Positions 1 through 64,000 of a stretch of 64,000 nucleotides of DNA are shown here, in pieces. Within the stretch, counting starts at the first letter, position 1. The number at the start of each line of letters is the position of its first letter. The notes under the pieces are model-generated. The model was not told the origin of the DNA. It did no database searches and was given only the letters and a program-made list of their open reading frames with translations. The DNA is from Hyphomicrobiales bacterium (GTDB lineage Bacteria > Pseudomonadota > Alphaproteobacteria > Rhizobiales > MH13), in NCBI GenBank assembly GCA_017642935.1, contig JAEPOK010000002.1:310001-374000 (forward strand). Direction: 5' to 3'. The translations under genes and the position numbers were made by a program.

Positions 1-1
1 C

Positions 2-622
2 GAACGGGTGCTTAGTCGTTGGCAGCTTGGCCATGAGCAGGATCGGGCCGCGCCGCTGCTGATCGCGCTGCTGACCTCGCTTAAAGGCACGCCCTGCATC
101 TATCAGGGTGAGGAGCTTGGTCTGACCGAGGCGATCGTGCCGTTCGAGAAACTGCAGGACCCCTACGGCATCCGCTTCTGGCCGGAGTTCAAGGGCCGCG
201 ACGGCTGCCGCACGCCGATGCCATGGAACCCCGCCGCGTCGAATGGCGGCTTTACAGAAGGCACGCCGTGGCTGCCGGTGCCGCCGGAGCATGTCGCGCG
301 CGCCGTTTCAGTGCAGGAGGCCGATGATCGGATGCCGCTGCGCCATGTGCGCCGGTTCCTGGGCTGGCGCCGCGAACAGATGGCGCTGCTGCGCGGTTCG
401 ATGACGTTCCATGACACGCAAGGCGACGTCCTGGCCTTTACCCGCGACTATGAGGGCGAGCGCATCTTGTGCGTGTTCAATCTCGGCACGGCGCCTGGCA
501 GCTTTGCCACCGGCGGCTTCGGCCCGATCAGCCCGATTGGCGGGCACGGCTTTGGCGGAAAGCTCGACGGCATGGGCATCTCGCTTGATCCGCTGGACGC
601 GTTCTTCGCCACCTACACCTAA
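2..622 (+). CDS. aglA: GH13 alpha-glucosidase, C-terminal part (AglA-like), cut by window edge
   Basis: The reading frame is open from the first bases, so only about the last 206 residues are present. The segment GTPCIYQGEELG and the later TPMPW are hallmarks of the C-terminal part of the GH13 catalytic barrel in oligo-alpha-glucosidases; a beta-sandwich domain follows (about residues 120-206). These enzymes hydrolyse alpha-glucosides such as maltose, sucrose or trehalose in the cytoplasm. The adjacent aglEFGK import genes on the other strand fit intake of the substrate. It converges with the ABC exporter, with about 19 bp between the stops. The family is clear; the exact substrate is inferred from context. 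Confidence 0.88.
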   Translation, partial: ERVLSRWQLGHEQDRAAPLLIALLTSLKGTPCIYQGEELGLTEAIVPFEKLQDPYGIRFWPEFKGRDGCRTPMPWNPAASNGGFTEGTPWLPVPPEHVARAVSVQEADDRMPLRHVRRFLGWRREQMALLRGSMTFHDTQGDVLAFTRDYEGERILCVFNLGTAPGSFATGGFGPISPIGGHGFGGKLDGMGISLDPLDAFFATYT

Positions 623-641
623 TTGGTACTGGTTCGGCTGG

Positions 642-2480
642 CTAAGCCGTCAGCCGGCTGGTGCCGAACTGAAGATCGTGCAGCGCGGCGTAATGACCGC
701 CATGGGCCATGAGCTCGTCATGGGTACCCTGCTCGACGGCGCGGCCCTGTTCCATCGCGATGATCTGATCAGCGCCGCGCACGGTGGAGAGCCGATGGGC
801 GATGACCAGCGTCGTGCGGCCTTCGGAAAGCCGGGCCAGCGTCGCCTGGATTGCGTCTTCAGAATGCGCATCGAGTGCCGAGGTCGGTTCGTCGAGCAAC
901 AGGATCGGCGCGTCGCGCAAGAAAGCCCGGGCGATGGCGATCCGCTGGCGCTGACCGCCTGACAGCAAGGAGCCAAGTTCGCCCACCGGCGTCTCATAGC
1001 CGTGCGGCAGCGCAGTAATGAAGGTGTGGGCTTCTGCCCGGCGCGCGGCTTCTTCGATAGTGGATTGGTCGATATCCGGCAGACCAGCACGAATATTGTC
1101 GGCCACCGTACCATCGAACAGATACGCATCCTGCCCGACATAGGCCATGGACGCGCGCAAGGAAGACGACGAGAGGGTTTTCAGGTCCTGCCCATCGATG
1201 GTGATTTGCCCACCGTCTGGATCCCAGAACCTTAGCACCATCGCCATGACAGTGGATTTGCCGGCGCCCGACGCACCGACCAGCGCCGTGGTCTTGCCGG
1301 CAGGTGCGGTGAAGATCAGCCCCTGCAGGACAGCGTCCCCGCCAGGATGGTAGCCGAAGCTCACCTGATCGAAGGTGATCTGCCCTTTCTCAAGCGCAAA
1401 GGGCTTGCCAGTGCCGGCCTCACGCTTCGATGGCGGACGGTCGAGGAAGCCATACATCATACGCACGCCGACTAGGCCGGCTTCCAGCGGAACGCGCAGA
1501 TTGGCGAGCTTGCGAGCTGGCTCGTAGGCGAGCAGCAAGGCCGTGACGAAGGAGAAGAACTCGCCCGGAGACTGGCCCTGTTCGATAACCCGGTAACCGC
1601 CATAAAAAATGACGATGGCGACCGCGATGCCGCCCATGGTTTCAACCAGCGGCACCGGCCGGGCCTGATAGATGGCGATCTTGTCGGCAGTCTTGCGCAA
1701 ATCATCGATGGTGCCGCCGATGCGTCCGCCGAGTTCGTCTTCCATGCGGAAGGCTTTGACGATCCGGAAACCTTGGGCGGTTTCGCGTACATAGTTGCCT
1801 ATCTCGGCGGTTAGCGAGACCTGGCGCTTGGCAATGCGGCGCACGCGACCCATCATTTTCTCGATCAGGAAGGCCATGATCGGCAGGGCCACGATCATCG
1901 AGAGCGACATGATCGGGTCTTGGATGATCATGACGATCAACAAGCCAATCAGCGACAGCACATCGCGTCCGGCGCCGGTGACAATGAGATTGAGGACTTG
2001 GCGGGCGGCGTTGGCATTGTTGGCGAAGACGGCGGCAATTTCCGCCGAAGGCTGACCCTGAACGAAGCCGACATCCTCTTCCAGGAGCCGCTTGAACATG
2101 CGGTTCTGTACATCGGCGACAATCGAATTGCCGATGCGGGCCATGATGACCATCTGGAAATACATCGACGCGCCCTTGGCGAGGTAAATCACCACCACCG
2201 CCGTGCCGATAAAGATCAGCCATTCGCGCGAACGGTTGATGAAGACCTCATTGATGAGGTCGCGCATCATGTAGGCGGTGAGAGCCGTGGCCGCCGCCGC
2301 GACGGCCATGAAGAAGAACGCTAACGCATAGCGCCCGACATAGCGTTTGCCGGTGTCGAGCAGCAGACGCTGCAAGACCTTCTGGCCGTCATCGCTGGCG
2401 ACGGATATGCGCGTCGGCGCAGACGCTGTGCCAGGCATAGTGCCAGACTTGGTACCAGACATGGGGTCGGATGCGGTCAT
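642..2480 (-). CDS. MsbA-like ABC exporter (fused membrane and ATPase domains)
   Basis: About 612 residues with the half-transporter layout: an N-terminal six-helix exporter membrane domain (about residues 50-340) followed by a nucleotide-binding domain. Visible motifs are Walker A GASGAGKST, the signature LSGGQRQR, Walker B ILLLDEPTSALD and the H-loop IAHRLST. It would work as a dimer in the inner membrane, exporting a lipid, glycan or drug-like molecule; the cargo cannot be told. A GTG lies one codon upstream of the chosen ATG. It has its own 125-bp upstream gap and is probably not part of the agl operon, although it is transcribed in the same direction. Confidence 0.9.
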   Translation of the reverse strand: MTASDPMSGTKSGTMPGTASAPTRISVASDDGQKVLQRLLLDTGKRYVGRYALAFFFMAVAAAATALTAYMMRDLINEVFINRSREWLIFIGTAVVVIYLAKGASMYFQMVIMARIGNSIVADVQNRMFKRLLEEDVGFVQGQPSAEIAAVFANNANAARQVLNLIVTGAGRDVLSLIGLLIVMIIQDPIMSLSMIVALPIMAFLIEKMMGRVRRIAKRQVSLTAEIGNYVRETAQGFRIVKAFRMEDELGGRIGGTIDDLRKTADKIAIYQARPVPLVETMGGIAVAIVIFYGGYRVIEQGQSPGEFFSFVTALLLAYEPARKLANLRVPLEAGLVGVRMMYGFLDRPPSKREAGTGKPFALEKGQITFDQVSFGYHPGGDAVLQGLIFTAPAGKTTALVGASGAGKSTVMAMVLRFWDPDGGQITIDGQDLKTLSSSSLRASMAYVGQDAYLFDGTVADNIRAGLPDIDQSTIEEAARRAEAHTFITALPHGYETPVGELGSLLSGGQRQRIAIARAFLRDAPILLLDEPTSALDAHSEDAIQATLARLSEGRTTLVIAHRLSTVRGADQIIAMEQGRAVEQGTHDELMAHGGHYAALHDLQFGTSRLTA

Positions 2481-2607
2481 CACGCCCGCCTTAGGCCCCT
2501 GCGCGGCTCAGCGCAAGTTGGGGCAGGCCTTATCACGGTCACATGATGTATCAGAGCGTGGCGTCTAGCTGCTCATCGCCGGGCAACGCCACGCGCCACG
2601 TTCGCGC

Positions 2608-3708
<1,101 letters not shown>

Positions 3709-3779
3709 GGTACTCTTCCCCCTGAAACTTTCTTATCGTTTGTTACGCAAACGCTCAGTGAGCGCGCTTGGGACTTATT

Positions 3780-3803
3780 GCCGGCGGCTTCCTCGCCGCC
3801 GGC
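3780..3803 (-). other. Intercistronic hairpin between aglG and aglK
   Basis: GCCGGCGGC and GCCGCCGGC form a perfect 9-bp stem around a 6-nt loop in the gap after the aglG stop. There is no T-run, so it looks more like an RNA-stabilising or pausing element than a terminator. Confidence 0.5.
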
Positions 3804-3805
3804 TA

Positions 3806-4969
3806 TTATTTGACCGAACCGGCGAGTAGCCCGCGGACGAGATATTTCTGCATCGCAAAGAACACCACGAGCGGAACGGCGATACTGACAAAGGCAGCCG
3901 TCGCGAGAATTTCCCAATTGCCGCCACGTGTGCCCAAGAGCTCCACGATCTGGTTGGTCATCACCGTGGTTTCACCCGTTGCGTCGATCAGGAACACCTT
4001 GGCGACGAGCAGGTCATTCCAGGTCCAGAGGAACTGGAAGATGGCGAAACTGGCGAGCGCCGGGAAGGACAGCGGCAGAATGATCTTGGTGAAGATCTGG
4101 AAATCCGTCGCGCCATCCACTTTGGCGTTCTCAATGATGTCCTTGGGCAGACCCACCATGTAGTTGCGTAAGAGATAGATCGCCAAGGGCAGCCCGAAGC
4201 CGGTATGGGCAAGCCAGGTGCCGAGATACCCCTTGCCAATACCGATCTCCAAATGCAGGCGGAGCAGCGGGATCAGCGCCAGTTGCAACGGCACCACGAG
4301 CAGCGCCACGACCATGGCGATCAGCAGCGCACGGCCGGGAAAATCCATCCAGGCCAGCGCATAGGCGGCAAAGGCTGCAACGACGATCGGGATGATCGTT
4401 GCCGGAATGGTGACGGTCAGCGTGTTGAAGAACGCTTTGGCCATGGAGTCGGTGCTGTCGCCTGACAGGAGAACCTGCTCATAATTGTCCAGCGTGAAGT
4501 CAGGTGGCGCGGTAATGGTCGCGAAGATGCGTTGACCGCGACCAGAGATTTGCTCGTCATTGCCGCTCCAGGCATAGTTGCCTTCAGCGTCGACGGTGAT
4601 GGTTTCACCATCGCCGAGGTCGGCGGTGTCGCCCGCCTGGTACGTGTCGATCGCACGGGACGACACGCCCCATGCGCCAATGGTGGCTCCTGATGCTTCG
4701 TCATCAAAAACATTGCCAGCAACCAAAAATGTAGTGCCATCAGCGCCGCCGGCGACCCGGTTCTCATCGGGATCAGCGGTGCGGAAAACCACGTTTTGCT
4801 CAGCGGCGGTGAGCGAGGCCCACCAGCCGGACGAGTTGATCTGGTCGACCGTGCGGAAGGATGAAACAAGCAGGCCGACGGTTGGGAAAATCCACAAGAG
4901 CACGAGTGCAAGGGTGGAGAGTTGAACGGCCCAGGTAAGGCTCGATTTGGTTCCGGCAATAGCGGCCAT
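3806..4969 (-). CDS. aglG: AglG-like sugar ABC transporter permease
   Basis: A 387-residue inner-membrane permease of the MalG type. One N-terminal helix (about residues 15-35) is followed by a periplasmic insert of about 130 acidic residues, then five more helices. The EAA loop, with the segment ENAKVDGATDFQIFTKIILP near residue 285, contacts the ATPase. The C-terminus LVRGLLAGSVK is typical of MalG-type subunits. The start overlaps the stop of aglF by one base, so the two are translationally coupled. It pairs with AglF to form the import channel. Confidence 0.92.
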   Translation of the reverse strand: MAAIAGTKSSLTWAVQLSTLALVLLWIFPTVGLLVSSFRTVDQINSSGWWASLTAAEQNVVFRTADPDENRVAGGADGTTFLVAGNVFDDEASGATIGAWGVSSRAIDTYQAGDTADLGDGETITVDAEGNYAWSGNDEQISGRGQRIFATITAPPDFTLDNYEQVLLSGDSTDSMAKAFFNTLTVTIPATIIPIVVAAFAAYALAWMDFPGRALLIAMVVALLVVPLQLALIPLLRLHLEIGIGKGYLGTWLAHTGFGLPLAIYLLRNYMVGLPKDIIENAKVDGATDFQIFTKIILPLSFPALASFAIFQFLWTWNDLLVAKVFLIDATGETTVMTNQIVELLGTRGGNWEILATAAFVSIAVPLVVFFAMQKYLVRGLLAGSVK

Positions 4970-6201
4970 CAGCGCATCTCCTTACGGGCGTTGTAGACGT
5001 TCCAAATGAGGATCGGACTGACGAGCAACATAATGATGATGGCACTCGCCGATCCAACGCCCCAATCATTGGCGCGGAACAGCTTGTCGAACATGTAGTT
5101 GGCAAGAACCTGCGTTTCCCATTGACCGTTGGTCATGGCGAAAACGATGTCGAAGATCTTCAAGACGACCAGCGTGATCGTCGTCCAGACCACCACGATG
5201 GTGCCCATGATCTGCGGCACCTTGATTTTGAAGAAAACCTCAAACGGGTTGGCGCCATCGACGATAGCCGCCTCAACGGTCTCCTCAGGAATACCGCGCA
5301 AGGCCGCCGACAAGATGACCATCGCAAAGCCGGTCTGGATCCAGATCAGAACAATCATCAAGAAGAAGTTGTTGTAGAACGGGATGGTGAGCCATTGCTG
5401 CGGTTCGCCATAGGGCAGTTCAGCGCCGAACAGGTTCAGCGTGGCGCCCAAGGCCTGAAACGCCAAAAACGCGCCGCCGACCACGAAGATGAGCCGGAGC
5501 AGCTGCATGAGGATGCCGCCGGTCTTGCCACCGGTGAAATAGGGTTTCACCAACAGATAGGCGACGTAAAGGCAGAGTCCGGCGAAACAGAGCAGGATGA
5601 TCGCGGGCAGAAGCTTCAACATGATGAAGCTGCCCGAGCCGCCGTCAAACTGTAGCCAGACCGCGTTGAGCACACCGATCTGCGCCTGTTCTTCAGGCCG
5701 GGCGACGTAAATCAGTCGGAAGATCACTGCGGCACCAACGAAAGAGATCGCCATCGGCATGAAGATCAGCGATTTGGCAATGTTCCCCCAGGCGAGGCGA
5801 TCGGTCAGCTGTGCGGCGAGCAGCCCAAAGGCCGTCGAAAAAGCCGGCACGACCAAGAGCCAGAGGAAGTTGTTGGTCAGCGCTTCCCAGAATTTCGGCT
5901 CGCTGAACATCTGATTATAGTTGGCAAGGCCGACGAAAGCGCCGCCGGCGTCGCGATCCGTCAGAGAGAGCCGCAGCGTCTCCACGACCGGATAGGCGAG
6001 ATAAAGCCCCAGCGCGAAAATCGCCGGAAACAGAAACAACCAAGGCCGGACCATATTGGCGCGCGATATATTGCGCCCAGCATTCTTGCCCGTCGCCGGG
6101 AAGATGACTTTGTCCAGAAATTGGTTGGAGAAATAGAAGTAAGCGACGCAGCCGCCTACCCCGACAATGATCGTGATCAGACCCTGAATGGCCGGATTCA
6201 T
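4969..6201 (-). CDS. aglF: AglF-like sugar ABC transporter permease
   Basis: A 410-residue polytopic permease, partner of AglG. An N-terminal helix (residues 5-25) precedes the MalF-like core, which starts around residue 50 with RPWLFLFPAIFALGLYL. The EAA loop reads VEAAIVDGANPFEVFFKIKVP near residue 325. The protein ends in NVYNARKEMR. The gene lies 117 bp downstream of aglE, and a strong hairpin in that gap probably sets differential expression of the binding protein over the permeases. Confidence 0.92.
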   Translation of the reverse strand: MNPAIQGLITIIVGVGGCVAYFYFSNQFLDKVIFPATGKNAGRNISRANMVRPWLFLFPAIFALGLYLAYPVVETLRLSLTDRDAGGAFVGLANYNQMFSEPKFWEALTNNFLWLLVVPAFSTAFGLLAAQLTDRLAWGNIAKSLIFMPMAISFVGAAVIFRLIYVARPEEQAQIGVLNAVWLQFDGGSGSFIMLKLLPAIILLCFAGLCLYVAYLLVKPYFTGGKTGGILMQLLRLIFVVGGAFLAFQALGATLNLFGAELPYGEPQQWLTIPFYNNFFLMIVLIWIQTGFAMVILSAALRGIPEETVEAAIVDGANPFEVFFKIKVPQIMGTIVVVWTTITLVVLKIFDIVFAMTNGQWETQVLANYMFDKLFRANDWGVGSASAIIIMLLVSPILIWNVYNARKEMR

Positions 6202-6240
6202 GGCTCCCCCTCCCCTTTTGATTTTTGGTTCTTATGGGGG

Positions 6241-6308
6241 CTGCCCAGCGGCGGATTGATGCCGCCGGGCAGTCCAAATGCGTCAGGCGTTAGCGAGCCT
6301 TAGGCTCG
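6241..6308 (-). other. Two intercistronic hairpins between aglE and aglF
   Basis: A GC-rich stem (CTGCCC and GCGG arms, 6241-6272) and a second 6-bp stem CGAGCC-TTA-GGCTCG (6294-6308) lie just downstream of the aglE stop in transcript direction. Such structures after binding-protein genes commonly protect the upstream mRNA; this role is inferred. Confidence 0.5.
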
Positions 6309-6318
6309 GCGCGCTGTC

Positions 6319-7671
6319 TTATTGCAGCGCTTCCCAGGAAGCCTGGATTTCAGCAGCAACCGCCGCCGCGTCGTCGCCGCCGGCATAGTCAACCATGCCG
6401 GTCCAGAACGAACCAGCGCCGACACCACCTGGCATCAGGTCCGATCCGTCGAAGCGGAAGGTGGTCGCCGAGAGAAGAATGTCGTTCATCTTGGCAACGG
6501 TCGGGTCGACGAACACATCGGTGTTCACGCCGGTGTGCGGTGTGAGGAAGCCGCCTTGGGCCATCCATACTTCGTGCGCGATCGGCGTCTGCATGAATTC
6601 GATCAGACCGTGGGCAGCAGGCGAGTCGTTGGTGATCGCCCACAGCGTGCCTGCGCCGAGAACCGGCGAACCGAGATCGGCTTCTTCATACGCTGGGAAG
6701 TAGAAGAAATCGACGTCTTCACCCACTTCGGTGCCATCAGGGAAGAAGGCCGGGATGAACGAAGCCTGGCGATGCATGTAGCACTGCGGCGGGGAGTCGA
6801 AGAGACCCTGCGGGCTGTCGCGGAAGTCGGTGGAGGCAACGGCGCCAGCACCACCAGCAACATAATCATCGTTGCGGGCGAAGTAGCCGAACTCTTCAAT
6901 GGCAGCGACGATGCGCTCATCATCGAACGGAATTTCGTTGCTCACCCACTGGTCGTAGACGTCCGGTGTCTGGGTGCGCAGAAGCATGTCTTCCACCCAG
7001 TCGGTTGCCGGCCAGCCGGTTGCGCCGCCTGAACCCAGACCGATGCACCAAGGAGTCTCACCATCGGCGACCATCTGGTCGGTCAGCTCTTTGAGCTCTT
7101 CCATGGTTTCGGGCACTTCGTAGCCGGCATCTTCGAAGTTTTCCGGCGAGTACCAAACCAACGATTTCACATCGACTTTGTAGAAGAAGCCGAAGAGATT
7201 ATCCTCGCCGCTGGCGTCGGCATAGGTGCCCAGATCAACCCAGGACTGACCGGCGGCATAGTTCTCGCGGATCCATTCGCCGGTGCCATCAGCCAAAGGT
7301 GTCAAGAAACCACGCGAGGCCATGTCGGAAGCAAGGCCGGGCTGCGGGAACACAGCAACGTTCGGGGCAGAGCCGGCTTCGGCGTCCACCATGATCTGCT
7401 GCTCAAAACTGTCGGAACCGACATAACGCACATCAGCACCGGTCGCTGCCGCGAAGTAAGCCAGAACGCTCTCTACAACAGCTTGGTCAGGACCAAGCCA
7501 TGGGCCGAAGACGGTGAGCTGTTCGCCGGAAAAGTCGGCAGACGCTGAGAATTCTTCGTAACCGCCCCAGCTGAAGTCGCCGGAACCCGGTGCAAAGGTC
7601 AGGTCTTGTGCCGATGCTGATGTTGCGCCCATCACGGACAGGGCCACACCTGCAAGAAGCAGTTTTTTCAT
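6319..7671 (-). CDS. aglE: AglE-like periplasmic alpha-glucoside-binding protein
   Basis: A 450-residue solute-binding protein with a clear signal peptide: MKK, a hydrophobic stretch, then cleavage after SASA near residue 21. The mature part is a CUT1 extracellular binding protein (family 1), including the segments FGPWLGPDQAVVESVLAYF and APNVAVFPQPGLASDMASRG. It captures alpha-glucosides in the periplasm for AglFGK. It is the first gene of the operon, with a GGAGAG ribosome site just upstream of the ATG. A LacI-type operator candidate lies about 65 bp upstream. Confidence 0.93.
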   Translation of the reverse strand: MKKLLLAGVALSVMGATSASAQDLTFAPGSGDFSWGGYEEFSASADFSGEQLTVFGPWLGPDQAVVESVLAYFAAATGADVRYVGSDSFEQQIMVDAEAGSAPNVAVFPQPGLASDMASRGFLTPLADGTGEWIRENYAAGQSWVDLGTYADASGEDNLFGFFYKVDVKSLVWYSPENFEDAGYEVPETMEELKELTDQMVADGETPWCIGLGSGGATGWPATDWVEDMLLRTQTPDVYDQWVSNEIPFDDERIVAAIEEFGYFARNDDYVAGGAGAVASTDFRDSPQGLFDSPPQCYMHRQASFIPAFFPDGTEVGEDVDFFYFPAYEEADLGSPVLGAGTLWAITNDSPAAHGLIEFMQTPIAHEVWMAQGGFLTPHTGVNTDVFVDPTVAKMNDILLSATTFRFDGSDLMPGGVGAGSFWTGMVDYAGGDDAAAVAAEIQASWEALQ

Positions 7672-7734
7672 TGGTCTCTCCCTTTGTGCCGGGTCTAATG
7701 TCCGGCTTTAAATCCCGCCCATTCAGGCGCACTG

Positions 7735-7746
7735 AAAGCGCTTCCG
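7735..7746. promoter_or_regulatory. Candidate LacI-family operator upstream of aglE
   Basis: GAAAGCGCTTCC has the CG-centred palindromic core AAGCGCTT typical of LacI/GalR-family operators. It lies in the divergent region between the agl operon and the GH1 gene. No lacI/aglR-type gene is present in the window, so the regulator would be encoded elsewhere. Confidence 0.5.
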
Positions 7747-7968
7747 GAATAGGTTAGCTCACCATCACCGTTCCTTCCTCATTCTGTCAAGCGATTTGCG
7801 CGAAACAAAAGCTGCGCCCTCTTCCCTTTGGGAAAGAAACGCCGCCAAGCGCCAAAGCGGTTTCAACTGTTGATCGCCTAGCGGCGCCCGGTTTTGTTTG
7901 CGTTTGGACCTTGGGCGCCCTATGGGCAGCGTGGTTTTGCCCACCCGACGCGCAAGGACGCTTCACCC

Positions 7969-9303
7969 ATGACCTTTCCGCACGCCCGCGCTGATTTTCC
8001 CGACGGTTTTGTATTTGGCACCGCCACATCGGCTTATCAGATCGAAGGTCACCGCTTTGGCGGCGCCGGCCAAACACATTGGGACACGTTCGCCGCAACG
8101 CCGGGCAATGTGGTGCGCGGCGAGAACGGTGCGGTTGCGTGCGACCACTATCACCGATGGGCCGATGATCTTGACTTGGTGGCCGGTGCCAATCTCGACG
8201 CCTATCGGTTCTCCACCAGTTGGGCGCGGGTGATGCCTGATGGCGTGACGCCTAACCCTGAAGGCCTGGACTTTTATGACCGGTTGGTGGACGGGATGCT
8301 GGAACGCGGCATCAAGCCGATGGCCACGCTCTACCATTGGGAACTTCCCTCGCCGCTCGCCGACCAAGGGGGGTGGCGCAATCGCGACATCGCCGACCGG
8401 TTTGCCAATTTTGCCACCTGCATCATGGGTCGCATCGGTGACCGTATGCATAGGACCGCGCCGATCAACGAGCCCTGGTGTGTGGCTTGGCTTTCGCACT
8501 TCATGGGCCATCACGCGCCTGGCCTGCGCGACATCCGCGCCGCGGCCCGCGCGATGCATCACGTGCTGCTCGCCCATGGCAAGGCGACACAGGCGATGCG
8601 CGCTCTGGGGATGTCCGGGCTCGGCGCGGTGATGAACCATGAATATGCCCAGCCGGTCGACGAGAGCGAGCGCGCGCAAGAGCTCGCACAGCTTTATGAC
8701 GGTTTCTACAATCGCTGGTTTCTCGGCGGCATCTTCAAAAAGGCCTATCCGGACGATGTGCTGGCCCATCTGGGCCCGCATATGCCCGAGGGCTGGCAGG
8801 ATGATTTTGAGACGATTGCCCAGCCGCTCGATTGGGTCGGCATCAATTACTACACGCGCAAGCTGATCGGCCCGGACGGGTCCGACCAGTTTCCGTTTCT
8901 GGAAGAGCGCGATGGGCCGCTGGAAAAAACGGCGATGGACTGGGAAATTTATCCCGACGGCCTGCTGCACTTCCTGCGACACACGGCAAGCTACACCGAT
9001 CTGCCGATCTACGTGACCGAGAACGGTTTGGCGTCCTACGATGTACTCAAAGATGGCGCAGATGGGGAGAAGGTGGTGCAGGACGATCAGCGCATCAGAT
9101 ACCTATCAGATCATCTCGACCGCGTAATACAGGCACTCGCCGAAGGAATCGATGTGCGCGGTTACACGATCTGGTCGCTGCTCGACAATTACGAATGGGC
9201 GCTTGGCTACGAAAAACGGTTTGGCCTGGTGCATGTCGATTTCGAGACCCTCGACCGCACGCCCAAAGCCAGCTGGCACACGCTGAAAGAGGCTTTGGCT
9301 TAG
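7969..9303 (+). CDS. bglA: GH1 beta-glucosidase
   Basis: A 444-residue family 1 glycoside hydrolase. The N-terminal FVFGTATSAYQIEG signature is present. The acid/base Glu lies in INEPW (about residue 168) and the nucleophile Glu in YVTENG (about residue 351). The C-terminal YEWALGYEKRFGLVHVDFET is also family-typical. It hydrolyses beta-glucosides in the cytoplasm. The chosen ATG follows AAGGACG; an upstream in-frame start exists but lacks family similarity. It is divergent from aglE and may share regulation through the operator between them. Confidence 0.93.
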   Translation: MTFPHARADFPDGFVFGTATSAYQIEGHRFGGAGQTHWDTFAATPGNVVRGENGAVACDHYHRWADDLDLVAGANLDAYRFSTSWARVMPDGVTPNPEGLDFYDRLVDGMLERGIKPMATLYHWELPSPLADQGGWRNRDIADRFANFATCIMGRIGDRMHRTAPINEPWCVAWLSHFMGHHAPGLRDIRAAARAMHHVLLAHGKATQAMRALGMSGLGAVMNHEYAQPVDESERAQELAQLYDGFYNRWFLGGIFKKAYPDDVLAHLGPHMPEGWQDDFETIAQPLDWVGINYYTRKLIGPDGSDQFPFLEERDGPLEKTAMDWEIYPDGLLHFLRHTASYTDLPIYVTENGLASYDVLKDGADGEKVVQDDQRIRYLSDHLDRVIQALAEGIDVRGYTIWSLLDNYEWALGYEKRFGLVHVDFETLDRTPKASWHTLKEALA

Positions 9304-9312
9304 GCTCAGCAG

Positions 9313-9963
9313 CTAATAGCGATAAGACAGTCGTGCGCGCACCACGTCTTGGCTGTGCTCGCTTTGAAACGACGCGCCGAGAGTTAGGTTTTCCTTGGAA
9401 AAGTCGTAGCGCAGAAGCTCTCCGCCCAGGGCAATGTTGCGCGTTAGGCCCCACTCCACGCCAGCACCGATCACGTGGCCGTAGCGCGTGTCCGATGAGC
9501 TCGCCGTCGCCGAGGTCGTTTCGACACCGGCCACCGCGAGGCCGCCGGTTCCGTAGATCAGAAGATGCCCGAAAGCGTAGCCGACTCGGCCGCGTACCGA
9601 AGCGGACCAGGGAATGGAAATTTCCAGCGATGTTACGCCGACCCGCGGGCGGGTGAAGTTGGTCAGCGACGCATCACCCTCGATGCCCAGCACGACGTTG
9701 CTCACCTGCAGCGATCCGCCGGCGTGGACACCGCCCAAGAAGCTTTGTTTGTCTTCCAGCAAACCGTCGACATTGTCCCAGCTGTCAACAAAGCCAAGTC
9801 CGGCATGCACCCCGGAGTAGAACCCCGTCCAGCGTGGCGGTCCATCGCGCACGATTGTCGGCTGGGGTGCGGCCTGTTGGTAGGCGAGCTGGTCAGCAGC
9901 GAGCGCTGGCGTCGACAGGCAGGCTGAAGCAGCCAGCGCAAGCGAAAAAAGTGAACGATGCAC
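9313..9963 (-). CDS. Omp25-like outer-membrane beta-barrel protein
   Basis: A 216-residue protein with a signal peptide ending near ALAAD (residue 23). A mature eight-strand barrel pattern follows: WTGFYSGVHAGLGF at the start, alternating polar and hydrophobic strands, and a terminal aromatic strand ending RLSYRY. This is the layout of small alphaproteobacterial outer-membrane proteins of the Omp25/Omp31 type. It converges with the beta-glucosidase, with only 9 bp between stops. The function is structural and no ligand can be named. Confidence 0.8.
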   Translation of the reverse strand: MHRSLFSLALAASACLSTPALAADQLAYQQAAPQPTIVRDGPPRWTGFYSGVHAGLGFVDSWDNVDGLLEDKQSFLGGVHAGGSLQVSNVVLGIEGDASLTNFTRPRVGVTSLEISIPWSASVRGRVGYAFGHLLIYGTGGLAVAGVETTSATASSSDTRYGHVIGAGVEWGLTRNIALGGELLRYDFSKENLTLGASFQSEHSQDVVRARLSYRY

Positions 9964-10088
9964 GGTTGATGGCCCCCACGGCTTCGCTGCGCTCAGCGCG
10001 CAGCAAGTGCCCGTGATAAAGCCTCGTTCACCTTGATGGACCGTTCAGACCGTCAACAGCGCCCGTGCCGTAACGGAACAGGACGCTC

Positions 10089-10723
10089 CTACAACCCTTC
10101 TACCACCTGCTGCATGGCCGCGCTGAAGCCCGTTGTGGTGGGTGATCCACCCTCGGTGCCGCGTCCGCCGCCAAGGCCATGCCGCTGCAGCGCGTCGGAC
10201 ACTTCATTGAACCCACGTCCAGCATAGTCGCGCACCTGCCCAGCGACGTGGTTACGCCCGCTCTCAGCCAGCTGCTCAGCGTATTGCCGAACCGTCGAAT
10301 CAGAGATCCAGTCGGTCAAATTGTTGCCGCCAAGCTGATCGCTGATCCAGGCTGGTACATCCGGCGGACCGCCAAGGCCTGCGGGGTGATCTCCACATCG
10401 CGGCTGCCCTTGGCCATTAGCCCATCAATGTGGAGATACCAAAAGAGACTGGCGGCTTGCGGGTCGTGGCGCCGCGAGTGACCATCGCCGGCGATACTGG
10501 TGAGTCGAAGTTCTGTACCGTCCTGTTCGGTCCTATTCGCGCCCTGGGCAAACGCTGACGTGAGGTTGAGCCGATCGCGGAGCAAGCATACTTCGGCGCC
10601 ATCGAGAGCCAATCCCTTGCGCGCCACATCTTCGTGGATTGCCAGTCCACCTAGGAAGGTCAATCGAGCCTGGACATTCAGCGTGGTGGCAAGGCTCATT
10701 TCGCCGTCGGTCTGATCAACCAA
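10089..10723 (-). pseudogene. Frameshifted hypothetical gene
   Basis: Two overlapping leftward frames look like one broken gene. The upstream frame reads sensibly to ...DVEITPQAL near 10,380. There the sense continues one base out of frame as GGPPDVPAWISDQLGGNN and joins the downstream frame (LTDWISDSTVRQYAEQLAES...). One missing base in the GCCTTGG stretch would explain this. The 5' part has no good start codon and meets a stop around 10,757. I do not recognise the family. It is either a decaying gene or a sequencing error. Confidence 0.5.
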
Positions 10724-10855
10724 ATCTGAAAGCAGAAGTGCCGATTGATGGCCGCTATGGCCCTAAGGTCAAGGGCACGCTAGTCGGTAGATCGACACCA
10801 CTCTGTGATGACCGTCACGGTTGCGCGGCACAAGCGAAGACAAGGGCGCCAGGTG

Positions 10856-11251
10856 CTAGGCTTGGGACTGGCCAGCCATATCGTTGAGGATTGGACAATC
10901 GGGACGATCGTCGCCCGCGCAGGTCTCTGCCAAGGTCGCAAGCGTGGCGCGCAAGGCCTGCATCTCGGCGAGCTTGGTGTCGATCTCGCTGATCTTTTCC
11001 AAGGTCAGCGCTTTGACGTCGCAGCTCGCCCGGTGGGTGTCGTCGTAGAGGGAAAGAAGCTGGCGACACTCATCGATCGTGAACCCCAGACCGCGCGCCC
11101 GCTGCAAAAAGGCCAGGCGATGCACGTCCTTTTCGGCGTAGTCGCGATAGCCATTGTCGGCGCGACCTGGACGAACAAGGCCGATTTCCTCGTAATAACG
11201 GATGGTTTTTGGCGGCAGCTGCGTGCGCTCTGCCGCTTCGCCAATGTTCAT
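10856..11251 (-). CDS. cueR: CueR-like copper-responsive MerR regulator
   Basis: A 131-residue MerR-family activator. The N-terminal winged helix begins MNIGEAAERTQLPPKTIRYY, and a dimerisation helix runs over about residues 80-112. The metal loop has two cysteines spaced as in CueR (Cys near 112 and near 120, segment CAGDDRPDCPIL). In this family Cu(I), Ag(I) or Au(I) binding activates copper efflux genes. No copper pump gene is adjacent in this window. It is the last backbone gene before the element. Confidence 0.85.
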   Translation of the reverse strand: MNIGEAAERTQLPPKTIRYYEEIGLVRPGRADNGYRDYAEKDVHRLAFLQRARGLGFTIDECRQLLSLYDDTHRASCDVKALTLEKISEIDTKLAEMQALRATLATLAETCAGDDRPDCPILNDMAGQSQA

Positions 11252-11426
11252 GGTGCAGTCTCCGGTTCGGCCGCAATCATGTCAAAGCCATCGTGCGGGA
11301 ACAAGGCGCCGCGATCGCAAGCGATGGTGCACGCGCTGGGAAAGGTCCGACTTTTACAGTTGTCGCTCTCGGCGATCGCTTCGCAATCACCTGTCGCTTG
11401 TTCCGCCAATCTCAGGCGATTGGCTA

Positions 11427-11472
11427 TGGCGCACCCGAGAGGATTCGAACCTCTGACCTCTGCCTTCGGAGG
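11427..11472 (-). tRNA. 3' fragment of tRNA-Arg(CCG), left end of element
   Basis: Read on the minus strand this is the 3' part of a tRNA: second half of the anticodon arm, variable loop, T arm with TTCGAAT, acceptor CGGGTGC, discriminator G and encoded CCA. The 5' half is missing. It differs by one base, in the variable loop, from the intact copy at 59,769-59,845. With the 5' fragment at 59,983-60,024 it rebuilds a complete tRNA-Arg gene. Confidence 0.85.
11462..11472. repeat. attL core
   Basis: The 11-mer GCCTTCGGAGG, in the anticodon arm, is shared by the left fragment, the intact tRNA (59,804-59,814) and the right fragment (59,983-59,993). The left and right flanks diverge exactly outside it, marking the crossover region. 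Confidence 0.75.
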
Positions 11473-11495
11473 AATTAATAGCACCTATCCGAAAC

Positions 11496-11539
11496 ATGCG
11501 ATAGAGCACGTCTTTATGCGATAATGCGTTGAAAGACGT
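11496..11539. repeat. Direct and inverted repeats next to attL
   Basis: Two copies of ATGCGATA (11,496-11,503 and 11,516-11,523) lie 20 bp apart, beside an inverted repeat ACGTCTTT (11,508-11,515) and AAAGACGT (11,532-11,539) followed by a T-run. The position between core and integrase suits excisionase or integrase binding, or a small terminator shielding the integrase gene. Confidence 0.4.
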
Positions 11540-11601
11540 TGTTTTTCTGAAGCGCTCCGCCGAAGTCTCTATCCGAATACAGGTCGCGATTTCCGCCCTA
11601 C

Positions 11602-11621
11602 TGCTTACGCAGTGCTTACGC
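11602..11621. repeat. Paired TGCTTACGC sites (candidate integrase arm-type sites), left
   Basis: Two exact copies of TGCTTACGC start 11 bp apart at 11,602 and 11,613, just upstream of the integrase gene. The same motif, with the same 11-bp spacing, recurs at the right end (59,698/59,709 inverted and 59,861/59,872 direct). This is what is expected of arm-type binding sites for a tyrosine integrase. Confidence 0.6.
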
Positions 11622-11649
11622 GGGACCGGCCGGAAAGGTGCGACTTCTC

Positions 11650-12993
11650 ATGCCAAAACTCACCAAGCGCGTCGTGGACGCCGCCGAAGTCCGAGAAATG
11701 GATTACGTCATCTGGGATGACGAACTGCCCGGCTTCGGGCTGCGTGTCTTCAAGTCAGGAAAGCGCAGCTATGTTCTCCAATACCGGGCTGCCGGTCGAT
11801 CGCGCCGCTATAGTATCGGCCTTCATGGCATCTGGACGCCGGATACGGCGCGGAAGGAAGCAAAAGTCCAACTTGGCAAAATCGCACAAGGCGAGAATCC
11901 GGCGGAGGCCAGGCAGGCAGATCGCAACGCGATTACTGTCAGTGAACTTGCCGAACGCTACATCGAAGCGATGGACGCGGGCCTTATCATGGGCAAAGGC
12001 GGTCGCCCTAAGCGACCATCGACGATCTACGTGAACAAAGGCCAGCTGCGTGGCCACATAATACCCCTCATAGGACAGCGCCGCGTTCAGGATCTGACCA
12101 AGGCCGATGTGACGAAAATGATGAACGACGTCATCGCCGGGAAGACTAAGGCGGTTAAGAAAACGAAGAAGCGTGGCAAATCCGTCCTGCGCGGCGGCCG
12201 AGGCACGGCCAGCAAATGCGTAGGTCTCACCGGCTCGATGCTCACTTATGCGATCAGCATGGGGATCATCGAACACAATGTTGCTCACGGGATAAGGAAG
12301 CCCAAGGATCAAGTGAGAGATCGCAGGTTGAGCAAGGACGAGTATCACAAACTTGGACGAATGTTGAAAGAAGCGGAGGAAAACGCCGACCTTGCTTGGA
12401 CTGTCGGGATCACCCGCCTCCTAGCTCTAACTGGTTGCCGCCGCGGTGAGGTCATCGCCCTGAAATGGAGCGAAGTGGATTTTGAGAACAGCTGTTTGCG
12501 CTTGGAAGACTCGAAAGAAGGCGCTTCCGTCCGACCAATTGGTTTGCCGGCAATCGAGTTGCTGGAAGCCCGTCGCAAGACAGCGACGAGCGATTTCGTC
12601 TTTCCGGGCAAACGTGGGGCGGATACCTATGGCGGCCTGCCAAGGCAATGGCGGAAGATGTTCGGCGATTCCGAACTGTCAGACCTCACAGCTCACGTCT
12701 TGAGACACAGCTTTGCTAGCATCGCGAACGATCTCGGGTTTACCGAGAGCACAATCGCCACGCTTCTTGGCCATGCGACCCACTCAATCACGAGCAAGTA
12801 TATCCACTCCCTCGATAGCGTACTCATCATGGCGGCCGACACAATCGCCGGTTACATAAATGGATTGCTCGAGGGAAACGAGTTCAAGCAAACCGCCTAT
12901 GCGTTGGATCGAACATCCAGAACACAGGCCTTGGATCGTTTCTTGGCGCAAGCAGAGAGGCGTGAACCCAACGACGAGGCAGTTGCGATTTAA
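11650..12993 (+). CDS. int: P4-type tyrosine integrase
   Basis: A 447-residue site-specific recombinase. The N-terminal DUF4102-like arm-binding domain (VVDAAEVREMDYVIWDDELPG, then RYSIG) covers about residues 5-90, followed by a core-binding SAM-like domain. The catalytic domain shows Arg in TGCRRGE (about 260), the HxxR box HVLRHSF (about 348) and the nucleophile Tyr in SKYIHS (about 383). It would integrate and excise the element at the tRNA-Arg core, which lies 177 bp upstream. Its stop codon overlaps that of the convergent HNH gene. The ATG at 11,650 is preferred for its family-like MPKLTKR start. Confidence 0.93.
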   Translation: MPKLTKRVVDAAEVREMDYVIWDDELPGFGLRVFKSGKRSYVLQYRAAGRSRRYSIGLHGIWTPDTARKEAKVQLGKIAQGENPAEARQADRNAITVSELAERYIEAMDAGLIMGKGGRPKRPSTIYVNKGQLRGHIIPLIGQRRVQDLTKADVTKMMNDVIAGKTKAVKKTKKRGKSVLRGGRGTASKCVGLTGSMLTYAISMGIIEHNVAHGIRKPKDQVRDRRLSKDEYHKLGRMLKEAEENADLAWTVGITRLLALTGCRRGEVIALKWSEVDFENSCLRLEDSKEGASVRPIGLPAIELLEARRKTATSDFVFPGKRGADTYGGLPRQWRKMFGDSELSDLTAHVLRHSFASIANDLGFTESTIATLLGHATHSITSKYIHSLDSVLIMAADTIAGYINGLLEGNEFKQTAYALDRTSRTQALDRFLAQAERREPNDEAVAI

Positions 12994-13745
12994 GACTTGG
13001 CCTTAATTCGCGCGCGGTGTTGCGCCAGTCTCGATCGGTGGTCATCTGTAAGCGGAATTTGCGAATGCCATCGCAGTTCATCACGTCCACGCTCGCTAAG
13101 GTTGGGAGAAAACTCCGGCGTTCCATCGTCTCCAAACGTTACAAGCCCTCGGTCAAATGCGGCATCCCAGAGGGCCGACAGCAACAAGCCGTTGTGGACG
13201 TCAAGTCGATCTGCATCGCTTTCGCATTCGCTCCAGGGAACGATGTGTGAAGCGCGAAGCAGTGCGGGGTCTGTTATTCCCGTCAAAGGACAACGGCCTT
13301 GCCAGTAGTCCATTAGGCTCTCTCTAAAGATGTTCTGTCCGATGCGCTGAACGACCAGGCGCTCCGCCTCTGTCGAGCGTGGAAGGTCCCTGACTTTTGT
13401 CTGAAAGGTGCGCAGCGGCCTATCCGGCAAACTCGCCGCCAGCCCGTAAACCTGCGGAAGAACCTCGTATAGCTCGCGAAGATCCTCAAATTGGAAACGA
13501 GCGAGGCCCGGACCGTCGACCGGCACTAGATTCAGGCGGATCTCCTCGATCACACCGCCATGGTCAAGCGCCAGGAACCAAGGACCTGACGCCCCTCTTG
13601 AGGCTAGCCAAATTGTTCCCTGCGCTGTCGTCGACTGAAATGCCGTCCATCCGTTGTCCTCTTCAAGCCGACGCCGAAAGCCGTGCCGCTCGGCCGCCTT
13701 CTGGCATTCGGTTGAGACGATGAAGGATTGTGGGCTTTCGATCAT
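12990..13745 (-). CDS. HNH endonuclease, last gene of the defence operon
   Basis: A 251-residue protein. The C-terminal half holds an HNH_2-type nuclease domain: ASHIVPWSECESDADRLD (residues 165-182), then VHNGLLLSALWDAAFD (183-198), with the His and Asn metal and catalytic positions in place. The N-terminal 140 residues are not recognised and may be a sensor or DNA-contact domain. The gene starts 12 bp after the ATPase gene and so belongs to the same transcript. Its stop overlaps the integrase stop tail to tail. HNH domains of this kind are common as effectors in restriction and phage-defence loci. Confidence 0.85.
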   Translation of the reverse strand: MIESPQSFIVSTECQKAAERHGFRRRLEEDNGWTAFQSTTAQGTIWLASRGASGPWFLALDHGGVIEEIRLNLVPVDGPGLARFQFEDLRELYEVLPQVYGLAASLPDRPLRTFQTKVRDLPRSTEAERLVVQRIGQNIFRESLMDYWQGRCPLTGITDPALLRASHIVPWSECESDADRLDVHNGLLLSALWDAAFDRGLVTFGDDGTPEFSPNLSERGRDELRWHSQIPLTDDHRSRLAQHRARIKAKS

Positions 13746-13757
13746 TTTCTCACAATG

Positions 13758-15734
13758 TCACAGGTCGCGCCGCAGAAGGCGGGCCGAACCGGGTGCGCCC
13801 CGCAGCACCACCCGACGCCAGGGATCACAATTGACTTCTTGCGGCGGTTTCGTCGTGGTCGTCACGACGTACTGAAAAACAGCACCCGCAAGCTCTTCCT
13901 CAAGCTGTTTCAGAAGCTGGAAATACTCATCGTAGATTGTTTGACCCAAGTCGGCTTCACGCGGACTGTCGTGGATCAGAAACGCAGGAATGCGCGTTCG
14001 CCCCTCAATACTCAAACACAGGCAGGAAAGATCGAAGGCGAGCACCTTCAATGACTCGATAGCCGCAGTCCGTCGGTCTCCTCCTGCCTCGACGCTGATT
14101 TCAAGACCCTTGCCAGTTAAACGGATTGTGCCTTTGACATCACCACCAAGAAGACGGCGAACAATTGCTGAGAACTTCTGCGAAATCGCACCAATGGTCT
14201 GCGCCTGCTTGTCCTCGAAGCCGCGCACCTGCTCCCGCACACGCTGCAGCTCACTATCAGCGGAGCTAATCGTCGTCTTCGCGGCAGCAAGCTCATCGAA
14301 AAGTTCTGCGCAACGTTGTGCGTCTTCGACACTGCGGGTCGCGGTTCGCCAAGTCGTATTGCGGGCGTCTGCCGCCTCTTCTAGCCTGCGCACGCGTTCT
14401 TCTGCTTGCTGAACATTTTGGACGGCGAGCGCTATCTCAGGTTTTGTGCTTTCGATCTCTGTTCGCACACCGGAGACAACTTGCGCTTGAGCCTCAACCT
14501 CTTGCCGCTTCGCATTCCACCGCGCTCGACATTGCGCAGCGTCAGGAAGCCGATGGGACAGCTTACAGCCTTCAGCCAAGGCTGCATCGAGCGGAACTTC
14601 GCAGATCGGACAGATTGGACTTGCGGCTGTTTGTGCGGCCGCAGACAGCCCTGGAATTTCGCTGTTCAGTTGACTGAGAATCTTTTCTTCCAGCGGCAGT
14701 TTTACCTCAAGACCTGCTACTTTGAGTTCTGCCTCGCGCAGCGTCGCTCTTGCCGCCTTAAGTGAGTTCCGTGCCTCCGATAGTTCGGAAGGATTGCCGG
14801 CAGGCAACTTGGCGGCGGCCGCGAGTCGCTGCCTCGCGGCTGACTTCAGGGAGTCGAGACGAAGAGGCATCTCCGGGAGTGACGTATCGCTCAGGCCAAG
14901 ATCGCTCACGAGCCGATCAACGCGGCGGGTCTGATCCCACTCAAGAAATGAGCGCTGCCGTTTCGCCTCTTCCAATTGTCCTGAGATCTCCTGCTCCCGG
15001 CGTCGAGCGGCTTGCTCGTCCTCGGTGATCGCCATCAGAAAGGCGCGCATCGCAAGAAGGCGCGGTCCCTTCGCATCCCCACTCGCCGGCTGCGGCGCGT
15101 CGGACCCCGATGCGGGCGAGCGCCAATCCAGCACGTCGTCGAAGCGGCATTCCTGATCGCGAGACGCCCAAGCGAGCGCGATAGGCCAAGCGTGTTGGCC
15201 TGAGGGCAACCTCGCTAACTGTGCCGTGCCTTCACCAAGTACTGCGGCGTCTATGGCTTCGATAAGCGGCTCAATGCCGGTTGCCGCATCTTCCATCGTC
15301 GCGACGGCATTAAGATCGCCGTCCTTGATTGCGAAGTGTTTGCGTTGGGCGCCTAGCGGCCGCACGACCGCCCAACAAGCCCCGTCTAGGATCACTTCGG
15401 CGCCGACGACTCCATTCAATAACGTCGTCGAGATCGCATCCCGCTGCACCTCGTCAGCAAAACGGACTTCGCCAAGACAATACCTCAGTAGGCGGCAGAA
15501 CAGCGTCTTACCGCTGCCGTGCCCAATAGCGCGCACGTCGCTGTTTGGATCATCGGCTCCGTCCGGAGACCAAACGATGTTAAGGCCCGGCCGAAGCTCA
15601 ATGTCGCGGATAACCTCACCACCCGGTGCCTCCCATATCTTCAGCCGACGCACCCAGAGTCGAGGCTCATTGAGGCCTTGCGGTACCTCTACGCTCAAAG
15701 GCGGAACCGGGAAGAGGTCATCCTGTTGCAACAT
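13758..15734 (-). CDS. Rad50/SMC-like ATPase with CxxC zinc hook
   Basis: A 658-residue ABC-type ATPase with Walker A GHGSGKTLF at residues 71-79. A helical, charged coiled-coil region (about 240-520) is interrupted by CPIC at residues 375-378, placed at its turn as in the Rad50 hook. The C-terminal lobe carries a Walker B-like FLIHDSPREAD (about 585-594). The first Walker B acid is present, but the usual Glu is replaced by Ser, and no clear LSGG signature is seen. It overlaps the methylase gene by 17 bp. The likely role is a DNA-sensing or DNA-bridging ATPase that works with the helicases; this is inferred. Confidence 0.82.
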   Translation of the reverse strand: MLQQDDLFPVPPLSVEVPQGLNEPRLWVRRLKIWEAPGGEVIRDIELRPGLNIVWSPDGADDPNSDVRAIGHGSGKTLFCRLLRYCLGEVRFADEVQRDAISTTLLNGVVGAEVILDGACWAVVRPLGAQRKHFAIKDGDLNAVATMEDAATGIEPLIEAIDAAVLGEGTAQLARLPSGQHAWPIALAWASRDQECRFDDVLDWRSPASGSDAPQPASGDAKGPRLLAMRAFLMAITEDEQAARRREQEISGQLEEAKRQRSFLEWDQTRRVDRLVSDLGLSDTSLPEMPLRLDSLKSAARQRLAAAAKLPAGNPSELSEARNSLKAARATLREAELKVAGLEVKLPLEEKILSQLNSEIPGLSAAAQTAASPICPICEVPLDAALAEGCKLSHRLPDAAQCRARWNAKRQEVEAQAQVVSGVRTEIESTKPEIALAVQNVQQAEERVRRLEEAADARNTTWRTATRSVEDAQRCAELFDELAAAKTTISSADSELQRVREQVRGFEDKQAQTIGAISQKFSAIVRRLLGGDVKGTIRLTGKGLEISVEAGGDRRTAAIESLKVLAFDLSCLCLSIEGRTRIPAFLIHDSPREADLGQTIYDEYFQLLKQLEEELAGAVFQYVVTTTTKPPQEVNCDPWRRVVLRGAPGSARLLRRDL

Positions 15735-18700
15735 TGCCGATCCAGTCCCGAATTTCGTCGGGTGCTGCCTCTATGGTCGTATCGATGTCGAGATTTCGTA
15801 ATACAGTGAGCGCGAATTTGGCCCGTCCCTCTGGCCAGCCGGCTGTGTCGAAAGCCTCAAGGCCTGTTCCGGGAGCCCAGGTTCCTTGAGCCAGATCTTC
15901 GATCAGCCGGCCATTCCCGCGATGGTTCGTGATCGCGGCATTCCATCCTGGCGTCGTGCGCGCTTCAAAGCCGACGACATTGCCAGTATGAGGTTCAGCC
16001 TCCTGGCCCACCAGCCGCCGCCAGTCTTGCTGATCCTGACCGGTAAGTAGCGACGTCAGTAAATGCGGCTCAAGCATCATCACGGCCGCGAGACGGATAG
16101 TCCGGATCTCTGTTGGCTCATCCAGCGATTTCAGAATAGCCGCAAGCGCAGCTGTCGGATCATGCTGCGATGACGGCGCTGCCCGAGCCCAGATCGCATC
16201 GGGCAGCTGTTCGAGCGACGGGAGTTGGATGGGTTGTTCGGCCCAAGGTTTTCGGGATTCATCCGCGCCATGACAAAGGCTGATATCGGCAGGGGGCGGC
16301 GATAGCGGCGTCTGGTAAGCTACCCCTTCGGCTTTGGCTTTTGCCATCGCGTCGTAGGCTTCAAGCACGAGCCGTTTTGTACGGAACTCGCCGTGATCGC
16401 GTTCCTCGTACTTTCGAAGAACGGTGAAGGAATCGAGGAGCCACTCTGCTTGTTCACGGTTTAAGGAGTACAGGTGCAAAACAGCGGCATCAATTTCAGC
16501 CTGCAAAACTGTACGGCGGTAAGCGTCCCACTTATAGGGAGGCGTTTTAGTGCTTATGCTGTCCGACAGGCCCTTGAGTTCCCAACTTGTATAAAAAAGT
16601 TCGAGCGCTCTGCGGTTTATCCAATCTCTAGTGGGCTCTCCCAACCAGGCCATTGTGAGATCAAGCGTCGCCTTGGACAGCATAGGAAGTTGTTCGACGT
16701 TGAAAAACGACATCCTGTTCGACTTCTGTCTCAAGGCGTAATCGACAACTAAAGTCGAAAGAAACGTAGAAAGAGCAAGTTCATCAGCTGGTGGCAAGCT
16801 GGAAACTAGAAAAGGTGACGTGTCACCTAACCCCACTTTTGGTGCAATCGTGCCTACGAAGCTCCGTTCAGTAGGACCAACATCTCGCCACGTGTAAAAC
16901 CACTCGCGATCTGAATCCTTTTCAAGTAATTCTTCGCACAAACGAGCATCGACCCAATAGCGAGGCTGCACGCAATACTCTGCTAACTCGTGAAGGCTGT
17001 CAGGCACTCTTGGCAAGACGCCTTTATTGGCCTGTTTTTGAGATTGGTTCTCGTAGGTGCCGTATCGATGATCGAAGTGCCAGTACATTTTGCCTTCGTA
17101 AAGGGGATATACCTTCCTTCCATCTGTAAGCACTGCCAGCGCGCCGCGACGCTCTTCAATTATTGGCGCAACGTCCTGATGGTCGATGAACTGCCCAGAA
17201 TCAGTCGCCATATTGAAAAGCGTTTTGAACGTGAGCTGCCAGTCATTACGTACTACCGTGTTTCCGTCCTTTTCGATCAGGATTGGCGCGGCAGTGTGGA
17301 TTGCCGCAGTAACCTTGGCGTCTCTGGCCCAACGAAACGCTGGCAAGTTCAAAGTGTTCGGGTTGATCGCTCGAATTTCATCGACGGTTAGCGAATAGCG
17401 CTTTTCGGGATCAGCGATTTCAGCGGGTTGCCGAATATGGGCAGTGAACCAGGGTTGCTCGACTTTTGCTGCAGACCCACCGAGTGTTAGTAACCCGAAT
17501 TTTGTTTCGTTGTGGACCGCTCTGAATATTTTCTCTTCATTTTCAAATCCATAGAAAGACACTAGAGATTTTTCAGATAGTATGTGCCCGAGAAATTCTC
17601 TGTAAGTGAAGCCAACGACCAATCCATTTGGAATGATTAGGCCGGCTCGTCCAAACGGGTGAATAGCTTGCCGAGCTAGATCGACAAACACTGCGTACGT
17701 GTTTACCTTCCCCGGGCTACCGAATGGAAACCTGCCGCTGCTCTTGTAGAAGTTTACTTCGGCTGCGGTGCTTCGAAGAGCGTCCTGCCACATTTCATAT
17801 GCTTCCGGCTCCTCCAGCTGCAGTCTATTGATTTTCTTCTTTCGTTCCGAAGCGTTCTTCGCGGTCGCAATTTCTGGGTGCGACAACGCGAAAAGCTCCT
17901 GCTCCTGGACCTCAACCCGTTCCCAAGGTGGATTGCCCAGCACCACGTCGAAGCCACCGCGTTGCATGATGTCGGGAAACTCCAGCGGCCAATGAAAGGC
18001 GCGGGCTTTGCGGGCGGCGTCGATACTGTTTGCGAAAAGCGGGCCGAAGAGTTGCACACCCCGCAGCCATTCCCAGACCGCACCAGAAGTCGGCACGGTC
18101 TCTGCACCCCGGCGCGGCAGGCCGTCCGGCCCGGCATGTGGGTCGTCTTTCGTCTTCGGCAGGAGGAAGGCTGAGACGTAGAGATCGCAGGCGGTCTCCA
18201 GCGTCCAGGCAGTCGCACCTTCCGCCGTCAGGGCATGCAGCTTCTCAGCTTTTGCCTCGATCTGCCGGACCGTGTTTTCCGGCATGGCGCGCAGGCGCGC
18301 AAACTCGCGCATAAAATCCTGCTGGCGGTTGAACCCGAAGCCGCTGTCGATCTTTTCGCGCTCTTTGACTTCGCGCTTGTTCTTGTCGCGATAGTATTTG
18401 GCGATCGTCTTGTCATCGCCCGTCAGCGGTTTGTAGGCGGCATCCGGAATGCCACCTTCCAGAACGGTGAGATCAAACACGCCTAGCAGTGCATCACCAC
18501 AGCGGATTTGCGCATCGAAGAACCCAAGCGGCAGGCCGGGATCGACGGTTTCGATCCAGAGCGCGACCTTGGTCAACTCCACCGCCATCGGGTTGCGGTC
18601 CACCCCATGAATGCAGGACCGCGCGACATCCCGCAGCGCATGGCGAAAATCCTCCTGCGCCGGTGTGCCGTCGGCGCGAATGCGGGCGACGCGCGATGCG

Positions 18701-20217
18701 ATCCGGCGAGCGGCCGCGAGGAGGAAGTGTCCTGACCCGCAGGCTGGGTCGATGACAGCGAGGTTCAGCAGCGCGGCTTCTGGATCTTCCGCCTCTGCCT
18801 CAGTCTTGTCGAGAACAGGGTCGAGCGCGGTGTCGAGCAGCGCCTGAACGAGGCTGTCGGGCGTGTAGTAGGAACCGGTGGTCTTGCGCTGATTGCCCTT
18901 CTGCTCGGCGGCGTCGGACGCAAAGACCAGCGACTTGCCATCATCACCCAGCTGGGGCTGGAGTTCGAGCAGGGATTCATAGACCGACCCCAATTCCTCC
19001 GTCTCCATGGCACGCCAGTTGACGGGCGACATGCCGGTTCTTCCCTGAAGCCAGGACAGGCGATAGAGCGCCTCCATGAAGGCGCGGTTGCGCAGCTTCG
19101 CCGTTTCAAGGCTTGGCAGCATGTTCGATCCAAAAAGCCCGCCTAGCGCAGGCAGCGCCAGCGCCTCCTGTCCGCCCGCCAGTGAGCCGAAAATGATCTT
19201 CACCCCCTCATAGCGGTCATGGTGGCGGTCCCATGTCGCCCCGCGAAAACACTGAGCGCGAAGATGGGCCAGGCTGTAGCCGTCCGCATAAAGCTTGCGG
19301 GCCTCAGTGCGAGAAACCTTCGGATGCAGAAGGTTTCGGTCTTCCGCCACCATCAGGAAGATCAGCCGGTAGACGAGACGCAGCAGCTCGTTGAACCACT
19401 CGGTGAGGTTTTGCTCGCCTGACTGAAGCTTGGCCGCGAGCGCCGGATTGGCCTCAAGGAAGCCCGAGCCAAGTATGTTGAGGGCGAGTTTGACCTGCAC
19501 CGCAAGCCGATCGCGCGCTACCTCTCCCTCTTTCGTGCCCGTTTCCCGCCAGCGCTCCAGCGCACAGTCGGTGGCGGGGGCACCCGCATTCCCAAAACGG
19601 CTGCGGCAGATGAGGAGCCAGAGCAGACCGAACGACGCAGCATCCTCGTTAGAGAACATCTGGGCAAGGTCCGCTTCTATGAATGCGGGGCGCGTCAGAG
19701 AGGCGTTGTCCCGCATCAGACGGATGACGACGCCATTGGTTGCAAGTCCCCAAAGGGCATCATCCTCTTCGTTGAGATAGTCCTGCAACGCAAAGGCGGG
19801 CGAGCGGGAGCGCTCGACCGAGAGTGTGGGGCTGCGTCGGTCAAGCCGGTCTTCATCCGGCGGCACGACGATGACAGGAATCCGATGACCGCCAGCGGAG
19901 AGCGCGATCAGCCCTGCGCCATCCTCAATGTCATCAAACCCAAACGTCTCCTTGAGGAAGGCCTTCACGAAACGGCACGTTGCGTCGGCAGAGGGATTGC
20001 TCAGCTTGCTGAAGGCATCAAAATGCGACTGGCCGACCCGGAAGGCGGTGGAAATTTCCTCTCGAAGCGTCAGACCCTTGCGGACGCCATAGTCTTCCGG
20101 GCTCTGTTCGGGCGCAGCGCGCTCATCAATCCGCGCCAGCATGGCAGGCGCGATCAGATTGCCTTCGAGGCTGATCGACGGCCAGGCGGAAAGGTCGGTG
20201 ACAGGACGACGGGCCAT
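15718..20217 (-). CDS. Eco57I-like N6-adenine DNA methyltransferase, large
   Basis: A 1,499-residue protein. Residues 1-400 form a long N-terminal region of mixed alpha/beta character without a clear PD-(D/E)XK motif. The methylase core follows: YYTPDSLV near 450, motif I IDPACGSGHF near 490 and motif IV NPPW near 760, which indicates N6-adenine methylation. The region after motif IV (about 780-1,255) should hold the target-recognition domain and is much richer in A+T than both flanks. It follows the SNF2 gene with a 2-bp gap. In such systems the methylase usually marks host DNA as self. Confidence 0.9.
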   Translation of the reverse strand: MARRPVTDLSAWPSISLEGNLIAPAMLARIDERAAPEQSPEDYGVRKGLTLREEISTAFRVGQSHFDAFSKLSNPSADATCRFVKAFLKETFGFDDIEDGAGLIALSAGGHRIPVIVVPPDEDRLDRRSPTLSVERSRSPAFALQDYLNEEDDALWGLATNGVVIRLMRDNASLTRPAFIEADLAQMFSNEDAASFGLLWLLICRSRFGNAGAPATDCALERWRETGTKEGEVARDRLAVQVKLALNILGSGFLEANPALAAKLQSGEQNLTEWFNELLRLVYRLIFLMVAEDRNLLHPKVSRTEARKLYADGYSLAHLRAQCFRGATWDRHHDRYEGVKIIFGSLAGGQEALALPALGGLFGSNMLPSLETAKLRNRAFMEALYRLSWLQGRTGMSPVNWRAMETEELGSVYESLLELQPQLGDDGKSLVFASDAAEQKGNQRKTTGSYYTPDSLVQALLDTALDPVLDKTEAEAEDPEAALLNLAVIDPACGSGHFLLAAARRIASRVARIRADGTPAQEDFRHALRDVARSCIHGVDRNPMAVELTKVALWIETVDPGLPLGFFDAQIRCGDALLGVFDLTVLEGGIPDAAYKPLTGDDKTIAKYYRDKNKREVKEREKIDSGFGFNRQQDFMREFARLRAMPENTVRQIEAKAEKLHALTAEGATAWTLETACDLYVSAFLLPKTKDDPHAGPDGLPRRGAETVPTSGAVWEWLRGVQLFGPLFANSIDAARKARAFHWPLEFPDIMQRGGFDVVLGNPPWERVEVQEQELFALSHPEIATAKNASERKKKINRLQLEEPEAYEMWQDALRSTAAEVNFYKSSGRFPFGSPGKVNTYAVFVDLARQAIHPFGRAGLIIPNGLVVGFTYREFLGHILSEKSLVSFYGFENEEKIFRAVHNETKFGLLTLGGSAAKVEQPWFTAHIRQPAEIADPEKRYSLTVDEIRAINPNTLNLPAFRWARDAKVTAAIHTAAPILIEKDGNTVVRNDWQLTFKTLFNMATDSGQFIDHQDVAPIIEERRGALAVLTDGRKVYPLYEGKMYWHFDHRYGTYENQSQKQANKGVLPRVPDSLHELAEYCVQPRYWVDARLCEELLEKDSDREWFYTWRDVGPTERSFVGTIAPKVGLGDTSPFLVSSLPPADELALSTFLSTLVVDYALRQKSNRMSFFNVEQLPMLSKATLDLTMAWLGEPTRDWINRRALELFYTSWELKGLSDSISTKTPPYKWDAYRRTVLQAEIDAAVLHLYSLNREQAEWLLDSFTVLRKYEERDHGEFRTKRLVLEAYDAMAKAKAEGVAYQTPLSPPPADISLCHGADESRKPWAEQPIQLPSLEQLPDAIWARAAPSSQHDPTAALAAILKSLDEPTEIRTIRLAAVMMLEPHLLTSLLTGQDQQDWRRLVGQEAEPHTGNVVGFEARTTPGWNAAITNHRGNGRLIEDLAQGTWAPGTGLEAFDTAGWPEGRAKFALTVLRNLDIDTTIEAAPDEIRDWIGNVATG

Positions 20218-20219
20218 GC

Positions 20220-22985
20220 TCAGGCCTCGTCCGGGATCAGAACGAAGAGCCCGATCACATCCGGCGGCAGCACCGCTTCAACGCTGACCCTGGAGGCGGA
20301 ACCCGCTGCGGCGCGCAGGCGTGCATGGTCTTCGACGAGTTCCTCTGCTCGTTGCCTGATAAAGTCCGCAAGTGGACCTTCAAGCATCGCAGGAAGCTCA
20401 GCTTTGGCTGCGTCAGAGAGGCGTCTACGCGCGATGTCTGCGAGGTCAGCAGTCGCCGGCGTGCCGAGCCTGTCGCGGACCTCGTTTCCGGACGCAATGA
20501 TGGTCTGGCCCTGTAGCGCGACAAGCGCAGCTTCCTCCGCAAGGAGAAGCCTTTCCTTCCGCGCATGAATAGTCAGCTTGTAACGGATCCGCAGCAAAGC
20601 AATGCGCGTCATGACGGACACCGCTGGCGTCGGCCAGGCGCCAACGCGGCCGATCCCAAGATCGGGCAACGATTCAGGTTCGAGAGAGGCTTCGAGGAGG
20701 CTTTCCGCCAGAGAGGACGTCAAGGGATGGGTCCGCGTCAGAAGACTGGTTCCCGAAGGCGCAGGTTCAGCGGTGGCAAGCCTCACCGAGTCCCTCAGTC
20801 CGCGCTGATCCAGTTTTTCTTTCAGGCTCGGCTGCAATGCGTGGACATGGGCGAGATGGACGGCGCCCTTCTTCTCGAGCGGTACACCGAATTTCCTCAG
20901 GGCCCGGTCAACAAATACCCTTGCGTCATCAGGCGAGCCGAGCAGGTCTTTCACCTTATTCCATTCCGGTGCGACTTCACCCGGCTTCATGGCGTTCTGG
21001 GCAAATCGCGCGCGTGATTTCTTTTCATTCTCGCTGGCATCGCGCCACCGCGCCTCAATGGCGCGCGTGCCGTCATCGAGCCTTAAATCGAGAGCGAGTT
21101 GTTGTTGCCCGCTGCGACGCAGCATCATCGACGCCATCAATGCGTCTGTGACCGCTCCCCGTTCTTCCGGTAGTGGAACGGTGACCCCGGTTGCTTTCCT
21201 GATCTCTTCTGCTTTTCGCAAGATGACGTCCAGAACCGCGCCGTCGATTGCGCTGTCGGGCGAAAACATCATGATTGACCGAACCAGTTCAGCAGGCTGA
21301 CCAAAACGGTCAACGCGGCCCTCTCGCTGCTGGTGGCGCGTCGGGTTCCACGAAAGATCGTAGTGAACCACGGTGTCGAAAAGTTGCTGGAGGTTGATGC
21401 CTTCAGACAGGCAATCGGTGGCCACGAGAATTCGCTGCGTTTGCTTTTGTGAGTCTTCGGACGCCATTTCGGCAACCCGGTCACGGCGCTCATCAGGTGT
21501 CAGTTCACCAGTCACCGCTTCAACTGTGAGTTTGCCAAACGCCTTGCGTAGCCGTTCCTTCACGTATTCCGCGGTTGCCAGGTATCGGCAAAACACGACC
21601 GGGTTTACCCCATCTTTGATTAGAGGTTTCAAGGCGCTAACGAGCGCATCAATTTTTGGGTCTGGCTCGGCTGTAAGCCCTTCTGCTCTATCAAGCAGCG
21701 CAAGCAGTTCAGGGTCTGACGTGAAGACCGTACCCGGCTCGAGGTCAACGGCATCTTCGTCATCGCCGTCTTCATCGTATATCTGGGGTTCGAGGCGCTC
21801 AGTCTCATTGCTGGCGCGGTTCCTCAGGGCACTGAGCGCAGCAGCCGGTGACGACCCAACGCAGCGCATAAGCGCGAGCGTTCCCCAGAACGCCAACCTT
21901 TGATCGCGTCGCTGACTCCCCGCGCGTGACACCACGCCAAGGCAGTAGTCGATGACCGCCTCCTGAAAGTCCAGGTGCGGTCCCGTCAGCCGATAGGAAA
22001 ACTCCGTGGTCTCATGTTTTGGAAAGGAACGCGTCTCATCCCAGTCACCTTCAATCAGGTCCACACGTCTGCGCTGAACAAAATGCCGCGCGAGGCGCTC
22101 CCGATAACGCACGTTGTCAAAGTCTGCGCCGGCGAACTCACCATCGATTAGTGATAGGAGCCTCGCGAAAGCCTCTTCATCGCCCGAATGCGGCGTTGCA
22201 GTCAGCATGATCAGGCGACGATTGACGTCTTTTGCAAGCCCCTGAAGGAGATCGAAGCGCTGCTGTTTGCCCTTGTGGGTGCCGACGCAGGCGTGAGCCT
22301 CATCCACAATAACGAAATCGGGGCAAGCCCTTGCAAATCCGTCCCGCCGTTTCTCTGCTTTAATGTAGTCAAGACTGACGACCGTGAAGGGAAATGCGTC
22401 AAACAGCGTCTGGGCCAGGGGCAAATTGCGTTCAAGACGGGCCGCTGTTCCCGAGGTCACCGGGACCGCATCAATCCCAAACCGGTCCTTGAGCTCAACG
22501 AGCCATTGATCCACGAGGTGCGGCGGGCAAAGTACAGAAAAGGAGTCCACCTCGCCCCGGTCCATGAACTCTCGCAGGATCAGTCCGGCTTCGATGGTTT
22601 TTCCAATCCCCACATCGTCAGCAATTAGAAGTCTCGGAACCTGAAGCCTCAGAGCCATTAGCAAGGGGACAAGTTGATAAGTACGAGGCTCGAAAGCCAG
22701 ATGAGCGGCCGACCTGAACGGGCCGGCGCCCCGACGCAGTGTAAGTCGAAGCGCGTCGCTGAGCAGGGCCGCCTTCGATTGAACGGTTGGCACCGCATCA
22801 GTCGGCAGGTCGAAACGAGCAGGTTCCACTGCCGTCAGTTCGAGTTCAGGGTTGAGCAGAACGATGTCGTTTTCGTTCCCAGAAAGCGGACGCAATGCCA
22901 GTACGTCACTATCAGGTGCAGGAAGTGCTACCCACTCCCGTCCTCTTGCCCGGACAAGATCTCCCGGTGACACGTTGAAACTCAT
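20220..22985 (-). CDS. SNF2-family helicase (DrmD/HepA-like)
   Basis: A 921-residue superfamily 2 ATPase. Walker A ADDVGIGKT lies near residues 122-130, DEAH at 218-221, motif III TATPHSGDEEA near 265, and the helicase C-terminal segment EGINLQQLFD with arginine-finger motif QQREGRVDRFGQ near 535-560. About 330 more C-terminal residues are mostly helical and acidic. SNF2 proteins translocate on double-stranded DNA. The start overlaps the upstream helicase stop by 4 bp. Similar proteins (DrmD) occur in class 1 DISARM. Confidence 0.9.
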   Translation of the reverse strand: MSFNVSPGDLVRARGREWVALPAPDSDVLALRPLSGNENDIVLLNPELELTAVEPARFDLPTDAVPTVQSKAALLSDALRLTLRRGAGPFRSAAHLAFEPRTYQLVPLLMALRLQVPRLLIADDVGIGKTIEAGLILREFMDRGEVDSFSVLCPPHLVDQWLVELKDRFGIDAVPVTSGTAARLERNLPLAQTLFDAFPFTVVSLDYIKAEKRRDGFARACPDFVIVDEAHACVGTHKGKQQRFDLLQGLAKDVNRRLIMLTATPHSGDEEAFARLLSLIDGEFAGADFDNVRYRERLARHFVQRRRVDLIEGDWDETRSFPKHETTEFSYRLTGPHLDFQEAVIDYCLGVVSRAGSQRRDQRLAFWGTLALMRCVGSSPAAALSALRNRASNETERLEPQIYDEDGDDEDAVDLEPGTVFTSDPELLALLDRAEGLTAEPDPKIDALVSALKPLIKDGVNPVVFCRYLATAEYVKERLRKAFGKLTVEAVTGELTPDERRDRVAEMASEDSQKQTQRILVATDCLSEGINLQQLFDTVVHYDLSWNPTRHQQREGRVDRFGQPAELVRSIMMFSPDSAIDGAVLDVILRKAEEIRKATGVTVPLPEERGAVTDALMASMMLRRSGQQQLALDLRLDDGTRAIEARWRDASENEKKSRARFAQNAMKPGEVAPEWNKVKDLLGSPDDARVFVDRALRKFGVPLEKKGAVHLAHVHALQPSLKEKLDQRGLRDSVRLATAEPAPSGTSLLTRTHPLTSSLAESLLEASLEPESLPDLGIGRVGAWPTPAVSVMTRIALLRIRYKLTIHARKERLLLAEEAALVALQGQTIIASGNEVRDRLGTPATADLADIARRRLSDAAKAELPAMLEGPLADFIRQRAEELVEDHARLRAAAGSASRVSVEAVLPPDVIGLFVLIPDEA

Positions 22986-25900
22986 GCGTCACCCCCCAAC
23001 AGTGTCACCAGCTTAGATGGCAGACCATCGTCAGGACTTGAGGGCAGTGAGACGATCTCCCAACCCTTTTCCAGGGCCTCGCCTGCCACCTCATTGGTCA
23101 CCGGTTGCAGAGTTGCCGCAACACGATGTGTTTTCCAGCCGAACTCGATCTTTGAGTCACCGAGTTCGAGATGCAACGTATCTGGTTCTGGCAGATTGGC
23201 TGCAGCAAAGGCATTGAGCCATAAATGAGCCTCCGCGTCCGGCTTTGTCCTTTGCAGAACAATTGTTTCGCCACGGGCGAGGTCAATCAGAAATTGCTTC
23301 ACTTCATCGCTCGCGCGATCAATCTGCTCGTGATCGGGCTGATTGAAATATGAGAGCAGGCACCGATAGCAGCCCCTAACGCAGGCCTCATGGTCTGCAT
23401 TAGTGAGCAACGTGGCATCACCTGCGCCAATCGCCTTGTCGATATTTTGAAAGTGCATCAGCTCAAGCGCCGTCTTGGCCACCAGCGCGATTGCCTTAGG
23501 GTCATCGATGAGACGCGTCAGAACGCCCGCGCCGCCTTCGGTCGCCTCATAAGCAAGCATCGCCCGGCGATTGTCCCGTGCAGGCAAGGGCTCGCCCAAT
23601 ACTTCGCCTTCTTCTAGCTGGTAGACGACCTCGATCCCCCTGAGCAGGGCATGCTGCAGGGTGGTGATCGTTTGAGGAGCATAGGCTTGCGGATCTGTAA
23701 TCCGGAACAAAAGCGCGTTCTTGTGGTCCCTGACGATCGGAACAATCCGCACAGGCCTCACAACGTCCGGCGCCGCGTCAGTCTCCGTGTCTTCGTCCTC
23801 GGACTTGGCCCAATATCCTGTTCTTGGGTCAATATAGAAGCCGAAGACGGTTTGATCCCGTCGGCGCTTGAGCCCTTTGTTCAAACGACTGATCTCGGCG
23901 CTGTTGGCATACTGCAGCGCCAACAGACTTTTCTCACCACACCGGAAATCAGCATCGGTGACCTGAATCTGTCCTTCCTTGCGAGGCCAAGAGAAGACCG
24001 TCTGAATGTCAAAACCCTGGCGCACCCGCTCTTCATCATTTGCCGAAATGCGCTCGGTCGGCATGGCCTCGACATTGTCGATCCGCAGTGTCTTCTTGAT
24101 CGGCACTTCCCCGGCCATATGCGCGTTGCAGCCATGGCAACGTTCCACCTCATTTTCATGGCAAGCGCCACAATCCTGGCAGATAAAGATATCCTTTGTT
24201 GCGAGCTCCGAACCGTCACCACCTCGTGCTTCCGGGGGCAGCTTCGCTTTCATGACGCGATAGGCGCGGCCCTCGTGATAAATCAGACTCCGTGGGCCAA
24301 ACTCGGAAATCGCCAGGAACCGAGCCCGCGACAAAAACGATCCGGTTTTGTCTTCACCCGGAATAAAAGCGTAAAGTGGCAGTCGCGGAAAATTATAGCC
24401 CGGCAAAAAGCCCTCAGTTGCTAGATACCGGTAAGAGTAGAAATCCGAACCATTCGATGCCTTGCCTTGCTCAAGGATGGCGATCTGATCACTCGCCTGA
24501 ATTTGCGCCGACTTGATCTTCCGTCGATCAGCTCCTGAGAGTCCTGCAATCTCTGATCGAGCATTGGCTTCTGACAGTTGACTGCGCGCTGACTTATAGA
24601 GGTCCCGCCATCGACCAAACGCCTGGTCAAACGACTTCGGCGCCTCCATGGCCACCCTGAGGACGAAGTCATCGGCATCATCCATCCATGTTGGGAGTGC
24701 TCCGCCATCAGCCGCCAGAATGGCATGCAATACGCGCTTCATGGGTACCATTGCGGACGAAACGAGCGATGGTTTGCTTATGGCGCTCAGGATGTCGCCT
24801 TTGAGCCGGAATTTCTCCGCTTGCAGATCGAGTATCTCCGGGATGTCCGGAGACAGGGCCAGCTTAGATTCTGCAAGCCAGACGGCATGAAGATGAGAGC
24901 GAACGAGTTCCTCATTTGTGATGTCGAGAGCTGGGGGCCTCACAACGCCGGCAACCATATCGTTGCGGCGATCAAAGAAATACTGATCGTGCGGCGATCC
25001 TGAAGCACAATACGCGACCACCACCGCAGCCTGACCAGAGCGCCCGGCACGTCCTGCGCGCTGCGCATAGTTGGCCGGCGTTGGCGGCACGTTTCGTAGG
25101 TAAACGGCGTTCAGTGCTGAGATATCAACACCGAGTTCCATTGTCGGGGAGCAAAAGAGCGCCGGAAGGAATTGGTCTGACTCACCTGTCGCCTTTATCT
25201 CGGTTCTGTATTCAGAACCCTGCAGATTGCTCTGGTCGTCGTTTTCGAACCGGAAGCGCCATTCGCGCCACTCGCGCTGTTTTTGAGCTACCTGTGCGGT
25301 GTGCTCCCGGCCTTCCAGCCCCCAATATGCGCTCCGCCCCAGGGCGAGATCGCTCGCAATGGAGAGATATAGGTTATGGAAATACTCATTTCCCCGCGCA
25401 GCCACGTCTCGTAGCGCATCCCCTGGCACGAGCCTGACAGCCGACGGCGTAAGCCGCCAGCCCATGACATTTGTGTCAATTTCGACGGGAACAACGAGAC
25501 CTTCATCGGAAAGAAGTTCGAGAAGGCGTCCGAGAAAATCCAGGTAGTCATTTTTGCCCAGTTTTGTTCCGATGACGCTATTCTTGTTGATCAGTCTGGC
25601 GATACGAGAATTATGGCCCGCGCGTAGGAGCGTTTGTTCTTCGCGCAGGCTGACCACGCCCTTGCCGGGTGCGCGCTGAACCAGCGCAGACCTCCCGCGA
25701 GGCTTTTCCTTACTGTCGATGGCCCAGGGCGAACGGAGCAGCGATCTGGATTTCTGCGCCACGCCGTCGAGCACCGCGAGATCCAGAGCCTCTGTGTTGA
25801 CTGCAAGACCGGCGAGCATTGCGCTGAGCAGTTCTTTGAGGAGTTTTTGCCGTTGGTCGGCGGAGACTTCTCCCAACTCCGGCAGCACAGCCATCATTCG

Positions 25901-28168
25901 TTCGCGGTCGTTGGCAATTTCCTCGAGACCAACAAATCGCACATCAATCAGATTGAGAACTGAGAGGCTGGGATTCGTGTAACGCCACCCGCGACGGAGA
26001 TCTGTCCAGACTCGATGGGCAAGCACTTTGGCGAGCGCGCGCTGTGCATCCTCACGAATAACCGCACCTGCAGATGGATCCAGCATCCAATGAACCCGCG
26101 CCCCTGCATTGGATGAGATGAAGCCAAGCGCCTTGACGACCCTGAGGCCGAATTCATCCTCGCTCAGGCCGTCATGGCCATCGTCAAGTATCGCCCGCAA
26201 TATGGCACCGCGTAAAAGGCTGACAAAAAGAAAGTCATTGAAATGACCGGACTGAAGCGCCGCGTCCTGCCGATTATCCGTAAATCCGAGAAGCTTTCGC
26301 TTCGTATCCGGAACCCCACTCTCGGCCGAATTCATCCATTCTAGGGCGCTCGACACCAACAGAGTCGTCGCCGAGCTACGGCCTTCACCCGATAAGCCAG
26401 CAAGTTTGCTGCGTTCCCGCATGCCCTGATTCGGTTCATCCTGACAGCAAAGGCAAAACGCGAATTTGCCCGGCACAAAGAAGAACTCCCGGCCGCCTGA
26501 ACTGTGACGTCCATCGGTTTCAACAAAAAAGGAAATAGGAGCACGCGCTCTGCGATAGGACCGCAACCGCTCCACGCCATTGCGTTCCTCAAGCCAGCTT
26601 TCGGGAAACGTGCTCAGGTCTCCGTCGAATACAAAATCGGCGTCGCCTTCTGGCACGGGGCAGAGATAACCAGCGACCTCAGAACCGTCTTCTGACTCAA
26701 GCGGAGTATCGTCGATGCCTCGCGGCAGAAATCTCGTATGGCCGTCATCGTCAGTCTTCGTAACGACATGATATTCGTGACCGCAGTTTCTGCAGAAGCG
26801 TGTTGGATACAGTCGGTTGCCGGGCGCGTTTGGATCCTCCAGCTGCCCTTCAAATAGGATGGTTCTCGGATGTTTTGTAAGCGTCGCGAAGACCTCACCA
26901 GCGCCGGAGATAAAGCGGTGAAGTTTGAACGCGAGAAATGCCCGTTCTCCGCTTCCTCCTCTCTCACACTCCGGGAGGCTGACCTTGGTCAGGAAATCCT
27001 GGAGAACACCTTTACATACCTCAGAGCTTGAGCCGCTGTCTGCGACGAGGCGATCAACCGCACTTTGGAAAGGTACCGGCTTTTGTCGTTTGAGCTCGAG
27101 CCCATCATCAAGACCAAGAGCAAGCTCGGTCCAGACCGCCAATGGATGCGTTCTGAGTGTCTGATCATCCAAAACATCGGGAACGCCGTCAGCAAGAGCC
27201 GATGGCAAAGCAGAAACAGCTTCTGCCAAACTGATATTATCACTCGTAGCACGCTGAAGGGACTCATCAATAACGGCATCGGGACCGATATCCGCGCCGA
27301 ACAAACGGGAGGCGACTTTTGCCACAGCAACAGCTCGGCTTTCATCTGATCCCTCGGATGCCATCGTGGCCGAAGTACCGATGCAGACAGGCGCCCTGTC
27401 GGGTGCGCATCTGTCTCGAAGTCGCCTGACAAGAACGGCAACGTCTGCACCTTGTCGTCCCCGGTAGGTATGCAGCTCATCCAGAATAATGAATTCCAAG
27501 CCGCTCGCATTCTCGACCACTTGTGCGTCAAGCTTATCCTGACGCGTCAGAAGGAGCTCAGCCATCATATAGTTTGTTAGAAGTATATCCGGTGGATTGT
27601 CCGCAATCTTCTGGCGCTCTTCCTGACTTTCCTGCCCGGTATATCGCTTGATCACTGGGCGCATTTTGTCCGGAAGGCCCGACTGGCTGATGAATTTGTC
27701 GATCTCCTTCAACTGGCTATTTGCCAGCGCGTTCATCGGATAAACGATGATCGCCCTTGTTCTTCTTGGTTTTCCTGCGCGCAAGGCCCGGATAATCGCG
27801 TCCACCACCGGCACAAAAAAGCACATGGACTTTCCCGATCCTGTGCCGGTCGTCACGACATAACTCTTGCCCGCTTTCGCCTTTGCGATTGCTTCGGCTT
27901 GATGCCGATAGAACGTCATGGGAGCATCGCCGAAACGAAACACTTTGCCCGTGGCCTCATCCAGATCGCCCGACTCTACAAGTTCATCGATATTCTTGTC
28001 CGACCGATAACGGGGATTGAGTGACAACAGTGCCTCGGGCCAGAAACGCCCTTCGTTATACTGGCGATCAATTTCAGACCTCAGATCTTCCGATCGAATT
28101 GAGGTGAAGGAGCGTGAGAACTGCTCATAGGTTGTTATAAGGTGCTGATCGAATTCAAAGGCTTTCAT
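22982..28168 (-). CDS. Large DEAD/DEAH helicase with DUF1998/MZB C-terminus
   Basis: A 1,728-residue protein. Walker A TGTGSGKS lies at about 105-112, motif II DELHTYRGRQGAD near 226, SAT in GTSATMAS near 270, and motifs IV-VI including QRAGRAGR near 1,040. A Cys-rich ribbon (CQDCGACH...CHGC) lies near 1,330. The end is a DUF1998-type domain with EATEGGAGVLTRL near 1,550 and CVRGCYRC near 1,595. The middle (about 400-900) is unusually long. The layout resembles MrfA-type helicases and a DrmA-DrmB fusion. It is the first gene of the leftward defence operon and is expected to be a DNA-processing or invader-recognition motor. Confidence 0.88.
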   Translation of the reverse strand: MKAFEFDQHLITTYEQFSRSFTSIRSEDLRSEIDRQYNEGRFWPEALLSLNPRYRSDKNIDELVESGDLDEATGKVFRFGDAPMTFYRHQAEAIAKAKAGKSYVVTTGTGSGKSMCFFVPVVDAIIRALRAGKPRRTRAIIVYPMNALANSQLKEIDKFISQSGLPDKMRPVIKRYTGQESQEERQKIADNPPDILLTNYMMAELLLTRQDKLDAQVVENASGLEFIILDELHTYRGRQGADVAVLVRRLRDRCAPDRAPVCIGTSATMASEGSDESRAVAVAKVASRLFGADIGPDAVIDESLQRATSDNISLAEAVSALPSALADGVPDVLDDQTLRTHPLAVWTELALGLDDGLELKRQKPVPFQSAVDRLVADSGSSSEVCKGVLQDFLTKVSLPECERGGSGERAFLAFKLHRFISGAGEVFATLTKHPRTILFEGQLEDPNAPGNRLYPTRFCRNCGHEYHVVTKTDDDGHTRFLPRGIDDTPLESEDGSEVAGYLCPVPEGDADFVFDGDLSTFPESWLEERNGVERLRSYRRARAPISFFVETDGRHSSGGREFFFVPGKFAFCLCCQDEPNQGMRERSKLAGLSGEGRSSATTLLVSSALEWMNSAESGVPDTKRKLLGFTDNRQDAALQSGHFNDFLFVSLLRGAILRAILDDGHDGLSEDEFGLRVVKALGFISSNAGARVHWMLDPSAGAVIREDAQRALAKVLAHRVWTDLRRGWRYTNPSLSVLNLIDVRFVGLEEIANDRERMMAVLPELGEVSADQRQKLLKELLSAMLAGLAVNTEALDLAVLDGVAQKSRSLLRSPWAIDSKEKPRGRSALVQRAPGKGVVSLREEQTLLRAGHNSRIARLINKNSVIGTKLGKNDYLDFLGRLLELLSDEGLVVPVEIDTNVMGWRLTPSAVRLVPGDALRDVAARGNEYFHNLYLSIASDLALGRSAYWGLEGREHTAQVAQKQREWREWRFRFENDDQSNLQGSEYRTEIKATGESDQFLPALFCSPTMELGVDISALNAVYLRNVPPTPANYAQRAGRAGRSGQAAVVVAYCASGSPHDQYFFDRRNDMVAGVVRPPALDITNEELVRSHLHAVWLAESKLALSPDIPEILDLQAEKFRLKGDILSAISKPSLVSSAMVPMKRVLHAILAADGGALPTWMDDADDFVLRVAMEAPKSFDQAFGRWRDLYKSARSQLSEANARSEIAGLSGADRRKIKSAQIQASDQIAILEQGKASNGSDFYSYRYLATEGFLPGYNFPRLPLYAFIPGEDKTGSFLSRARFLAISEFGPRSLIYHEGRAYRVMKAKLPPEARGGDGSELATKDIFICQDCGACHENEVERCHGCNAHMAGEVPIKKTLRIDNVEAMPTERISANDEERVRQGFDIQTVFSWPRKEGQIQVTDADFRCGEKSLLALQYANSAEISRLNKGLKRRRDQTVFGFYIDPRTGYWAKSEDEDTETDAAPDVVRPVRIVPIVRDHKNALLFRITDPQAYAPQTITTLQHALLRGIEVVYQLEEGEVLGEPLPARDNRRAMLAYEATEGGAGVLTRLIDDPKAIALVAKTALELMHFQNIDKAIGAGDATLLTNADHEACVRGCYRCLLSYFNQPDHEQIDRASDEVKQFLIDLARGETIVLQRTKPDAEAHLWLNAFAAANLPEPDTLHLELGDSKIEFGWKTHRVAATLQPVTNEVAGEALEKGWEIVSLPSSPDDGLPSKLVTLLGGDA

Positions 28169-28279
28169 TTACTACTGCGCCCCCATGAGAAAAATTTCTT
28201 TTTGATACTTCCCTTTCTTTTGGCGGAGAATGGCCATGATTTTTAATACGGTCCGTTCTGACCTGTTCGCACGGTACAT

Positions 28280-29506
28280 TCATTTTGACGACCATAAGCA
28301 CGAGAGTGGAACCGCACGCATATTTTCTGCGAATGGAACGACTTGATCATGGTCATAGAGGACGATCCCCTGAACGAACCGATCTCCACATGCCTCTGCG
28401 AGTCTGCGAATTCCTGAAAAATCGCCTGCTGACACTGTAGCCGATGACTTCACTTCGACACCGACAACTTCTCCGCGCCTGTTTTCGATAACAACGTCGA
28501 CTTCATTCTTATCCTTGTCTCTAAAGTGGGAGAATGAACATCTCTGTTCGCTCCAGGTGGCTATCTTCTGCAATTCGCTGAAGACAAATGTTTCCAAGAT
28601 TGCGCCGAATGACGTTTTGTCCTTGTGGACAACATCTGGAGAAATATCGCGCAGTGCAGCAAGTAAGCCAGCATCCAAGAAATGAAGCTTCGGTGATTTA
28701 GTCAGGCGTTTCAGCTTATTGGTAAACCACGGTTGCAGGGTTTGAATGATAAACAGGCTCTCGAAGACGCGGACATATTTCTGGGTCGTCACATGATTGA
28801 GATTTATTGCGCTACCAATGCCGGAATAGTTCACGAGTTGTCCGGAATGCTCGGCCAAAATGCCGAGTAGCTTTGGCATGATCGCGAGTTGTTCGATCTG
28901 TGCGATATCACGAACGTCGCGTTGAACGATTGCGTCCACATAACCATGATACCAGTCCTGCCTACGAGCCCATTTTTGGCGATCAAGTGCCTCGGGATAA
29001 CCGCCCGCTAGAACCATCTCGATGAGATCGTCACCAATTATTGTGGTCTCGACCGTTGGCGCAGCGCCATTGAATGCGTTGTCCAGAAACGTCGACTTCG
29101 CACCCTGAATCTCTGAACGAGAAAGTGGAAGGAGCTTCACCACCTCCATTCTGCCGGCAAGAGAATCGGCTACCTTGGGAACTGTCATAAGGTTGGCAGA
29201 GCCAGTGAGAAGGAACCGGCCTGGGCTCTTGTCTTTGTCTACCTCTGTCTTGATAGACAACAGTAGCTCCGGGGCACGTTGGATCTCGTCTATGACCGCC
29301 CGTTCAAGGCCGCGCAGAAATCCCACAGGATCCTCGGTTGCGGCCGTCATGACAGTCGCATCGTCTAGGGTGAAGAATGGGATATCTTCAGCAGCTATGT
29401 CGGTGGCCAACGTCGTTTTACCGGACTGTCTGGGCCCTGAGATCAGTACAACGCGTGTATCAGTCAGCGCCTCCTGAATTCTATCCTTCACAAAACGATC
29501 GTACAT
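28280..29506 (-). CDS. AAA ATPase with C-terminal DUF4143
   Basis: A 408-residue protein. Walker A SGPRQSGKTTLA lies near residues 24-35, Walker B AVIDEIQ near 91 and sensor LLTGSANL near 117. The C-terminal DUF4143 domain holds the nuclease-like pair NEVDVVI and VGVEVKSS (about 335-355), matching a PD-(D/E)XK pattern. Proteins of this family are frequent passengers of genomic islands and their role is unsettled. It lies 111 bp upstream of the defence operon on the same strand, with lower GC than the conjugation genes. It could be a regulator or extra component of that operon, or independent cargo. Confidence 0.85.
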   Translation of the reverse strand: MYDRFVKDRIQEALTDTRVVLISGPRQSGKTTLATDIAAEDIPFFTLDDATVMTAATEDPVGFLRGLERAVIDEIQRAPELLLSIKTEVDKDKSPGRFLLTGSANLMTVPKVADSLAGRMEVVKLLPLSRSEIQGAKSTFLDNAFNGAAPTVETTIIGDDLIEMVLAGGYPEALDRQKWARRQDWYHGYVDAIVQRDVRDIAQIEQLAIMPKLLGILAEHSGQLVNYSGIGSAINLNHVTTQKYVRVFESLFIIQTLQPWFTNKLKRLTKSPKLHFLDAGLLAALRDISPDVVHKDKTSFGAILETFVFSELQKIATWSEQRCSFSHFRDKDKNEVDVVIENRRGEVVGVEVKSSATVSAGDFSGIRRLAEACGDRFVQGIVLYDHDQVVPFAENMRAVPLSCLWSSK

Positions 29507-29524
29507 TCACGGCCCTTTACTTTC

Positions 29525-29604
29525 GACCAGATGAAAGTACGCACGCGACCATCTGAAAGTCAACGACTGACTGATTGAAAGTGGTAAGCCGACCATCTGA
29601 AAGT
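29525..29604. repeat. Four iteron-like repeats with 22-bp period
   Basis: GACcatcTGAAAGT-type 14-mers start at 29,525, 29,547, 29,569 and 29,591, exactly 22 bp apart; the 8 bp between copies vary. GAC and TGAAAGT are constant and copies 2 and 4 are identical. The block sits between the DUF4143 gene and the leader of the maintenance operon. Helically phased repeats are typical of binding sites for a replication, partition or regulatory protein. Confidence 0.7.
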
Positions 29605-29632
29605 CGGACGCAAGATCGCTCTTGGTTCCTTG

Positions 29633-29700
29633 AGGGGAAAGCCTTCCCCTGAGACCGAGCCTGTCGTCTCGTCCGACCCCTTCTGCGGGGAGACCCCGCA
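29633..29700 (+). promoter_or_regulatory. Structured leader upstream of the DUF932 gene
   Basis: Two perfect 7-bp stems, AGGGGAA/TTCCCCT (29,633-29,650) and TGCGGGG/CCCCGCA (29,684-29,700), follow the iteron block and precede the conserved SD-adjacent hairpin. There is no T-run. This points to a structured 5' untranslated region. Confidence 0.5.
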
Positions 29701-29738
29701 ACGCCCCCTAAGAGTGAGAGGCCTGCGGCTGTCGCCGT

Positions 29739-29781
29739 GACGGGTTTGGAGGTCGAGAGAGAGGCTCTCGGACCGCCCGTC
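29739..29781 (+). promoter_or_regulatory. SD-adjacent stem-loop, copy 1
   Basis: GACGGG...GGTC...GACC-G-CCCGTC forms a nested stem ending 13 nt before the ATG of the DUF932 gene, directly ahead of the TGGAGA ribosome site. The same structure with a different loop precedes the ParB-like gene at the same distance. Confidence 0.6.
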
Positions 29782-29794
29782 ATGGAGAACAGCC

Positions 29795-30988
29795 ATGACA
29801 GCGATTGAGATCATGAACGGCCGCCCCGAGAGCGGCGGCTACAAGGTGGATGTGTCCCGCGGTGGGCACAACGGGCGGGTGTCGTCCGGATGGTTTTCCC
29901 GGCCCGACGACGAGAAGTATCTTTCGCTTTCGGACCTCTACGCCTCAGTGAAAGGCCGCGCCGAACAGAGCAAGACCCGAACGGTCGAGAGCGCCGCGAT
30001 CCGCGTCGAAGCCCATCGCGACGATCCGGAAAAGCTGGCGCTCGTCCTTCCGGACGCCGAAGCCCCAGTCGCGCCGACCCATTGGAGCTTCGGCCAACTC
30101 GCGAGCCTAGTCGGCGCCCCGGCCGCCTATCTGCGCCAGCTTCCCGCGCCGCTCGCGGGCATCAACCTCCAATACGGCCTCACCAACCATCGCGCCGAGC
30201 AGGTGAAGACGATGGAGGTCGCAAACGGCCGCACCGAACTGCGCGCCGTCACCGGCCCGGACTATGGCCGCATCTACGACCACGAGCTCGTGTCGGCCGT
30301 CCAGCGGATCGCGGGCGACGGCGTCGGCGACACACGCTGGAAGGTGCCGGGCATGCTCGACTGGTCGACGGGTGTCTACAACCCGATGGTCGACGTCACC
30401 AAGGAAACGACCACGCTCTACGCCTCGGACCGCGACGTCTTCCTCTTCTTGGTCGACGATATGAATCCGATCGAGGCGGGCACGCTGCCCGACGGATCGC
30501 CTGATCTCTTCTTCCGGGGATTCTATTGCTGGAACTCGGAGGTCGGCGCGAAAACGCTCGGCATCGCGAGCTTCTATCTCCGCGCGATCTGCCAGAACCG
30601 CAATCTCTGGGGCGTCGAGGACTTCCAGGAGATCAGCATCCGGCATTCGAAGTACGCCGCCAACCGCTTCGCGCACGAGGCGGCTCCGGCGCTGGCAAAC
30701 TTCGCGGATTCCTCGCCGCAGCCCTTCATCCAAGGTATCCGCTCCGCGCGCGAGCGGATCGTCGCGCGCAGCGACGAGGACCGCACCGACTTCCTGCACA
30801 AGCGCGGCTTCTCGAAGGCGGAGACCGGCAAGATCGTCGAGACGGTGCTGGCGGAAGAAGGCCGCCCACCCGAGAGCGTCTTCGACTTCGTCCAGGGCAT
30901 CACAGCGGTTGCCCGTTCCAAGCCGCAGCAGGATGTGCGGCTCACCATGGAGACCCGCGCAAAGAAGCTTCTGGAGGCCGCCGCCTAA
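29795..30988 (+). CDS. DUF932 protein of conjugative elements
   Basis: A 397-residue soluble protein with DUF932 features: FGQLASLVGAPAAYLRQLP near residue 105, a repeated acidic core, and LFFRGFYCWNSEVGAKTLGI near 240. Members occur almost only on plasmids, integrative elements and phages. The biochemical role is not established. It opens the rightward maintenance operon. It is followed by a terminator-like hairpin and a second copy of the SD-adjacent stem-loop before the ParB-like gene. Confidence 0.85.
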   Translation: MTAIEIMNGRPESGGYKVDVSRGGHNGRVSSGWFSRPDDEKYLSLSDLYASVKGRAEQSKTRTVESAAIRVEAHRDDPEKLALVLPDAEAPVAPTHWSFGQLASLVGAPAAYLRQLPAPLAGINLQYGLTNHRAEQVKTMEVANGRTELRAVTGPDYGRIYDHELVSAVQRIAGDGVGDTRWKVPGMLDWSTGVYNPMVDVTKETTTLYASDRDVFLFLVDDMNPIEAGTLPDGSPDLFFRGFYCWNSEVGAKTLGIASFYLRAICQNRNLWGVEDFQEISIRHSKYAANRFAHEAAPALANFADSSPQPFIQGIRSARERIVARSDEDRTDFLHKRGFSKAETGKIVETVLAEEGRPPESVFDFVQGITAVARSKPQQDVRLTMETRAKKLLEAAA

Positions 30989-31020
30989 GTCCGGCGTACC
31001 GCTTCTTCTCGACCCGCCGT

Positions 31021-31065
31021 CCACGGTCCATCGCTTCCGAAGAGGAAGAGGTGGGCCGTGGTTTT
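31021..31065 (+). terminator. Hairpin with T4 tail after the DUF932 gene
   Basis: CCACGG...CCGTGG with inner CTTCC/GGAAG pairing forms a long stem followed by TTTT. It could end or attenuate transcription between the DUF932 and ParB-like genes. Confidence 0.55.
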
Positions 31066-31068
31066 CGT

Positions 31069-31109
31069 GACGGGTCTGGAGGTCAGAGAGAGTCTCGTGA
31101 CCGCCCGTC
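31069..31109 (+). promoter_or_regulatory. SD-adjacent stem-loop, copy 2
   Basis: This has the same outer and inner stems as the copy before the DUF932 gene (GACGGG/CCCGTC, GGTC/GACC), again ending 13 nt before the start codon. The inner loop is 14 nt rather than 16 nt yet keeps a GAGA/TCTC stem, so structure is conserved more than sequence. Confidence 0.6.
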
Positions 31110-31122
31110 GCGGAGACATCCC

Positions 31123-33177
31123 ATGACGAAGTCCAAGAAGATCACCCTCAGCGCCTCGCGCGACATCCCCTTCAACAAGCTGGTGCTCAGCCAGTCCAAC
31201 GTCCGGAAAGTCAAGGCCGGCGTCTCGATCGAAGAACTGGCCGAGGACATCGCCCGGCGCACGCTCCTGTCGTCCATCACGGTCCGGCCCGTGCTCGACG
31301 ATGACGGCGCAGAAACCGGCATGTTCGAGATCCCGGCCGGTGGGCGTCGCTACCGCGCGCTCGAACTGCTCGTCAAGCAGCGCCGGCTCAACAAGACCGC
31401 ACCCGTGCCCTGCATCGTGCGGACGGATGGTCTGGCGGAAGAGGACAGCCTCGCGGAGAACATCCAGCGGGCGCCGCTGCATCCGCTCGATCAGTTTCGC
31501 GCCTTCCAGGCTATGCGCGAGAAGGGCAAGTCGGAGGAGGAGATCGCCGCAGCCTTCTTCGTCTCGGTCAATGTGGTCAAGCAGCGCCTCAAGCTGGCCG
31601 CCGTCTCGGCGACACTGCTGGACGCCTATGCCGAGGAGGAGATGACGCTCGACCAACTCATGGCCTTCACGGTCAATCCCGATCATGAGCGCCAGGAACA
31701 GGTCTGGGACGCGCTCAAGCAGCATTACAACAAGCAGCCCTACGAAATCCGCCGTATGCTGACCGAAGGCGCCGTTCGTGCCTCCGACCGGCGGGCGCAA
31801 TTCGTCGGCCTCGACGACTATATCGAAGCGGGCGGTGAAGTGCTGCGCGATCTCTTCCAGACCGACGATGGCGGCTGGCTACAGGATGCGGCTTTGCTCG
31901 AGACGATGGTCACCGAGAAGCTGAAGGAGGACGCGGAAGCCATCCGTGCGGAAGGCTGGCACTGGATCGAGGTCGGCACCGACTTTCCCTACGGCCACAC
32001 CTACGACCTGCGGCGCATTCGCGGTGAAGCCGAGCCGATGAGCGAGGAGGAAGAGAAGACCTACGAGGCGCTCAAGACTGAGTACCACAAGCTCGAAGAC
32101 GACTACGCCGAGGTGGATGAACTCCCCGAGGAAATCGACGAGCGGCTCGGCGAAATCGAGACGGCGATGGAGGCGCTCCAGAACCGCCCGATCCGGTTCG
32201 AGGCCGAGGACTATGCCATCGCGGGCGCCTTCGTCAGCATCGACAGCTCCGGTGGTCTGCGCGTCGAGCGCGGCTATGTCCGGCCCGAGGACGAACCGGC
32301 CGTCGAAGCCGAGGACAATCCCGACGGCGAATATGTCGATCCCGATGCGGACGATGCAGTCGCTGACACTTCCGATGCGGTGACAGATCAGGATGAGGAA
32401 GACGATGACGACAGCACTAAGCCGCTGTCGGACCGGCTCGTTTGCGAACTGACCGTCCATCGCACCATGGCGTTGCGTGATGCGCTGGCGAATGATCCGC
32501 AGCTGGCGATGCTCGCCTGTCTGCACACGATGGTCCTGCAGCTCTTCTACCAATACGGCCAGGACAGCTGCATCGAGATCAGCCCGCGCTCCACGCAGTT
32601 TGGATCGCAAGCGCCGAACCTCGGCGAGGCGAAATATGTCCAGTCACTCGATCTCGCGATCGAGACCTGGGCGGGCAATCTCCCGAAGCAACCGGAAGAT
32701 CTGTGGGAGGTGCTGACCGAGTGGGACAGCGACAGCCGCGATGCGCTCTTCGCCCATTGCGTGGCCATGACCGTCAACGCGGTGCAGGAACCGCATCACC
32801 GCAAGCCGCGCCAGATCGCCCATGCCGACATCCTGGCTTCCACTCTGGGCCTCGACATGGTGAAGGCGGGCTGGACGCCGACGGCGGACAGCTATCTCGG
32901 TCGCGTGACCAAGGCGCAGATCCTCGCCGCGGTGCGCGAGGCGAAGGGCGACAAGGACGCCGACCGCATCGCCGGACTCAAGAAGCCCGACATGGCCGAA
33001 GCGGCCGAAGAACTGCTGGCCGGCACGGACTGGCTCCCGCAACCGCTGCGTACGGTTCCGCTTGCGGATGACGCCGACGAACCGGAATTCGAGATCGTCG
33101 ATGATGGCGATGTCGCGTCGGAGGAACCCGCCGTCGAGGACGACGAAGAGGCGCTCGCACTCCAAGCCGCCGAGTGA
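31123..33177 (+). CDS. ParB/Srx-nuclease-domain protein
   Basis: A 684-residue protein. The N-terminal ParB-like domain includes LVLSQSNVRK (about residue 20), IPAGGRRYRAL (about 70) and DSLAENIQRAPLHPLDQFRAF (about 110), followed by a helix-turn-helix (EEEIAAAFFVSVNVVKQRLKLA, about 145). The remaining 500 residues are helical, very acidic towards residue 420, and not recognised. Such long ParB-like proteins are standard in alphaproteobacterial conjugative elements, where partition, transcription control or nuclease functions are proposed. The ATG follows CGGAGA. Confidence 0.87.
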   Translation: MTKSKKITLSASRDIPFNKLVLSQSNVRKVKAGVSIEELAEDIARRTLLSSITVRPVLDDDGAETGMFEIPAGGRRYRALELLVKQRRLNKTAPVPCIVRTDGLAEEDSLAENIQRAPLHPLDQFRAFQAMREKGKSEEEIAAAFFVSVNVVKQRLKLAAVSATLLDAYAEEEMTLDQLMAFTVNPDHERQEQVWDALKQHYNKQPYEIRRMLTEGAVRASDRRAQFVGLDDYIEAGGEVLRDLFQTDDGGWLQDAALLETMVTEKLKEDAEAIRAEGWHWIEVGTDFPYGHTYDLRRIRGEAEPMSEEEEKTYEALKTEYHKLEDDYAEVDELPEEIDERLGEIETAMEALQNRPIRFEAEDYAIAGAFVSIDSSGGLRVERGYVRPEDEPAVEAEDNPDGEYVDPDADDAVADTSDAVTDQDEEDDDDSTKPLSDRLVCELTVHRTMALRDALANDPQLAMLACLHTMVLQLFYQYGQDSCIEISPRSTQFGSQAPNLGEAKYVQSLDLAIETWAGNLPKQPEDLWEVLTEWDSDSRDALFAHCVAMTVNAVQEPHHRKPRQIAHADILASTLGLDMVKAGWTPTADSYLGRVTKAQILAAVREAKGDKDADRIAGLKKPDMAEAAEELLAGTDWLPQPLRTVPLADDADEPEFEIVDDGDVASEEPAVEDDEEALALQAAE

Positions 33178-33300
33178 GGGCACAAAAACAGGCGTTCGGC
33201 GGCTCTCGGTCGATGGTTCGAACCAGCCGATTGGGTGATGATCAACCTGTCGCCGAAGCCGCCTTCGCCCAATTCTTCGAGCAATAGGCGACCGCCAACC

Positions 33301-33326
33301 GAGGGAGACCTTCCCCCAACTCCCTC
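33301..33326 (+). other. Hairpin upstream of the toprim gene
   Basis: GAGGGAG (33,301-33,307) and CTCCCTC (33,320-33,326) form a perfect 7-bp stem just ahead of the terminator hairpin, making a two-hairpin leader. Confidence 0.5.
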
Positions 33327-33332
33327 GACCCG

Positions 33333-33362
33333 GGGCCTGTCGGACGCGGCAGGCCCTTTTTT
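33333..33362 (+). terminator. Rho-independent terminator or attenuator
   Basis: GGGCCTG/CAGGCCC is a 7-bp GC stem followed by six T residues, a classic intrinsic terminator. It ends 25 bp before the start codon of the next gene, so it either terminates the ParB-like transcript or attenuates the toprim gene. Confidence 0.75.
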
Positions 33363-33386
33363 CTGCGCATCATTCAGGAGACCGAC

Positions 33387-34433
33387 ATGGACAGCACCGC
33401 CGCAGACCTCTCGCAGAAGCTTAGCCGCGAGGCGGAAGCTGTGTGCCGCCAATATCTCTCCAATGGTCGAAAGCATGGCAACTACTGGATCGTCGGCGAC
33501 GTCGACAATTCGCCCGGCCGCAGTCTCTATGTACGGCTTGCCGGACCGACCCGCGGCAAGGGCGCGGCGGGCAAATGGACCGATGCTGCCACCGGCGAAC
33601 ATGGCGATCTGCTCGATCTCATCGCCGCCAATCTCAACCTCTCGACGCTGCGTGACACGCTCGAAGAGGCACGACGCTTTCTCAGTCTCCCAAGACCGGA
33701 GCCACCGGCAAGAGAGAGGCAGTCACCGGCTCCGCCCGGCTCGCCCGAAGCGGCACGGCGACTCTGGGCGATGGGCCAGCCGATCGCGGGGACGTTGGCG
33801 GAGCGCTATCTCTCTGCACGCGGATTGAAAGACCTTCGACGCGTGAGCGCGCTTCGGTTCCATCCGAACTGCTACTATTGGCGGGAGGACGCGAATGCGA
33901 ATGACCCACCCGAAGCCTGGCCAGCCTTACTCGCGAAAGTCACTGACACTGCCGGAACGCTGACTGGTGTGCATCGGACGTGGTTCGATCCGCAGACGGC
34001 GGACAAGGCTCCGCTCGATCCCAACCGCAAGGCGATGGGCAACCTGCTCGGTCACGCCGTCAGGATCGGATCACCGACAGACGTCCTCGCTGTCGGCGAA
34101 GGCTTGGAGACGATGCTCTCGTTGAGACAGGCACTTGCCGGTCTGCCGATTGCTGCGGCGCTGTCCAGCAATCATCTCGCAGCGTTCGATCCGCCAACCG
34201 ATCTTCGCCGACTCTATGTCGCCATCGACAATGACGCGGCGGGACGGGCGGCGTTCGGCACGCTGACCGATCGCTTCGAGGACAGTGGCCTGCACCTCTT
34301 GCCGCTGCGACCCATGCTGGACGATTTCAACGGCGATCTCCGGAAACACGGCATCGACGAGATGCGCAGTCATTTGCGTCCCCAGCTCTTGCCGGTCGAT
34401 GTTCCGACCTTACTCGCGGTCGAGACCGACTGA
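33387..34433 (+). CDS. Toprim-domain primase-like protein
   Basis: A 348-residue protein. The N-terminal part (residues 20-100) resembles the zinc-less primase-associated region DUF7146 (GNYWIVGDV...GKWTDAATGEHGDLLDLI). The toprim domain shows VGEGLETMLSL near 237 and VAIDNDAAGR near 283, carrying the acidic metal-binding residues. Such proteins are found in plasmids and integrative elements and may prime the transferred strand or replicate the excised circle. A GGAGA site precedes the ATG. Confidence 0.85.
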   Translation: MDSTAADLSQKLSREAEAVCRQYLSNGRKHGNYWIVGDVDNSPGRSLYVRLAGPTRGKGAAGKWTDAATGEHGDLLDLIAANLNLSTLRDTLEEARRFLSLPRPEPPARERQSPAPPGSPEAARRLWAMGQPIAGTLAERYLSARGLKDLRRVSALRFHPNCYYWREDANANDPPEAWPALLAKVTDTAGTLTGVHRTWFDPQTADKAPLDPNRKAMGNLLGHAVRIGSPTDVLAVGEGLETMLSLRQALAGLPIAAALSSNHLAAFDPPTDLRRLYVAIDNDAAGRAAFGTLTDRFEDSGLHLLPLRPMLDDFNGDLRKHGIDEMRSHLRPQLLPVDVPTLLAVETD

Positions 34434-34744
34434 CGCAGAGAACCGATCGCGTCAGTTGGACAGGCGATAGAGCCCTCGCCACGGAGCCGCGCCTGACGGC
34501 CTTCCCGAGAGGGGCGAGCCAGAGCGGAACCCGCCCGTTCCGGCAATGGCTGCGGCGACACCGTTTTCCGCCGCCGAGGACAAGCCTCGGCTTTGCATCG
34601 CGATCCAAAACGGCGCCGCCTCCGCCATCCTCCGCTGGCGCTCCGGTCCCGCTGCCGCGGGATGCAGGCCCGGTCGCGCCCCGCTTTCCGTCGCCCATGA
34701 AGGCCGCGCGAGGCGCGGTCAGCTACAAGGAGGCCTACTCGCCC
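34434..34744. other. Intergenic leader without a supported gene
   Basis: A GC-rich 311-bp gap upstream of the DUF2493 gene, with no convincing ORF. It contains the 15-mer TCCTCCGCTGGCGCT (34,628-34,642), repeated exactly in the leader of the DUF736 gene, and a strong AAGGAGG ribosome site at its end. Confidence 0.5.
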
Positions 34745-35677
34745 ATGACCCAGCACGAACCCGAAACCCGCTCCGCCACAGCCCTCGTCCTCGACGAACT
34801 GCAATTGTTCGGACATCGACCGTTTGCCGACGAACCCGATCCGCGGCCACTCCCAGACGCCGGAACCGTCGAAGGTGCGATCGCCGGCATCTTCGACGCA
34901 CTCGTTGTCGCCCTTGGCGACACACGGCTCGAACCCGACCTCGAAGACCTGCTCTGGTCCACGACCAATGTCTTCCACCGCATGGCGATCCGGATCGACC
35001 GCAAGCTCGACGACAACGAACAGGCGCAGCGGCGCGCGCAGCGCAGCCAGGACGGGTCAGAAGTCCGCTCGGTCGAACTGGAACGCCTGATCGCCGAAGG
35101 ACTGACGCTCACCGAACAACGCAACGCCTATGAGGGCATGCGTGATCTCGCTGCCGAGCATTTCGAAGCGCATCTCGGCCAGACCTGGCATCCGCGCTCG
35201 GGCAGCCACGTCAATCGCAAGCACATGACCGCCGCGATGATCGACAGCCGCGACTATCTCGATGCCAAGCGCAAGACTGAACTCGAACCGCTGATCCCGA
35301 CAGGCACCAAGATCGCCTTCACCGGCGGGCAGGACGTCGCCGACACCGCAGCCATCTGGGCCGCACTCGACAAGGTCCGCGCCAAGCATGACGATATGGT
35401 GCTCTTTCATGGCGGCTCGCCCAAGGGCGCCGAACGCATCGCGGCCTGCTGGGCCGACAATCGTAGATGCCAACAGATCGTGTTCAAGCCGGACTGGACC
35501 CGCCACGGCAAGGCCGCGCCGTTTAAGCGCAACGATCTACTCCTTGAGACGCTACCGATCGGTCTGATCGTCTTCCCGGGCTCGGGCATCACCGACAATC
35601 TCGCCGACAAGGCCAAGGTGCTCGGCATCCCGCTTTACGATTTCCGCGCAGCGAAAGGCGGGCGTCATGATCCGTGA
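34745..35677 (+). CDS. DUF2493 protein of the SLOG type
   Basis: A 310-residue protein. Residues 1-180 are helical and acidic. The C-terminal DUF2493 domain contains KIAFTGGQDVADTAAIWAAL, VLFHGGSPKGAERIA and IVFPGSGITDNLADKAK, the Gly-rich loops of the Rossmann-like SLOG superfamily, which may bind a nucleotide ligand. It is common in the same backbone position in alphaproteobacterial conjugative elements. The ATG at 34,745 was chosen over an upstream in-frame start because AAGGAGG lies 10 bp before it. Confidence 0.85.
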   Translation: MTQHEPETRSATALVLDELQLFGHRPFADEPDPRPLPDAGTVEGAIAGIFDALVVALGDTRLEPDLEDLLWSTTNVFHRMAIRIDRKLDDNEQAQRRAQRSQDGSEVRSVELERLIAEGLTLTEQRNAYEGMRDLAAEHFEAHLGQTWHPRSGSHVNRKHMTAAMIDSRDYLDAKRKTELEPLIPTGTKIAFTGGQDVADTAAIWAALDKVRAKHDDMVLFHGGSPKGAERIAACWADNRRCQQIVFKPDWTRHGKAAPFKRNDLLLETLPIGLIVFPGSGITDNLADKAKVLGIPLYDFRAAKGGRHDP

Positions 35678-35794
35678 TGCGCATATCGCATCGCGATGCG
35701 CTGCACGGGAATATTCCGTGAACACCGCCAATGTGTTATGCTCAACCAGTGCCGTCGCGGTGGTGGAGGCGCAGCCCATGAGAGGAGGCCGCCC

Positions 35795-36265
35795 ATGTTC
35801 ATATCCGCATTTCTGAGCGTCATCGGCCTCGGTTTCCTCGTCTGGGTGCTGTTCGCACTGGCCGTCTACGCGCTGCCCGCCTTCGTCGGCGTAAGCGTCG
35901 GCATGTATGTCTACGACACCGAAGCGGGCGTGATCGCGGCATTGGTGGCTGGCATGTTTGCCGCCGTCTTCACCTATCTCATCGGCCAGATCATCTTCGC
36001 CAAGGTTCAGTCTGTCCCCATCCGCCTCACCATTGGCGCGCTCTTCGCTGCGCCCGCAGGCGTCGCCGGATTCTCGGCGATCAAGGGCCTGTCGCAGATC
36101 GGCGGCGCTTCCGAAGGCTGGACACTGGCCTTCGCGATCATCGGCGGAATCGTGACCGCTGGCACCGCTTGGGTGCGGATCGCCAGCCTCGTCGGTCCCA
36201 TCGGCGAGGACGATGTGCAGCACACAGACGCCATTCAGGCGAGCCCGTTCGCGAACGATCACTGA
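35795..36265 (+). CDS. Small polytopic membrane protein
   Basis: A 156-residue protein with four likely membrane helices (about residues 5-35, 45-70, 80-105 and 115-140) and a short hydrophilic tail. I do not recognise a catalytic motif. Similar small membrane proteins are carried at this place in related elements. A GAGGAGG site precedes the ATG, which is strong support for translation. Confidence 0.7.
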   Translation: MFISAFLSVIGLGFLVWVLFALAVYALPAFVGVSVGMYVYDTEAGVIAALVAGMFAAVFTYLIGQIIFAKVQSVPIRLTIGALFAAPAGVAGFSAIKGLSQIGGASEGWTLAFAIIGGIVTAGTAWVRIASLVGPIGEDDVQHTDAIQASPFANDH

Positions 36266-36831
36266 AACCCCGCCGCCAACGACGATGCGGCGTCACCGTA
36301 TGGGGCGAGACGGTTTGACGCTCGACCAAGAACTTTTGGCATGACGGGTCTAATCTCGTTCGAGAGCCTGGACCCAGCTCAGCACATCTCACATGCAGCC
36401 GAAACGCGGTGGGAACGAGCATTCTCGGATTGCGATGAATGTCCAGCGACGACCCCGCTCTGCGCCGTTCTGCACGCCAGAGCCCGTCTTTCTCCGATCG
36501 ACATTGCCGATGGATTGCCCGGTCCGACGGTGGCGGTCATTTCTCATCCCATGCCCTCGTCACCCGCGTCCGTCACGGCCTCTCATTGGGCTGATCTGAC
36601 CGGGATCGGCTGACGCCTCGACCGTCTCAGCCGCAACGCCGGGTTCGGACTTTCTTCCCCTGGGCTTTGCCCATTCCTCGCGGGACGACCCTGATGGGTC
36701 CAAGAAAGACCGCCCCCGGCGTCCTCCGCTGGCGCTGCGGGCCAAGGGCTGCGTCGACGGATCGTCCCGGTCCTGACGATCGCCATCGAGACCGCGACGG
36801 GCTCGGGATCGAAAGCCAAAGGAGAAATGAC
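36266..36831. other. Intergenic region of 566 bp
   Basis: No gene is supported. A 90-codon frame inside lacks a ribosome site and family likeness. The right half is a GC-rich leader with the 15-mer TCCTCCGCTGGCGCT (36,722-36,736) shared with the DUF2493 leader. A possible stem GGGTC...GACCC lies near 36,345-36,375. Confidence 0.45.
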
Positions 36832-37167
36832 ATGGCCACCATCGGAACCTTCAAGAAGACCGGCAACGAATACGTCGGAGAAATCGTCACCCTCAACGTG
36901 CAGGCGCAGAACGTCCGCATCGTCCCCGAGGACAGCACCTCCGGCGAGAACGCTCCCTCCCACCGGGTCTTCGTCGGCCGCGCCGAGATCGGCGCAGCCT
37001 GGTCGAAGCGCTCGAACGAGAGCCGCGACTATCTGAGCCTCAAGCTAGACGATCCGAGCTTCACCCAGCCGATCTACGCGAACCTCTTCGATGACACGGT
37101 CGTCGAAGGCGGCGACGAGACCTTCAGCCTCATCTGGTCGCGGGCGCGCCGCAAGAACGGCGACTGA
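36832..37167 (+). CDS. DUF736 protein
   Basis: A 111-residue protein with the family's opening MATIGTFKKTGNEYVGEI, then NVRIVPED and the end TFSLIWSRARRKNGD. DUF736 proteins are small, acidic and nearly confined to conjugative elements of Alphaproteobacteria; the function is unknown. GGAGAA lies 5 bp before the ATG. Confidence 0.9.
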   Translation: MATIGTFKKTGNEYVGEIVTLNVQAQNVRIVPEDSTSGENAPSHRVFVGRAEIGAAWSKRSNESRDYLSLKLDDPSFTQPIYANLFDDTVVEGGDETFSLIWSRARRKNGD

Positions 37168-37207
37168 CCACAGCGACTTCAGCCTCGCCTGGGAGACCGG
37201 GCGGGGC

Positions 37208-37441
37208 TTACGTCTGTTCAGCGCCCTCCGAGGCGCTTTCCTTCAACAAAAGATCCGGTCGCACATCCAGTGCCAATGCGGCGTGCCAGAGGGTAATGAT
37301 TGTAACGTTCTGCTGGCCGCGCTCCATCGAGCTCACGTGCGCGCGATCCACGCCCATCTTCACGGCAAGCGCTGCCTGGCTCATGTCAGCTAAGGTTCTG
37401 TAGTGCTTGAGATTGTTCCCAAAAATCTGCCGGATATCCAT
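37208..37441 (-). CDS. Xre-family repressor
   Basis: A 77-residue single-domain Cro/CI-type regulator. FGNNLKHYRTLADMSQAALAVKMGVDRAHVSSMERGQ is the helix-turn-helix in two overlapping family segments (residues 8-44), followed by the fourth and fifth helices. It is the only leftward gene in the maintenance region. A near-perfect inverted repeat over a TATAAT box lies 20 bp upstream, the natural site for autoregulation and for control of the divergent genes. Confidence 0.9.
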   Translation of the reverse strand: MDIRQIFGNNLKHYRTLADMSQAALAVKMGVDRAHVSSMERGQQNVTIITLWHAALALDVRPDLLLKESASEGAEQT

Positions 37442-37460
37442 CCGACGACAAAAGACCTAT

Positions 37461-37493
37461 CGCGTATTTTAGTGCGACGTACTATAATACGCG
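37461..37493. promoter_or_regulatory. Palindromic operator over a -10 box
   Basis: CGCGTATTTTAGT and ACTATAATACGCG are 13-bp arms (12 of 13 complementary) around a 7-bp spacer. TATAAT (37,483-37,488) lies within the right arm. The position between the Xre gene and the rightward genes suggests the Xre repressor binds here. Confidence 0.7.
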
Positions 37494-37617
37494 CTCGATA
37501 CGGCACCGTTCAACAAACCGACGCGGAGATCCAGCTCTTCAATTGTGGCACCGTTGGCGGAACCGCAAAAATGAGGCATTAATCATATGGGCGCAGGCTA
37601 GCCCGCTGGGGGACTAA

Positions 37618-37884
37618 ATGAACGATAAGAACAGTATTCGGTTTGCCGACGCGCCTCCCGACAGCGACCACCTGACCGACTATGACCGTGCCCAGTTCAA
37701 GCTCTACGCACGCCTGCTCGACGCTGAAGCCGACGGAGCCACACTCTCGGAGATCGCGCACTACCTGTTCGGGATCGATGCCGAAGACGAACCCGAGCGT
37801 GCGAGACATGTACACGACAGCCATCTCGTGCGCGCTCATTGGGTCGCAGAGCAAGGCTACCGTGAGCTTCTGACCAACGCCTGA
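37618..37884 (+). CDS. DUF2285-type small protein
   Basis: An 88-residue acidic protein. LTDYDRAQFKLYARLLDAEADGA and the end SHLVRAHWVAEQGYRELL match the compact DUF2285 proteins that accompany trb-type integrative elements, where they are thought to act as small transcription factors. It is the first gene rightward of the palindromic operator and so probably under its control. Confidence 0.8.
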   Translation: MNDKNSIRFADAPPDSDHLTDYDRAQFKLYARLLDAEADGATLSEIAHYLFGIDAEDEPERARHVHDSHLVRAHWVAEQGYRELLTNA

Positions 37885-38026
37885 AGTCGCAATAAGCGAG
37901 CATGCGCGCGATGCCTTACGCGCATCGCCCTATGCCATCCGTCTCCCTACGCTTTCCCGTTTAACGCGAGCATATTGCTGAGTCCAAAGCGTCTGACGCT
38001 CGGCGCGTAACAGTTGGAGAGCGGAT

Positions 38027-38759
38027 ATGCCGACGAACTGGCGAGACGAAACCGACTACGATTACATCGAAAAACTCGATGCCTCCGGCCTGGCCTGGGA
38101 ATGCCTTAGGCGCAATCCGGACTATCGGGCCGCGTTTCTGAACATGACCGAGAACGAGGCGGCTGCTTGGGGGTTACGATTTCCCGGTCGATCCTGAGCT
38201 AAAGGCAACGGATGCGAAACTCTACTGGCGACCTTCTGTTGCACCAGCCGTGACGTCTTTGATGACGGCCAAAAATCTCTGTGAGGCCGAACACGCTGTC
38301 TTCGATCATATCATCCTTGAAACGAGACGCGGCACCCATGGTCGCTACTGGTCGTGCATTCGTACCGGATTGATCGTCGTTTCGGACGACGCCTTGACCG
38401 AAGATCGCCCCCGCGCCGTGATCATCCCTTTGACGCCTGACTGGTCCATCAGAATCGCCACGGCAGAGCGTCTAAGGCGTCTCTGGCGCGGTCAAACCTC
38501 GCGCGCTCTGTTCACCCTTCAACGGCGTAAACGCATCGGTCATGCGCTGCGCACGAACGATGCGCGGCAATCGGGGACGCGTCTGCGCGACATTGCGGTG
38601 ACTTATTTCGGCGCACGACGGGTCGCTGCCGAACCTTGGAAGACGAGCGCTCTGAAAGCACAGGTTGCGCGCCTCGCAAACTACGGTCGAGCACTTGTCG
38701 GTGATGGCTATCGCCAATTGCTGCGTGGCAAATCAACGGCCCGTTCGCATCGCAAATAG
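38027..38759 (+). pseudogene. DUF6499/DUF2285 regulator split by a frameshift
   Basis: The 5' frame (38,027-38,199) encodes MPTNWRDETDYDYIEKLD...LAWECLRRNPDYR, the N-terminal regulator domain, and reaches a stop after LRFPGRS. One base out of frame the sense continues as FPVDPELKATDAKLYWRP, then the DUF2285 C-terminal domain (RLRRLWRGQ...GYRQLLRG) to 38,759. One extra base in the GGGGG or CCC run near 38,168-38,184 explains the break. The intact relatives are about 240 residues long and activate transfer genes in some elements. Whether this is a true inactivation or a sequencing error cannot be settled here. Confidence 0.75.
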
Positions 38760-38945
38760 CCGGCATCTGCGTCCCAACGGACATCTTCCAAAGCAAAATC
38801 CAGGCTACAGGAGCGCACCCAAGAGGGGGTGACGATTTTTCTTCTGAATCTTCGTCATCCCTCCCAGGCGCTCTTCTCCGCTTCTCTGGCCGCGAGCCGT
38901 CCCTTGCATCCCGCGACGGACCCACGATGACCAGAGGAGACCCCG

Positions 38946-39230
38946 ATGCCCGATCCCAATGCCGGCCTGCCACCGCGCTACCTCAGAACCCCCGAAGCCG
39001 CCCGATTTCTCGGTCTGTCCGGCCGGACGCTCGAAAAGCACCGCACCTACGGAACAGGCCCGAAGTATTCCAAGATCGGAGGCCGTGTCGTTTACGCGGT
39101 CGAAGATCTGCAAGCCTGGGTCAGCCGCGGCGAGAAACGCTCGACCTCGGACGATACGGGCGACACCGTCCTTCCGGCCAAACGGCATGCCGCGATCTCG
39201 CCAGCCTATAGCGGCGAGAAGCGCTCATGA
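38946..39230 (+). CDS. Helix-turn-helix excisionase-like protein
   Basis: A 94-residue protein with a MerR/AlpA-type winged helix: RYLRTPEAARFLGLSGRTLEKHRTYG and then GRVVYAVEDLQAWV. Such proteins act as excision directionality factors or regulators of transfer genes. A GGAGA site precedes the ATG, and the stop overlaps the next start by 4 bp, so it heads the DUF2840-traF operon. Confidence 0.85.
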   Translation: MPDPNAGLPPRYLRTPEAARFLGLSGRTLEKHRTYGTGPKYSKIGGRVVYAVEDLQAWVSRGEKRSTSDDTGDTVLPAKRHAAISPAYSGEKRS

Positions 39231-39691
39231 GAGTGCGCACGACCATCGAACTCACATGGATCGAAGGCCGCATCGAACGCTGGCTGCGCTTTGGTCGGAT
39301 CGTTCAAGAGGTGATCAAAAGCCGCTCAGTTCGCGTCGTCGGCGTCGATCCCGGCAGCGTCTTCGCCTTCGTCCGCTGGGCCGCGAACGACTACGGCACG
39401 ATCGAGAGCCGGATCGACATCCTGCAAGCCGCACGTCCGGGCGAGCGCTATTCGACAGTGCCGTTCGTGACGCCCGGCGGGTTGTCTCTGTTGCGGCTTT
39501 CCGGATGGCCCAAGGTCGAAGCTGTGCTGCTCACAATCGACCAAATCCAGGCTGAAGAGATCGCGCCAGAAGACGTCTGCCCGGACCATTGGCGGCACGT
39601 TCATAACCGCCTCAGCTGCAATCTCGAGCCGCGCCGCTACACGCCTTTCCGGCATGACGCCTGGCTCAAGAGACGGGCGTTGGCGGCATGA
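39227..39691 (+). CDS. DUF2840 protein
   Basis: A 154-residue protein with the family features WIEGRIERWLRFGR at the N-terminus, a central FVRWAANDYGT and HNRLSCNLEPRRYTPFRHDAWLKRR at the end. It is found next to traF in most alphaproteobacterial trb elements; the function is unknown. It overlaps both neighbours by 4 bp. Confidence 0.87.
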   Translation: MRVRTTIELTWIEGRIERWLRFGRIVQEVIKSRSVRVVGVDPGSVFAFVRWAANDYGTIESRIDILQAARPGERYSTVPFVTPGGLSLLRLSGWPKVEAVLLTIDQIQAEEIAPEDVCPDHWRHVHNRLSCNLEPRRYTPFRHDAWLKRRALAA

Positions 39692-40200
39692 AACGCGCAC
39701 GCCCATGGCTCATCATCGGCAGCGCCGGTATCGCCCTGATCGCATTCTCCGCGGTCGTCCGCGCCAACCCGATCCTCGTGTGGAACGCCTCGGCCAGCGT
39801 GCCCATCGGCTTCTATGCCGTGCAGCCGCTCGACAGGCCAACTGTCGGCGATTTGGTCGTCCTGGAGCCGCCTTCGCCGCTCGGCGACTGGCTCCTGGAG
39901 CACGGCTATCTCGGCGCCGATGTCCCGCTCGTCAAGCATGTCGCGGCACTTCCCGGACAGCGTGTCTGCCGCACTGGCGTCACGGTCAGCATCGACGGCA
40001 CGACCGTTGCGACCGCGAAGGAGCGCGACCGCTTCGACCGTCCGCTGCCCGTCTGGCAGGGCTGCCAACGGCTCACCGACGATCAGATCTTCTTCCTCAA
40101 TCCCGACACCGAGGCGAGCCTCGACGGACGGTATTTCGGGCCGCTTCCACGCGACACGATCATCGGCCGCGCCGTCCCGATCTGGACGCGGGAGGGCTGA
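39688..40200 (+). CDS. traF: TraF-type S26 signal peptidase
   Basis: A 170-residue membrane-anchored serine peptidase. An N-terminal helix (residues 8-25) is followed by the catalytic Ser in NASASVPIGFY (about residue 38) and the Lys base in LVKHVAALPGQ (about residue 85). In RP4 the homologue TraF matures and cyclises the TrbC pilin in the inner membrane; a trbC is present downstream, so the same job is likely here. Confidence 0.9.
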   Translation: MKRARPWLIIGSAGIALIAFSAVVRANPILVWNASASVPIGFYAVQPLDRPTVGDLVVLEPPSPLGDWLLEHGYLGADVPLVKHVAALPGQRVCRTGVTVSIDGTTVATAKERDRFDRPLPVWQGCQRLTDDQIFFLNPDTEASLDGRYFGPLPRDTIIGRAVPIWTREG

Positions 40201-40204
40201 CGCG

Positions 40205-40954
40205 ATGGCTCTTCTTCTTCCTTCTGGCCGTCGGCTTTTCGCCGCTTCCGCGATCCTGATCGCGCTTTCCGGTTGCGCCAATCCACCCGCGGCTGACGCG
40301 CGGGATACGGTTTCCCGCTCCGCTCAAGCCGTTACCCCAAGCTCCGATATCGACGCTTTCATTGCAGAAGCGGCGCAACGCTTCCGCATCCCCGAGCGCT
40401 GGATACGGGCTGTCATGCAGGCCGAGAGTGCGGGCAATGCACGCGCCGTCAGCAGCGCCGGTGCGATGGGCCTGATGCAGATCATGCCCGGAACCTGGGC
40501 CGAGCTTCGCACAGCCCATGGTTTCGGCTCGGACCCGTTCGACCGTCGCGAGAACATCCTCGCGGGCACGGCCTATCTGCGCCAGATGTACGACCAGTTC
40601 GGCGCGCCTGGGTTTCTCGCGGCCTACAATGCCGGCCCCGGTCGGTATGCCGAGCATCTGCGCACCGGGCGCACCTTGCCGCGAGAAACGCGCCGCTATG
40701 TTGCAGCGCTTTCTCAGGAACTCGGCTTTTCGAATGCAGCGCCATTGCAACCAGTGCGCACTGTTTCTGCTGACCGATGGCAAGCTGCCCCGCTCTTTGC
40801 GCCCGTCTCAGCGTCGAGTGAAATCCAGGGCAGTGCAGAGCCGGACCGCGCATCATTCGATATGCGGACCGCCGACGAACTGCGCCCCTCGCGTTCACAG
40901 ACTACCCAATCGAACCCGCTTTTCGTCTCCAGAACCGAGGAGCCAGAGCGATGA
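40205..40954 (+). CDS. Lytic transglycosylase lipoprotein (VirB1/TrbN-like)
   Basis: A 249-residue protein. A lipoprotein-type signal (LIALSGCAN, Cys near 23) is followed by an SLT domain: catalytic Glu in MQAESAGNARAVSSAGAMGLMQ (about residue 70, shown across the motif), then PGTW and AYNAGPGRY (about 140). It locally opens peptidoglycan for assembly of the mating apparatus. The C-terminal 80 residues are low in structure. It starts 4 bp after traF. Confidence 0.88.
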   Translation: MALLLPSGRRLFAASAILIALSGCANPPAADARDTVSRSAQAVTPSSDIDAFIAEAAQRFRIPERWIRAVMQAESAGNARAVSSAGAMGLMQIMPGTWAELRTAHGFGSDPFDRRENILAGTAYLRQMYDQFGAPGFLAAYNAGPGRYAEHLRTGRTLPRETRRYVAALSQELGFSNAAPLQPVRTVSADRWQAAPLFAPVSASSEIQGSAEPDRASFDMRTADELRPSRSQTTQSNPLFVSRTEEPER

Positions 40955-41201
40955 TCGCACCGATCTCGCTCCGCCTTGTTCCGTCGTGCTGCCTCGTATG
41001 GAATGCGGCAGACGGAGGGTTGCAGCCGACATCAACGACGGGAGGGCAAGATAAAAGGCCGGACGCGCGGTGGCGCTACGGCGTTGTTGTTGTTGGGCTT
41101 TTTGCGTGCTGCGCACTTGGCCACAGTGCTGCACATAGAGTTATCTCACTGATTCTGCGTCCTTTTCACCGTGCCATGCCTGATTTTGTGGAAGTCGCCG
41201 C
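40955..41201. other. Region before the relaxase gene, candidate oriT
   Basis: 247 bp between the transglycosylase and relaxase genes, with a different base pattern from both. A frame of 84 codons (40,951-41,205) overlaps each neighbour by 4 bp but has no family likeness beyond a possible single membrane helix. Transfer origins usually lie just upstream of the relaxase gene. The A-rich AAGATAAAAGG (41,048-41,058) followed by GC-rich sequence would fit a nick region, but no proven nic motif is recognised. Confidence 0.35.
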
Positions 41202-42956
41202 ATGAAACAGCGCGATAACGACATCCGCATCAGGCCGGGGCGCATCCGCGACAAAGGCCCGTCAGCCAAACGCGCCAAGAGCTTCGTCGGACAGGTCATG
41301 CGCGCCGCGAAGAAGGCGGGGCATACCGGCAGTCATTTCAGGACGACCGGCGGTCGCGCCGGTCGGTCGACCTTCGGGCGCGGGCGCTTCGTAAGAGTCT
41401 CACGCGGCCTCGCACGGACGCAGCGCCGGGTCGTGGTGAATGCGCGGATCGTTAGACATCGCGGTCAGACGTTTCGCTCCGCACCGCTCGCCAAGCATCT
41501 CGACTATCTGAAACGCGAGGGCGTCACCAAGGACGGTCGCGATGCAGCCATGTTCGACAAGGAGTACGAGCAGATAGACGACCGCGCCTTCGCTGCCAGC
41601 ACCGAAGGCGACCGGCATCATTTCCGTTTCATCGTCTCGCCCGAGGACGCCGGGCAGATGGAAGACTTGCGCGCCTTTACCCGCGATCTCATGGCCCAGG
41701 CCGAACGCGATCTCGGCACTGAGCTCGATTGGGTCGCGGTCGATCATTGGAACACCCACAATCCGCATGTCCATGTGCTCGTGCGCGGCAAGGCCGATGA
41801 CGGGAAAGACCTCGTCATCTCGCGCGATTATATCAGCCGCGGTTTGCGCGGGCGGGCGGAAGAACTCGTCGAATTAGAACTCGGACCGCGCAGCGAGAAG
41901 GAGATCGGCGCCGGTCTCGACGCGGAGGTGAAGGCCGAGCGTTGGACCGGCCTCGATCGTGCGCTGCGGTCCTATGCGGATGACACGCTCGGCGTGGCTG
42001 ACCTGCGCCCCGGCGCGCCCGATCTCGACGACAAAGAGCTCAAGCGCCGGATGATCGGGCGCGCTCAGACGTTGGAGAAGTTTGGCCTTGCCGAAAAGCT
42101 GGCGCCGTCCGTCTGGCAGTTGAAGCCAGGCATGGAAGACACATTGCGCGAGATGGCTGTGCGCGGCGACATCATCAAGACGATGCATCGGGCAATTGGC
42201 GGTCGGACGCGCGCGCAATCCGACTTCGCCATCGAAGGTCAGCCCGACGATCCGATCCTCGGAAAGCTGGTCGATCGCGGTTTGCACAACGAACTCTCCG
42301 GCGAAGCCTATGCGATCATCGACGGCGTCGATGGACGCCTCCATCACCTGCGATTCCGCGATCTCGAACTCACCGGCGACACGCCTCTCGGCGGGATCGT
42401 CGAGACGCGGAGCTGGACCGGGAAAGATAGAGGGGCGCGACGCCTGGCTTTGGTCGGGCGATCAGACATTGTGCTGGAAAAGCAGGTCGGCGCGGACGGC
42501 GCGACCTGGGTGGACCGACTGGCGCTCGCCAAGACCCGCGCGCCACTCGCGCACAGCAGGTTCGGCGCCGAGGTCCGCGACGCTTTGGAGAAACGCGCTG
42601 AGCACCTGATCGGCCAGGGCCTCGCGACGCGACAAGGTCAGCGCATCACCTTCGCGCGCGATCTTTTGAAGACACTACGCCACCGCGATCTCGATAGAAC
42701 TGCGAGCCAAATCGCCGACGAGACCGGCCTGCCATTCCGGAAGTCTGGCGACGGCGAGTCCGTGGCTGGCACTTATCGCCAGCGCCTCGATCTCGCGTCA
42801 GGCCGCTTCGCCATGATCGACGACGGGATGGGCTTCGAATTCGTCCCCTGGAAGCCCCAGCTCGAAAAACATCTTGGCCAGACCGTCTCGGGCACCGTCA
42901 CGGCGGGCGGCGGCATCGATTGGTCGCTTGGCCGCAAGCGCGGCCTGTCGATCTGA
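41202..42956 (+). CDS. Relaxase (VirD2-like, DUF3363 type)
   Basis: A 584-residue mobilisation nuclease. The basic N-terminus precedes the likely nucleophile Tyr in KHLDYLKREGV (about residue 100), and the metal-binding His cluster HNPHVHVLVRG lies at about 186-196, preceded by VDHWN. The C-terminal 300 residues are the DUF3363 region. It nicks oriT and pilots the transferred strand. The start overlaps the upstream small frame by 4 bp. VirD4 follows after 14 bp. Confidence 0.92.
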   Translation: MKQRDNDIRIRPGRIRDKGPSAKRAKSFVGQVMRAAKKAGHTGSHFRTTGGRAGRSTFGRGRFVRVSRGLARTQRRVVVNARIVRHRGQTFRSAPLAKHLDYLKREGVTKDGRDAAMFDKEYEQIDDRAFAASTEGDRHHFRFIVSPEDAGQMEDLRAFTRDLMAQAERDLGTELDWVAVDHWNTHNPHVHVLVRGKADDGKDLVISRDYISRGLRGRAEELVELELGPRSEKEIGAGLDAEVKAERWTGLDRALRSYADDTLGVADLRPGAPDLDDKELKRRMIGRAQTLEKFGLAEKLAPSVWQLKPGMEDTLREMAVRGDIIKTMHRAIGGRTRAQSDFAIEGQPDDPILGKLVDRGLHNELSGEAYAIIDGVDGRLHHLRFRDLELTGDTPLGGIVETRSWTGKDRGARRLALVGRSDIVLEKQVGADGATWVDRLALAKTRAPLAHSRFGAEVRDALEKRAEHLIGQGLATRQGQRITFARDLLKTLRHRDLDRTASQIADETGLPFRKSGDGESVAGTYRQRLDLASGRFAMIDDGMGFEFVPWKPQLEKHLGQTVSGTVTAGGGIDWSLGRKRGLSI

Positions 42957-42970
42957 CCCTGGAGATCCCT

Positions 42971-44965
42971 ATGACCTCGAAGAAACACGCATCGCCGGCC
43001 ACCGCCATTCTCTGGGGTCAGATCCTCATCGTCTCGACCGTCGCGCTGCTCTTCGTCTGGGCGGCGACGCAATGGGTGGCGTTCCGGCTCGGCTTCCAAT
43101 CTGAGTTGGGCGAGCCGATGACGACGATCTTCGGCCTGCCGATCTACGCGCCGTGGAACTTCTTCGCCTGGTGGTACTGGTACGACGCCTATGCGCCGCG
43201 CGTTTTCATGGAAGGCGCGATAATCGCCGGTGCGGGCGGCATCGCTTCTGTCGGGGTCGCGATCTTTCTTTCCGTATTGCGCGCCCGCGAAGCAAGCAAC
43301 GTGACGACCTATGGCTCCGCGCGCTGGGGCACCGAGAAGGATATGCGCGCGGCGGGATTGTTCGTCGACGATGGCGTGGTCCTCGGACGCCACAAGTCTC
43401 GATATCTTCGACATGACGGACCCGAACATGTGCTCTGCTTCGCGCCGACGCGCTCCGGGAAAGGCGTTGGGCTGGTCGTGCCATCGCTTCTAACCTGGCC
43501 GGGCTCGGCCATCGTCCACGACATCAAGGGGGAAAACTGGCAGCTCACGGCGAACTATCGTTCCCGCTTCAGCCGCGTACTGCTCTTCGATCCAACCGAT
43601 CCAAGTTCGGCGGCCTACAATCCGCTGCTCGAAGTGCGGCGCGGCGATAGCGAAGTGCGCGACGTCCAGAACGTCGCTGATATCCTAGTCGATCCCGAAG
43701 GTCTGCTCGAACGGCGGAACCATTGGGAGAAGACGAGCCATTCACTTCTCGTCGGCGCGATCCTCCATGTGCTCTATGCCGAAGCGGACAAGACGCTCGC
43801 CGGCGTCGCAGCGTTCCTGTCCGATCCCAAGAGACCGATCGAGTCGACGCTCGCCGCCATGATGCGTACGCCGCATCTCGGAAATCACCCGCATCCGGTC
43901 GTCGCGCAGGCCGCGCGGGAACTTCTGAACAAATCCGAGAACGAGCGCTCCGGTGTTCTCTCGACGGCCATGAGTTTCCTCGGGCTCTATCGCGATCCGG
44001 TCGTCGCCAAGGTTACGCGCCGCTGTGACTGGCAGATCGACGATCTGGTGACCGGAGGCAAGCCAGTGACGCTCTATCTGGTCGTGCCGCCTTCGGACAT
44101 CTCGCGGACCAAGCCGCTAATCCGACTCGTGCTCAATCAGATCGGCAGACGGCTCACCGAAGATCTGCCTGCGAAGCGCAGCCACCGCATGCTGCTGATG
44201 CTCGATGAGTTCCCGGCGCTCGGGCGGCTCGACTTCTTCGAGAGCCAACTGGCTTTCATGGCAGGGTACGGGATCAAGGCGTTCCTGATTGCGCAATCGC
44301 TCAACCAGATCGAGAAGGCCTACGGGCAGAACAATGCGATCCTAGACAATTGCCATGTCCGCGTCGCTTTCGCGACGAATGACGAGCGCACGGCCAAGCG
44401 GGTGTCCGACGCGCTCGGCACTGCGACCGAGATGCGGGCGATGAAGAACTATGCCGGGCACCGGCTCTCTCCCTGGCTCGGACACCTCATGGTCTCGCGG
44501 CAGGAGACCGCAAGACCGCTACTCACGCCCGGGGAGATGATGCAGCTCCCGCCGACGGACGAGATCGTCCTTGTCTCCGGTGCGCCGCCGGTCCGCGCTG
44601 AAAAGGCGCGCTATTATGCCGATCCGCAATTCAAGGCGCGGATAGCGCCGCCACCGGATCGCGACGCGCGAGCTGAGAGCAAAAGGCTAGCGGCAGACGA
44701 TTGGAGCGACCGCGAACCGATTGTCGCGCCGCCACCGAAGAAACGGAAATCAACAACCGACGACACGGATGGCGGCATCCGTCGGCAACCCGACCTGCCG
44801 GAACACGAAGACATCGCCCCCGAACCAGCGTCTGCCCGCAGCGAGTTCGCCGACCTCGACGACGAGCCCGAGGACGATGCGCAACGAGCGAAAGCCATGC
44901 GCGACCGGTTCGGTACGGTCGCGCGCCAGGCCTCGCTCGACCCCGATGACGGGATTGAGCTCTAG
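42971..44965 (+). CDS. traG: VirD4/TraG-type coupling protein
   Basis: A 664-residue protein. Two N-terminal membrane helices (about residues 12-35 and 75-100) precede the ATPase: Walker A APTRSGKGVGLVVPS near 158 and Walker B LLMLDEFPALGRLDF near 408. The C-terminal 110 residues are acidic and disordered. It links the relaxase-DNA complex to the mating channel. The ATG with GGAG 6 bp upstream was chosen over an earlier in-frame start. Confidence 0.93.
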   Translation: MTSKKHASPATAILWGQILIVSTVALLFVWAATQWVAFRLGFQSELGEPMTTIFGLPIYAPWNFFAWWYWYDAYAPRVFMEGAIIAGAGGIASVGVAIFLSVLRAREASNVTTYGSARWGTEKDMRAAGLFVDDGVVLGRHKSRYLRHDGPEHVLCFAPTRSGKGVGLVVPSLLTWPGSAIVHDIKGENWQLTANYRSRFSRVLLFDPTDPSSAAYNPLLEVRRGDSEVRDVQNVADILVDPEGLLERRNHWEKTSHSLLVGAILHVLYAEADKTLAGVAAFLSDPKRPIESTLAAMMRTPHLGNHPHPVVAQAARELLNKSENERSGVLSTAMSFLGLYRDPVVAKVTRRCDWQIDDLVTGGKPVTLYLVVPPSDISRTKPLIRLVLNQIGRRLTEDLPAKRSHRMLLMLDEFPALGRLDFFESQLAFMAGYGIKAFLIAQSLNQIEKAYGQNNAILDNCHVRVAFATNDERTAKRVSDALGTATEMRAMKNYAGHRLSPWLGHLMVSRQETARPLLTPGEMMQLPPTDEIVLVSGAPPVRAEKARYYADPQFKARIAPPPDRDARAESKRLAADDWSDREPIVAPPPKKRKSTTDDTDGGIRRQPDLPEHEDIAPEPASARSEFADLDDEPEDDAQRAKAMRDRFGTVARQASLDPDDGIEL

Positions 44966-44974
44966 GAGGTGGCC

Positions 44975-45397
44975 GTGAAGAAGGAGCGCCTGAACGTGTA
45001 TTTCGATCCGGCTCTATCGGGTGAGTTGGACGCGTTGGCTGCACGTCGGAAGGTCTCGAAATCGCAGATCGTGGAAGCGGCGCTTGCCGCGTTCCTTTCG
45101 CCCGACGGTGCCGATCAGCGCGAGGCCGCAATCGTGCGACGTCTGGATCGACTTACCCGCGCGGTTGAGCGACTGGAGCGCGACCAGTCGATCGGAAACG
45201 AAGCGATGGCGCTCTTCGTGAAGTTTTGGCTGACGACCACGCCGCCATTGCCGGACGAGATGCGCGAGGCCACACAGGCCTCGGGCAAGGAGCGTTATGA
45301 CGGGTTCGTAGAAGCGCTCGGGCGGCGACTCGCAAAGGGCAAAACGCTCAACAAGGAAGTCTCGGAGGACATCCGCGAGCGGCCATCCACTGTCTGA
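44975..45397 (+). CDS. CopG-like ribbon-helix-helix protein
   Basis: A 140-residue protein. The N-terminal ribbon-helix-helix (RLNVYFDPALSGELDALAARR, then KSQIVEAALAAFL) covers residues 3-45; a helical tail follows. The TraG-CopG-TrbB order is standard in these elements, where it may repress transfer genes. The GTG at 44,975 with AGGAGG 5 bp upstream is preferred to the GTG two codons earlier. Confidence 0.85.
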   Translation: MKKERLNVYFDPALSGELDALAARRKVSKSQIVEAALAAFLSPDGADQREAAIVRRLDRLTRAVERLERDQSIGNEAMALFVKFWLTTTPPLPDEMREATQASGKERYDGFVEALGRRLAKGKTLNKEVSEDIRERPSTV

Positions 45398-45532
45398 CGC
45401 CATCGCGACTTCACACAAATTGCGCTTGTCCCTGCCTCTCCACGCCGCAGCACTACTACGCCCTCAAACCTGTTGCGAATGATGCTTTGGCGGTCTTCTT
45501 GATCGACCCCGTAACCAGATGCGGGGCCGCGA

Positions 45533-46516
45533 ATGACCGTCCACACTCTCAAGTCAGCAGCGATCGAGCGCGGCTCCCGCATGCTCCGCACGGCGCTCGG
45601 AGCCGACATCGCGGCCTGGCTCGACGAAGCCGCCGTCGTCGAAGTGATGCTCAATCCCTGCGGTCGTCTTTGGGTCGACCGGCTCGGCGAAGGGCTCTGC
45701 GATACGGGCGCGACGCTTACTGCCGACGATGGCGAGCGGATCGTTCGCCTCGTCGCCCATCATGTCGGCGCGGAAGTCCATGCCGATGCGCCGCGCGTTT
45801 CCGCTGAGTTGCCTGGGACAGGCGAACGCTTCGAGGGATTGCTGCCGCCTGTCGTCGCGGCCCCGACCTTCGCGATCCGCAAGCCCGCCGTCGCCGTCTT
45901 CACGCTCGACGATTATGTCCACGCCGGGATTATGGATGAGGTCGCAGCCAACGCGCTGCGCGAAGCCGTCGCATCGCGGGCCAACATCCTCGTCGCGGGC
46001 GGCACATCGACCGGCAAGACAACGCTCACCAACGCGCTCCTCGCCGAAGTCGCCAAGACCTCCGACCGCGTGGTCCTGATCGAAGATACCCGAGAGCTTC
46101 AATGCACGACGCCTAATCTGGTTGCGCTGCGCACCAAGGATGGTGTCGCAACCCTGTCTGACCTCGTGCGCTCATCGCTCCGCTTGCGCCCGGATCGTAT
46201 TCCCATCGGTGAGGTGCGCGGGTCAGAAGCCCTCGATCTGCTCAAAGCCTGGGGCACGGGTCATCCCGGCGGGATCGGGACCATCCACGCGGGCTCAGCC
46301 ATCGGTGCCCTGCGTCGCCTCGAACAGCTCATCCAGGAAGCCGTCGTCACCGTCCCGCGGGCGCTCATCGCGGAGACCATAGACGTGCTCGCCGTCCTCC
46401 AGGGGCGCGGCAGCGATCGCCGCCTCGCGGACCTCGCCCGCGTCACGGGGCTCACCGCCGAGGGCGATTACGCGCTCCACTCCCTCCTCACCCACCCGAA
46501 AGGAACCGCCCCATGA
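45533..46516 (+). CDS. trbB: TrbB, conjugation ATPase
   Basis: A 327-residue VirB11-type hexameric ATPase. Walker [11 protein letters not shown] lies near residue 157, Asp box EDTRELQ near 185, Walker B-type RIPIGEVRG near 222 and the His box [15 protein letters not shown] near 243. It drives pilus and channel assembly at the inner membrane. It heads the trb operon and overlaps trbC by 4 bp. Confidence 0.95.
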
Positions 46517-46848
46517 CCACCCGCCTCAATCTCCTCTATCCCCGCTGGCCTATCTATGTCAGCGCAGTCGCGATCGGCTTCCTGCTCGCCGCAGGACAGG
46601 CCGAGGCGGCAGGGTCCGGCATGCCTTGGGAAGCCCCGCTTCAAGCGATCCTCGAGTCGATCGAAGGCCCAGTCGCCAAGATCGTCGCGGTCATGATCAT
46701 CATTATCACTGGGCTGACGCTTGCGTTCGGAGACACATCGGGCGGCGCGCGCCGGCTCGTGCAGATCGTGTTTGGTCTGTCGATCGCCTTCGCCGCATCG
46801 AGCTTCTTCCTCAGCTTCTTCTCCTTCGGTGGCGGTGCTCTCGTATGA
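46513..46848 (+). CDS. trbC: TrbC, conjugative pilin
   Basis: A 111-residue pilin precursor. A long signal segment ends near AEAAG (about residue 35), then two membrane helices (about 50-75 and 80-108), the TrbC/VirB2 layout. TraF in the same element is the likely maturation and cyclisation enzyme. Confidence 0.9.
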   Translation: MTTRLNLLYPRWPIYVSAVAIGFLLAAGQAEAAGSGMPWEAPLQAILESIEGPVAKIVAVMIIIITGLTLAFGDTSGGARRLVQIVFGLSIAFAASSFFLSFFSFGGGALV

Positions 46849-47114
46849 GCGACGCGACCGATATCCCGGGCTTCACCGCGCCGGTCCATCGCGCGTTGAC
46901 AGAGCCTATCCTTCTGGGCGGCGCGCCGCGAGCCATCGCGATCGCCAACGGCACCATTGCGGCCGCCGTGGGTCTCGGGCTGCGGCTCTGGCTGGTCGGG
47001 CTCGCTCTCTGGGCGATCGGTCACATGCTTGCGGTCTATGCTGCCAAGCGGGACGCTCAAATCGCCGATGTCGCGCGCCGTCACCTCCGTTACCCGACCT
47101 GGATGGGGGTGTGA
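46845..47114 (+). CDS. trbD: TrbD
   Basis: An 89-residue VirB3-like inner-membrane protein. GFTAPVHRALTEPILLGGAPR is the family's N-terminal signature, shown with its start at residue 9; a long hydrophobic stretch covers 35-65. It overlaps trbC by 4 bp (ATGA) and ends 4 bp before trbE. Confidence 0.92.
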   Translation: MSDATDIPGFTAPVHRALTEPILLGGAPRAIAIANGTIAAAVGLGLRLWLVGLALWAIGHMLAVYAAKRDAQIADVARRHLRYPTWMGV

Positions 47115-47118
47115 GGAG

Positions 47119-49617
47119 ATGATGCGTCTCGCCGAATATCGCTCCAAAGCCGCGCTGCTCGCCGATTTCCTGCCCTGGGCCGCGCTCATCGGCGAAGGCG
47201 TGATCCTCAACAAGGATGCCAGTTTTCAGCGGACGGCGCGGTTCCGCGGTCCCGACCTTGACTCCGCGACACCCGCCGAGCTTGTCGCCACCGCTGCACA
47301 GCTCAACAGCGCCTTGCGCCGTCTCGGTTCGGGCTGGGCGGTCTTCGTCGAAGCGCAGCGCATCCCGGCGCGCGACTATCCGCTCTCGGAGTTCCCCGAT
47401 CCGATCTCGGCGCTGGTCGATGCCGAGCGCCGCGCGCAGTTCGAGGAAGCATCCAGTCATTATGAGAGCCGGTATTTCCTGACCCTGACCTGGATGCCGC
47501 CCGCGGACGATACGAGCCGGGCGAGTGGCTGGCTGTTCCAGGATGCACCGACCAAGGGCGCCAACCCGCAAGAACACCTCGCGGCGTTCCGCTCGCGCTC
47601 GGACCGGTTGCTCGATCTCTTCGAGGGTTTCATGCCCGAGGCAGTCTGGCTCGATGATGAGGAAACGCTCTCCTATCTGCATTCAACGATATCGAGCCGT
47701 CGGCAGAATGTTCGCGTTCCCGAGACCCCGATGCATCTCGACGCCTATCTGGCGGACGAACCGCTCGTCGCCGGACTGGCACCGAAGCTCGGCGACGCCT
47801 ATCTGCGCACGCTCTCGATCGTCGGTTTTCCGACATCAACCTGGCCTGGCCTGCTCGACGAGCTTAACGCGCAGGCCTTCGAGTATCGCTGGGCGACACG
47901 CGCCATCTGTCTCGACAAGACCGACGCGACCAAGCTCTTCACCCGCATCCGCCGCCAATGGTTCGCCAAGCGCAAATCGATCGCCGCGATCCTCAAGGAG
48001 GTGATGACCAACGAGGCCTCGACACTCCTCGACTCGGACGCCGACAACAAGGCGCTCGATGCCGATGAAGCCTTGCAGGAACTCGGCTCCGACATCGTGG
48101 GTGCAGCCTATGTCACCGCGACGATCACGGTCTGGGACGCGGACGAACGCGCGGCGGACGCCAAGATCAAGCTGGCCGAGAAAGTCGTCCAAGGCCGCGA
48201 CTTCACTTGCATCCCTGAAACGCTGAACGCCATAGAAGCCTGGCTCGGATCGCTGCCTGGCCATCTCTACGCCAATGTGCGCCAACCGCCGATCTCGACG
48301 CTCAATCTCGCCCATATGATCCCGATGTCGGCGGTCTGGGCCGGGCCGCAGCGGAACGACCATCTGGACGGTCCGCCGCTCTTCTACGCCGAGACGCAAG
48401 GGGCGACACCGTTTCGCTTCTCGACCCATGTCGGCGATGTCGGCCACACGCTCATGGTCGGTCCGACCGGCGCGGGCAAATCGGTGCTGCTGGCGCTCAT
48501 GGCTTTACAGTTTCGCCGCTATGAGAACGCGCAGATCTTCGCCTTCGATTTCGGCGGCTCGATCCGCTGCGCGACGATGGCTTGTGGCGGGGACTGGGAA
48601 GACCTCGGACTTGCGCTGTCGGATGAAGACGACGCGGTCCAACTGCAACCACTCGCGCGGATCGATGATGCGGCCGAACGCAGCTGGGCGCAGGACTGGC
48701 TCGCCGGGCTACTGGCCCGCGAAGGTGTGACGATTGATCCGGTCGCGCGCGATCATCTCTGGTCGGCGCTCACCTCGCTTGCCTCGGCACCAGTCGAAGA
48801 ACGCACGTTGACGGGTCTGTCGGTCCTCCTGCAATCGAACGATCTCAAACGCGCCCTGGCGCCGTACTGCCTCGGCGGTCCTTTCGGCCGCTTGCTCGAC
48901 GCCGAAAGCGAAGCCCTCGGCAGTGCCGACTTCCAGGCCTTCGAGACGGAAGGTCTGATCGGCTCCGCTGCCGCGCCCGCCGTCCTCGCCTATCTCTTCC
49001 ACCGGATCGAAGCCCGCCTCGATGGGCGGCCGAGCCTGATCATCGTCGACGAAGGCTGGCTCGCGCTCGACGACGCGACCTTCGGCTCGCAGCTGCGCGA
49101 ATGGCTGAAGACGCTGCGCAAGAAGAACGCTTCCGTCACCTTCGCCACCCAATCGCTCGCGGATATCGACGGCTCCGACATCGCGCCTGCCATCGTCGAG
49201 AGCTGCCCGACCCGCATCTTCCTGCCGAACGAGCGGGCGTTCGAGCCGCAGATCGCGGCGACCTATCGCAGCTTCGGGCTCAACGACCGGCAGATCGAGA
49301 TCATCGCAAGAGCGACGCCCAAACGCGACTATTACTGCCAGTCGCGCCGCGGCAATCGGCTCTTCGCGCTCGGTCTGGGCGAAATCGCACTCGCCTTCAC
49401 CGCCGCGTCTTCCAAATCCGATCACGCCGCCATCGATGCGATCCTCGATGAACACGGGCGTGACGGCTTCGCCGCCGCCTGGCTCGCCCGCCGCGATCTC
49501 GGCTGGGCCACCGACCTGCTCGGCCCGTCCAATGACGTGATCGCGCCCGCCCCATCCACCACCCCAGAAGCCAATGACGACAAGGAGAAGACTGATGTTC
49601 AAAACAAAAACACGTAA
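47119..49617 (+). CDS. trbE: TrbE, VirB4-type ATPase
   Basis: An 832-residue ATPase, the energiser of the mating channel. The N-terminal CagE/TrbE region runs from residue 1 to about 400; Walker A GPTGAGKSVLLAL lies near 448 and Walker B LIIVDEGWLALDD near 640. Two adjacent ATG codons (47,119 and 47,122) could start it. The 3' end runs 23 bp past the trbJ ATG. Confidence 0.95.
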   Translation: MMRLAEYRSKAALLADFLPWAALIGEGVILNKDASFQRTARFRGPDLDSATPAELVATAAQLNSALRRLGSGWAVFVEAQRIPARDYPLSEFPDPISALVDAERRAQFEEASSHYESRYFLTLTWMPPADDTSRASGWLFQDAPTKGANPQEHLAAFRSRSDRLLDLFEGFMPEAVWLDDEETLSYLHSTISSRRQNVRVPETPMHLDAYLADEPLVAGLAPKLGDAYLRTLSIVGFPTSTWPGLLDELNAQAFEYRWATRAICLDKTDATKLFTRIRRQWFAKRKSIAAILKEVMTNEASTLLDSDADNKALDADEALQELGSDIVGAAYVTATITVWDADERAADAKIKLAEKVVQGRDFTCIPETLNAIEAWLGSLPGHLYANVRQPPISTLNLAHMIPMSAVWAGPQRNDHLDGPPLFYAETQGATPFRFSTHVGDVGHTLMVGPTGAGKSVLLALMALQFRRYENAQIFAFDFGGSIRCATMACGGDWEDLGLALSDEDDAVQLQPLARIDDAAERSWAQDWLAGLLAREGVTIDPVARDHLWSALTSLASAPVEERTLTGLSVLLQSNDLKRALAPYCLGGPFGRLLDAESEALGSADFQAFETEGLIGSAAAPAVLAYLFHRIEARLDGRPSLIIVDEGWLALDDATFGSQLREWLKTLRKKNASVTFATQSLADIDGSDIAPAIVESCPTRIFLPNERAFEPQIAATYRSFGLNDRQIEIIARATPKRDYYCQSRRGNRLFALGLGEIALAFTAASSKSDHAAIDAILDEHGRDGFAAAWLARRDLGWATDLLGPSNDVIAPAPSTTPEANDDKEKTDVQNKNT

Positions 49618-50374
49618 ACTCGCCGGCCGCGCCGCCGCAGCCCTGTTGCTGTCGAGCGCGGTGGCGATGACCCCCGCGACCGCGCCGCCCGCCCACGCCT
49701 TCTTTGGCGGCGGTTTCGGCGGGATCGTCTACGACCCGACCAACCATGCCGAGAACCTGCTGACCGCCGCGCGGACGCTGGAGCAGATCAACAACCAGAT
49801 CGCCCAGCTCCAGAACGAGGCGCAAATGCTGGTCAACCAGGCGCGCAATCTCGCCAGCCTACCATATTCTTCGCTCTCGCGCCTGCAATCCTCGGTCCAG
49901 CAGACGCAGCAACTTCTGGGCGAGGCGCAGCGGATCGCTCATGACGTGGCGACGATCGACGAGGCGTTTACCCAGGACTATGGCGCGGCTGCCGCGCGCG
50001 GCGATTTCGACGAGATGATCGCGGGCGCACAGGACCGCTGGCGGACCTCGGTCGCCGGGTACGAGGACGCGCTGAAAGTGCAGGCCGGTGTCGTCGGCAA
50101 TATCGAGACCGCCCGCACCGAGATGCAGGCGCTCGTCGGCCGCAGTCAGGCCGCAACCGGCGCCTTGCAGGCGACCCAGGCCGGCAACCAGCTCCTCGCG
50201 CTACAGAGCCAGCAGATCTCCGACCTGACGGCCGCGATCGCTGCTCAGAACCGCGCCCAATCGCTGGAAGCCGCGCGCGTCGCGACGGCCGAAGCGCAGG
50301 CGCGCGAGAACCTCGACCGCTTCCTCGACTACGGCTCCGGCTACGAGCCGACCACCGTGCGGATGTTCCGGTAG
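49595..50374 (+). CDS. trbJ: TrbJ, VirB5-like minor pilus protein
   Basis: A 259-residue secreted protein. The signal peptide ends near PAHAF (about residue 35), then GGFGGIVYDPTNHAENLLTA and long coiled-coil helices (55-120 and 160-235). The ATG at 49,595 lies inside trbE and has AAGGAGAAG 8 bp upstream, which sets the start. Confidence 0.92.
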   Translation: MFKTKTRKLAGRAAAALLLSSAVAMTPATAPPAHAFFGGGFGGIVYDPTNHAENLLTAARTLEQINNQIAQLQNEAQMLVNQARNLASLPYSSLSRLQSSVQQTQQLLGEAQRIAHDVATIDEAFTQDYGAAAARGDFDEMIAGAQDRWRTSVAGYEDALKVQAGVVGNIETARTEMQALVGRSQAATGALQATQAGNQLLALQSQQISDLTAAIAAQNRAQSLEAARVATAEAQARENLDRFLDYGSGYEPTTVRMFR

Positions 50375-50380
50375 GCCGCG

Positions 50381-50659
50381 ATGAAGCTGACAGCCGAGAC
50401 CACGCTGAAAGGCATCGCCATCGCCATGGGTGCCATTGCCGCGCTCATGGCTGCGATCGAACTCCAGCGCGCCCTTGAAGAGGAGCGTGCGCCCGAACCG
50501 GCAGCCGTGGTCTCGGACGATCCGCTCCGGGAGACCCTCCAGCGCTGCCGCTCGCTGACTCCGGAAGCGCTCGGAGCCGACACCGAGTGTCAGGCCGCCT
50601 GGGAGGAGAACCGGCGGCGCTTCTTCGGTCTTACCTCCGACAATCAGGACAGGGAGTGA
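50381..50659 (+). CDS. TrbK-like putative entry-exclusion protein
   Basis: A 92-residue protein with one N-terminal membrane helix (residues 8-30) and a short periplasmic domain with a conserved Cys pair (LQRCRSLTPEALGADTEC, Cys about 56 and 70). This matches the small proteins named TrbK-alt that lie between trbJ and trbL and are proposed to block redundant entry of the same element. Confidence 0.78.
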   Translation: MKLTAETTLKGIAIAMGAIAALMAAIELQRALEEERAPEPAAVVSDDPLRETLQRCRSLTPEALGADTECQAAWEENRRRFFGLTSDNQDRE

Positions 50660-50662
50660 GCC

Positions 50663-51952
50663 ATGGGCGATGTCGGCGTCATCGATCGGTTTCTGGAGGT
50701 CTTCACCACCTATATCGACAGTGGGTTCGGGCTGCTCGGCGGCGACGTCGCCTTCCTCGCGACCACGCTGATCGTCATCGACGTCACGCTCGCGGCGCTC
50801 TTCTGGGCCTGGGGCGCCGATGACGACATCATCGGCCGTCTCGTCAAGAAGACTCTCTTCGTCGGCATCTTCGCCTACATCATCAGCAACTGGAACACGC
50901 TCGCCCGCATCGTCTTCGAGAGCTTCGCCGGTCTGGGCCTCGTGGCGACCGGCGGTGCGTTGGGTGCAGGTGAGTTGCTGCAACCCGGACGCATTGCAGC
51001 CGTCGGCCTTGAAGCAGGTCAGCCGATTCTGGAATCCGTCGCCGACCTGATGGGGTTTGTCTCGTTCTTCGAGAACTTCATCCAGATCTCGATCCTGCTC
51101 TTCGCCTGGATCGTGGTCCTGCTCTCCTTCTTCATCCTCGCGATCCAGCTCTTCGTGACCCTGATCGAGTTCAAGCTCGCGACGCTCGCGGGCTTCATCC
51201 TCGTACCCTTCGGGCTCTTCAACAAGACGGCCTTCATGGCCGAGCGCGTGCTCGGGCTCGTCATATCGTCTGGCGTCAAGGTGCTCGTGCTCGCCGTCAT
51301 CGTCGGCATCGGCTCGACCATCTTCGGTGAGTTCACCGCCGGGTTCACCGGCGAACCGACCATCAACGACGCCATGGCCGTGGTCCTCGCAGCACTGTCG
51401 CTGTTGGCCCTCGGCATCTTCGGCCCCGGCATCGCCAACGGCATCGTTTCGGGAGGTCCGCAACTCGGCGCAGGTGCTGCCGTCGGAGCGGGCCTCGCAG
51501 CAGGCGGCGTTGTCGCAGGCGGCCTCGCAGGAGCGAAGATTGCCGGGGCCGCTGGTGGCGCAGCATTACGCGGCGGCACCGCTGTCGCAGGTGGGGCCTC
51601 GACCGCTTTCAAGATCGGCGCGGCTTCTGGAACCTCGACAGCCGGGAAAGCCGCGAGCGGCATGGCCGCGGTCGGTCAGGCCGGAGTAAGTACCGCTGTC
51701 AGCCCGCTCAAGCGCGCGGTCGGCGACAGTTATCGCACGGGCTCGCGAGCCGCCTTCGAAGCCACTGGCGGCAAGTTCAGCAATTCCCCGTCGTCCATGC
51801 CGACACCCGCAAATGACGGGCCGCCCGCCTGGGCGCGCCGCATAAAGCGCCAGCAGAGCCTGCAACACGGCACCGCCGTTGCCGCCCACGCCATCCGCTC
51901 CGGCGATGGCGGCGGCGCGGGCACAGCCATCAGTCTTACGGAGAGATCATGA
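50663..51952 (+). CDS. trbL: TrbL, VirB6-like channel protein
   Basis: A 429-residue polytopic inner-membrane protein with five or six helices between residues 30 and 265. A Gly/Ala-rich stretch follows (about 270-330), then a basic, soluble C-terminus. It overlaps trbF by 4 bp. Confidence 0.93.
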   Translation: MGDVGVIDRFLEVFTTYIDSGFGLLGGDVAFLATTLIVIDVTLAALFWAWGADDDIIGRLVKKTLFVGIFAYIISNWNTLARIVFESFAGLGLVATGGALGAGELLQPGRIAAVGLEAGQPILESVADLMGFVSFFENFIQISILLFAWIVVLLSFFILAIQLFVTLIEFKLATLAGFILVPFGLFNKTAFMAERVLGLVISSGVKVLVLAVIVGIGSTIFGEFTAGFTGEPTINDAMAVVLAALSLLALGIFGPGIANGIVSGGPQLGAGAAVGAGLAAGGVVAGGLAGAKIAGAAGGAALRGGTAVAGGASTAFKIGAASGTSTAGKAASGMAAVGQAGVSTAVSPLKRAVGDSYRTGSRAAFEATGGKFSNSPSSMPTPANDGPPAWARRIKRQQSLQHGTAVAAHAIRSGDGGGAGTAISLTERS

Positions 51953-52635
51953 GATTCAAACGACCCAGCGTGCGATACGCCAAGACCCCCAAACCCGTTA
52001 CTCCCTACCAGAAGGCCGCCCAGGTCTGGGACGAGCGCATGGGCTCCGCCCGCGTCCAGGCCCGCAACTGGCGGCTCATGGCCATCGGCTGCCTCGCCAC
52101 AACAGCTACTTTCGGGCTCGCGCTAGTCTGGCAGTCTACACAAGGCACGATCGTACCCTATGTGGTCGAGGTCGATCGCTTGGGAGCCGCCCAGGCCGTC
52201 GCGCCCGCCACCGCCAATTACCGCCCGACCGATCCGCAGATCGCCTTCCACCTCGCGCGCTTCATTGAGAATGTCCGCCAGGTTCCCGCCGACCCGATCG
52301 TGCTCCGGCAGAATTGGCTGCGCGCCTACAACTTCACCACCGACCGAGGCTCCGTCGCGCTCAACGACTTCGCCCGCGAGAACGACCCATTCGCCCGCGT
52401 CGGCGAGGTCCAGGTCACCGCCGAGATCTCGAGCGTCATACGGGCCTCTGACAACAGCTTCCGCGTCGCCTGGACCGAGCGTCGCTACGTGAACGGTCAG
52501 CTCGCGGGCACCGAGCGTTGGACTGGCATCCTCAGCGTTGTCGTCCAACCGCCCCGCGATGCCGACCGCCTCCGCAAGAACCCCCTCGGCGTCTTCGTCC
52601 ACGCCATCAACTGGTCAAGGGAGAACGCCCAATGA
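51949..52635 (+). CDS. trbF: TrbF, VirB8-like protein
   Basis: A 228-residue protein. The cytoplasmic N-terminus has the TPYQKAAQVWDERMG segment, a single helix lies near 45-65, and a periplasmic VirB8-type domain ends in WTGILSVVVQPP...NPLGVFVHAINWSRE. It overlaps trbL and trbG by 4 bp each. Confidence 0.94.
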   Translation: MRFKRPSVRYAKTPKPVTPYQKAAQVWDERMGSARVQARNWRLMAIGCLATTATFGLALVWQSTQGTIVPYVVEVDRLGAAQAVAPATANYRPTDPQIAFHLARFIENVRQVPADPIVLRQNWLRAYNFTTDRGSVALNDFARENDPFARVGEVQVTAEISSVIRASDNSFRVAWTERRYVNGQLAGTERWTGILSVVVQPPRDADRLRKNPLGVFVHAINWSRENAQ

Positions 52636-53672
52636 CAAACTTCGTTTGTTCGAAAAGACTTTTGGCAGCAGCCGCGACAGCGGCACTGCTCAGCGGCTGC
52701 GCCACCTTCAAGCCGCCCGAGATCAGCTATGATGATCCGGTCGCCGCAACGCTGGTCGCGGAACCGGCGCGCCCCGTCCGGATCGTCGAGACACCCGAGC
52801 CTTTACCGCTGCCGGGCCAGCTCATGCGGGTCGATGCAGACGATCGTCCGGCGGAAGCGTCGGAACCGACCGAGCGGGTGAACAACGCCAACGCCGCCGC
52901 CCGGATCGAACCGGTCCGCGATGGCTTCATCAACGCCGTGCAGCTCTACCCCTACAGCTCGGGTGCGCTCTATCAGGTCTACACCTCTCCGGGCCAGGTC
53001 ACAGACATCGCGCTTCAACCAGGTGAAAGCCTCGTCGGGTCCGGCCCAATCGCGGCGGGCGATACCGCACGTTGGATCATCGGCGATACCGAGAGCGGGT
53101 CCGGCGATAGCCGCCGCATCCATGTGTTGGTGAAGCCGACGCGACCCGATCTCGTGACCAATCTCGTCATCAACACAGATCGACGGACGTACCATCTCGA
53201 GCTGCGTGCGACGCCACAGGCCTATATGGCCTCGGTCTCATGGCAATATCCCGAAGACGAACTGATCGCGCTCCGCCGTCAGAACGATCGCGCCGAAGCG
53301 AGCCTCCCGATCGGGCGCAATGTCGATCTCGACGACCTCAACTTCCGCTACCGCGTCAGCGGCGACCGCGCGCCTTGGCGGCCCCGCCGCGCCTTCGATG
53401 ACGGACGGCAAGTGTTTATCGAGTTCCCTCGCGGGATAGGCCAAGGCGAGATGCCGCCGCTCTTCGTAATCGGCCCGGAAGGGGACGGACAGCTCGTCAA
53501 TTACCGCATCCGCCGCAACTACATGATCGTCGACCGGCTCTTCGCCGCCGCCGAACTGCGTCTCGGAGACCGCCAGCGCGTGGTTCGGATCGTGCGGACC
53601 GATGGGGTCCGGCGTTCTGACCAGCGCGAGGAGCGGGTGGTTTCCGCCTGGCGTCCGGATGAGGGCCGCTGA
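52632..53672 (+). CDS. trbG: TrbG, VirB9-like channel protein
   Basis: A 346-residue periplasmic protein with a lipoprotein-like signal (LLSGCATF, Cys near residue 21). The VirB9/CagX features include NAVQLYPYSSGALYQVYTSPG (about 100, shown in family order) and the C-terminal DGRQVFIEFP. It forms the outer-membrane core complex with TrbI. Confidence 0.94.
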   Translation: MTNFVCSKRLLAAAATAALLSGCATFKPPEISYDDPVAATLVAEPARPVRIVETPEPLPLPGQLMRVDADDRPAEASEPTERVNNANAAARIEPVRDGFINAVQLYPYSSGALYQVYTSPGQVTDIALQPGESLVGSGPIAAGDTARWIIGDTESGSGDSRRIHVLVKPTRPDLVTNLVINTDRRTYHLELRATPQAYMASVSWQYPEDELIALRRQNDRAEASLPIGRNVDLDDLNFRYRVSGDRAPWRPRRAFDDGRQVFIEFPRGIGQGEMPPLFVIGPEGDGQLVNYRIRRNYMIVDRLFAAAELRLGDRQRVVRIVRTDGVRRSDQREERVVSAWRPDEGR

Positions 53673-53675
53673 GCC

Positions 53676-54899
53676 ATGACCGGGACCGAAGACCAGCAAG
53701 CGAACGAACGCCCCGAAGAGCCGCCCCGCACCGAACAGGCCATCGCCAAGGAACTGCGCTTGCGGCCCGATCCGCCACGGGTCATGCGGCTCTCGCGCAA
53801 AGCCGTAACCGTCCTGACCGTCGCAGCCGGGCTCGGCATCGGTGCGATCCTAATCGTCGCCCTGCAAGGTTCCGATCCAGGCGATGGGCCGTCAGAACTC
53901 TTCTCGACCGAACGGGTCCAGGAGGCCGAGGGGCTTTTGGGTCTGCCGCGCGACTACGCGTCGGTTCCACAGCTCGGGCCACCGCTTCCGGGAGAACTCG
54001 GGCGGCCGGTCCTGTCCGCGCAGCGGCGGGGTGAGCCCGTGCCCGTCGTCCCCGCGACCGGTCCCACCGTCGATCCGGAGGAACAACTTCGCATGCAGGA
54101 AGCAGAGGCGGCGCGGCTCGCGACGCTGTTTGCCGATGCGAGATCGACCGGCGCGGGAGCGGCGCGCCCACAGGAAGTAGCCGGAATATCCCCGCCGCCC
54201 GGGCTACAAGGTCTCTTCCCGGCATCTGCGGGACAGGCACGGCAACCTGACACGACGGAACGACAGGAAGCTTTCCTGAATCGCGAGGTGGACCGACGAA
54301 CGACTGCGGCGGATCGGCTGCAAAGTCCACCGAGCCCCTACGTCCTGCAAGCGGGATCGGTCATCGAAGCAGCGCTCCTGACCGGGCTGCGCTCCGACCT
54401 TCCCGGGCAGATCACGGCTCAGGTTACCGCCAATGTCTATGACAGTCCGACCGGGCAATTCCTGCTCATCCCGCAGGGCGCGCGGCTACTCGGCGAGTAT
54501 GACAGCCGCGTCGAGACTGGCCAGCGTCGGCTGCTACTCGCATGGACGCGGCTCATCTTGCCCAGTGGAAGCTCCATCGTTCTCGAACGCCAGCCCGGCA
54601 CAGATCAAGCTGGATATGCGGGGCTTGAGGATGGGGTCGACAATCACTGGGGGCAATTGTTCCGCGCGGCTGGCCTCGCGACGATCCTCAATATCGGCCT
54701 CGAAAGCGGCCAGGACGATGACGGCGATATTGCGCGTGCCATCCGGGAGGGCACACAGGATACGGTTGGCCGTGCGGGCGAAGCGATCGTTCAGCGTCAG
54801 CTTGGCATCCCGCCGACGCTCACGATACGGTCGGGTTTCCCGGTGCGCGTGATGGTCAGGCGCGATCTGATCCTCGAACCGCAAGGATATACCCGATGA
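53676..54899 (+). CDS. trbI: TrbI, VirB10-like protein
   Basis: A 407-residue protein. The N-terminal helix (about 45-65) is followed by a Pro-rich linker and a VirB10 barrel: LQAGSVIEAALLTGLRSDLPG near 225, LIPQGARLLGEYDS near 270 and GFPVRVMVRRDLIL at the end. It spans both membranes. It overlaps the DUF2274 gene by 4 bp. Confidence 0.95.
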   Translation: MTGTEDQQANERPEEPPRTEQAIAKELRLRPDPPRVMRLSRKAVTVLTVAAGLGIGAILIVALQGSDPGDGPSELFSTERVQEAEGLLGLPRDYASVPQLGPPLPGELGRPVLSAQRRGEPVPVVPATGPTVDPEEQLRMQEAEAARLATLFADARSTGAGAARPQEVAGISPPPGLQGLFPASAGQARQPDTTERQEAFLNREVDRRTTAADRLQSPPSPYVLQAGSVIEAALLTGLRSDLPGQITAQVTANVYDSPTGQFLLIPQGARLLGEYDSRVETGQRRLLLAWTRLILPSGSSIVLERQPGTDQAGYAGLEDGVDNHWGQLFRAAGLATILNIGLESGQDDDGDIARAIREGTQDTVGRAGEAIVQRQLGIPPTLTIRSGFPVRVMVRRDLILEPQGYTR

Positions 54900-55141
54900 G
54901 CAAGCTAAAGCTGGGCGATATCCGTGACGACAAGCCGGTCAAGCTAACTGTGGAACTGCCCGCTCAGGTGCATCGGGATCTGACCGCCTATGCGGAGATA
55001 TTAGGTGCCGAGAACGGGCAGACGCTCGAACCCGCCAAGCTGATCGCGCCAATGCTGGAGCGGTTCATGAAGACCGATCGGGGATTTGCAAAGCTCAGGA
55101 AAGAACGCCGTTCCGCTTCGCCTCAATCCTTGCAAGGCTGA
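54896..55141 (+). CDS. DUF2274 protein
   Basis: An 81-residue protein with the family's KLKLGDIRDDKPVKLTVELP start and a helical C-terminus resembling ribbon-helix-helix regulators. It typically closes trb operons in these elements. Its 3' end overlaps the convergent LysR gene by 47 bp. Confidence 0.85.
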   Translation: MSKLKLGDIRDDKPVKLTVELPAQVHRDLTAYAEILGAENGQTLEPAKLIAPMLERFMKTDRGFAKLRKERRSASPQSLQG

Positions 55142-56051
55142 TGAAGCGGCGGAGCGCAGGGTTGTCATTTTCGGGGCGCCATCCAAGTGAGAACGGTACG
55201 GGTTCACAATCACTTATGGGAACGAAAGCCATGTCTGGATAGCGGGCAGCTTCAATCTCTTCTGTGAGAATCGAAATACCGAGCCCTAGTCCAACAAGGC
55301 CCAATATCCCCTCCTTTGAAAGATGTTGGCGAACAATTCTCGCCGTACGCCCGACGGTGGACACACCACGAATGATTAGGTCATGTATATCTGGACCAGC
55401 TTTGCTTGAGCTGACAAGAAATGCCTCGTTCGCGATTTCACACCAACTGACGTTTGTTGCAGATGCGAGAGGATGCTGACCCGATAACGATACGTGAACT
55501 TCACTGATCCATACTGGAAAACAATCACCGTTCAGGGCCAAAGGTTTCCCGATCGACAGGACAGCGTCTAGACTTCGATGGCTCAGCATCGAAATCAGGC
55601 GTTGCCGCTCTGCTTCAACAAAGTGAAGTCTGATGTCCGGATGTTCTGACAGGAGGCTATCAATCAGACGGCGTTGAGGCCCACATGAAAGCGGGGCCAT
55701 GGTGCCAATCCTCAGTACTCCGTTTTCGGCGGCACCATGTGCCTGTGCACGATTAACGGCGTTCTTCAAATCCTCCATTATCTCGTGCGAGCAAGCCACG
55801 AACTCGGAGCCGGCATGCGTTAATCTGGCACCCGTGGTTCGGCGCTCGAACAAAGATACCCCGAGAAGATCCTCGAGCTTCCGAACTCTGCGCGAGACTG
55901 CAGATTGCCCTAAGCGGAGTTGAGCGGCGGCGCGATGAAAGCTGCCGGTTTCAGCGACTGCCAAAAGCACTTCCAGATCACGTCCATCTACACCTTGTAG
56001 AATGGTCGATATTGGGCCGCCGTTCCGTCCCCAGAGGCTGGAGCCGTTCAC
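55095..56051 (-). CDS. LysR-family transcription regulator
   Basis: A 318-residue regulator. The N-terminal winged helix has LLAVAETGSFHRAAAQLRLGQSAVSRRVRKLE (residues 28-60 in two helices), and a substrate-binding domain of the PBP2 type follows. The GTG start has AGGAGAG 10 bp upstream. It is not divergent from an obvious target and lies 5 bp downstream of the SDR gene in the same direction, so it may form an operon with the SDR and MFS genes. Confidence 0.85.
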   Translation of the reverse strand: MNGSSLWGRNGGPISTILQGVDGRDLEVLLAVAETGSFHRAAAQLRLGQSAVSRRVRKLEDLLGVSLFERRTTGARLTHAGSEFVACSHEIMEDLKNAVNRAQAHGAAENGVLRIGTMAPLSCGPQRRLIDSLLSEHPDIRLHFVEAERQRLISMLSHRSLDAVLSIGKPLALNGDCFPVWISEVHVSLSGQHPLASATNVSWCEIANEAFLVSSSKAGPDIHDLIIRGVSTVGRTARIVRQHLSKEGILGLVGLGLGISILTEEIEAARYPDMAFVPISDCEPVPFSLGWRPENDNPALRRFISLARIEAKRNGVLS

Positions 56052-56056
56052 AGTGC

Positions 56057-56743
56057 TTACTCTCCTGGCTTTGCTTGGCGCAGGTTGATCACCAGCGGCA
56101 CGCTGTCACCGCTTAAGTTCAGGACGTAGTCGATCGTGCGGGTCATATCCCCCATTGGGATCGGCGCCTGATCGCCCATGTCGCCCGCTGCGATTTCCTC
56201 GACGACTTCTGGCGTCGCAACGTAGTCAGGGTTAATCAGCGTCGTCGCGATCCCGAGTTTTCGGAGCGAAAGGTTGAGCGCTTCGCCGGCGCCTTGGAGC
56301 CCAAATTTTGCGGCGGTATTTGCGACTTCCGGAGAGGCGGTGTTTTGAACCCCCGACATCGACCCCATCAGGATGATCCGTGGATTCGGAGTCTCGCTGA
56401 GATTCTTCGCGAGGCCCTGGGCCAGCAGAATCGGCGCAGTCAGGTTGACAGCGATCATGTTCAGGGTCTCTTCCACAGGGCTGTCGAGGAAGCTGTATTC
56501 GTCAGTGAACGCGCCCTTTTCCCAGACGCCTCCGAGGAACAGAAGACCATCGAGCGGCCTGTTTCCGACCGCGGCCTTGACGGTTTCGATCCCTTTGACC
56601 GAACCAACATCTGCCTCGATCCACGTCCCGACGCTTGAAGGGGAGCGCGAGACAGAAAGCACTTCCGCACCTGTCTCCGCGAGGTGGGCGGCCGTGCCGC
56701 CGCCGATACCGCGGCTGGCTCCGATGATAAGATAGGTTGGCAT
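56057..56743 (-). CDS. SDR-family protein with an altered active site
   Basis: A 228-residue Rossmann protein. The cofactor loop GASRGIGGG lies at residues 8-16 and an NAG-like segment and Ser in LMGSMSG (about 125) are present. At the place of the YxxxK motif the sequence reads NTAAK (about 142-146), so the catalytic Tyr is replaced by Asn while Lys is kept. It may bind the cofactor without the usual dehydrogenase chemistry. It lies 1 bp after the MFS gene. Confidence 0.8.
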   Translation of the reverse strand: MPTYLIIGASRGIGGGTAAHLAETGAEVLSVSRSPSSVGTWIEADVGSVKGIETVKAAVGNRPLDGLLFLGGVWEKGAFTDEYSFLDSPVEETLNMIAVNLTAPILLAQGLAKNLSETPNPRIILMGSMSGVQNTASPEVANTAAKFGLQGAGEALNLSLRKLGIATTLINPDYVATPEVVEEIAAGDMGDQAPIPMGDMTRTIDYVLNLSGDSVPLVINLRQAKPGE

Positions 56744-56744
56744 G

Positions 56745-57911
56745 TCAAAGATCCTTTTCAGTTTGGTGGGTGGATAAGAGGCTCATGGTGAGCACGAGAA
56801 CGGGCAGCACGATGAGCGCAGCGCAGAGTGCAAGCGTTCCCGCAGTGTCGATGATCAGGCCAGCGGCGAACGGACCCAATGCAGCGCCGAGTGTGTAGGC
56901 AGCCACAGCGATTGAGGTGAGTGTCGCGACGGGCAGGCGCTCACGTGACCCTGCAACCTGGATCATGGCGAGCGTGTAAAGCGCACCCCCTCCCGCACCG
57001 ATGAGGACGGCAGCGCTCCACATCAGGATCGGGGCATAGGTGGCGGCGCCCAAGGCCCCCACACCGAGAATGATGGACAGGAGGCAGAGGATGGTCGCCG
57101 ACTTGAAGTGGCCGCGATCCGCCATCCAGCCCAATGGCAGCTGTGCTGCAAGGGCTCCGATCGCAACAGTGCCAACCAATGCGATGGCAGCTGCGGATGG
57201 AAGTCCTGTCTGAATCGCAATGTATGGAAAGACGCTGTTGAGGCCGACCTCGAACACACCGCCGACAAACGCCGCGGCAAGTATTGCGCCGTAAAGGCCG
57301 AACGCCCTCAAATCGAATTTGACCGCATCAGGCGACGCCGAGGCCCGATGTTCCTCGTTTGGCGCGAGAAGCCTGATCACGAGCGCCGCCGCCACCAAGG
57401 CGACGGTCATGACTATGACCGGCTCCGAGTCTGACGACAGCACGACCGGCAAAAAGGGACCGGCGGCGAAAGCGAGGCCAAGTCCCGTCTGATAGAGCGC
57501 CGTTACAGTCCCCAGCCGATCATCCGGCGTGCGCGACGCAATCAGCGCTTCGGTCGAAGTCCACGTGAGCGCCGATGCGCCGCCGAGAAGAAAAGCCAGG
57601 ATGAGGTAGACGATTAGGCCTTCAGAACCGACCGCCAGAAGGCCGGCGGTGGCCAACAGTCCGATCCCGGCAAACGAGAGTCCAAGAAGGTGCGCGCCTC
57701 GAAGCCCAAATTTTGAGAGGAGTCGGGGCGTGATAGGCGAGATTGCGAGGATCGCGATAAACGGCGCCATTCCATAGGCCGCGACCATCGTCGCAATTGC
57801 ACCGCTTTCGCTCAAGCGGACGACGACGAGAGGCGTCAGCATGGCGAACGGCACGACATTAACGATCGTCGCAAGCCCCGGAAGCCATATATCTCGTTGG
57901 ATGTCATGCAT
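56745..57911 (-). CDS. MFS transporter
   Basis: A 388-residue protein with about 12 membrane helices. The loop after helix 2-3 has the MFS-like PRLLSKFGLRG. Gly-rich helices and a motif-rich second half (GWMADRGHFKSA) follow. It is probably a sugar, drug or metabolite transporter of the YbfB/major-facilitator type; the substrate is unknown. A longer in-frame start would extend through the divergent promoter, so the ATG at 57,911 is preferred. Confidence 0.85.
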   Translation of the reverse strand: MHDIQRDIWLPGLATIVNVVPFAMLTPLVVVRLSESGAIATMVAAYGMAPFIAILAISPITPRLLSKFGLRGAHLLGLSFAGIGLLATAGLLAVGSEGLIVYLILAFLLGGASALTWTSTEALIASRTPDDRLGTVTALYQTGLGLAFAAGPFLPVVLSSDSEPVIVMTVALVAAALVIRLLAPNEEHRASASPDAVKFDLRAFGLYGAILAAAFVGGVFEVGLNSVFPYIAIQTGLPSAAAIALVGTVAIGALAAQLPLGWMADRGHFKSATILCLLSIILGVGALGAATYAPILMWSAAVLIGAGGGALYTLAMIQVAGSRERLPVATLTSIAVAAYTLGAALGPFAAGLIIDTAGTLALCAALIVLPVLVLTMSLLSTHQTEKDL

Positions 57912-57975
57912 TGCGATTTTCAAACTCCTTGGGAACACATTTGGGTTTGGTCCGGAGTTTGAGTAGACGCGACAC

Positions 57976-57994
57976 ACTCGACAGCTTGTCGAGT
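57976..57994. promoter_or_regulatory. Palindrome in the divergent MFS-LysR promoter
   Basis: ACTCGACA-GCT-TGTCGAGT is a perfect 8-bp inverted repeat 20 bp before the LysR start codon. LysR proteins usually bind such dyads in the shared region between their gene and the divergent target, here the MFS-SDR operon. Confidence 0.7.
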
Positions 57995-58013
57995 CTTGCT
58001 TTACAATAGAGAG

Positions 58014-58928
58014 ATGATGGAACTCGACAGGCTTGATGGATTGACTGTCTTCATGGCGGTGGCAGACCGAGGCAGCTTTGCTTCGGCGGGAGCGCAATTG
58101 GACTTGTCACGGTCGGCCATCAGCTTGGCGGTGCGGCGGCTTGAAGACCGACTGGGCGTCACGCTCTTTACACGCACTACTCGTAGCGTCGGCCTGACCG
58201 AGGCAGGGCGTCAACTTTACGAGCGCGCACGACCTTTGCTCACGGAACTCGACGCGAGCCTTTCGGACGCCGCTGATCTCGGTTCGGGGCCATCGGGCAC
58301 GTTGAGGATCACCGTCCCTCGGATCAGCGTACCTCTAGTGATCGAACCGATCCTAGCCGAGTTCGCCCGAGAGGCTCCCAATGTGACGCTTGAAATCGTC
58401 GCGCAGGACGGGCTGGCGGACATCGTCCAGGATGGGTTCGACGCAGGCATCAGGTTGGGCGATCAGATCGAGGCAGACATGGTCGGCCTCAATCTGACTG
58501 GCCCGCTCCCGTGGCAGATCGTGGCATCGCCCGACTATCTTGCGGAACATGGCGCGCCGGAAAATCCCGAAGATCTCGCCCATCACGCCTGTATCGGCTA
58601 TCGTTACACATCCTCGCCCAGCATCTATCGGTGGGAACTGCTTCATAATGGACGACTGACGCCGTTTGCCGTGCGAGGGCCGGTAATTGTCAACGACTTC
58701 GCGACAAAGCCTGCCGTGGCCCGGCAAGGTCTTGGTCTCGCCTATGACCTGGCATCCACCTTCGAAGAGGACGTGCAGGCCGGTCGACTTGTGCCTGTGC
58801 TCGAAGCCTATGTTCAGACGTCGGAAGGCTTCTTTCTCTACTATCCGCATCGGCATCAGGTGCTGCCGAAACTCCGTGCGTTTATCGACGTGTGCAAGAA
58901 ACACCGCCGCGCCTTGACGAGTGCTTGA
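58014..58928 (+). CDS. LysR-family regulator, divergent from the MFS-SDR genes
   Basis: A 304-residue regulator. The winged helix contains FMAVADRGSFASAGAQLDLSRSAIS in two helices (about residues 12-37), then FTRTTRSVGLTEAG. The effector domain belongs to the group that commonly controls neighbouring oxidoreductase or transporter genes. The divergent layout and the dyad upstream support control of the MFS-SDR operon. Confidence 0.88.
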   Translation: MMELDRLDGLTVFMAVADRGSFASAGAQLDLSRSAISLAVRRLEDRLGVTLFTRTTRSVGLTEAGRQLYERARPLLTELDASLSDAADLGSGPSGTLRITVPRISVPLVIEPILAEFAREAPNVTLEIVAQDGLADIVQDGFDAGIRLGDQIEADMVGLNLTGPLPWQIVASPDYLAEHGAPENPEDLAHHACIGYRYTSSPSIYRWELLHNGRLTPFAVRGPVIVNDFATKPAVARQGLGLAYDLASTFEEDVQAGRLVPVLEAYVQTSEGFFLYYPHRHQVLPKLRAFIDVCKKHRRALTSA

Positions 58929-58938
58929 TCAGGCAGTT

Positions 58939-59514
58939 CTAACCGGAAAAAACTCCTTCCTTCAGGAATTCGAGCTCCTCCGGCGTGCTTTCACGACCCA
59001 AAATCGCATTGCGATGCGGAAAGCGTCCGAACCGCAAAATAATGTCTCGGTGCCCTATGGCGGATTTCAGATCCTCAACACCCTGCGTTCTCTCGGTTTC
59101 GGCGACGGATAGGTTCTGATCGCCGAGATTCTCGGAGTGCATCAACGGCATGATGATAAACTCGCTCACGTCGCTCCGCATACGCCGATCATCGCCGCGC
59201 GCGATGACGCGATGGACGATCACTACTGCCTTGGCGTCGCAGGCATACGCCTCTGGCGAACCACGGTGGATATGCCGCGAGAACTGATCGAGCACGATGA
59301 CAAGGGCGAGTGCGGCGTCGGGGTGCTCCGTTTCCCAATGATCGAACTTCCCAGCGGTGGCCTGTTTATGCAGTTCGCCAAATCGCTCCGAGATCTCGGC
59401 ATCGAAGGCAGGGTCCTTTTTCCACCATCGACGAGGGCCAGCTTCCGCCCAGAAATTCAGAACACCATCTGCAGTCAAACCCAAATCGCACCTCGGAACA
59501 ATATCGGTTTTCAT
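58939..59514 (-). CDS. DUF924 protein
   Basis: A 191-residue protein with all family marks: VLNFWAEAGPRRWWKKDPAFD near residue 18, LVIVLDQFSRHIHRGSPEA near 72, MPLMHSENLGDQ near 123 and ILRFGRFPHRNAILGRESTPEE near 160 (shown in part). The fold resembles tetratricopeptide repeats; the function is unknown. It is the last protein gene of the element and converges with the LysR gene. Confidence 0.88.
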   Translation of the reverse strand: MKTDIVPRCDLGLTADGVLNFWAEAGPRRWWKKDPAFDAEISERFGELHKQATAGKFDHWETEHPDAALALVIVLDQFSRHIHRGSPEAYACDAKAVVIVHRVIARGDDRRMRSDVSEFIIMPLMHSENLGDQNLSVAETERTQGVEDLKSAIGHRDIILRFGRFPHRNAILGRESTPEELEFLKEGVFSG

Positions 59515-59679
59515 TATAGGACAACGTGTAAGTTAATGATGTGTCAAAGAAAAACCAATGATCCTGCGGACTTCACAATTGGTCCCGGCGAAACCGCTTA
59601 AGATGCTCATTTCGTTTCCGCTGAAGCCCAATCTACGCAAAAGATATTCGCATGTAGGAATACGCATGAAAGCATCATT

Positions 59680-59717
59680 TGCTTACGCAGAATTCCCGCG
59701 TAAGCACCGCGTAAGCA
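59680..59717. repeat. TGCTTACGC sites, right end inside the intact tRNA
   Basis: One direct copy (59,680-59,688) and two inverted copies GCGTAAGCA (59,698-59,706 and 59,709-59,717), the last two 11 bp apart as at the left end. These are candidate integrase arm-type sites. Confidence 0.6.
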
Positions 59718-59768
59718 ATAAGGCTCAACAAGTGAAAAATGCTATATATTTGATTTTGTTAAAAAAAT

Positions 59769-59845
<77 letters not shown>

Positions 59846-59860
59846 ATACCGTTCGCGAGA

Positions 59861-59880
59861 TGCTTACGCCATGCTTACGC
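59861..59880. repeat. Paired TGCTTACGC sites beyond the intact tRNA
   Basis: Two copies (59,861-59,869 and 59,872-59,880) are 11 bp apart, the same orientation and spacing as next to attL. Their place between the intact tRNA and the 5' fragment shows that element-type sequence continues past the intact tRNA. Confidence 0.6.
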
Positions 59881-59982
59881 GAGATTTTCGGCTCGTTGAA
59901 GAGCGAACCCGATATCCGCTCAAGCCGTTGTTTAGTCACTTCTTTCTTCCAGCACCTCTCGCCATCGCCAGACTTGACATCC

Positions 59983-60024
<42 letters not shown>

Positions 60025-60034
60025 GAGCGCTGCG

Positions 60035-60063
60035 TGTGTAGCTGATTGCTTCTGGCCATTCAA
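60035..60063 (-). promoter_or_regulatory. Promoter of the original tRNA-Arg gene
   Basis: On the minus strand TTGAAT (60,058-60,063) and TACACA (60,035-60,040) are separated by 17 bp, with the -10 box 10 bp before the tRNA 5' end. The spacing and position suit a tRNA promoter. Confidence 0.55.
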
Positions 60064-60381
60064 CTGGTCAGACCGCAAAGGAACTGTGGGCTGGGCCACT
60101 CCTCCTGGGAAACGATTGAGGGGGATCTTGATCGCAACCTCAGCCCTTATGCCCTAACGTCAACACCAATATCAAAGCGCGGAAGGCGCGCGCAGATGTG
60201 AAGGATTGTCACCGCATGGGCGCTCGCGACTTGGCGTGCTAGGGCCTAGGATGCTTTCCCGTAAAGGGCCAGCAAAACGGCTCGCTCTGCGCTGCGTTCC
60301 GTGTTTGTTCGCCCGCAATCCGCGATTCTGCATGCCGCACTGTCTAACCCCTGCCGTCCACTCTGTTCCAGGCGTCCTGTC
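60064..60381. other. Intergenic region before the TVP38-like gene
   Basis: Backbone sequence with no supported gene. It should hold the promoter of the membrane protein gene, but no clear -35/-10 pair is seen. Confidence 0.4.
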
Positions 60382-61026
60382 GTGTCGCTAGACCCACGTC
60401 CTCGCCGCCGTCTTTTCGTGCTGGCGCTTTACGCCAGTCTGATCGCCCTCGGATGGTGGATCAGCATGCAGTGGGACCGCCTTGAAGGCACACAAATCCA
60501 AGCCATGGATCCGGCGATGATGTTTCAGATCGTTGCCGTCGCACTCATCGTTTTTGTCATCACGTCCGCCATGCCCTTCATTCCAGGCGCTGAGATCGGC
60601 TTCGGATTGATGGTCATCTTTGGCAGCGAGGTCGCGCTGCTTGTCTATGCGGCGATGATCAGCGCGCTAACCTTGTCCTATTTGATTGGCGCGCTGGTTC
60701 CTGCTGAGTGGATCGTGAGGTTCTTCCGGTATCTTGGGTTCAGCCGGGCAACGCAGCTAGCCGAAGAGCTGGCGGCGCGCGAACGCCACATGCGGATCGA
60801 CTATTTGATGGCCAATGCGCCGCCGCGCTGGGTGCCGATGCTGCTGCGCCATCGGTATCTGGCGATGATCGTGCTTTTGAACATTCCCGGCAATTCATTG
60901 GTCGGCGGCGGTGGTGGGCTTGCGTTGGCGGCGGGCATGAGCGGGCTGTTCCGCTTTCATCGGTTCTTTTTGACGCTCCTGGTTGCAGTGGCCCCGGTGC
61001 CCTTGTTCTTTCTTTTGGCCATGTAG
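60382..61026 (+). CDS. TVP38/TMEM64-like membrane protein
   Basis: About 214 residues with five or six helices. The central part has the DedA/TVP38-like segment FVITSAMPFIPGAEIGFGLMVIFG (about 58-82, as two parts), and NIPGNSLVGGGGGLALAAGMSG lies near 170. Family members are inner-membrane proteins linked to lipid or ion transport. The start is uncertain: the GTG at 60,382 precedes the first basic segment, while an ATG further upstream (60,301) would add an unconserved tail. Confidence 0.7.
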   Translation: MSLDPRPRRRLFVLALYASLIALGWWISMQWDRLEGTQIQAMDPAMMFQIVAVALIVFVITSAMPFIPGAEIGFGLMVIFGSEVALLVYAAMISALTLSYLIGALVPAEWIVRFFRYLGFSRATQLAEELAARERHMRIDYLMANAPPRWVPMLLRHRYLAMIVLLNIPGNSLVGGGGGLALAAGMSGLFRFHRFFLTLLVAVAPVPLFFLLAM

Positions 61027-61119
61027 CGCGATCGCTGGTTCGGCGACCGGCATGATGCTTACCACTTCGTTAACCGGCAACATGGGATGGTGAGCACCAG
61101 CCAGATTAACGAGGTTGCC

Positions 61120-62019
61120 ATGGCTCAAAAGGCCCAAAACGCCCGCGCCAGAAGACAAGATGCGCCGCCCTCATCGCGCGAAATCACGCCAACTTCAGGC
61201 CTTCAAGGATGCCCCGCCCATCGCGGCGCAAAGGCCGTGGACGTTCCCCAAGAACCGGACGCCAAAACGTCGACTTGCGGTCTGACGCTGTACCAAATCC
61301 ACGAGCGCGCCCCAGAGATTCGGCCAGCGCGCAGCCAGCGCCCCTGGATGGATGCAACGCCCGACCGCTTCGCCTATCGGTGCCTGCCGCTTTCCATCGC
61401 CAATGCCACCGGCTGGGAGATGGTGTTGGACGTTGATCTGCGCGCCTATTGGACAGGCGGTGATCAAATCGCCGATCTCAAGGTCGAGGCGGTGCACCCG
61501 CAAGATGCAGACCATGTGGAGCAAGTGGCCGGCTCCCATTTCGGGTCAGGCATTCTCACCTTTCACACCGGCTACATCATGCGGACCTCGCCCGGCTGGG
61601 GACTTTGGGCGCGTGGCGCGCCCAACAGCATCAAGGACGGGATCACGCCCTTGGACGGGTTGATCGAAACCGATTGGCTGCCCTTTCCTTTCACCATGAA
61701 CTGGGTTTTCACGCGGCCAGGCATGGTGGAATTTAAACGTGGTGAGGCTTTTTGTTTTGTCACACCGACGCCGCATCACAGCCTGGAAGACATTCAGCCG
61801 AACATCGTGCCTTTGGCGATGAACCAACCGTTGAATGCCGACTATCAAGGCTGGTCGGAGGCCCGGACCCGGTTCAATGAAGGCCTTGCAAAAGGCGATC
61901 CGGAAATGGTGAAACAAGGCTGGCAGCGCACCTACATGCACGGCAAGACGCTCGATGGCGAAAAAGTCGCGCTGAAGCACGCCTCAAAACGCAAGATGAA
62001 AGCGCCCCAGAGCCTTTGA
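61120..62019 (+). CDS. DUF6065 protein
   Basis: A 299-residue soluble protein. RPWMDATPDRFAYRCLPLSIANATGWE (about residues 70-97, as consecutive parts), HFGSGILTFHTGYIMRTSPGWGLWARGAPN and the WVFTRPG segment are typical of DUF6065, whose role is unknown. The ATG at 61,120 with GAGG 5 bp upstream is preferred over one 11 codons earlier. It ends at a hairpin shared with the convergent vWA gene. Confidence 0.8.
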   Translation: MAQKAQNARARRQDAPPSSREITPTSGLQGCPAHRGAKAVDVPQEPDAKTSTCGLTLYQIHERAPEIRPARSQRPWMDATPDRFAYRCLPLSIANATGWEMVLDVDLRAYWTGGDQIADLKVEAVHPQDADHVEQVAGSHFGSGILTFHTGYIMRTSPGWGLWARGAPNSIKDGITPLDGLIETDWLPFPFTMNWVFTRPGMVEFKRGEAFCFVTPTPHHSLEDIQPNIVPLAMNQPLNADYQGWSEARTRFNEGLAKGDPEMVKQGWQRTYMHGKTLDGEKVALKHASKRKMKAPQSL

Positions 62020-62033
62020 CCTTCACGACAAAA

Positions 62034-62060
62034 GCCCGCTGAACCTGAAGCACAGCGGGC
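62034..62060. terminator. Bidirectional hairpin between convergent genes
   Basis: GCCCGCTG/CAGCGGGC is an 8-bp stem with an 11-nt loop between the convergent DUF6065 and vWA genes. The upstream AAAA run gives a U-tract for leftward transcription. Confidence 0.65.
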
Positions 62061-62084
62061 ATTGTTAGGCATGATGATCGCGCT

Positions 62085-64000
62085 CTACTGCGTCAGGCGG
62101 AGCCTGCGAATGTCCGCCGCGATATCGTTGAACGCCGAGACCAGGTCAGCTGAGTCCGAAGCCTGGAAGAACATGTCGGCCTCGGTCGCGCAGTCCCGGT
62201 AGAGATTGCGCAAGCTCGGCGGCAATCCGCCCTGCGGGTCGAACATCACGGTGTAGACCATGATCTCGCGACCGGTGCGTTGCACTTCGTTGCAGACTTC
62301 GCGCAGTTTCCGGTCAAGACGAGCCTGCGCCTGGTTGCGATTGTTGCCGAGCCTGCCACGGCGCAGATAGCCATAAGCGCCATAGTCTGCCCTGTTATAG
62401 CCGTTGCGTTGCTCGGTCACATCGTTGATGCCATCGGTCATCAAGATGATGATTTTACGCGTGTTATCAGGGTCATAGGGTAGCCCCTGGGTGAAGGGTG
62501 CGCCTGGCGAGAGAACCCGCCAACCCCAAACCATGCCAAAGGCAGAGTTGGTGCCTGAGGCGCCCACCGAGCGCAGATTGTCGATGGCCGTGTCCAGTTC
62601 ATTACGCGAGCCAGTCAGGGGCACAATCGGCTCCGGACAAGCGGCATTGGGGCCCTGCTCGATAAAGCTTGTGTAGTCGGAATCCGGGGCATTGCCCGTA
62701 TCGTCCTCATTGTATTTCCACACGAAGAACTGACGATCCCAATGGCCCCAGCTACGTAACCAACCGGGCCGCAAATTGTTGGTACGAAGATAGTCGTTGC
62801 GTGAATGCGCCCCTGGGTTGGAACCGTTCACGCCATCACGTTCGTCTGGCCACAGGTAGGGTACCCAGCGGGAGTCTGGGTTGCCACCTGGTGGCGTATC
62901 AGCTGTGTCAAAGGGCTCCGGTCGAGCTTCAACGCAACCCGCCCAAGGCTCTTCCATGGCGTCGAACAGATGAAAATGGTTCACTTCCGCCGGGCCACGA
63001 TGTGCGCATCCATCGGCCTCATCGGCGACCGGATACGAGTTATCGGGCAAGTCGCCATAGGCCCATGGACCAGCCCCATAGCCGAAATTGCCGCTGGCCT
63101 CAGCCTCACGCACACCAATCAGTTCGTCCGCAACGTTGGCAACGACCACGCCGGCACGATCAATGAATGCGAAGCTGCGATCGACAACCATGTCGAGCAT
63201 GACCGCATCCGCGCCGGCATCTTGCAGGTCGGTGGAGGCATATGCGTAGTCAAGCACCTCGCCATCAACGGCACCCCAGTCTGAGCCCCCAGCCGGCGGG
63301 GGCGGAGGAGGTGGAGGAGGTGGCGGTGGCGGTGGCGGCCCCGGAGGCGGGGGCGGCGGAGGTGGAGAGGGCGGCCCCGGGGGCGGGGGCGGAGACGGCG
63401 AACGCGGAGGCGGGGGTGGCGGTGAACAGCGACGATCGCGCATGCGCCGATTTTCGAAGTTCACGCCATGAAACCGAGCGTCGCCTGCCACATCCATCCA
63501 ACCAAGCTGTGTCGGGCCATTGCCGATGTTCACGGTGTAGCGATAGGGCACGAGCGCGATGCGCGCCTCGTTGGTGGTGGCCTGTCCGTCAAAGATGATG
63601 TCGACAAAATCGCTGGCCGCCGTGCGTAGCGCCGGCATGTGTGAGCGCATGGACCCGGTGACGTCGAGAACGAGAGCGATCTCGGTGAAGATGGAGTTGT
63701 TGACCGCCTCGGAGGTGACCGCCCAATCCACATGTTGAATGCCGACAACCTCCAGCAGAGTTGTGTCGGTGCGACCGGTCACGTCAACGCGAATGCCGGT
63801 GCGCTCGGGGTTGACGACATAGGTGAAGGGAATGCCGACAAGGTGAGACGGCAGGTTGGCATCCAGATAATCGCGAATGGTTTGTTCGACCTGCGCGTCG
63901 CTGCCGCGCAAGGCGCGCACGCCGGCGAGGGCGGCGCTGTCTGCGGCGGCAAGCGTGTGCGTTCGATCCTGCGAGGCTCGCGAATAGTCCAGCGAGGCGC
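62085..64000 (-). CDS. TadG-like protein with von Willebrand A domain and polyproline stretch, cut by window edge
   Basis: The frame is open to the window end. Upstream of the first in-frame start it reads SLDYSRASQDRTHTLAAADSAALAG, the TadE/TadG pilin-like region (consecutive parts), so the true start lies outside. A vWA domain follows with VLDVTGSMRSHMP (MIDAS DxTGS). A Pro-rich insert of about 65 residues interrupts it. After the insert the domain resumes, with the IILMTDGINDV segment near its end. Such proteins are attached to the inner membrane and linked to Flp/Tad pili. The Pro-rich insert is unusual. Confidence 0.82.
   Translation of the reverse strand, partial: ASLDYSRASQDRTHTLAAADSAALAGVRALRGSDAQVEQTIRDYLDANLPSHLVGIPFTYVVNPERTGIRVDVTGRTDTTLLEVVGIQHVDWAVTSEAVNNSIFTEIALVLDVTGSMRSHMPALRTAASDFVDIIFDGQATTNEARIALVPYRYTVNIGNGPTQLGWMDVAGDARFHGVNFENRRMRDRRCSPPPPPPRSPSPPPPPGPPSPPPPPPPPGPPPPPPPPPPPPPPPAGGSDWGAVDGEVLDYAYASTDLQDAGADAVMLDMVVDRSFAFIDRAGVVVANVADELIGVREAEASGNFGYGAGPWAYGDLPDNSYPVADEADGCAHRGPAEVNHFHLFDAMEEPWAGCVEARPEPFDTADTPPGGNPDSRWVPYLWPDERDGVNGSNPGAHSRNDYLRTNNLRPGWLRSWGHWDRQFFVWKYNEDDTGNAPDSDYTSFIEQGPNAACPEPIVPLTGSRNELDTAIDNLRSVGASGTNSAFGMVWGWRVLSPGAPFTQGLPYDPDNTRKIIILMTDGINDVTEQRNGYNRADYGAYGYLRRGRLGNNRNQAQARLDRKLREVCNEVQRTGREIMVYTVMFDPQGGLPPSLRNLYRDCATEADMFFQASDSADLVSAFNDIAADIRRLRLTQ

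What the first reader, a model, noticed from the sequence alone, without database searches (positions are those of the whole stretch)
29525..29604. Four phased iteron-like repeats ahead of the maintenance operon
Seen: four 14-bp repeats exactly 22 bp apart, two of them identical. Known: iterons of about 20-22 bp bind replication or partition proteins. Inference: this could be a plasmid-like origin or partition site of the excised circle, bound by the ParB-like or toprim-associated protein, or an operator for the divergent DUF4143 and DUF932 genes.
Basis: partly seen in the sequence, partly recalled or inferred. Interest (0 to 1): 0.7.

Follow-up and report, generated by a model that had tools for sequence, protein, structure and literature searches.

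The report
Phased self-operator array of DUF4143 gene
The four repeats are the promoter-control site of the neighbouring DUF4143 gene, one of the commonest but uncharacterised candidate anti-phage genes; most of its bacterial relatives sampled here carry their own version of such helically spaced repeats, and some phages carry stray copies, perhaps as decoys.

Summary
In detail: four boxes (window 29524-29604) at exactly 22-bp spacing, beyond chance. They are not a plasmid origin or partition site and do not belong to DUF932. They lie on the promoter of the divergent AAA_14-DUF4143 gene (28280-29506, minus strand; PADLOC candidate defence family PDC-S01).

Of 90 homologue upstream regions, 72 carry significant triple repeats at 22 or 23 bp, usually ending a near-fixed distance before the start codon. 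More distant paralogues in a Clostridiales and a Spirochaetales genome have unrelated units at 22-23 or 32-33 bp, i.e. 2 or 3 helical turns. Twelve DUF932 genes without DUF4143 lack the array. In 397 genomes of the order, every pair of window-type boxes abuts a DUF4143 gene. Unit sequence follows the protein, not the genome.

Best explanation: a cis-specific, helically phased autoregulatory operator bound by the DUF4143 protein itself (AAA, winged helix, PD-(D/E)XK). Binding is inferred, not shown. I found no published description.

Side finding: 26 of 27 viral contigs with window-type box pairs lack DUF4143; about a dozen lineages carry the pair in noncoding DNA, and isolated Roseovarius phages do too. 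Decoy operators are a testable, unproven reading.

The parts
29590..29602 (-). box 1 (distal), minus strand TTTCAGATGGTCG
29568..29580 (-). box 2, minus strand TTTCAATCAGTCA
29546..29558 (-). box 3, minus strand TTTCAGATGGTCG; overlaps the candidate -35 by one base
29524..29536 (-). box 4 (proximal), minus strand TTTCATCTGGTCG; overlaps the candidate -10; ends 17 nt before the ATG
29558..29563 (-). candidate -35 hexamer TTGACT
   Evidence: conserved TTGAC before box 3 in 31 non-redundant homologous regions while most other spacer positions vary; the generic sigma-70 scan did not call it
29534..29539 (-). candidate -10 hexamer TACTTT, 18 bp from the -35; weak match to TATAAT
   Evidence: conserved GTA before box 4; not called by the generic scan
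28280..29506 (-). AAA_14-DUF4143 gene, 408 aa (PADLOC PDC-S01): AAA+ ATPase, winged helix about 205-277, PD-(D/E)XK nuclease fold about 297-384
   Evidence: Pfam, PADLOC E 1.2e-175, invariant D337, E351, K353 (D337 nearly invariant), AlphaFold2 pLDDT 92, structural matches over residues 1-287
29795..30988 (+). divergent DUF932-type gene: neighbour, judged not to be part of the system
   Evidence: 12 homologues without DUF4143 lack the array

Best explanation
The four boxes are an operator array on the promoter of the DUF4143 (PDC-S01) gene. The gene's own product most likely binds it: subunits occupy boxes two helical turns apart, so that they sit on one DNA face and can cooperate, covering the -35 to +1 region and repressing the gene until a trigger, for example invading DNA, releases it. 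Shown here: array position, phasing, conservation, dedication to DUF4143 genes, and unit sequence that follows the protein. Inferred: that the DUF4143 protein is the binder, that the effect is repression, cooperativity, and the trigger.
For: Array directly upstream of DUF4143 in 72 of 90 homologue regions, periods 22 (59) or 23 (13) out of 15-40 tested (many regions are from close relatives). In 710 kb of homologue loci, 55 strong triples lie in the 300 bp upstream of DUF4143 and 3 elsewhere. Last box usually 16-20 nt before the start codon in the main subfamily. In 31 non-redundant regions boxes are conserved and spacers mostly are not, except TTGAC and GTA at -35/-10 spacing. In 397 genomes of the order, all 6 box-pair hits (3 genomes) abut DUF4143. 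Unit sequence follows protein identity: Mantel rho 0.74, 0 of 2000 permutations; reverse-strand motif similarity correlates only 0.21. Paralogues within one genome have different units, and two tested units occur nowhere else in their genomes. More distant paralogues: 23 of 95 regions significant at 22, 23, 32 or 33 bp, none inside genes. No neighbouring frame is shared by more than 11 of 48 loci. The protein has a predicted winged helix. A Thermus DUF4143 gene is induced 6.6-fold when a plasmid is present (PMC4406477), which fits regulated expression.
Against: No binding or expression data for this gene. In STAND proteins (the best structural matches) the winged-helix domain usually serves nucleotide-dependent switching, not DNA binding (own knowledge). 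Residue-motif covariation did not single out the winged helix. Vertical descent of promoter with gene inflates the Mantel correlation. Some family members lack a direct array; 14 of 38 of those have an inverted repeat instead, the rest neither. No convincing array in the archaeal sample.
Confidence: 0.72

Rival explanations
1. The array is an operator of the DUF4143 gene, but a different host or element protein binds it.
For: Repressors encoded separately from the effector can control defence genes; RptR binds three direct repeats in a defence-island promoter (PMC12255303).
Against: Units differ between paralogues in one genome and agree between orthologues in different genomes; no neighbouring gene is constant; two tested units are unique in their genomes.
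Confidence: 0.15
2. Iterons of a replication origin, or a ParB/centromere site, of the excised element.
For: 22-bp spacing is in the iteron range; the window looks like a mobile element.
Against: The arrays follow DUF4143 genes among unrelated neighbours, including a Spirochaetales and a Clostridiales genome with 32 and 25 DUF4143 matches, many with their own array; no Rep or Par gene accompanies them; they sit on the promoter at a near-fixed distance from the start codon.
Confidence: 0.03
3. Operator of the divergent DUF932 gene, or of both genes.
For: The intergenic region is shared in the window and in L009.
Against: 12 of 12 DUF932 homologues without DUF4143 lack the array although several keep the DUF932 leader; the array is about 190 bp from the DUF932 start.
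Confidence: 0.05
4. The array is also the functional assembly or self-marking site of the nuclease, not only a promoter switch (compatible with the best explanation).
For: AAA plus nuclease architecture, helical phasing, and lone box pairs in phages.
Against: The promoter geometry is explained by autoregulation alone; no biochemical data.
Confidence: 0.15

Closest known systems
PDC-S01 (PADLOC candidate phage-defence family, AAA_14-DUF4143)
   Same: The protein matches the model over its whole length (E 1.2e-175); the literature describes an ATPase fused to a PD-(D/E)XK-superfamily domain (PMC12988326).
   Different: No operator array is described in the passages on this family that I found; defence function is not experimentally shown in them.
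RptR, repressor of a defence island in E. coli (PMC12255303)
   Different: Small separate regulator with a 6-bp palindromic site (TAGCTA); here the putative regulator is the effector itself and the unit differs between paralogues.
STAND-type ATPases PAB2304 (2qen) and SSO1545 (2fna)
   Same: Structural match over model residues 1-287, AAA core plus winged helix (VIA-align Z 15.5 and 13.4).
   Different: The DUF4143 protein has a C-terminal PD-(D/E)XK-like domain.
Iteron origins and parS-like centromeres (own knowledge)
   Same: Direct repeats about two helical turns apart.
   Different: No Rep or Par partner; location on the promoter of an ATPase-nuclease gene.

Membership tests
PDC-S01 / DUF4143 | full-length match to the family model | tested here: met
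   PADLOC PDLC04790 E 1.2e-175; Pfam PF13635 and PF13173 above cut-off
PDC-S01 / DUF4143 | ATPase motifs and PD-(D/E)XK-type residues intact | tested here: met
   G24, G29, K30, T32, D73, E74, E351 and K353 invariant, D337 at least 90% conserved, in 44 sequences
PDC-S01 / DUF4143 | anti-phage activity | not testable with these tools
   validation described as pending for most such candidates in PMC12988326
autoregulatory operator | site overlaps the promoter of the controlled gene | tested here: met
   near-fixed distance to start; conserved TTGAC and GTA in the spacers; promoter itself inferred, not mapped
autoregulatory operator | product of the gene binds the site | not testable with these tools
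   only indirect: unit follows the protein
iteron origin | linked replication initiator gene | tested here: not met
   no neighbouring frame is shared by more than 11 of 48 loci; annotated neighbours unrelated
DUF932 operator | present upstream of DUF932 genes in relatives | tested here: not met
   0 of 12 homologues without DUF4143

The most novel reading that the evidence does not exclude
PDC-S01 genes each carry a private, helically phased DNA address read by their own protein, and some phages carry two- or three-box copies of such addresses in neutral spots (between tRNA genes, after terminators) as decoys or self-mimics that blunt the defence: counter-defence by operator mimicry.
Probability: 0.2. 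Interest if true: 0.87.

Novelty: new variant of a known kind. Interest (0 to 1): 0.7.

Why it matters
PDC-S01 is reported as the fourth most common defence system across prokaryotes (PMC12988326), without experimental validation in the papers I could read. A promoter array with a fixed helical period but a paralogue-specific sequence gives an immediate handle: each protein can be tested on its own array, and regulation, specificity and trigger become measurable. The isolated Roseovarius phages with box pairs offer a natural test of whether phages exploit these sites.

Tried and rejected
Iteron or partition origin: rejected (no Rep or Par partner; promoter geometry). DUF932 operator: rejected. 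Residue-motif covariation to locate the reading domain: inconclusive; only weak enrichment in the recognition helix, p 0.04 uncorrected. Sigma-70 consensus scan: found no promoter in the region; the candidate rests on conservation. Archaeal sample: no convincing arrays, one AT-rich 16-bp triple. Coding-region box pairs in viral contigs (L286-L290, L292, L293, L296, L297) set aside as possible protein-level constraint or chance. The 21-bp-spacing control gave 11 viral hits, mostly in long ORFs; 25-bp spacing gave 0 and a reversed box at 22 bp gave 3, so the loose viral pattern has some background. GenBank phage searches with other pair or triplet sequences found no further convincing cases. No solved structure matched convincingly by sequence.

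Full report
Check of the observation. A triple-repeat score over periods 15-40 gives 34 for this region against mean 22.3, sd 1.5, maximum 31 in 1000 dinucleotide shuffles. The exact 14-mer occurs twice in the 3.74-Mb genome, both times here.

Which gene do they belong to? The boxes lie between a minus-strand AAA_14-DUF4143 gene (28280-29506) and a plus-strand DUF932-type gene (29795-30988). I fetched homologues of the DUF4143 protein from genomes across many lineages. Nearly all closer ones have three to seven boxes (TTTCAATTGGTCG or relatives) immediately upstream of their own start codon. Of 90 upstream regions, 73 beat their shuffles and 72 of these have period 22 (59) or 23 (13); many regions come from close relatives and are not independent. 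In 710 kb of loci, 55 strong triples fall in the 300 bp upstream of DUF4143 and 3 elsewhere. In 397 genomes of the same order, the pair pattern TTTCANNNRGTC-N10-TTTCANNNRGTC occurs in only three genomes, always next to DUF4143. Conversely, 12 of 12 DUF932 homologues with no DUF4143 nearby lack any array, although several keep the characteristic DUF932 leader. Neighbours vary: no flanking frame is shared by more than 11 of 48 loci, and annotated plasmid contexts range from metabolic genes to a Qat defence cluster.

Anatomy. Aligning 31 non-redundant regions on the last box gives four 13-bp boxes; the spacers are mostly unconserved except TTGAC before box 3 and GTA before box 4, i.e. TTGACT, 18 bp, TACTTT. 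The -10 is weak and the generic scan did not call it, so the promoter is a conservation-based inference. The last box ends 16-20 nt before the start codon in most of the main subfamily. The array therefore covers the likely RNA polymerase site.

Diversity. More distant members keep the period but change the unit: CCGGATTGGACG, TTTGCAAATAGTCG (23 bp), TTATAAAAACGCGG (23 bp), CTAATAGCCGTTTTCCGG (23 bp, seven copies). A Clostridiales genome has 25 and a Spirochaetales genome 32 PF13635 matches; among 95 regions from these genomes, other Clostridia, one Verrucomicrobiota genome, a Bacteroidota plasmid and an archaeal phylum, 25 are significant, with periods 22 (1), 23 (14), 32 (4), 33 (4) and 16 (2), and none of the inside-gene controls. 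The periods fall near two and three helical turns, as expected if proteins bind one face of the DNA. Most of these come from the two many-copy genomes; the Clostridial class sample gave few and the archaeal sample no convincing one. Two tested units occur nowhere else in their genomes. Of 38 members without a direct array, 14 have a significant inverted repeat near the start, against 2 of 20 array members, so a palindromic operator may replace the array.

Who binds? Motif similarity follows protein identity (rho 0.74 on 36 representatives, 0 of 2000 permutations; 0.87 on all 79; reverse-strand motif 0.21), and paralogues in one genome have different units while a close homologue pair in two genomes (L106, L085; 93% identity) shares its unit. 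This fits recognition by the DUF4143 protein itself better than by a host factor, though co-descent of promoter and gene contributes. The AlphaFold2 model (pLDDT 92) has an AAA domain, a winged helix at about 205-277 and a PD-(D/E)XK-like domain; the Walker motifs, E351 and K353 are invariant and D337 nearly so. The best structural matches over residues 1-287 are the archaeal ATPases 2qen and 2fna, then NLR/CED-4 STAND proteins. Covariation did not single out the winged helix.

What it is known as. The protein is PADLOC PDC-S01 (E 1.2e-175). PMC12988326 calls PDC-S01 the fourth most common defence across prokaryotes, describes it as ATPase plus PD-(D/E)XK, and says validation is pending for most such candidates. 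A full-text search finds DUF4143 in one paper, where a Thermus DUF4143 gene is induced 6.6-fold when a plasmid is present (PMC4406477). I found no report of an upstream array; the library holds only open-licence papers and no preprints. RptR, a separate repressor binding three direct repeats in a defence-island promoter (PMC12255303), is the nearest functional parallel I found.

Phage copies. The degenerate pair at 22 bp occurs in 27 viral contigs; 26 of these records have no DUF4143 match, though most are fragments. Controls: 25-bp spacing 0, reversed box 3, 21-bp spacing 11, the last mostly in long ORFs. With the strict unit TTTAAATYRGTC, 8 of 10 pairs within 16-46 bp are at exactly 22; with TTTCAATYRGTC, 5 of 11 are at 22 and two more are three-box arrays. 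Several of these contigs are related to each other. About a dozen lineages have the pair in noncoding DNA: filling the gap between two tRNA genes (L294, L298, L299), just after a tRNA (L277) or just after a hairpin (L274, L273/L276). Roseovarius sp. 217 phage 1 and Roseovarius Plymouth podovirus 1 have a two-box pair (the second box one mismatch off) directly after a terminator-like hairpin; the related Ruegeria phage V13 has a hairpin at the corresponding place but no boxes. The host Roseovarius sp. 217 carries DUF4143 with an array (L022). Decoy operators are an attractive reading; there is no functional evidence.

Verdict. Confidence 0.72 in a self-bound autoregulatory array.

Noticed in passing
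L294 2687-2724, L298, L299, L277, L273/L276, L274, L280, L284, L285, L291, L301, L304: Viral contigs with two or three window-type boxes at 22 bp and no DUF4143 gene in the record, mostly in noncoding DNA between tRNA genes or after hairpins.
   Followed up: partly
L307 and L308, about 1501-1534 (FR682616, NC_049345); L324: Isolated Roseovarius phages carry a box pair after a terminator-like hairpin; the related Ruegeria phage V13 has a hairpin there but no boxes; host Roseovarius sp. 217 has DUF4143 with an array (L022).
   Followed up: partly
G778 and G780 (loci L162-L210): A Clostridiales and a Spirochaetales genome have 25 and 32 PF13635 matches; many copies carry distinct arrays, some with a 32-33-bp period.
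   Followed up: partly
window 12990-28168, minus strand: Gene cluster with DruE-like helicase, DpdE/DrmD-like SNF2 helicase, DrmMI-like methyltransferase, LmuB-like ATPase and HNH protein: a possible composite defence system downstream of the DUF4143 gene.
   Followed up: no
L087, L072, L073, L113, L116, L137, L138: DUF4143 genes without a direct array often have a long inverted repeat or palindromic repeats over the likely promoter.
   Followed up: partly
G000:C1:1957653-1957856 (L158): A second partial DUF932 match (70% identity over 67 residues) on another contig of the same genome.
   Followed up: no
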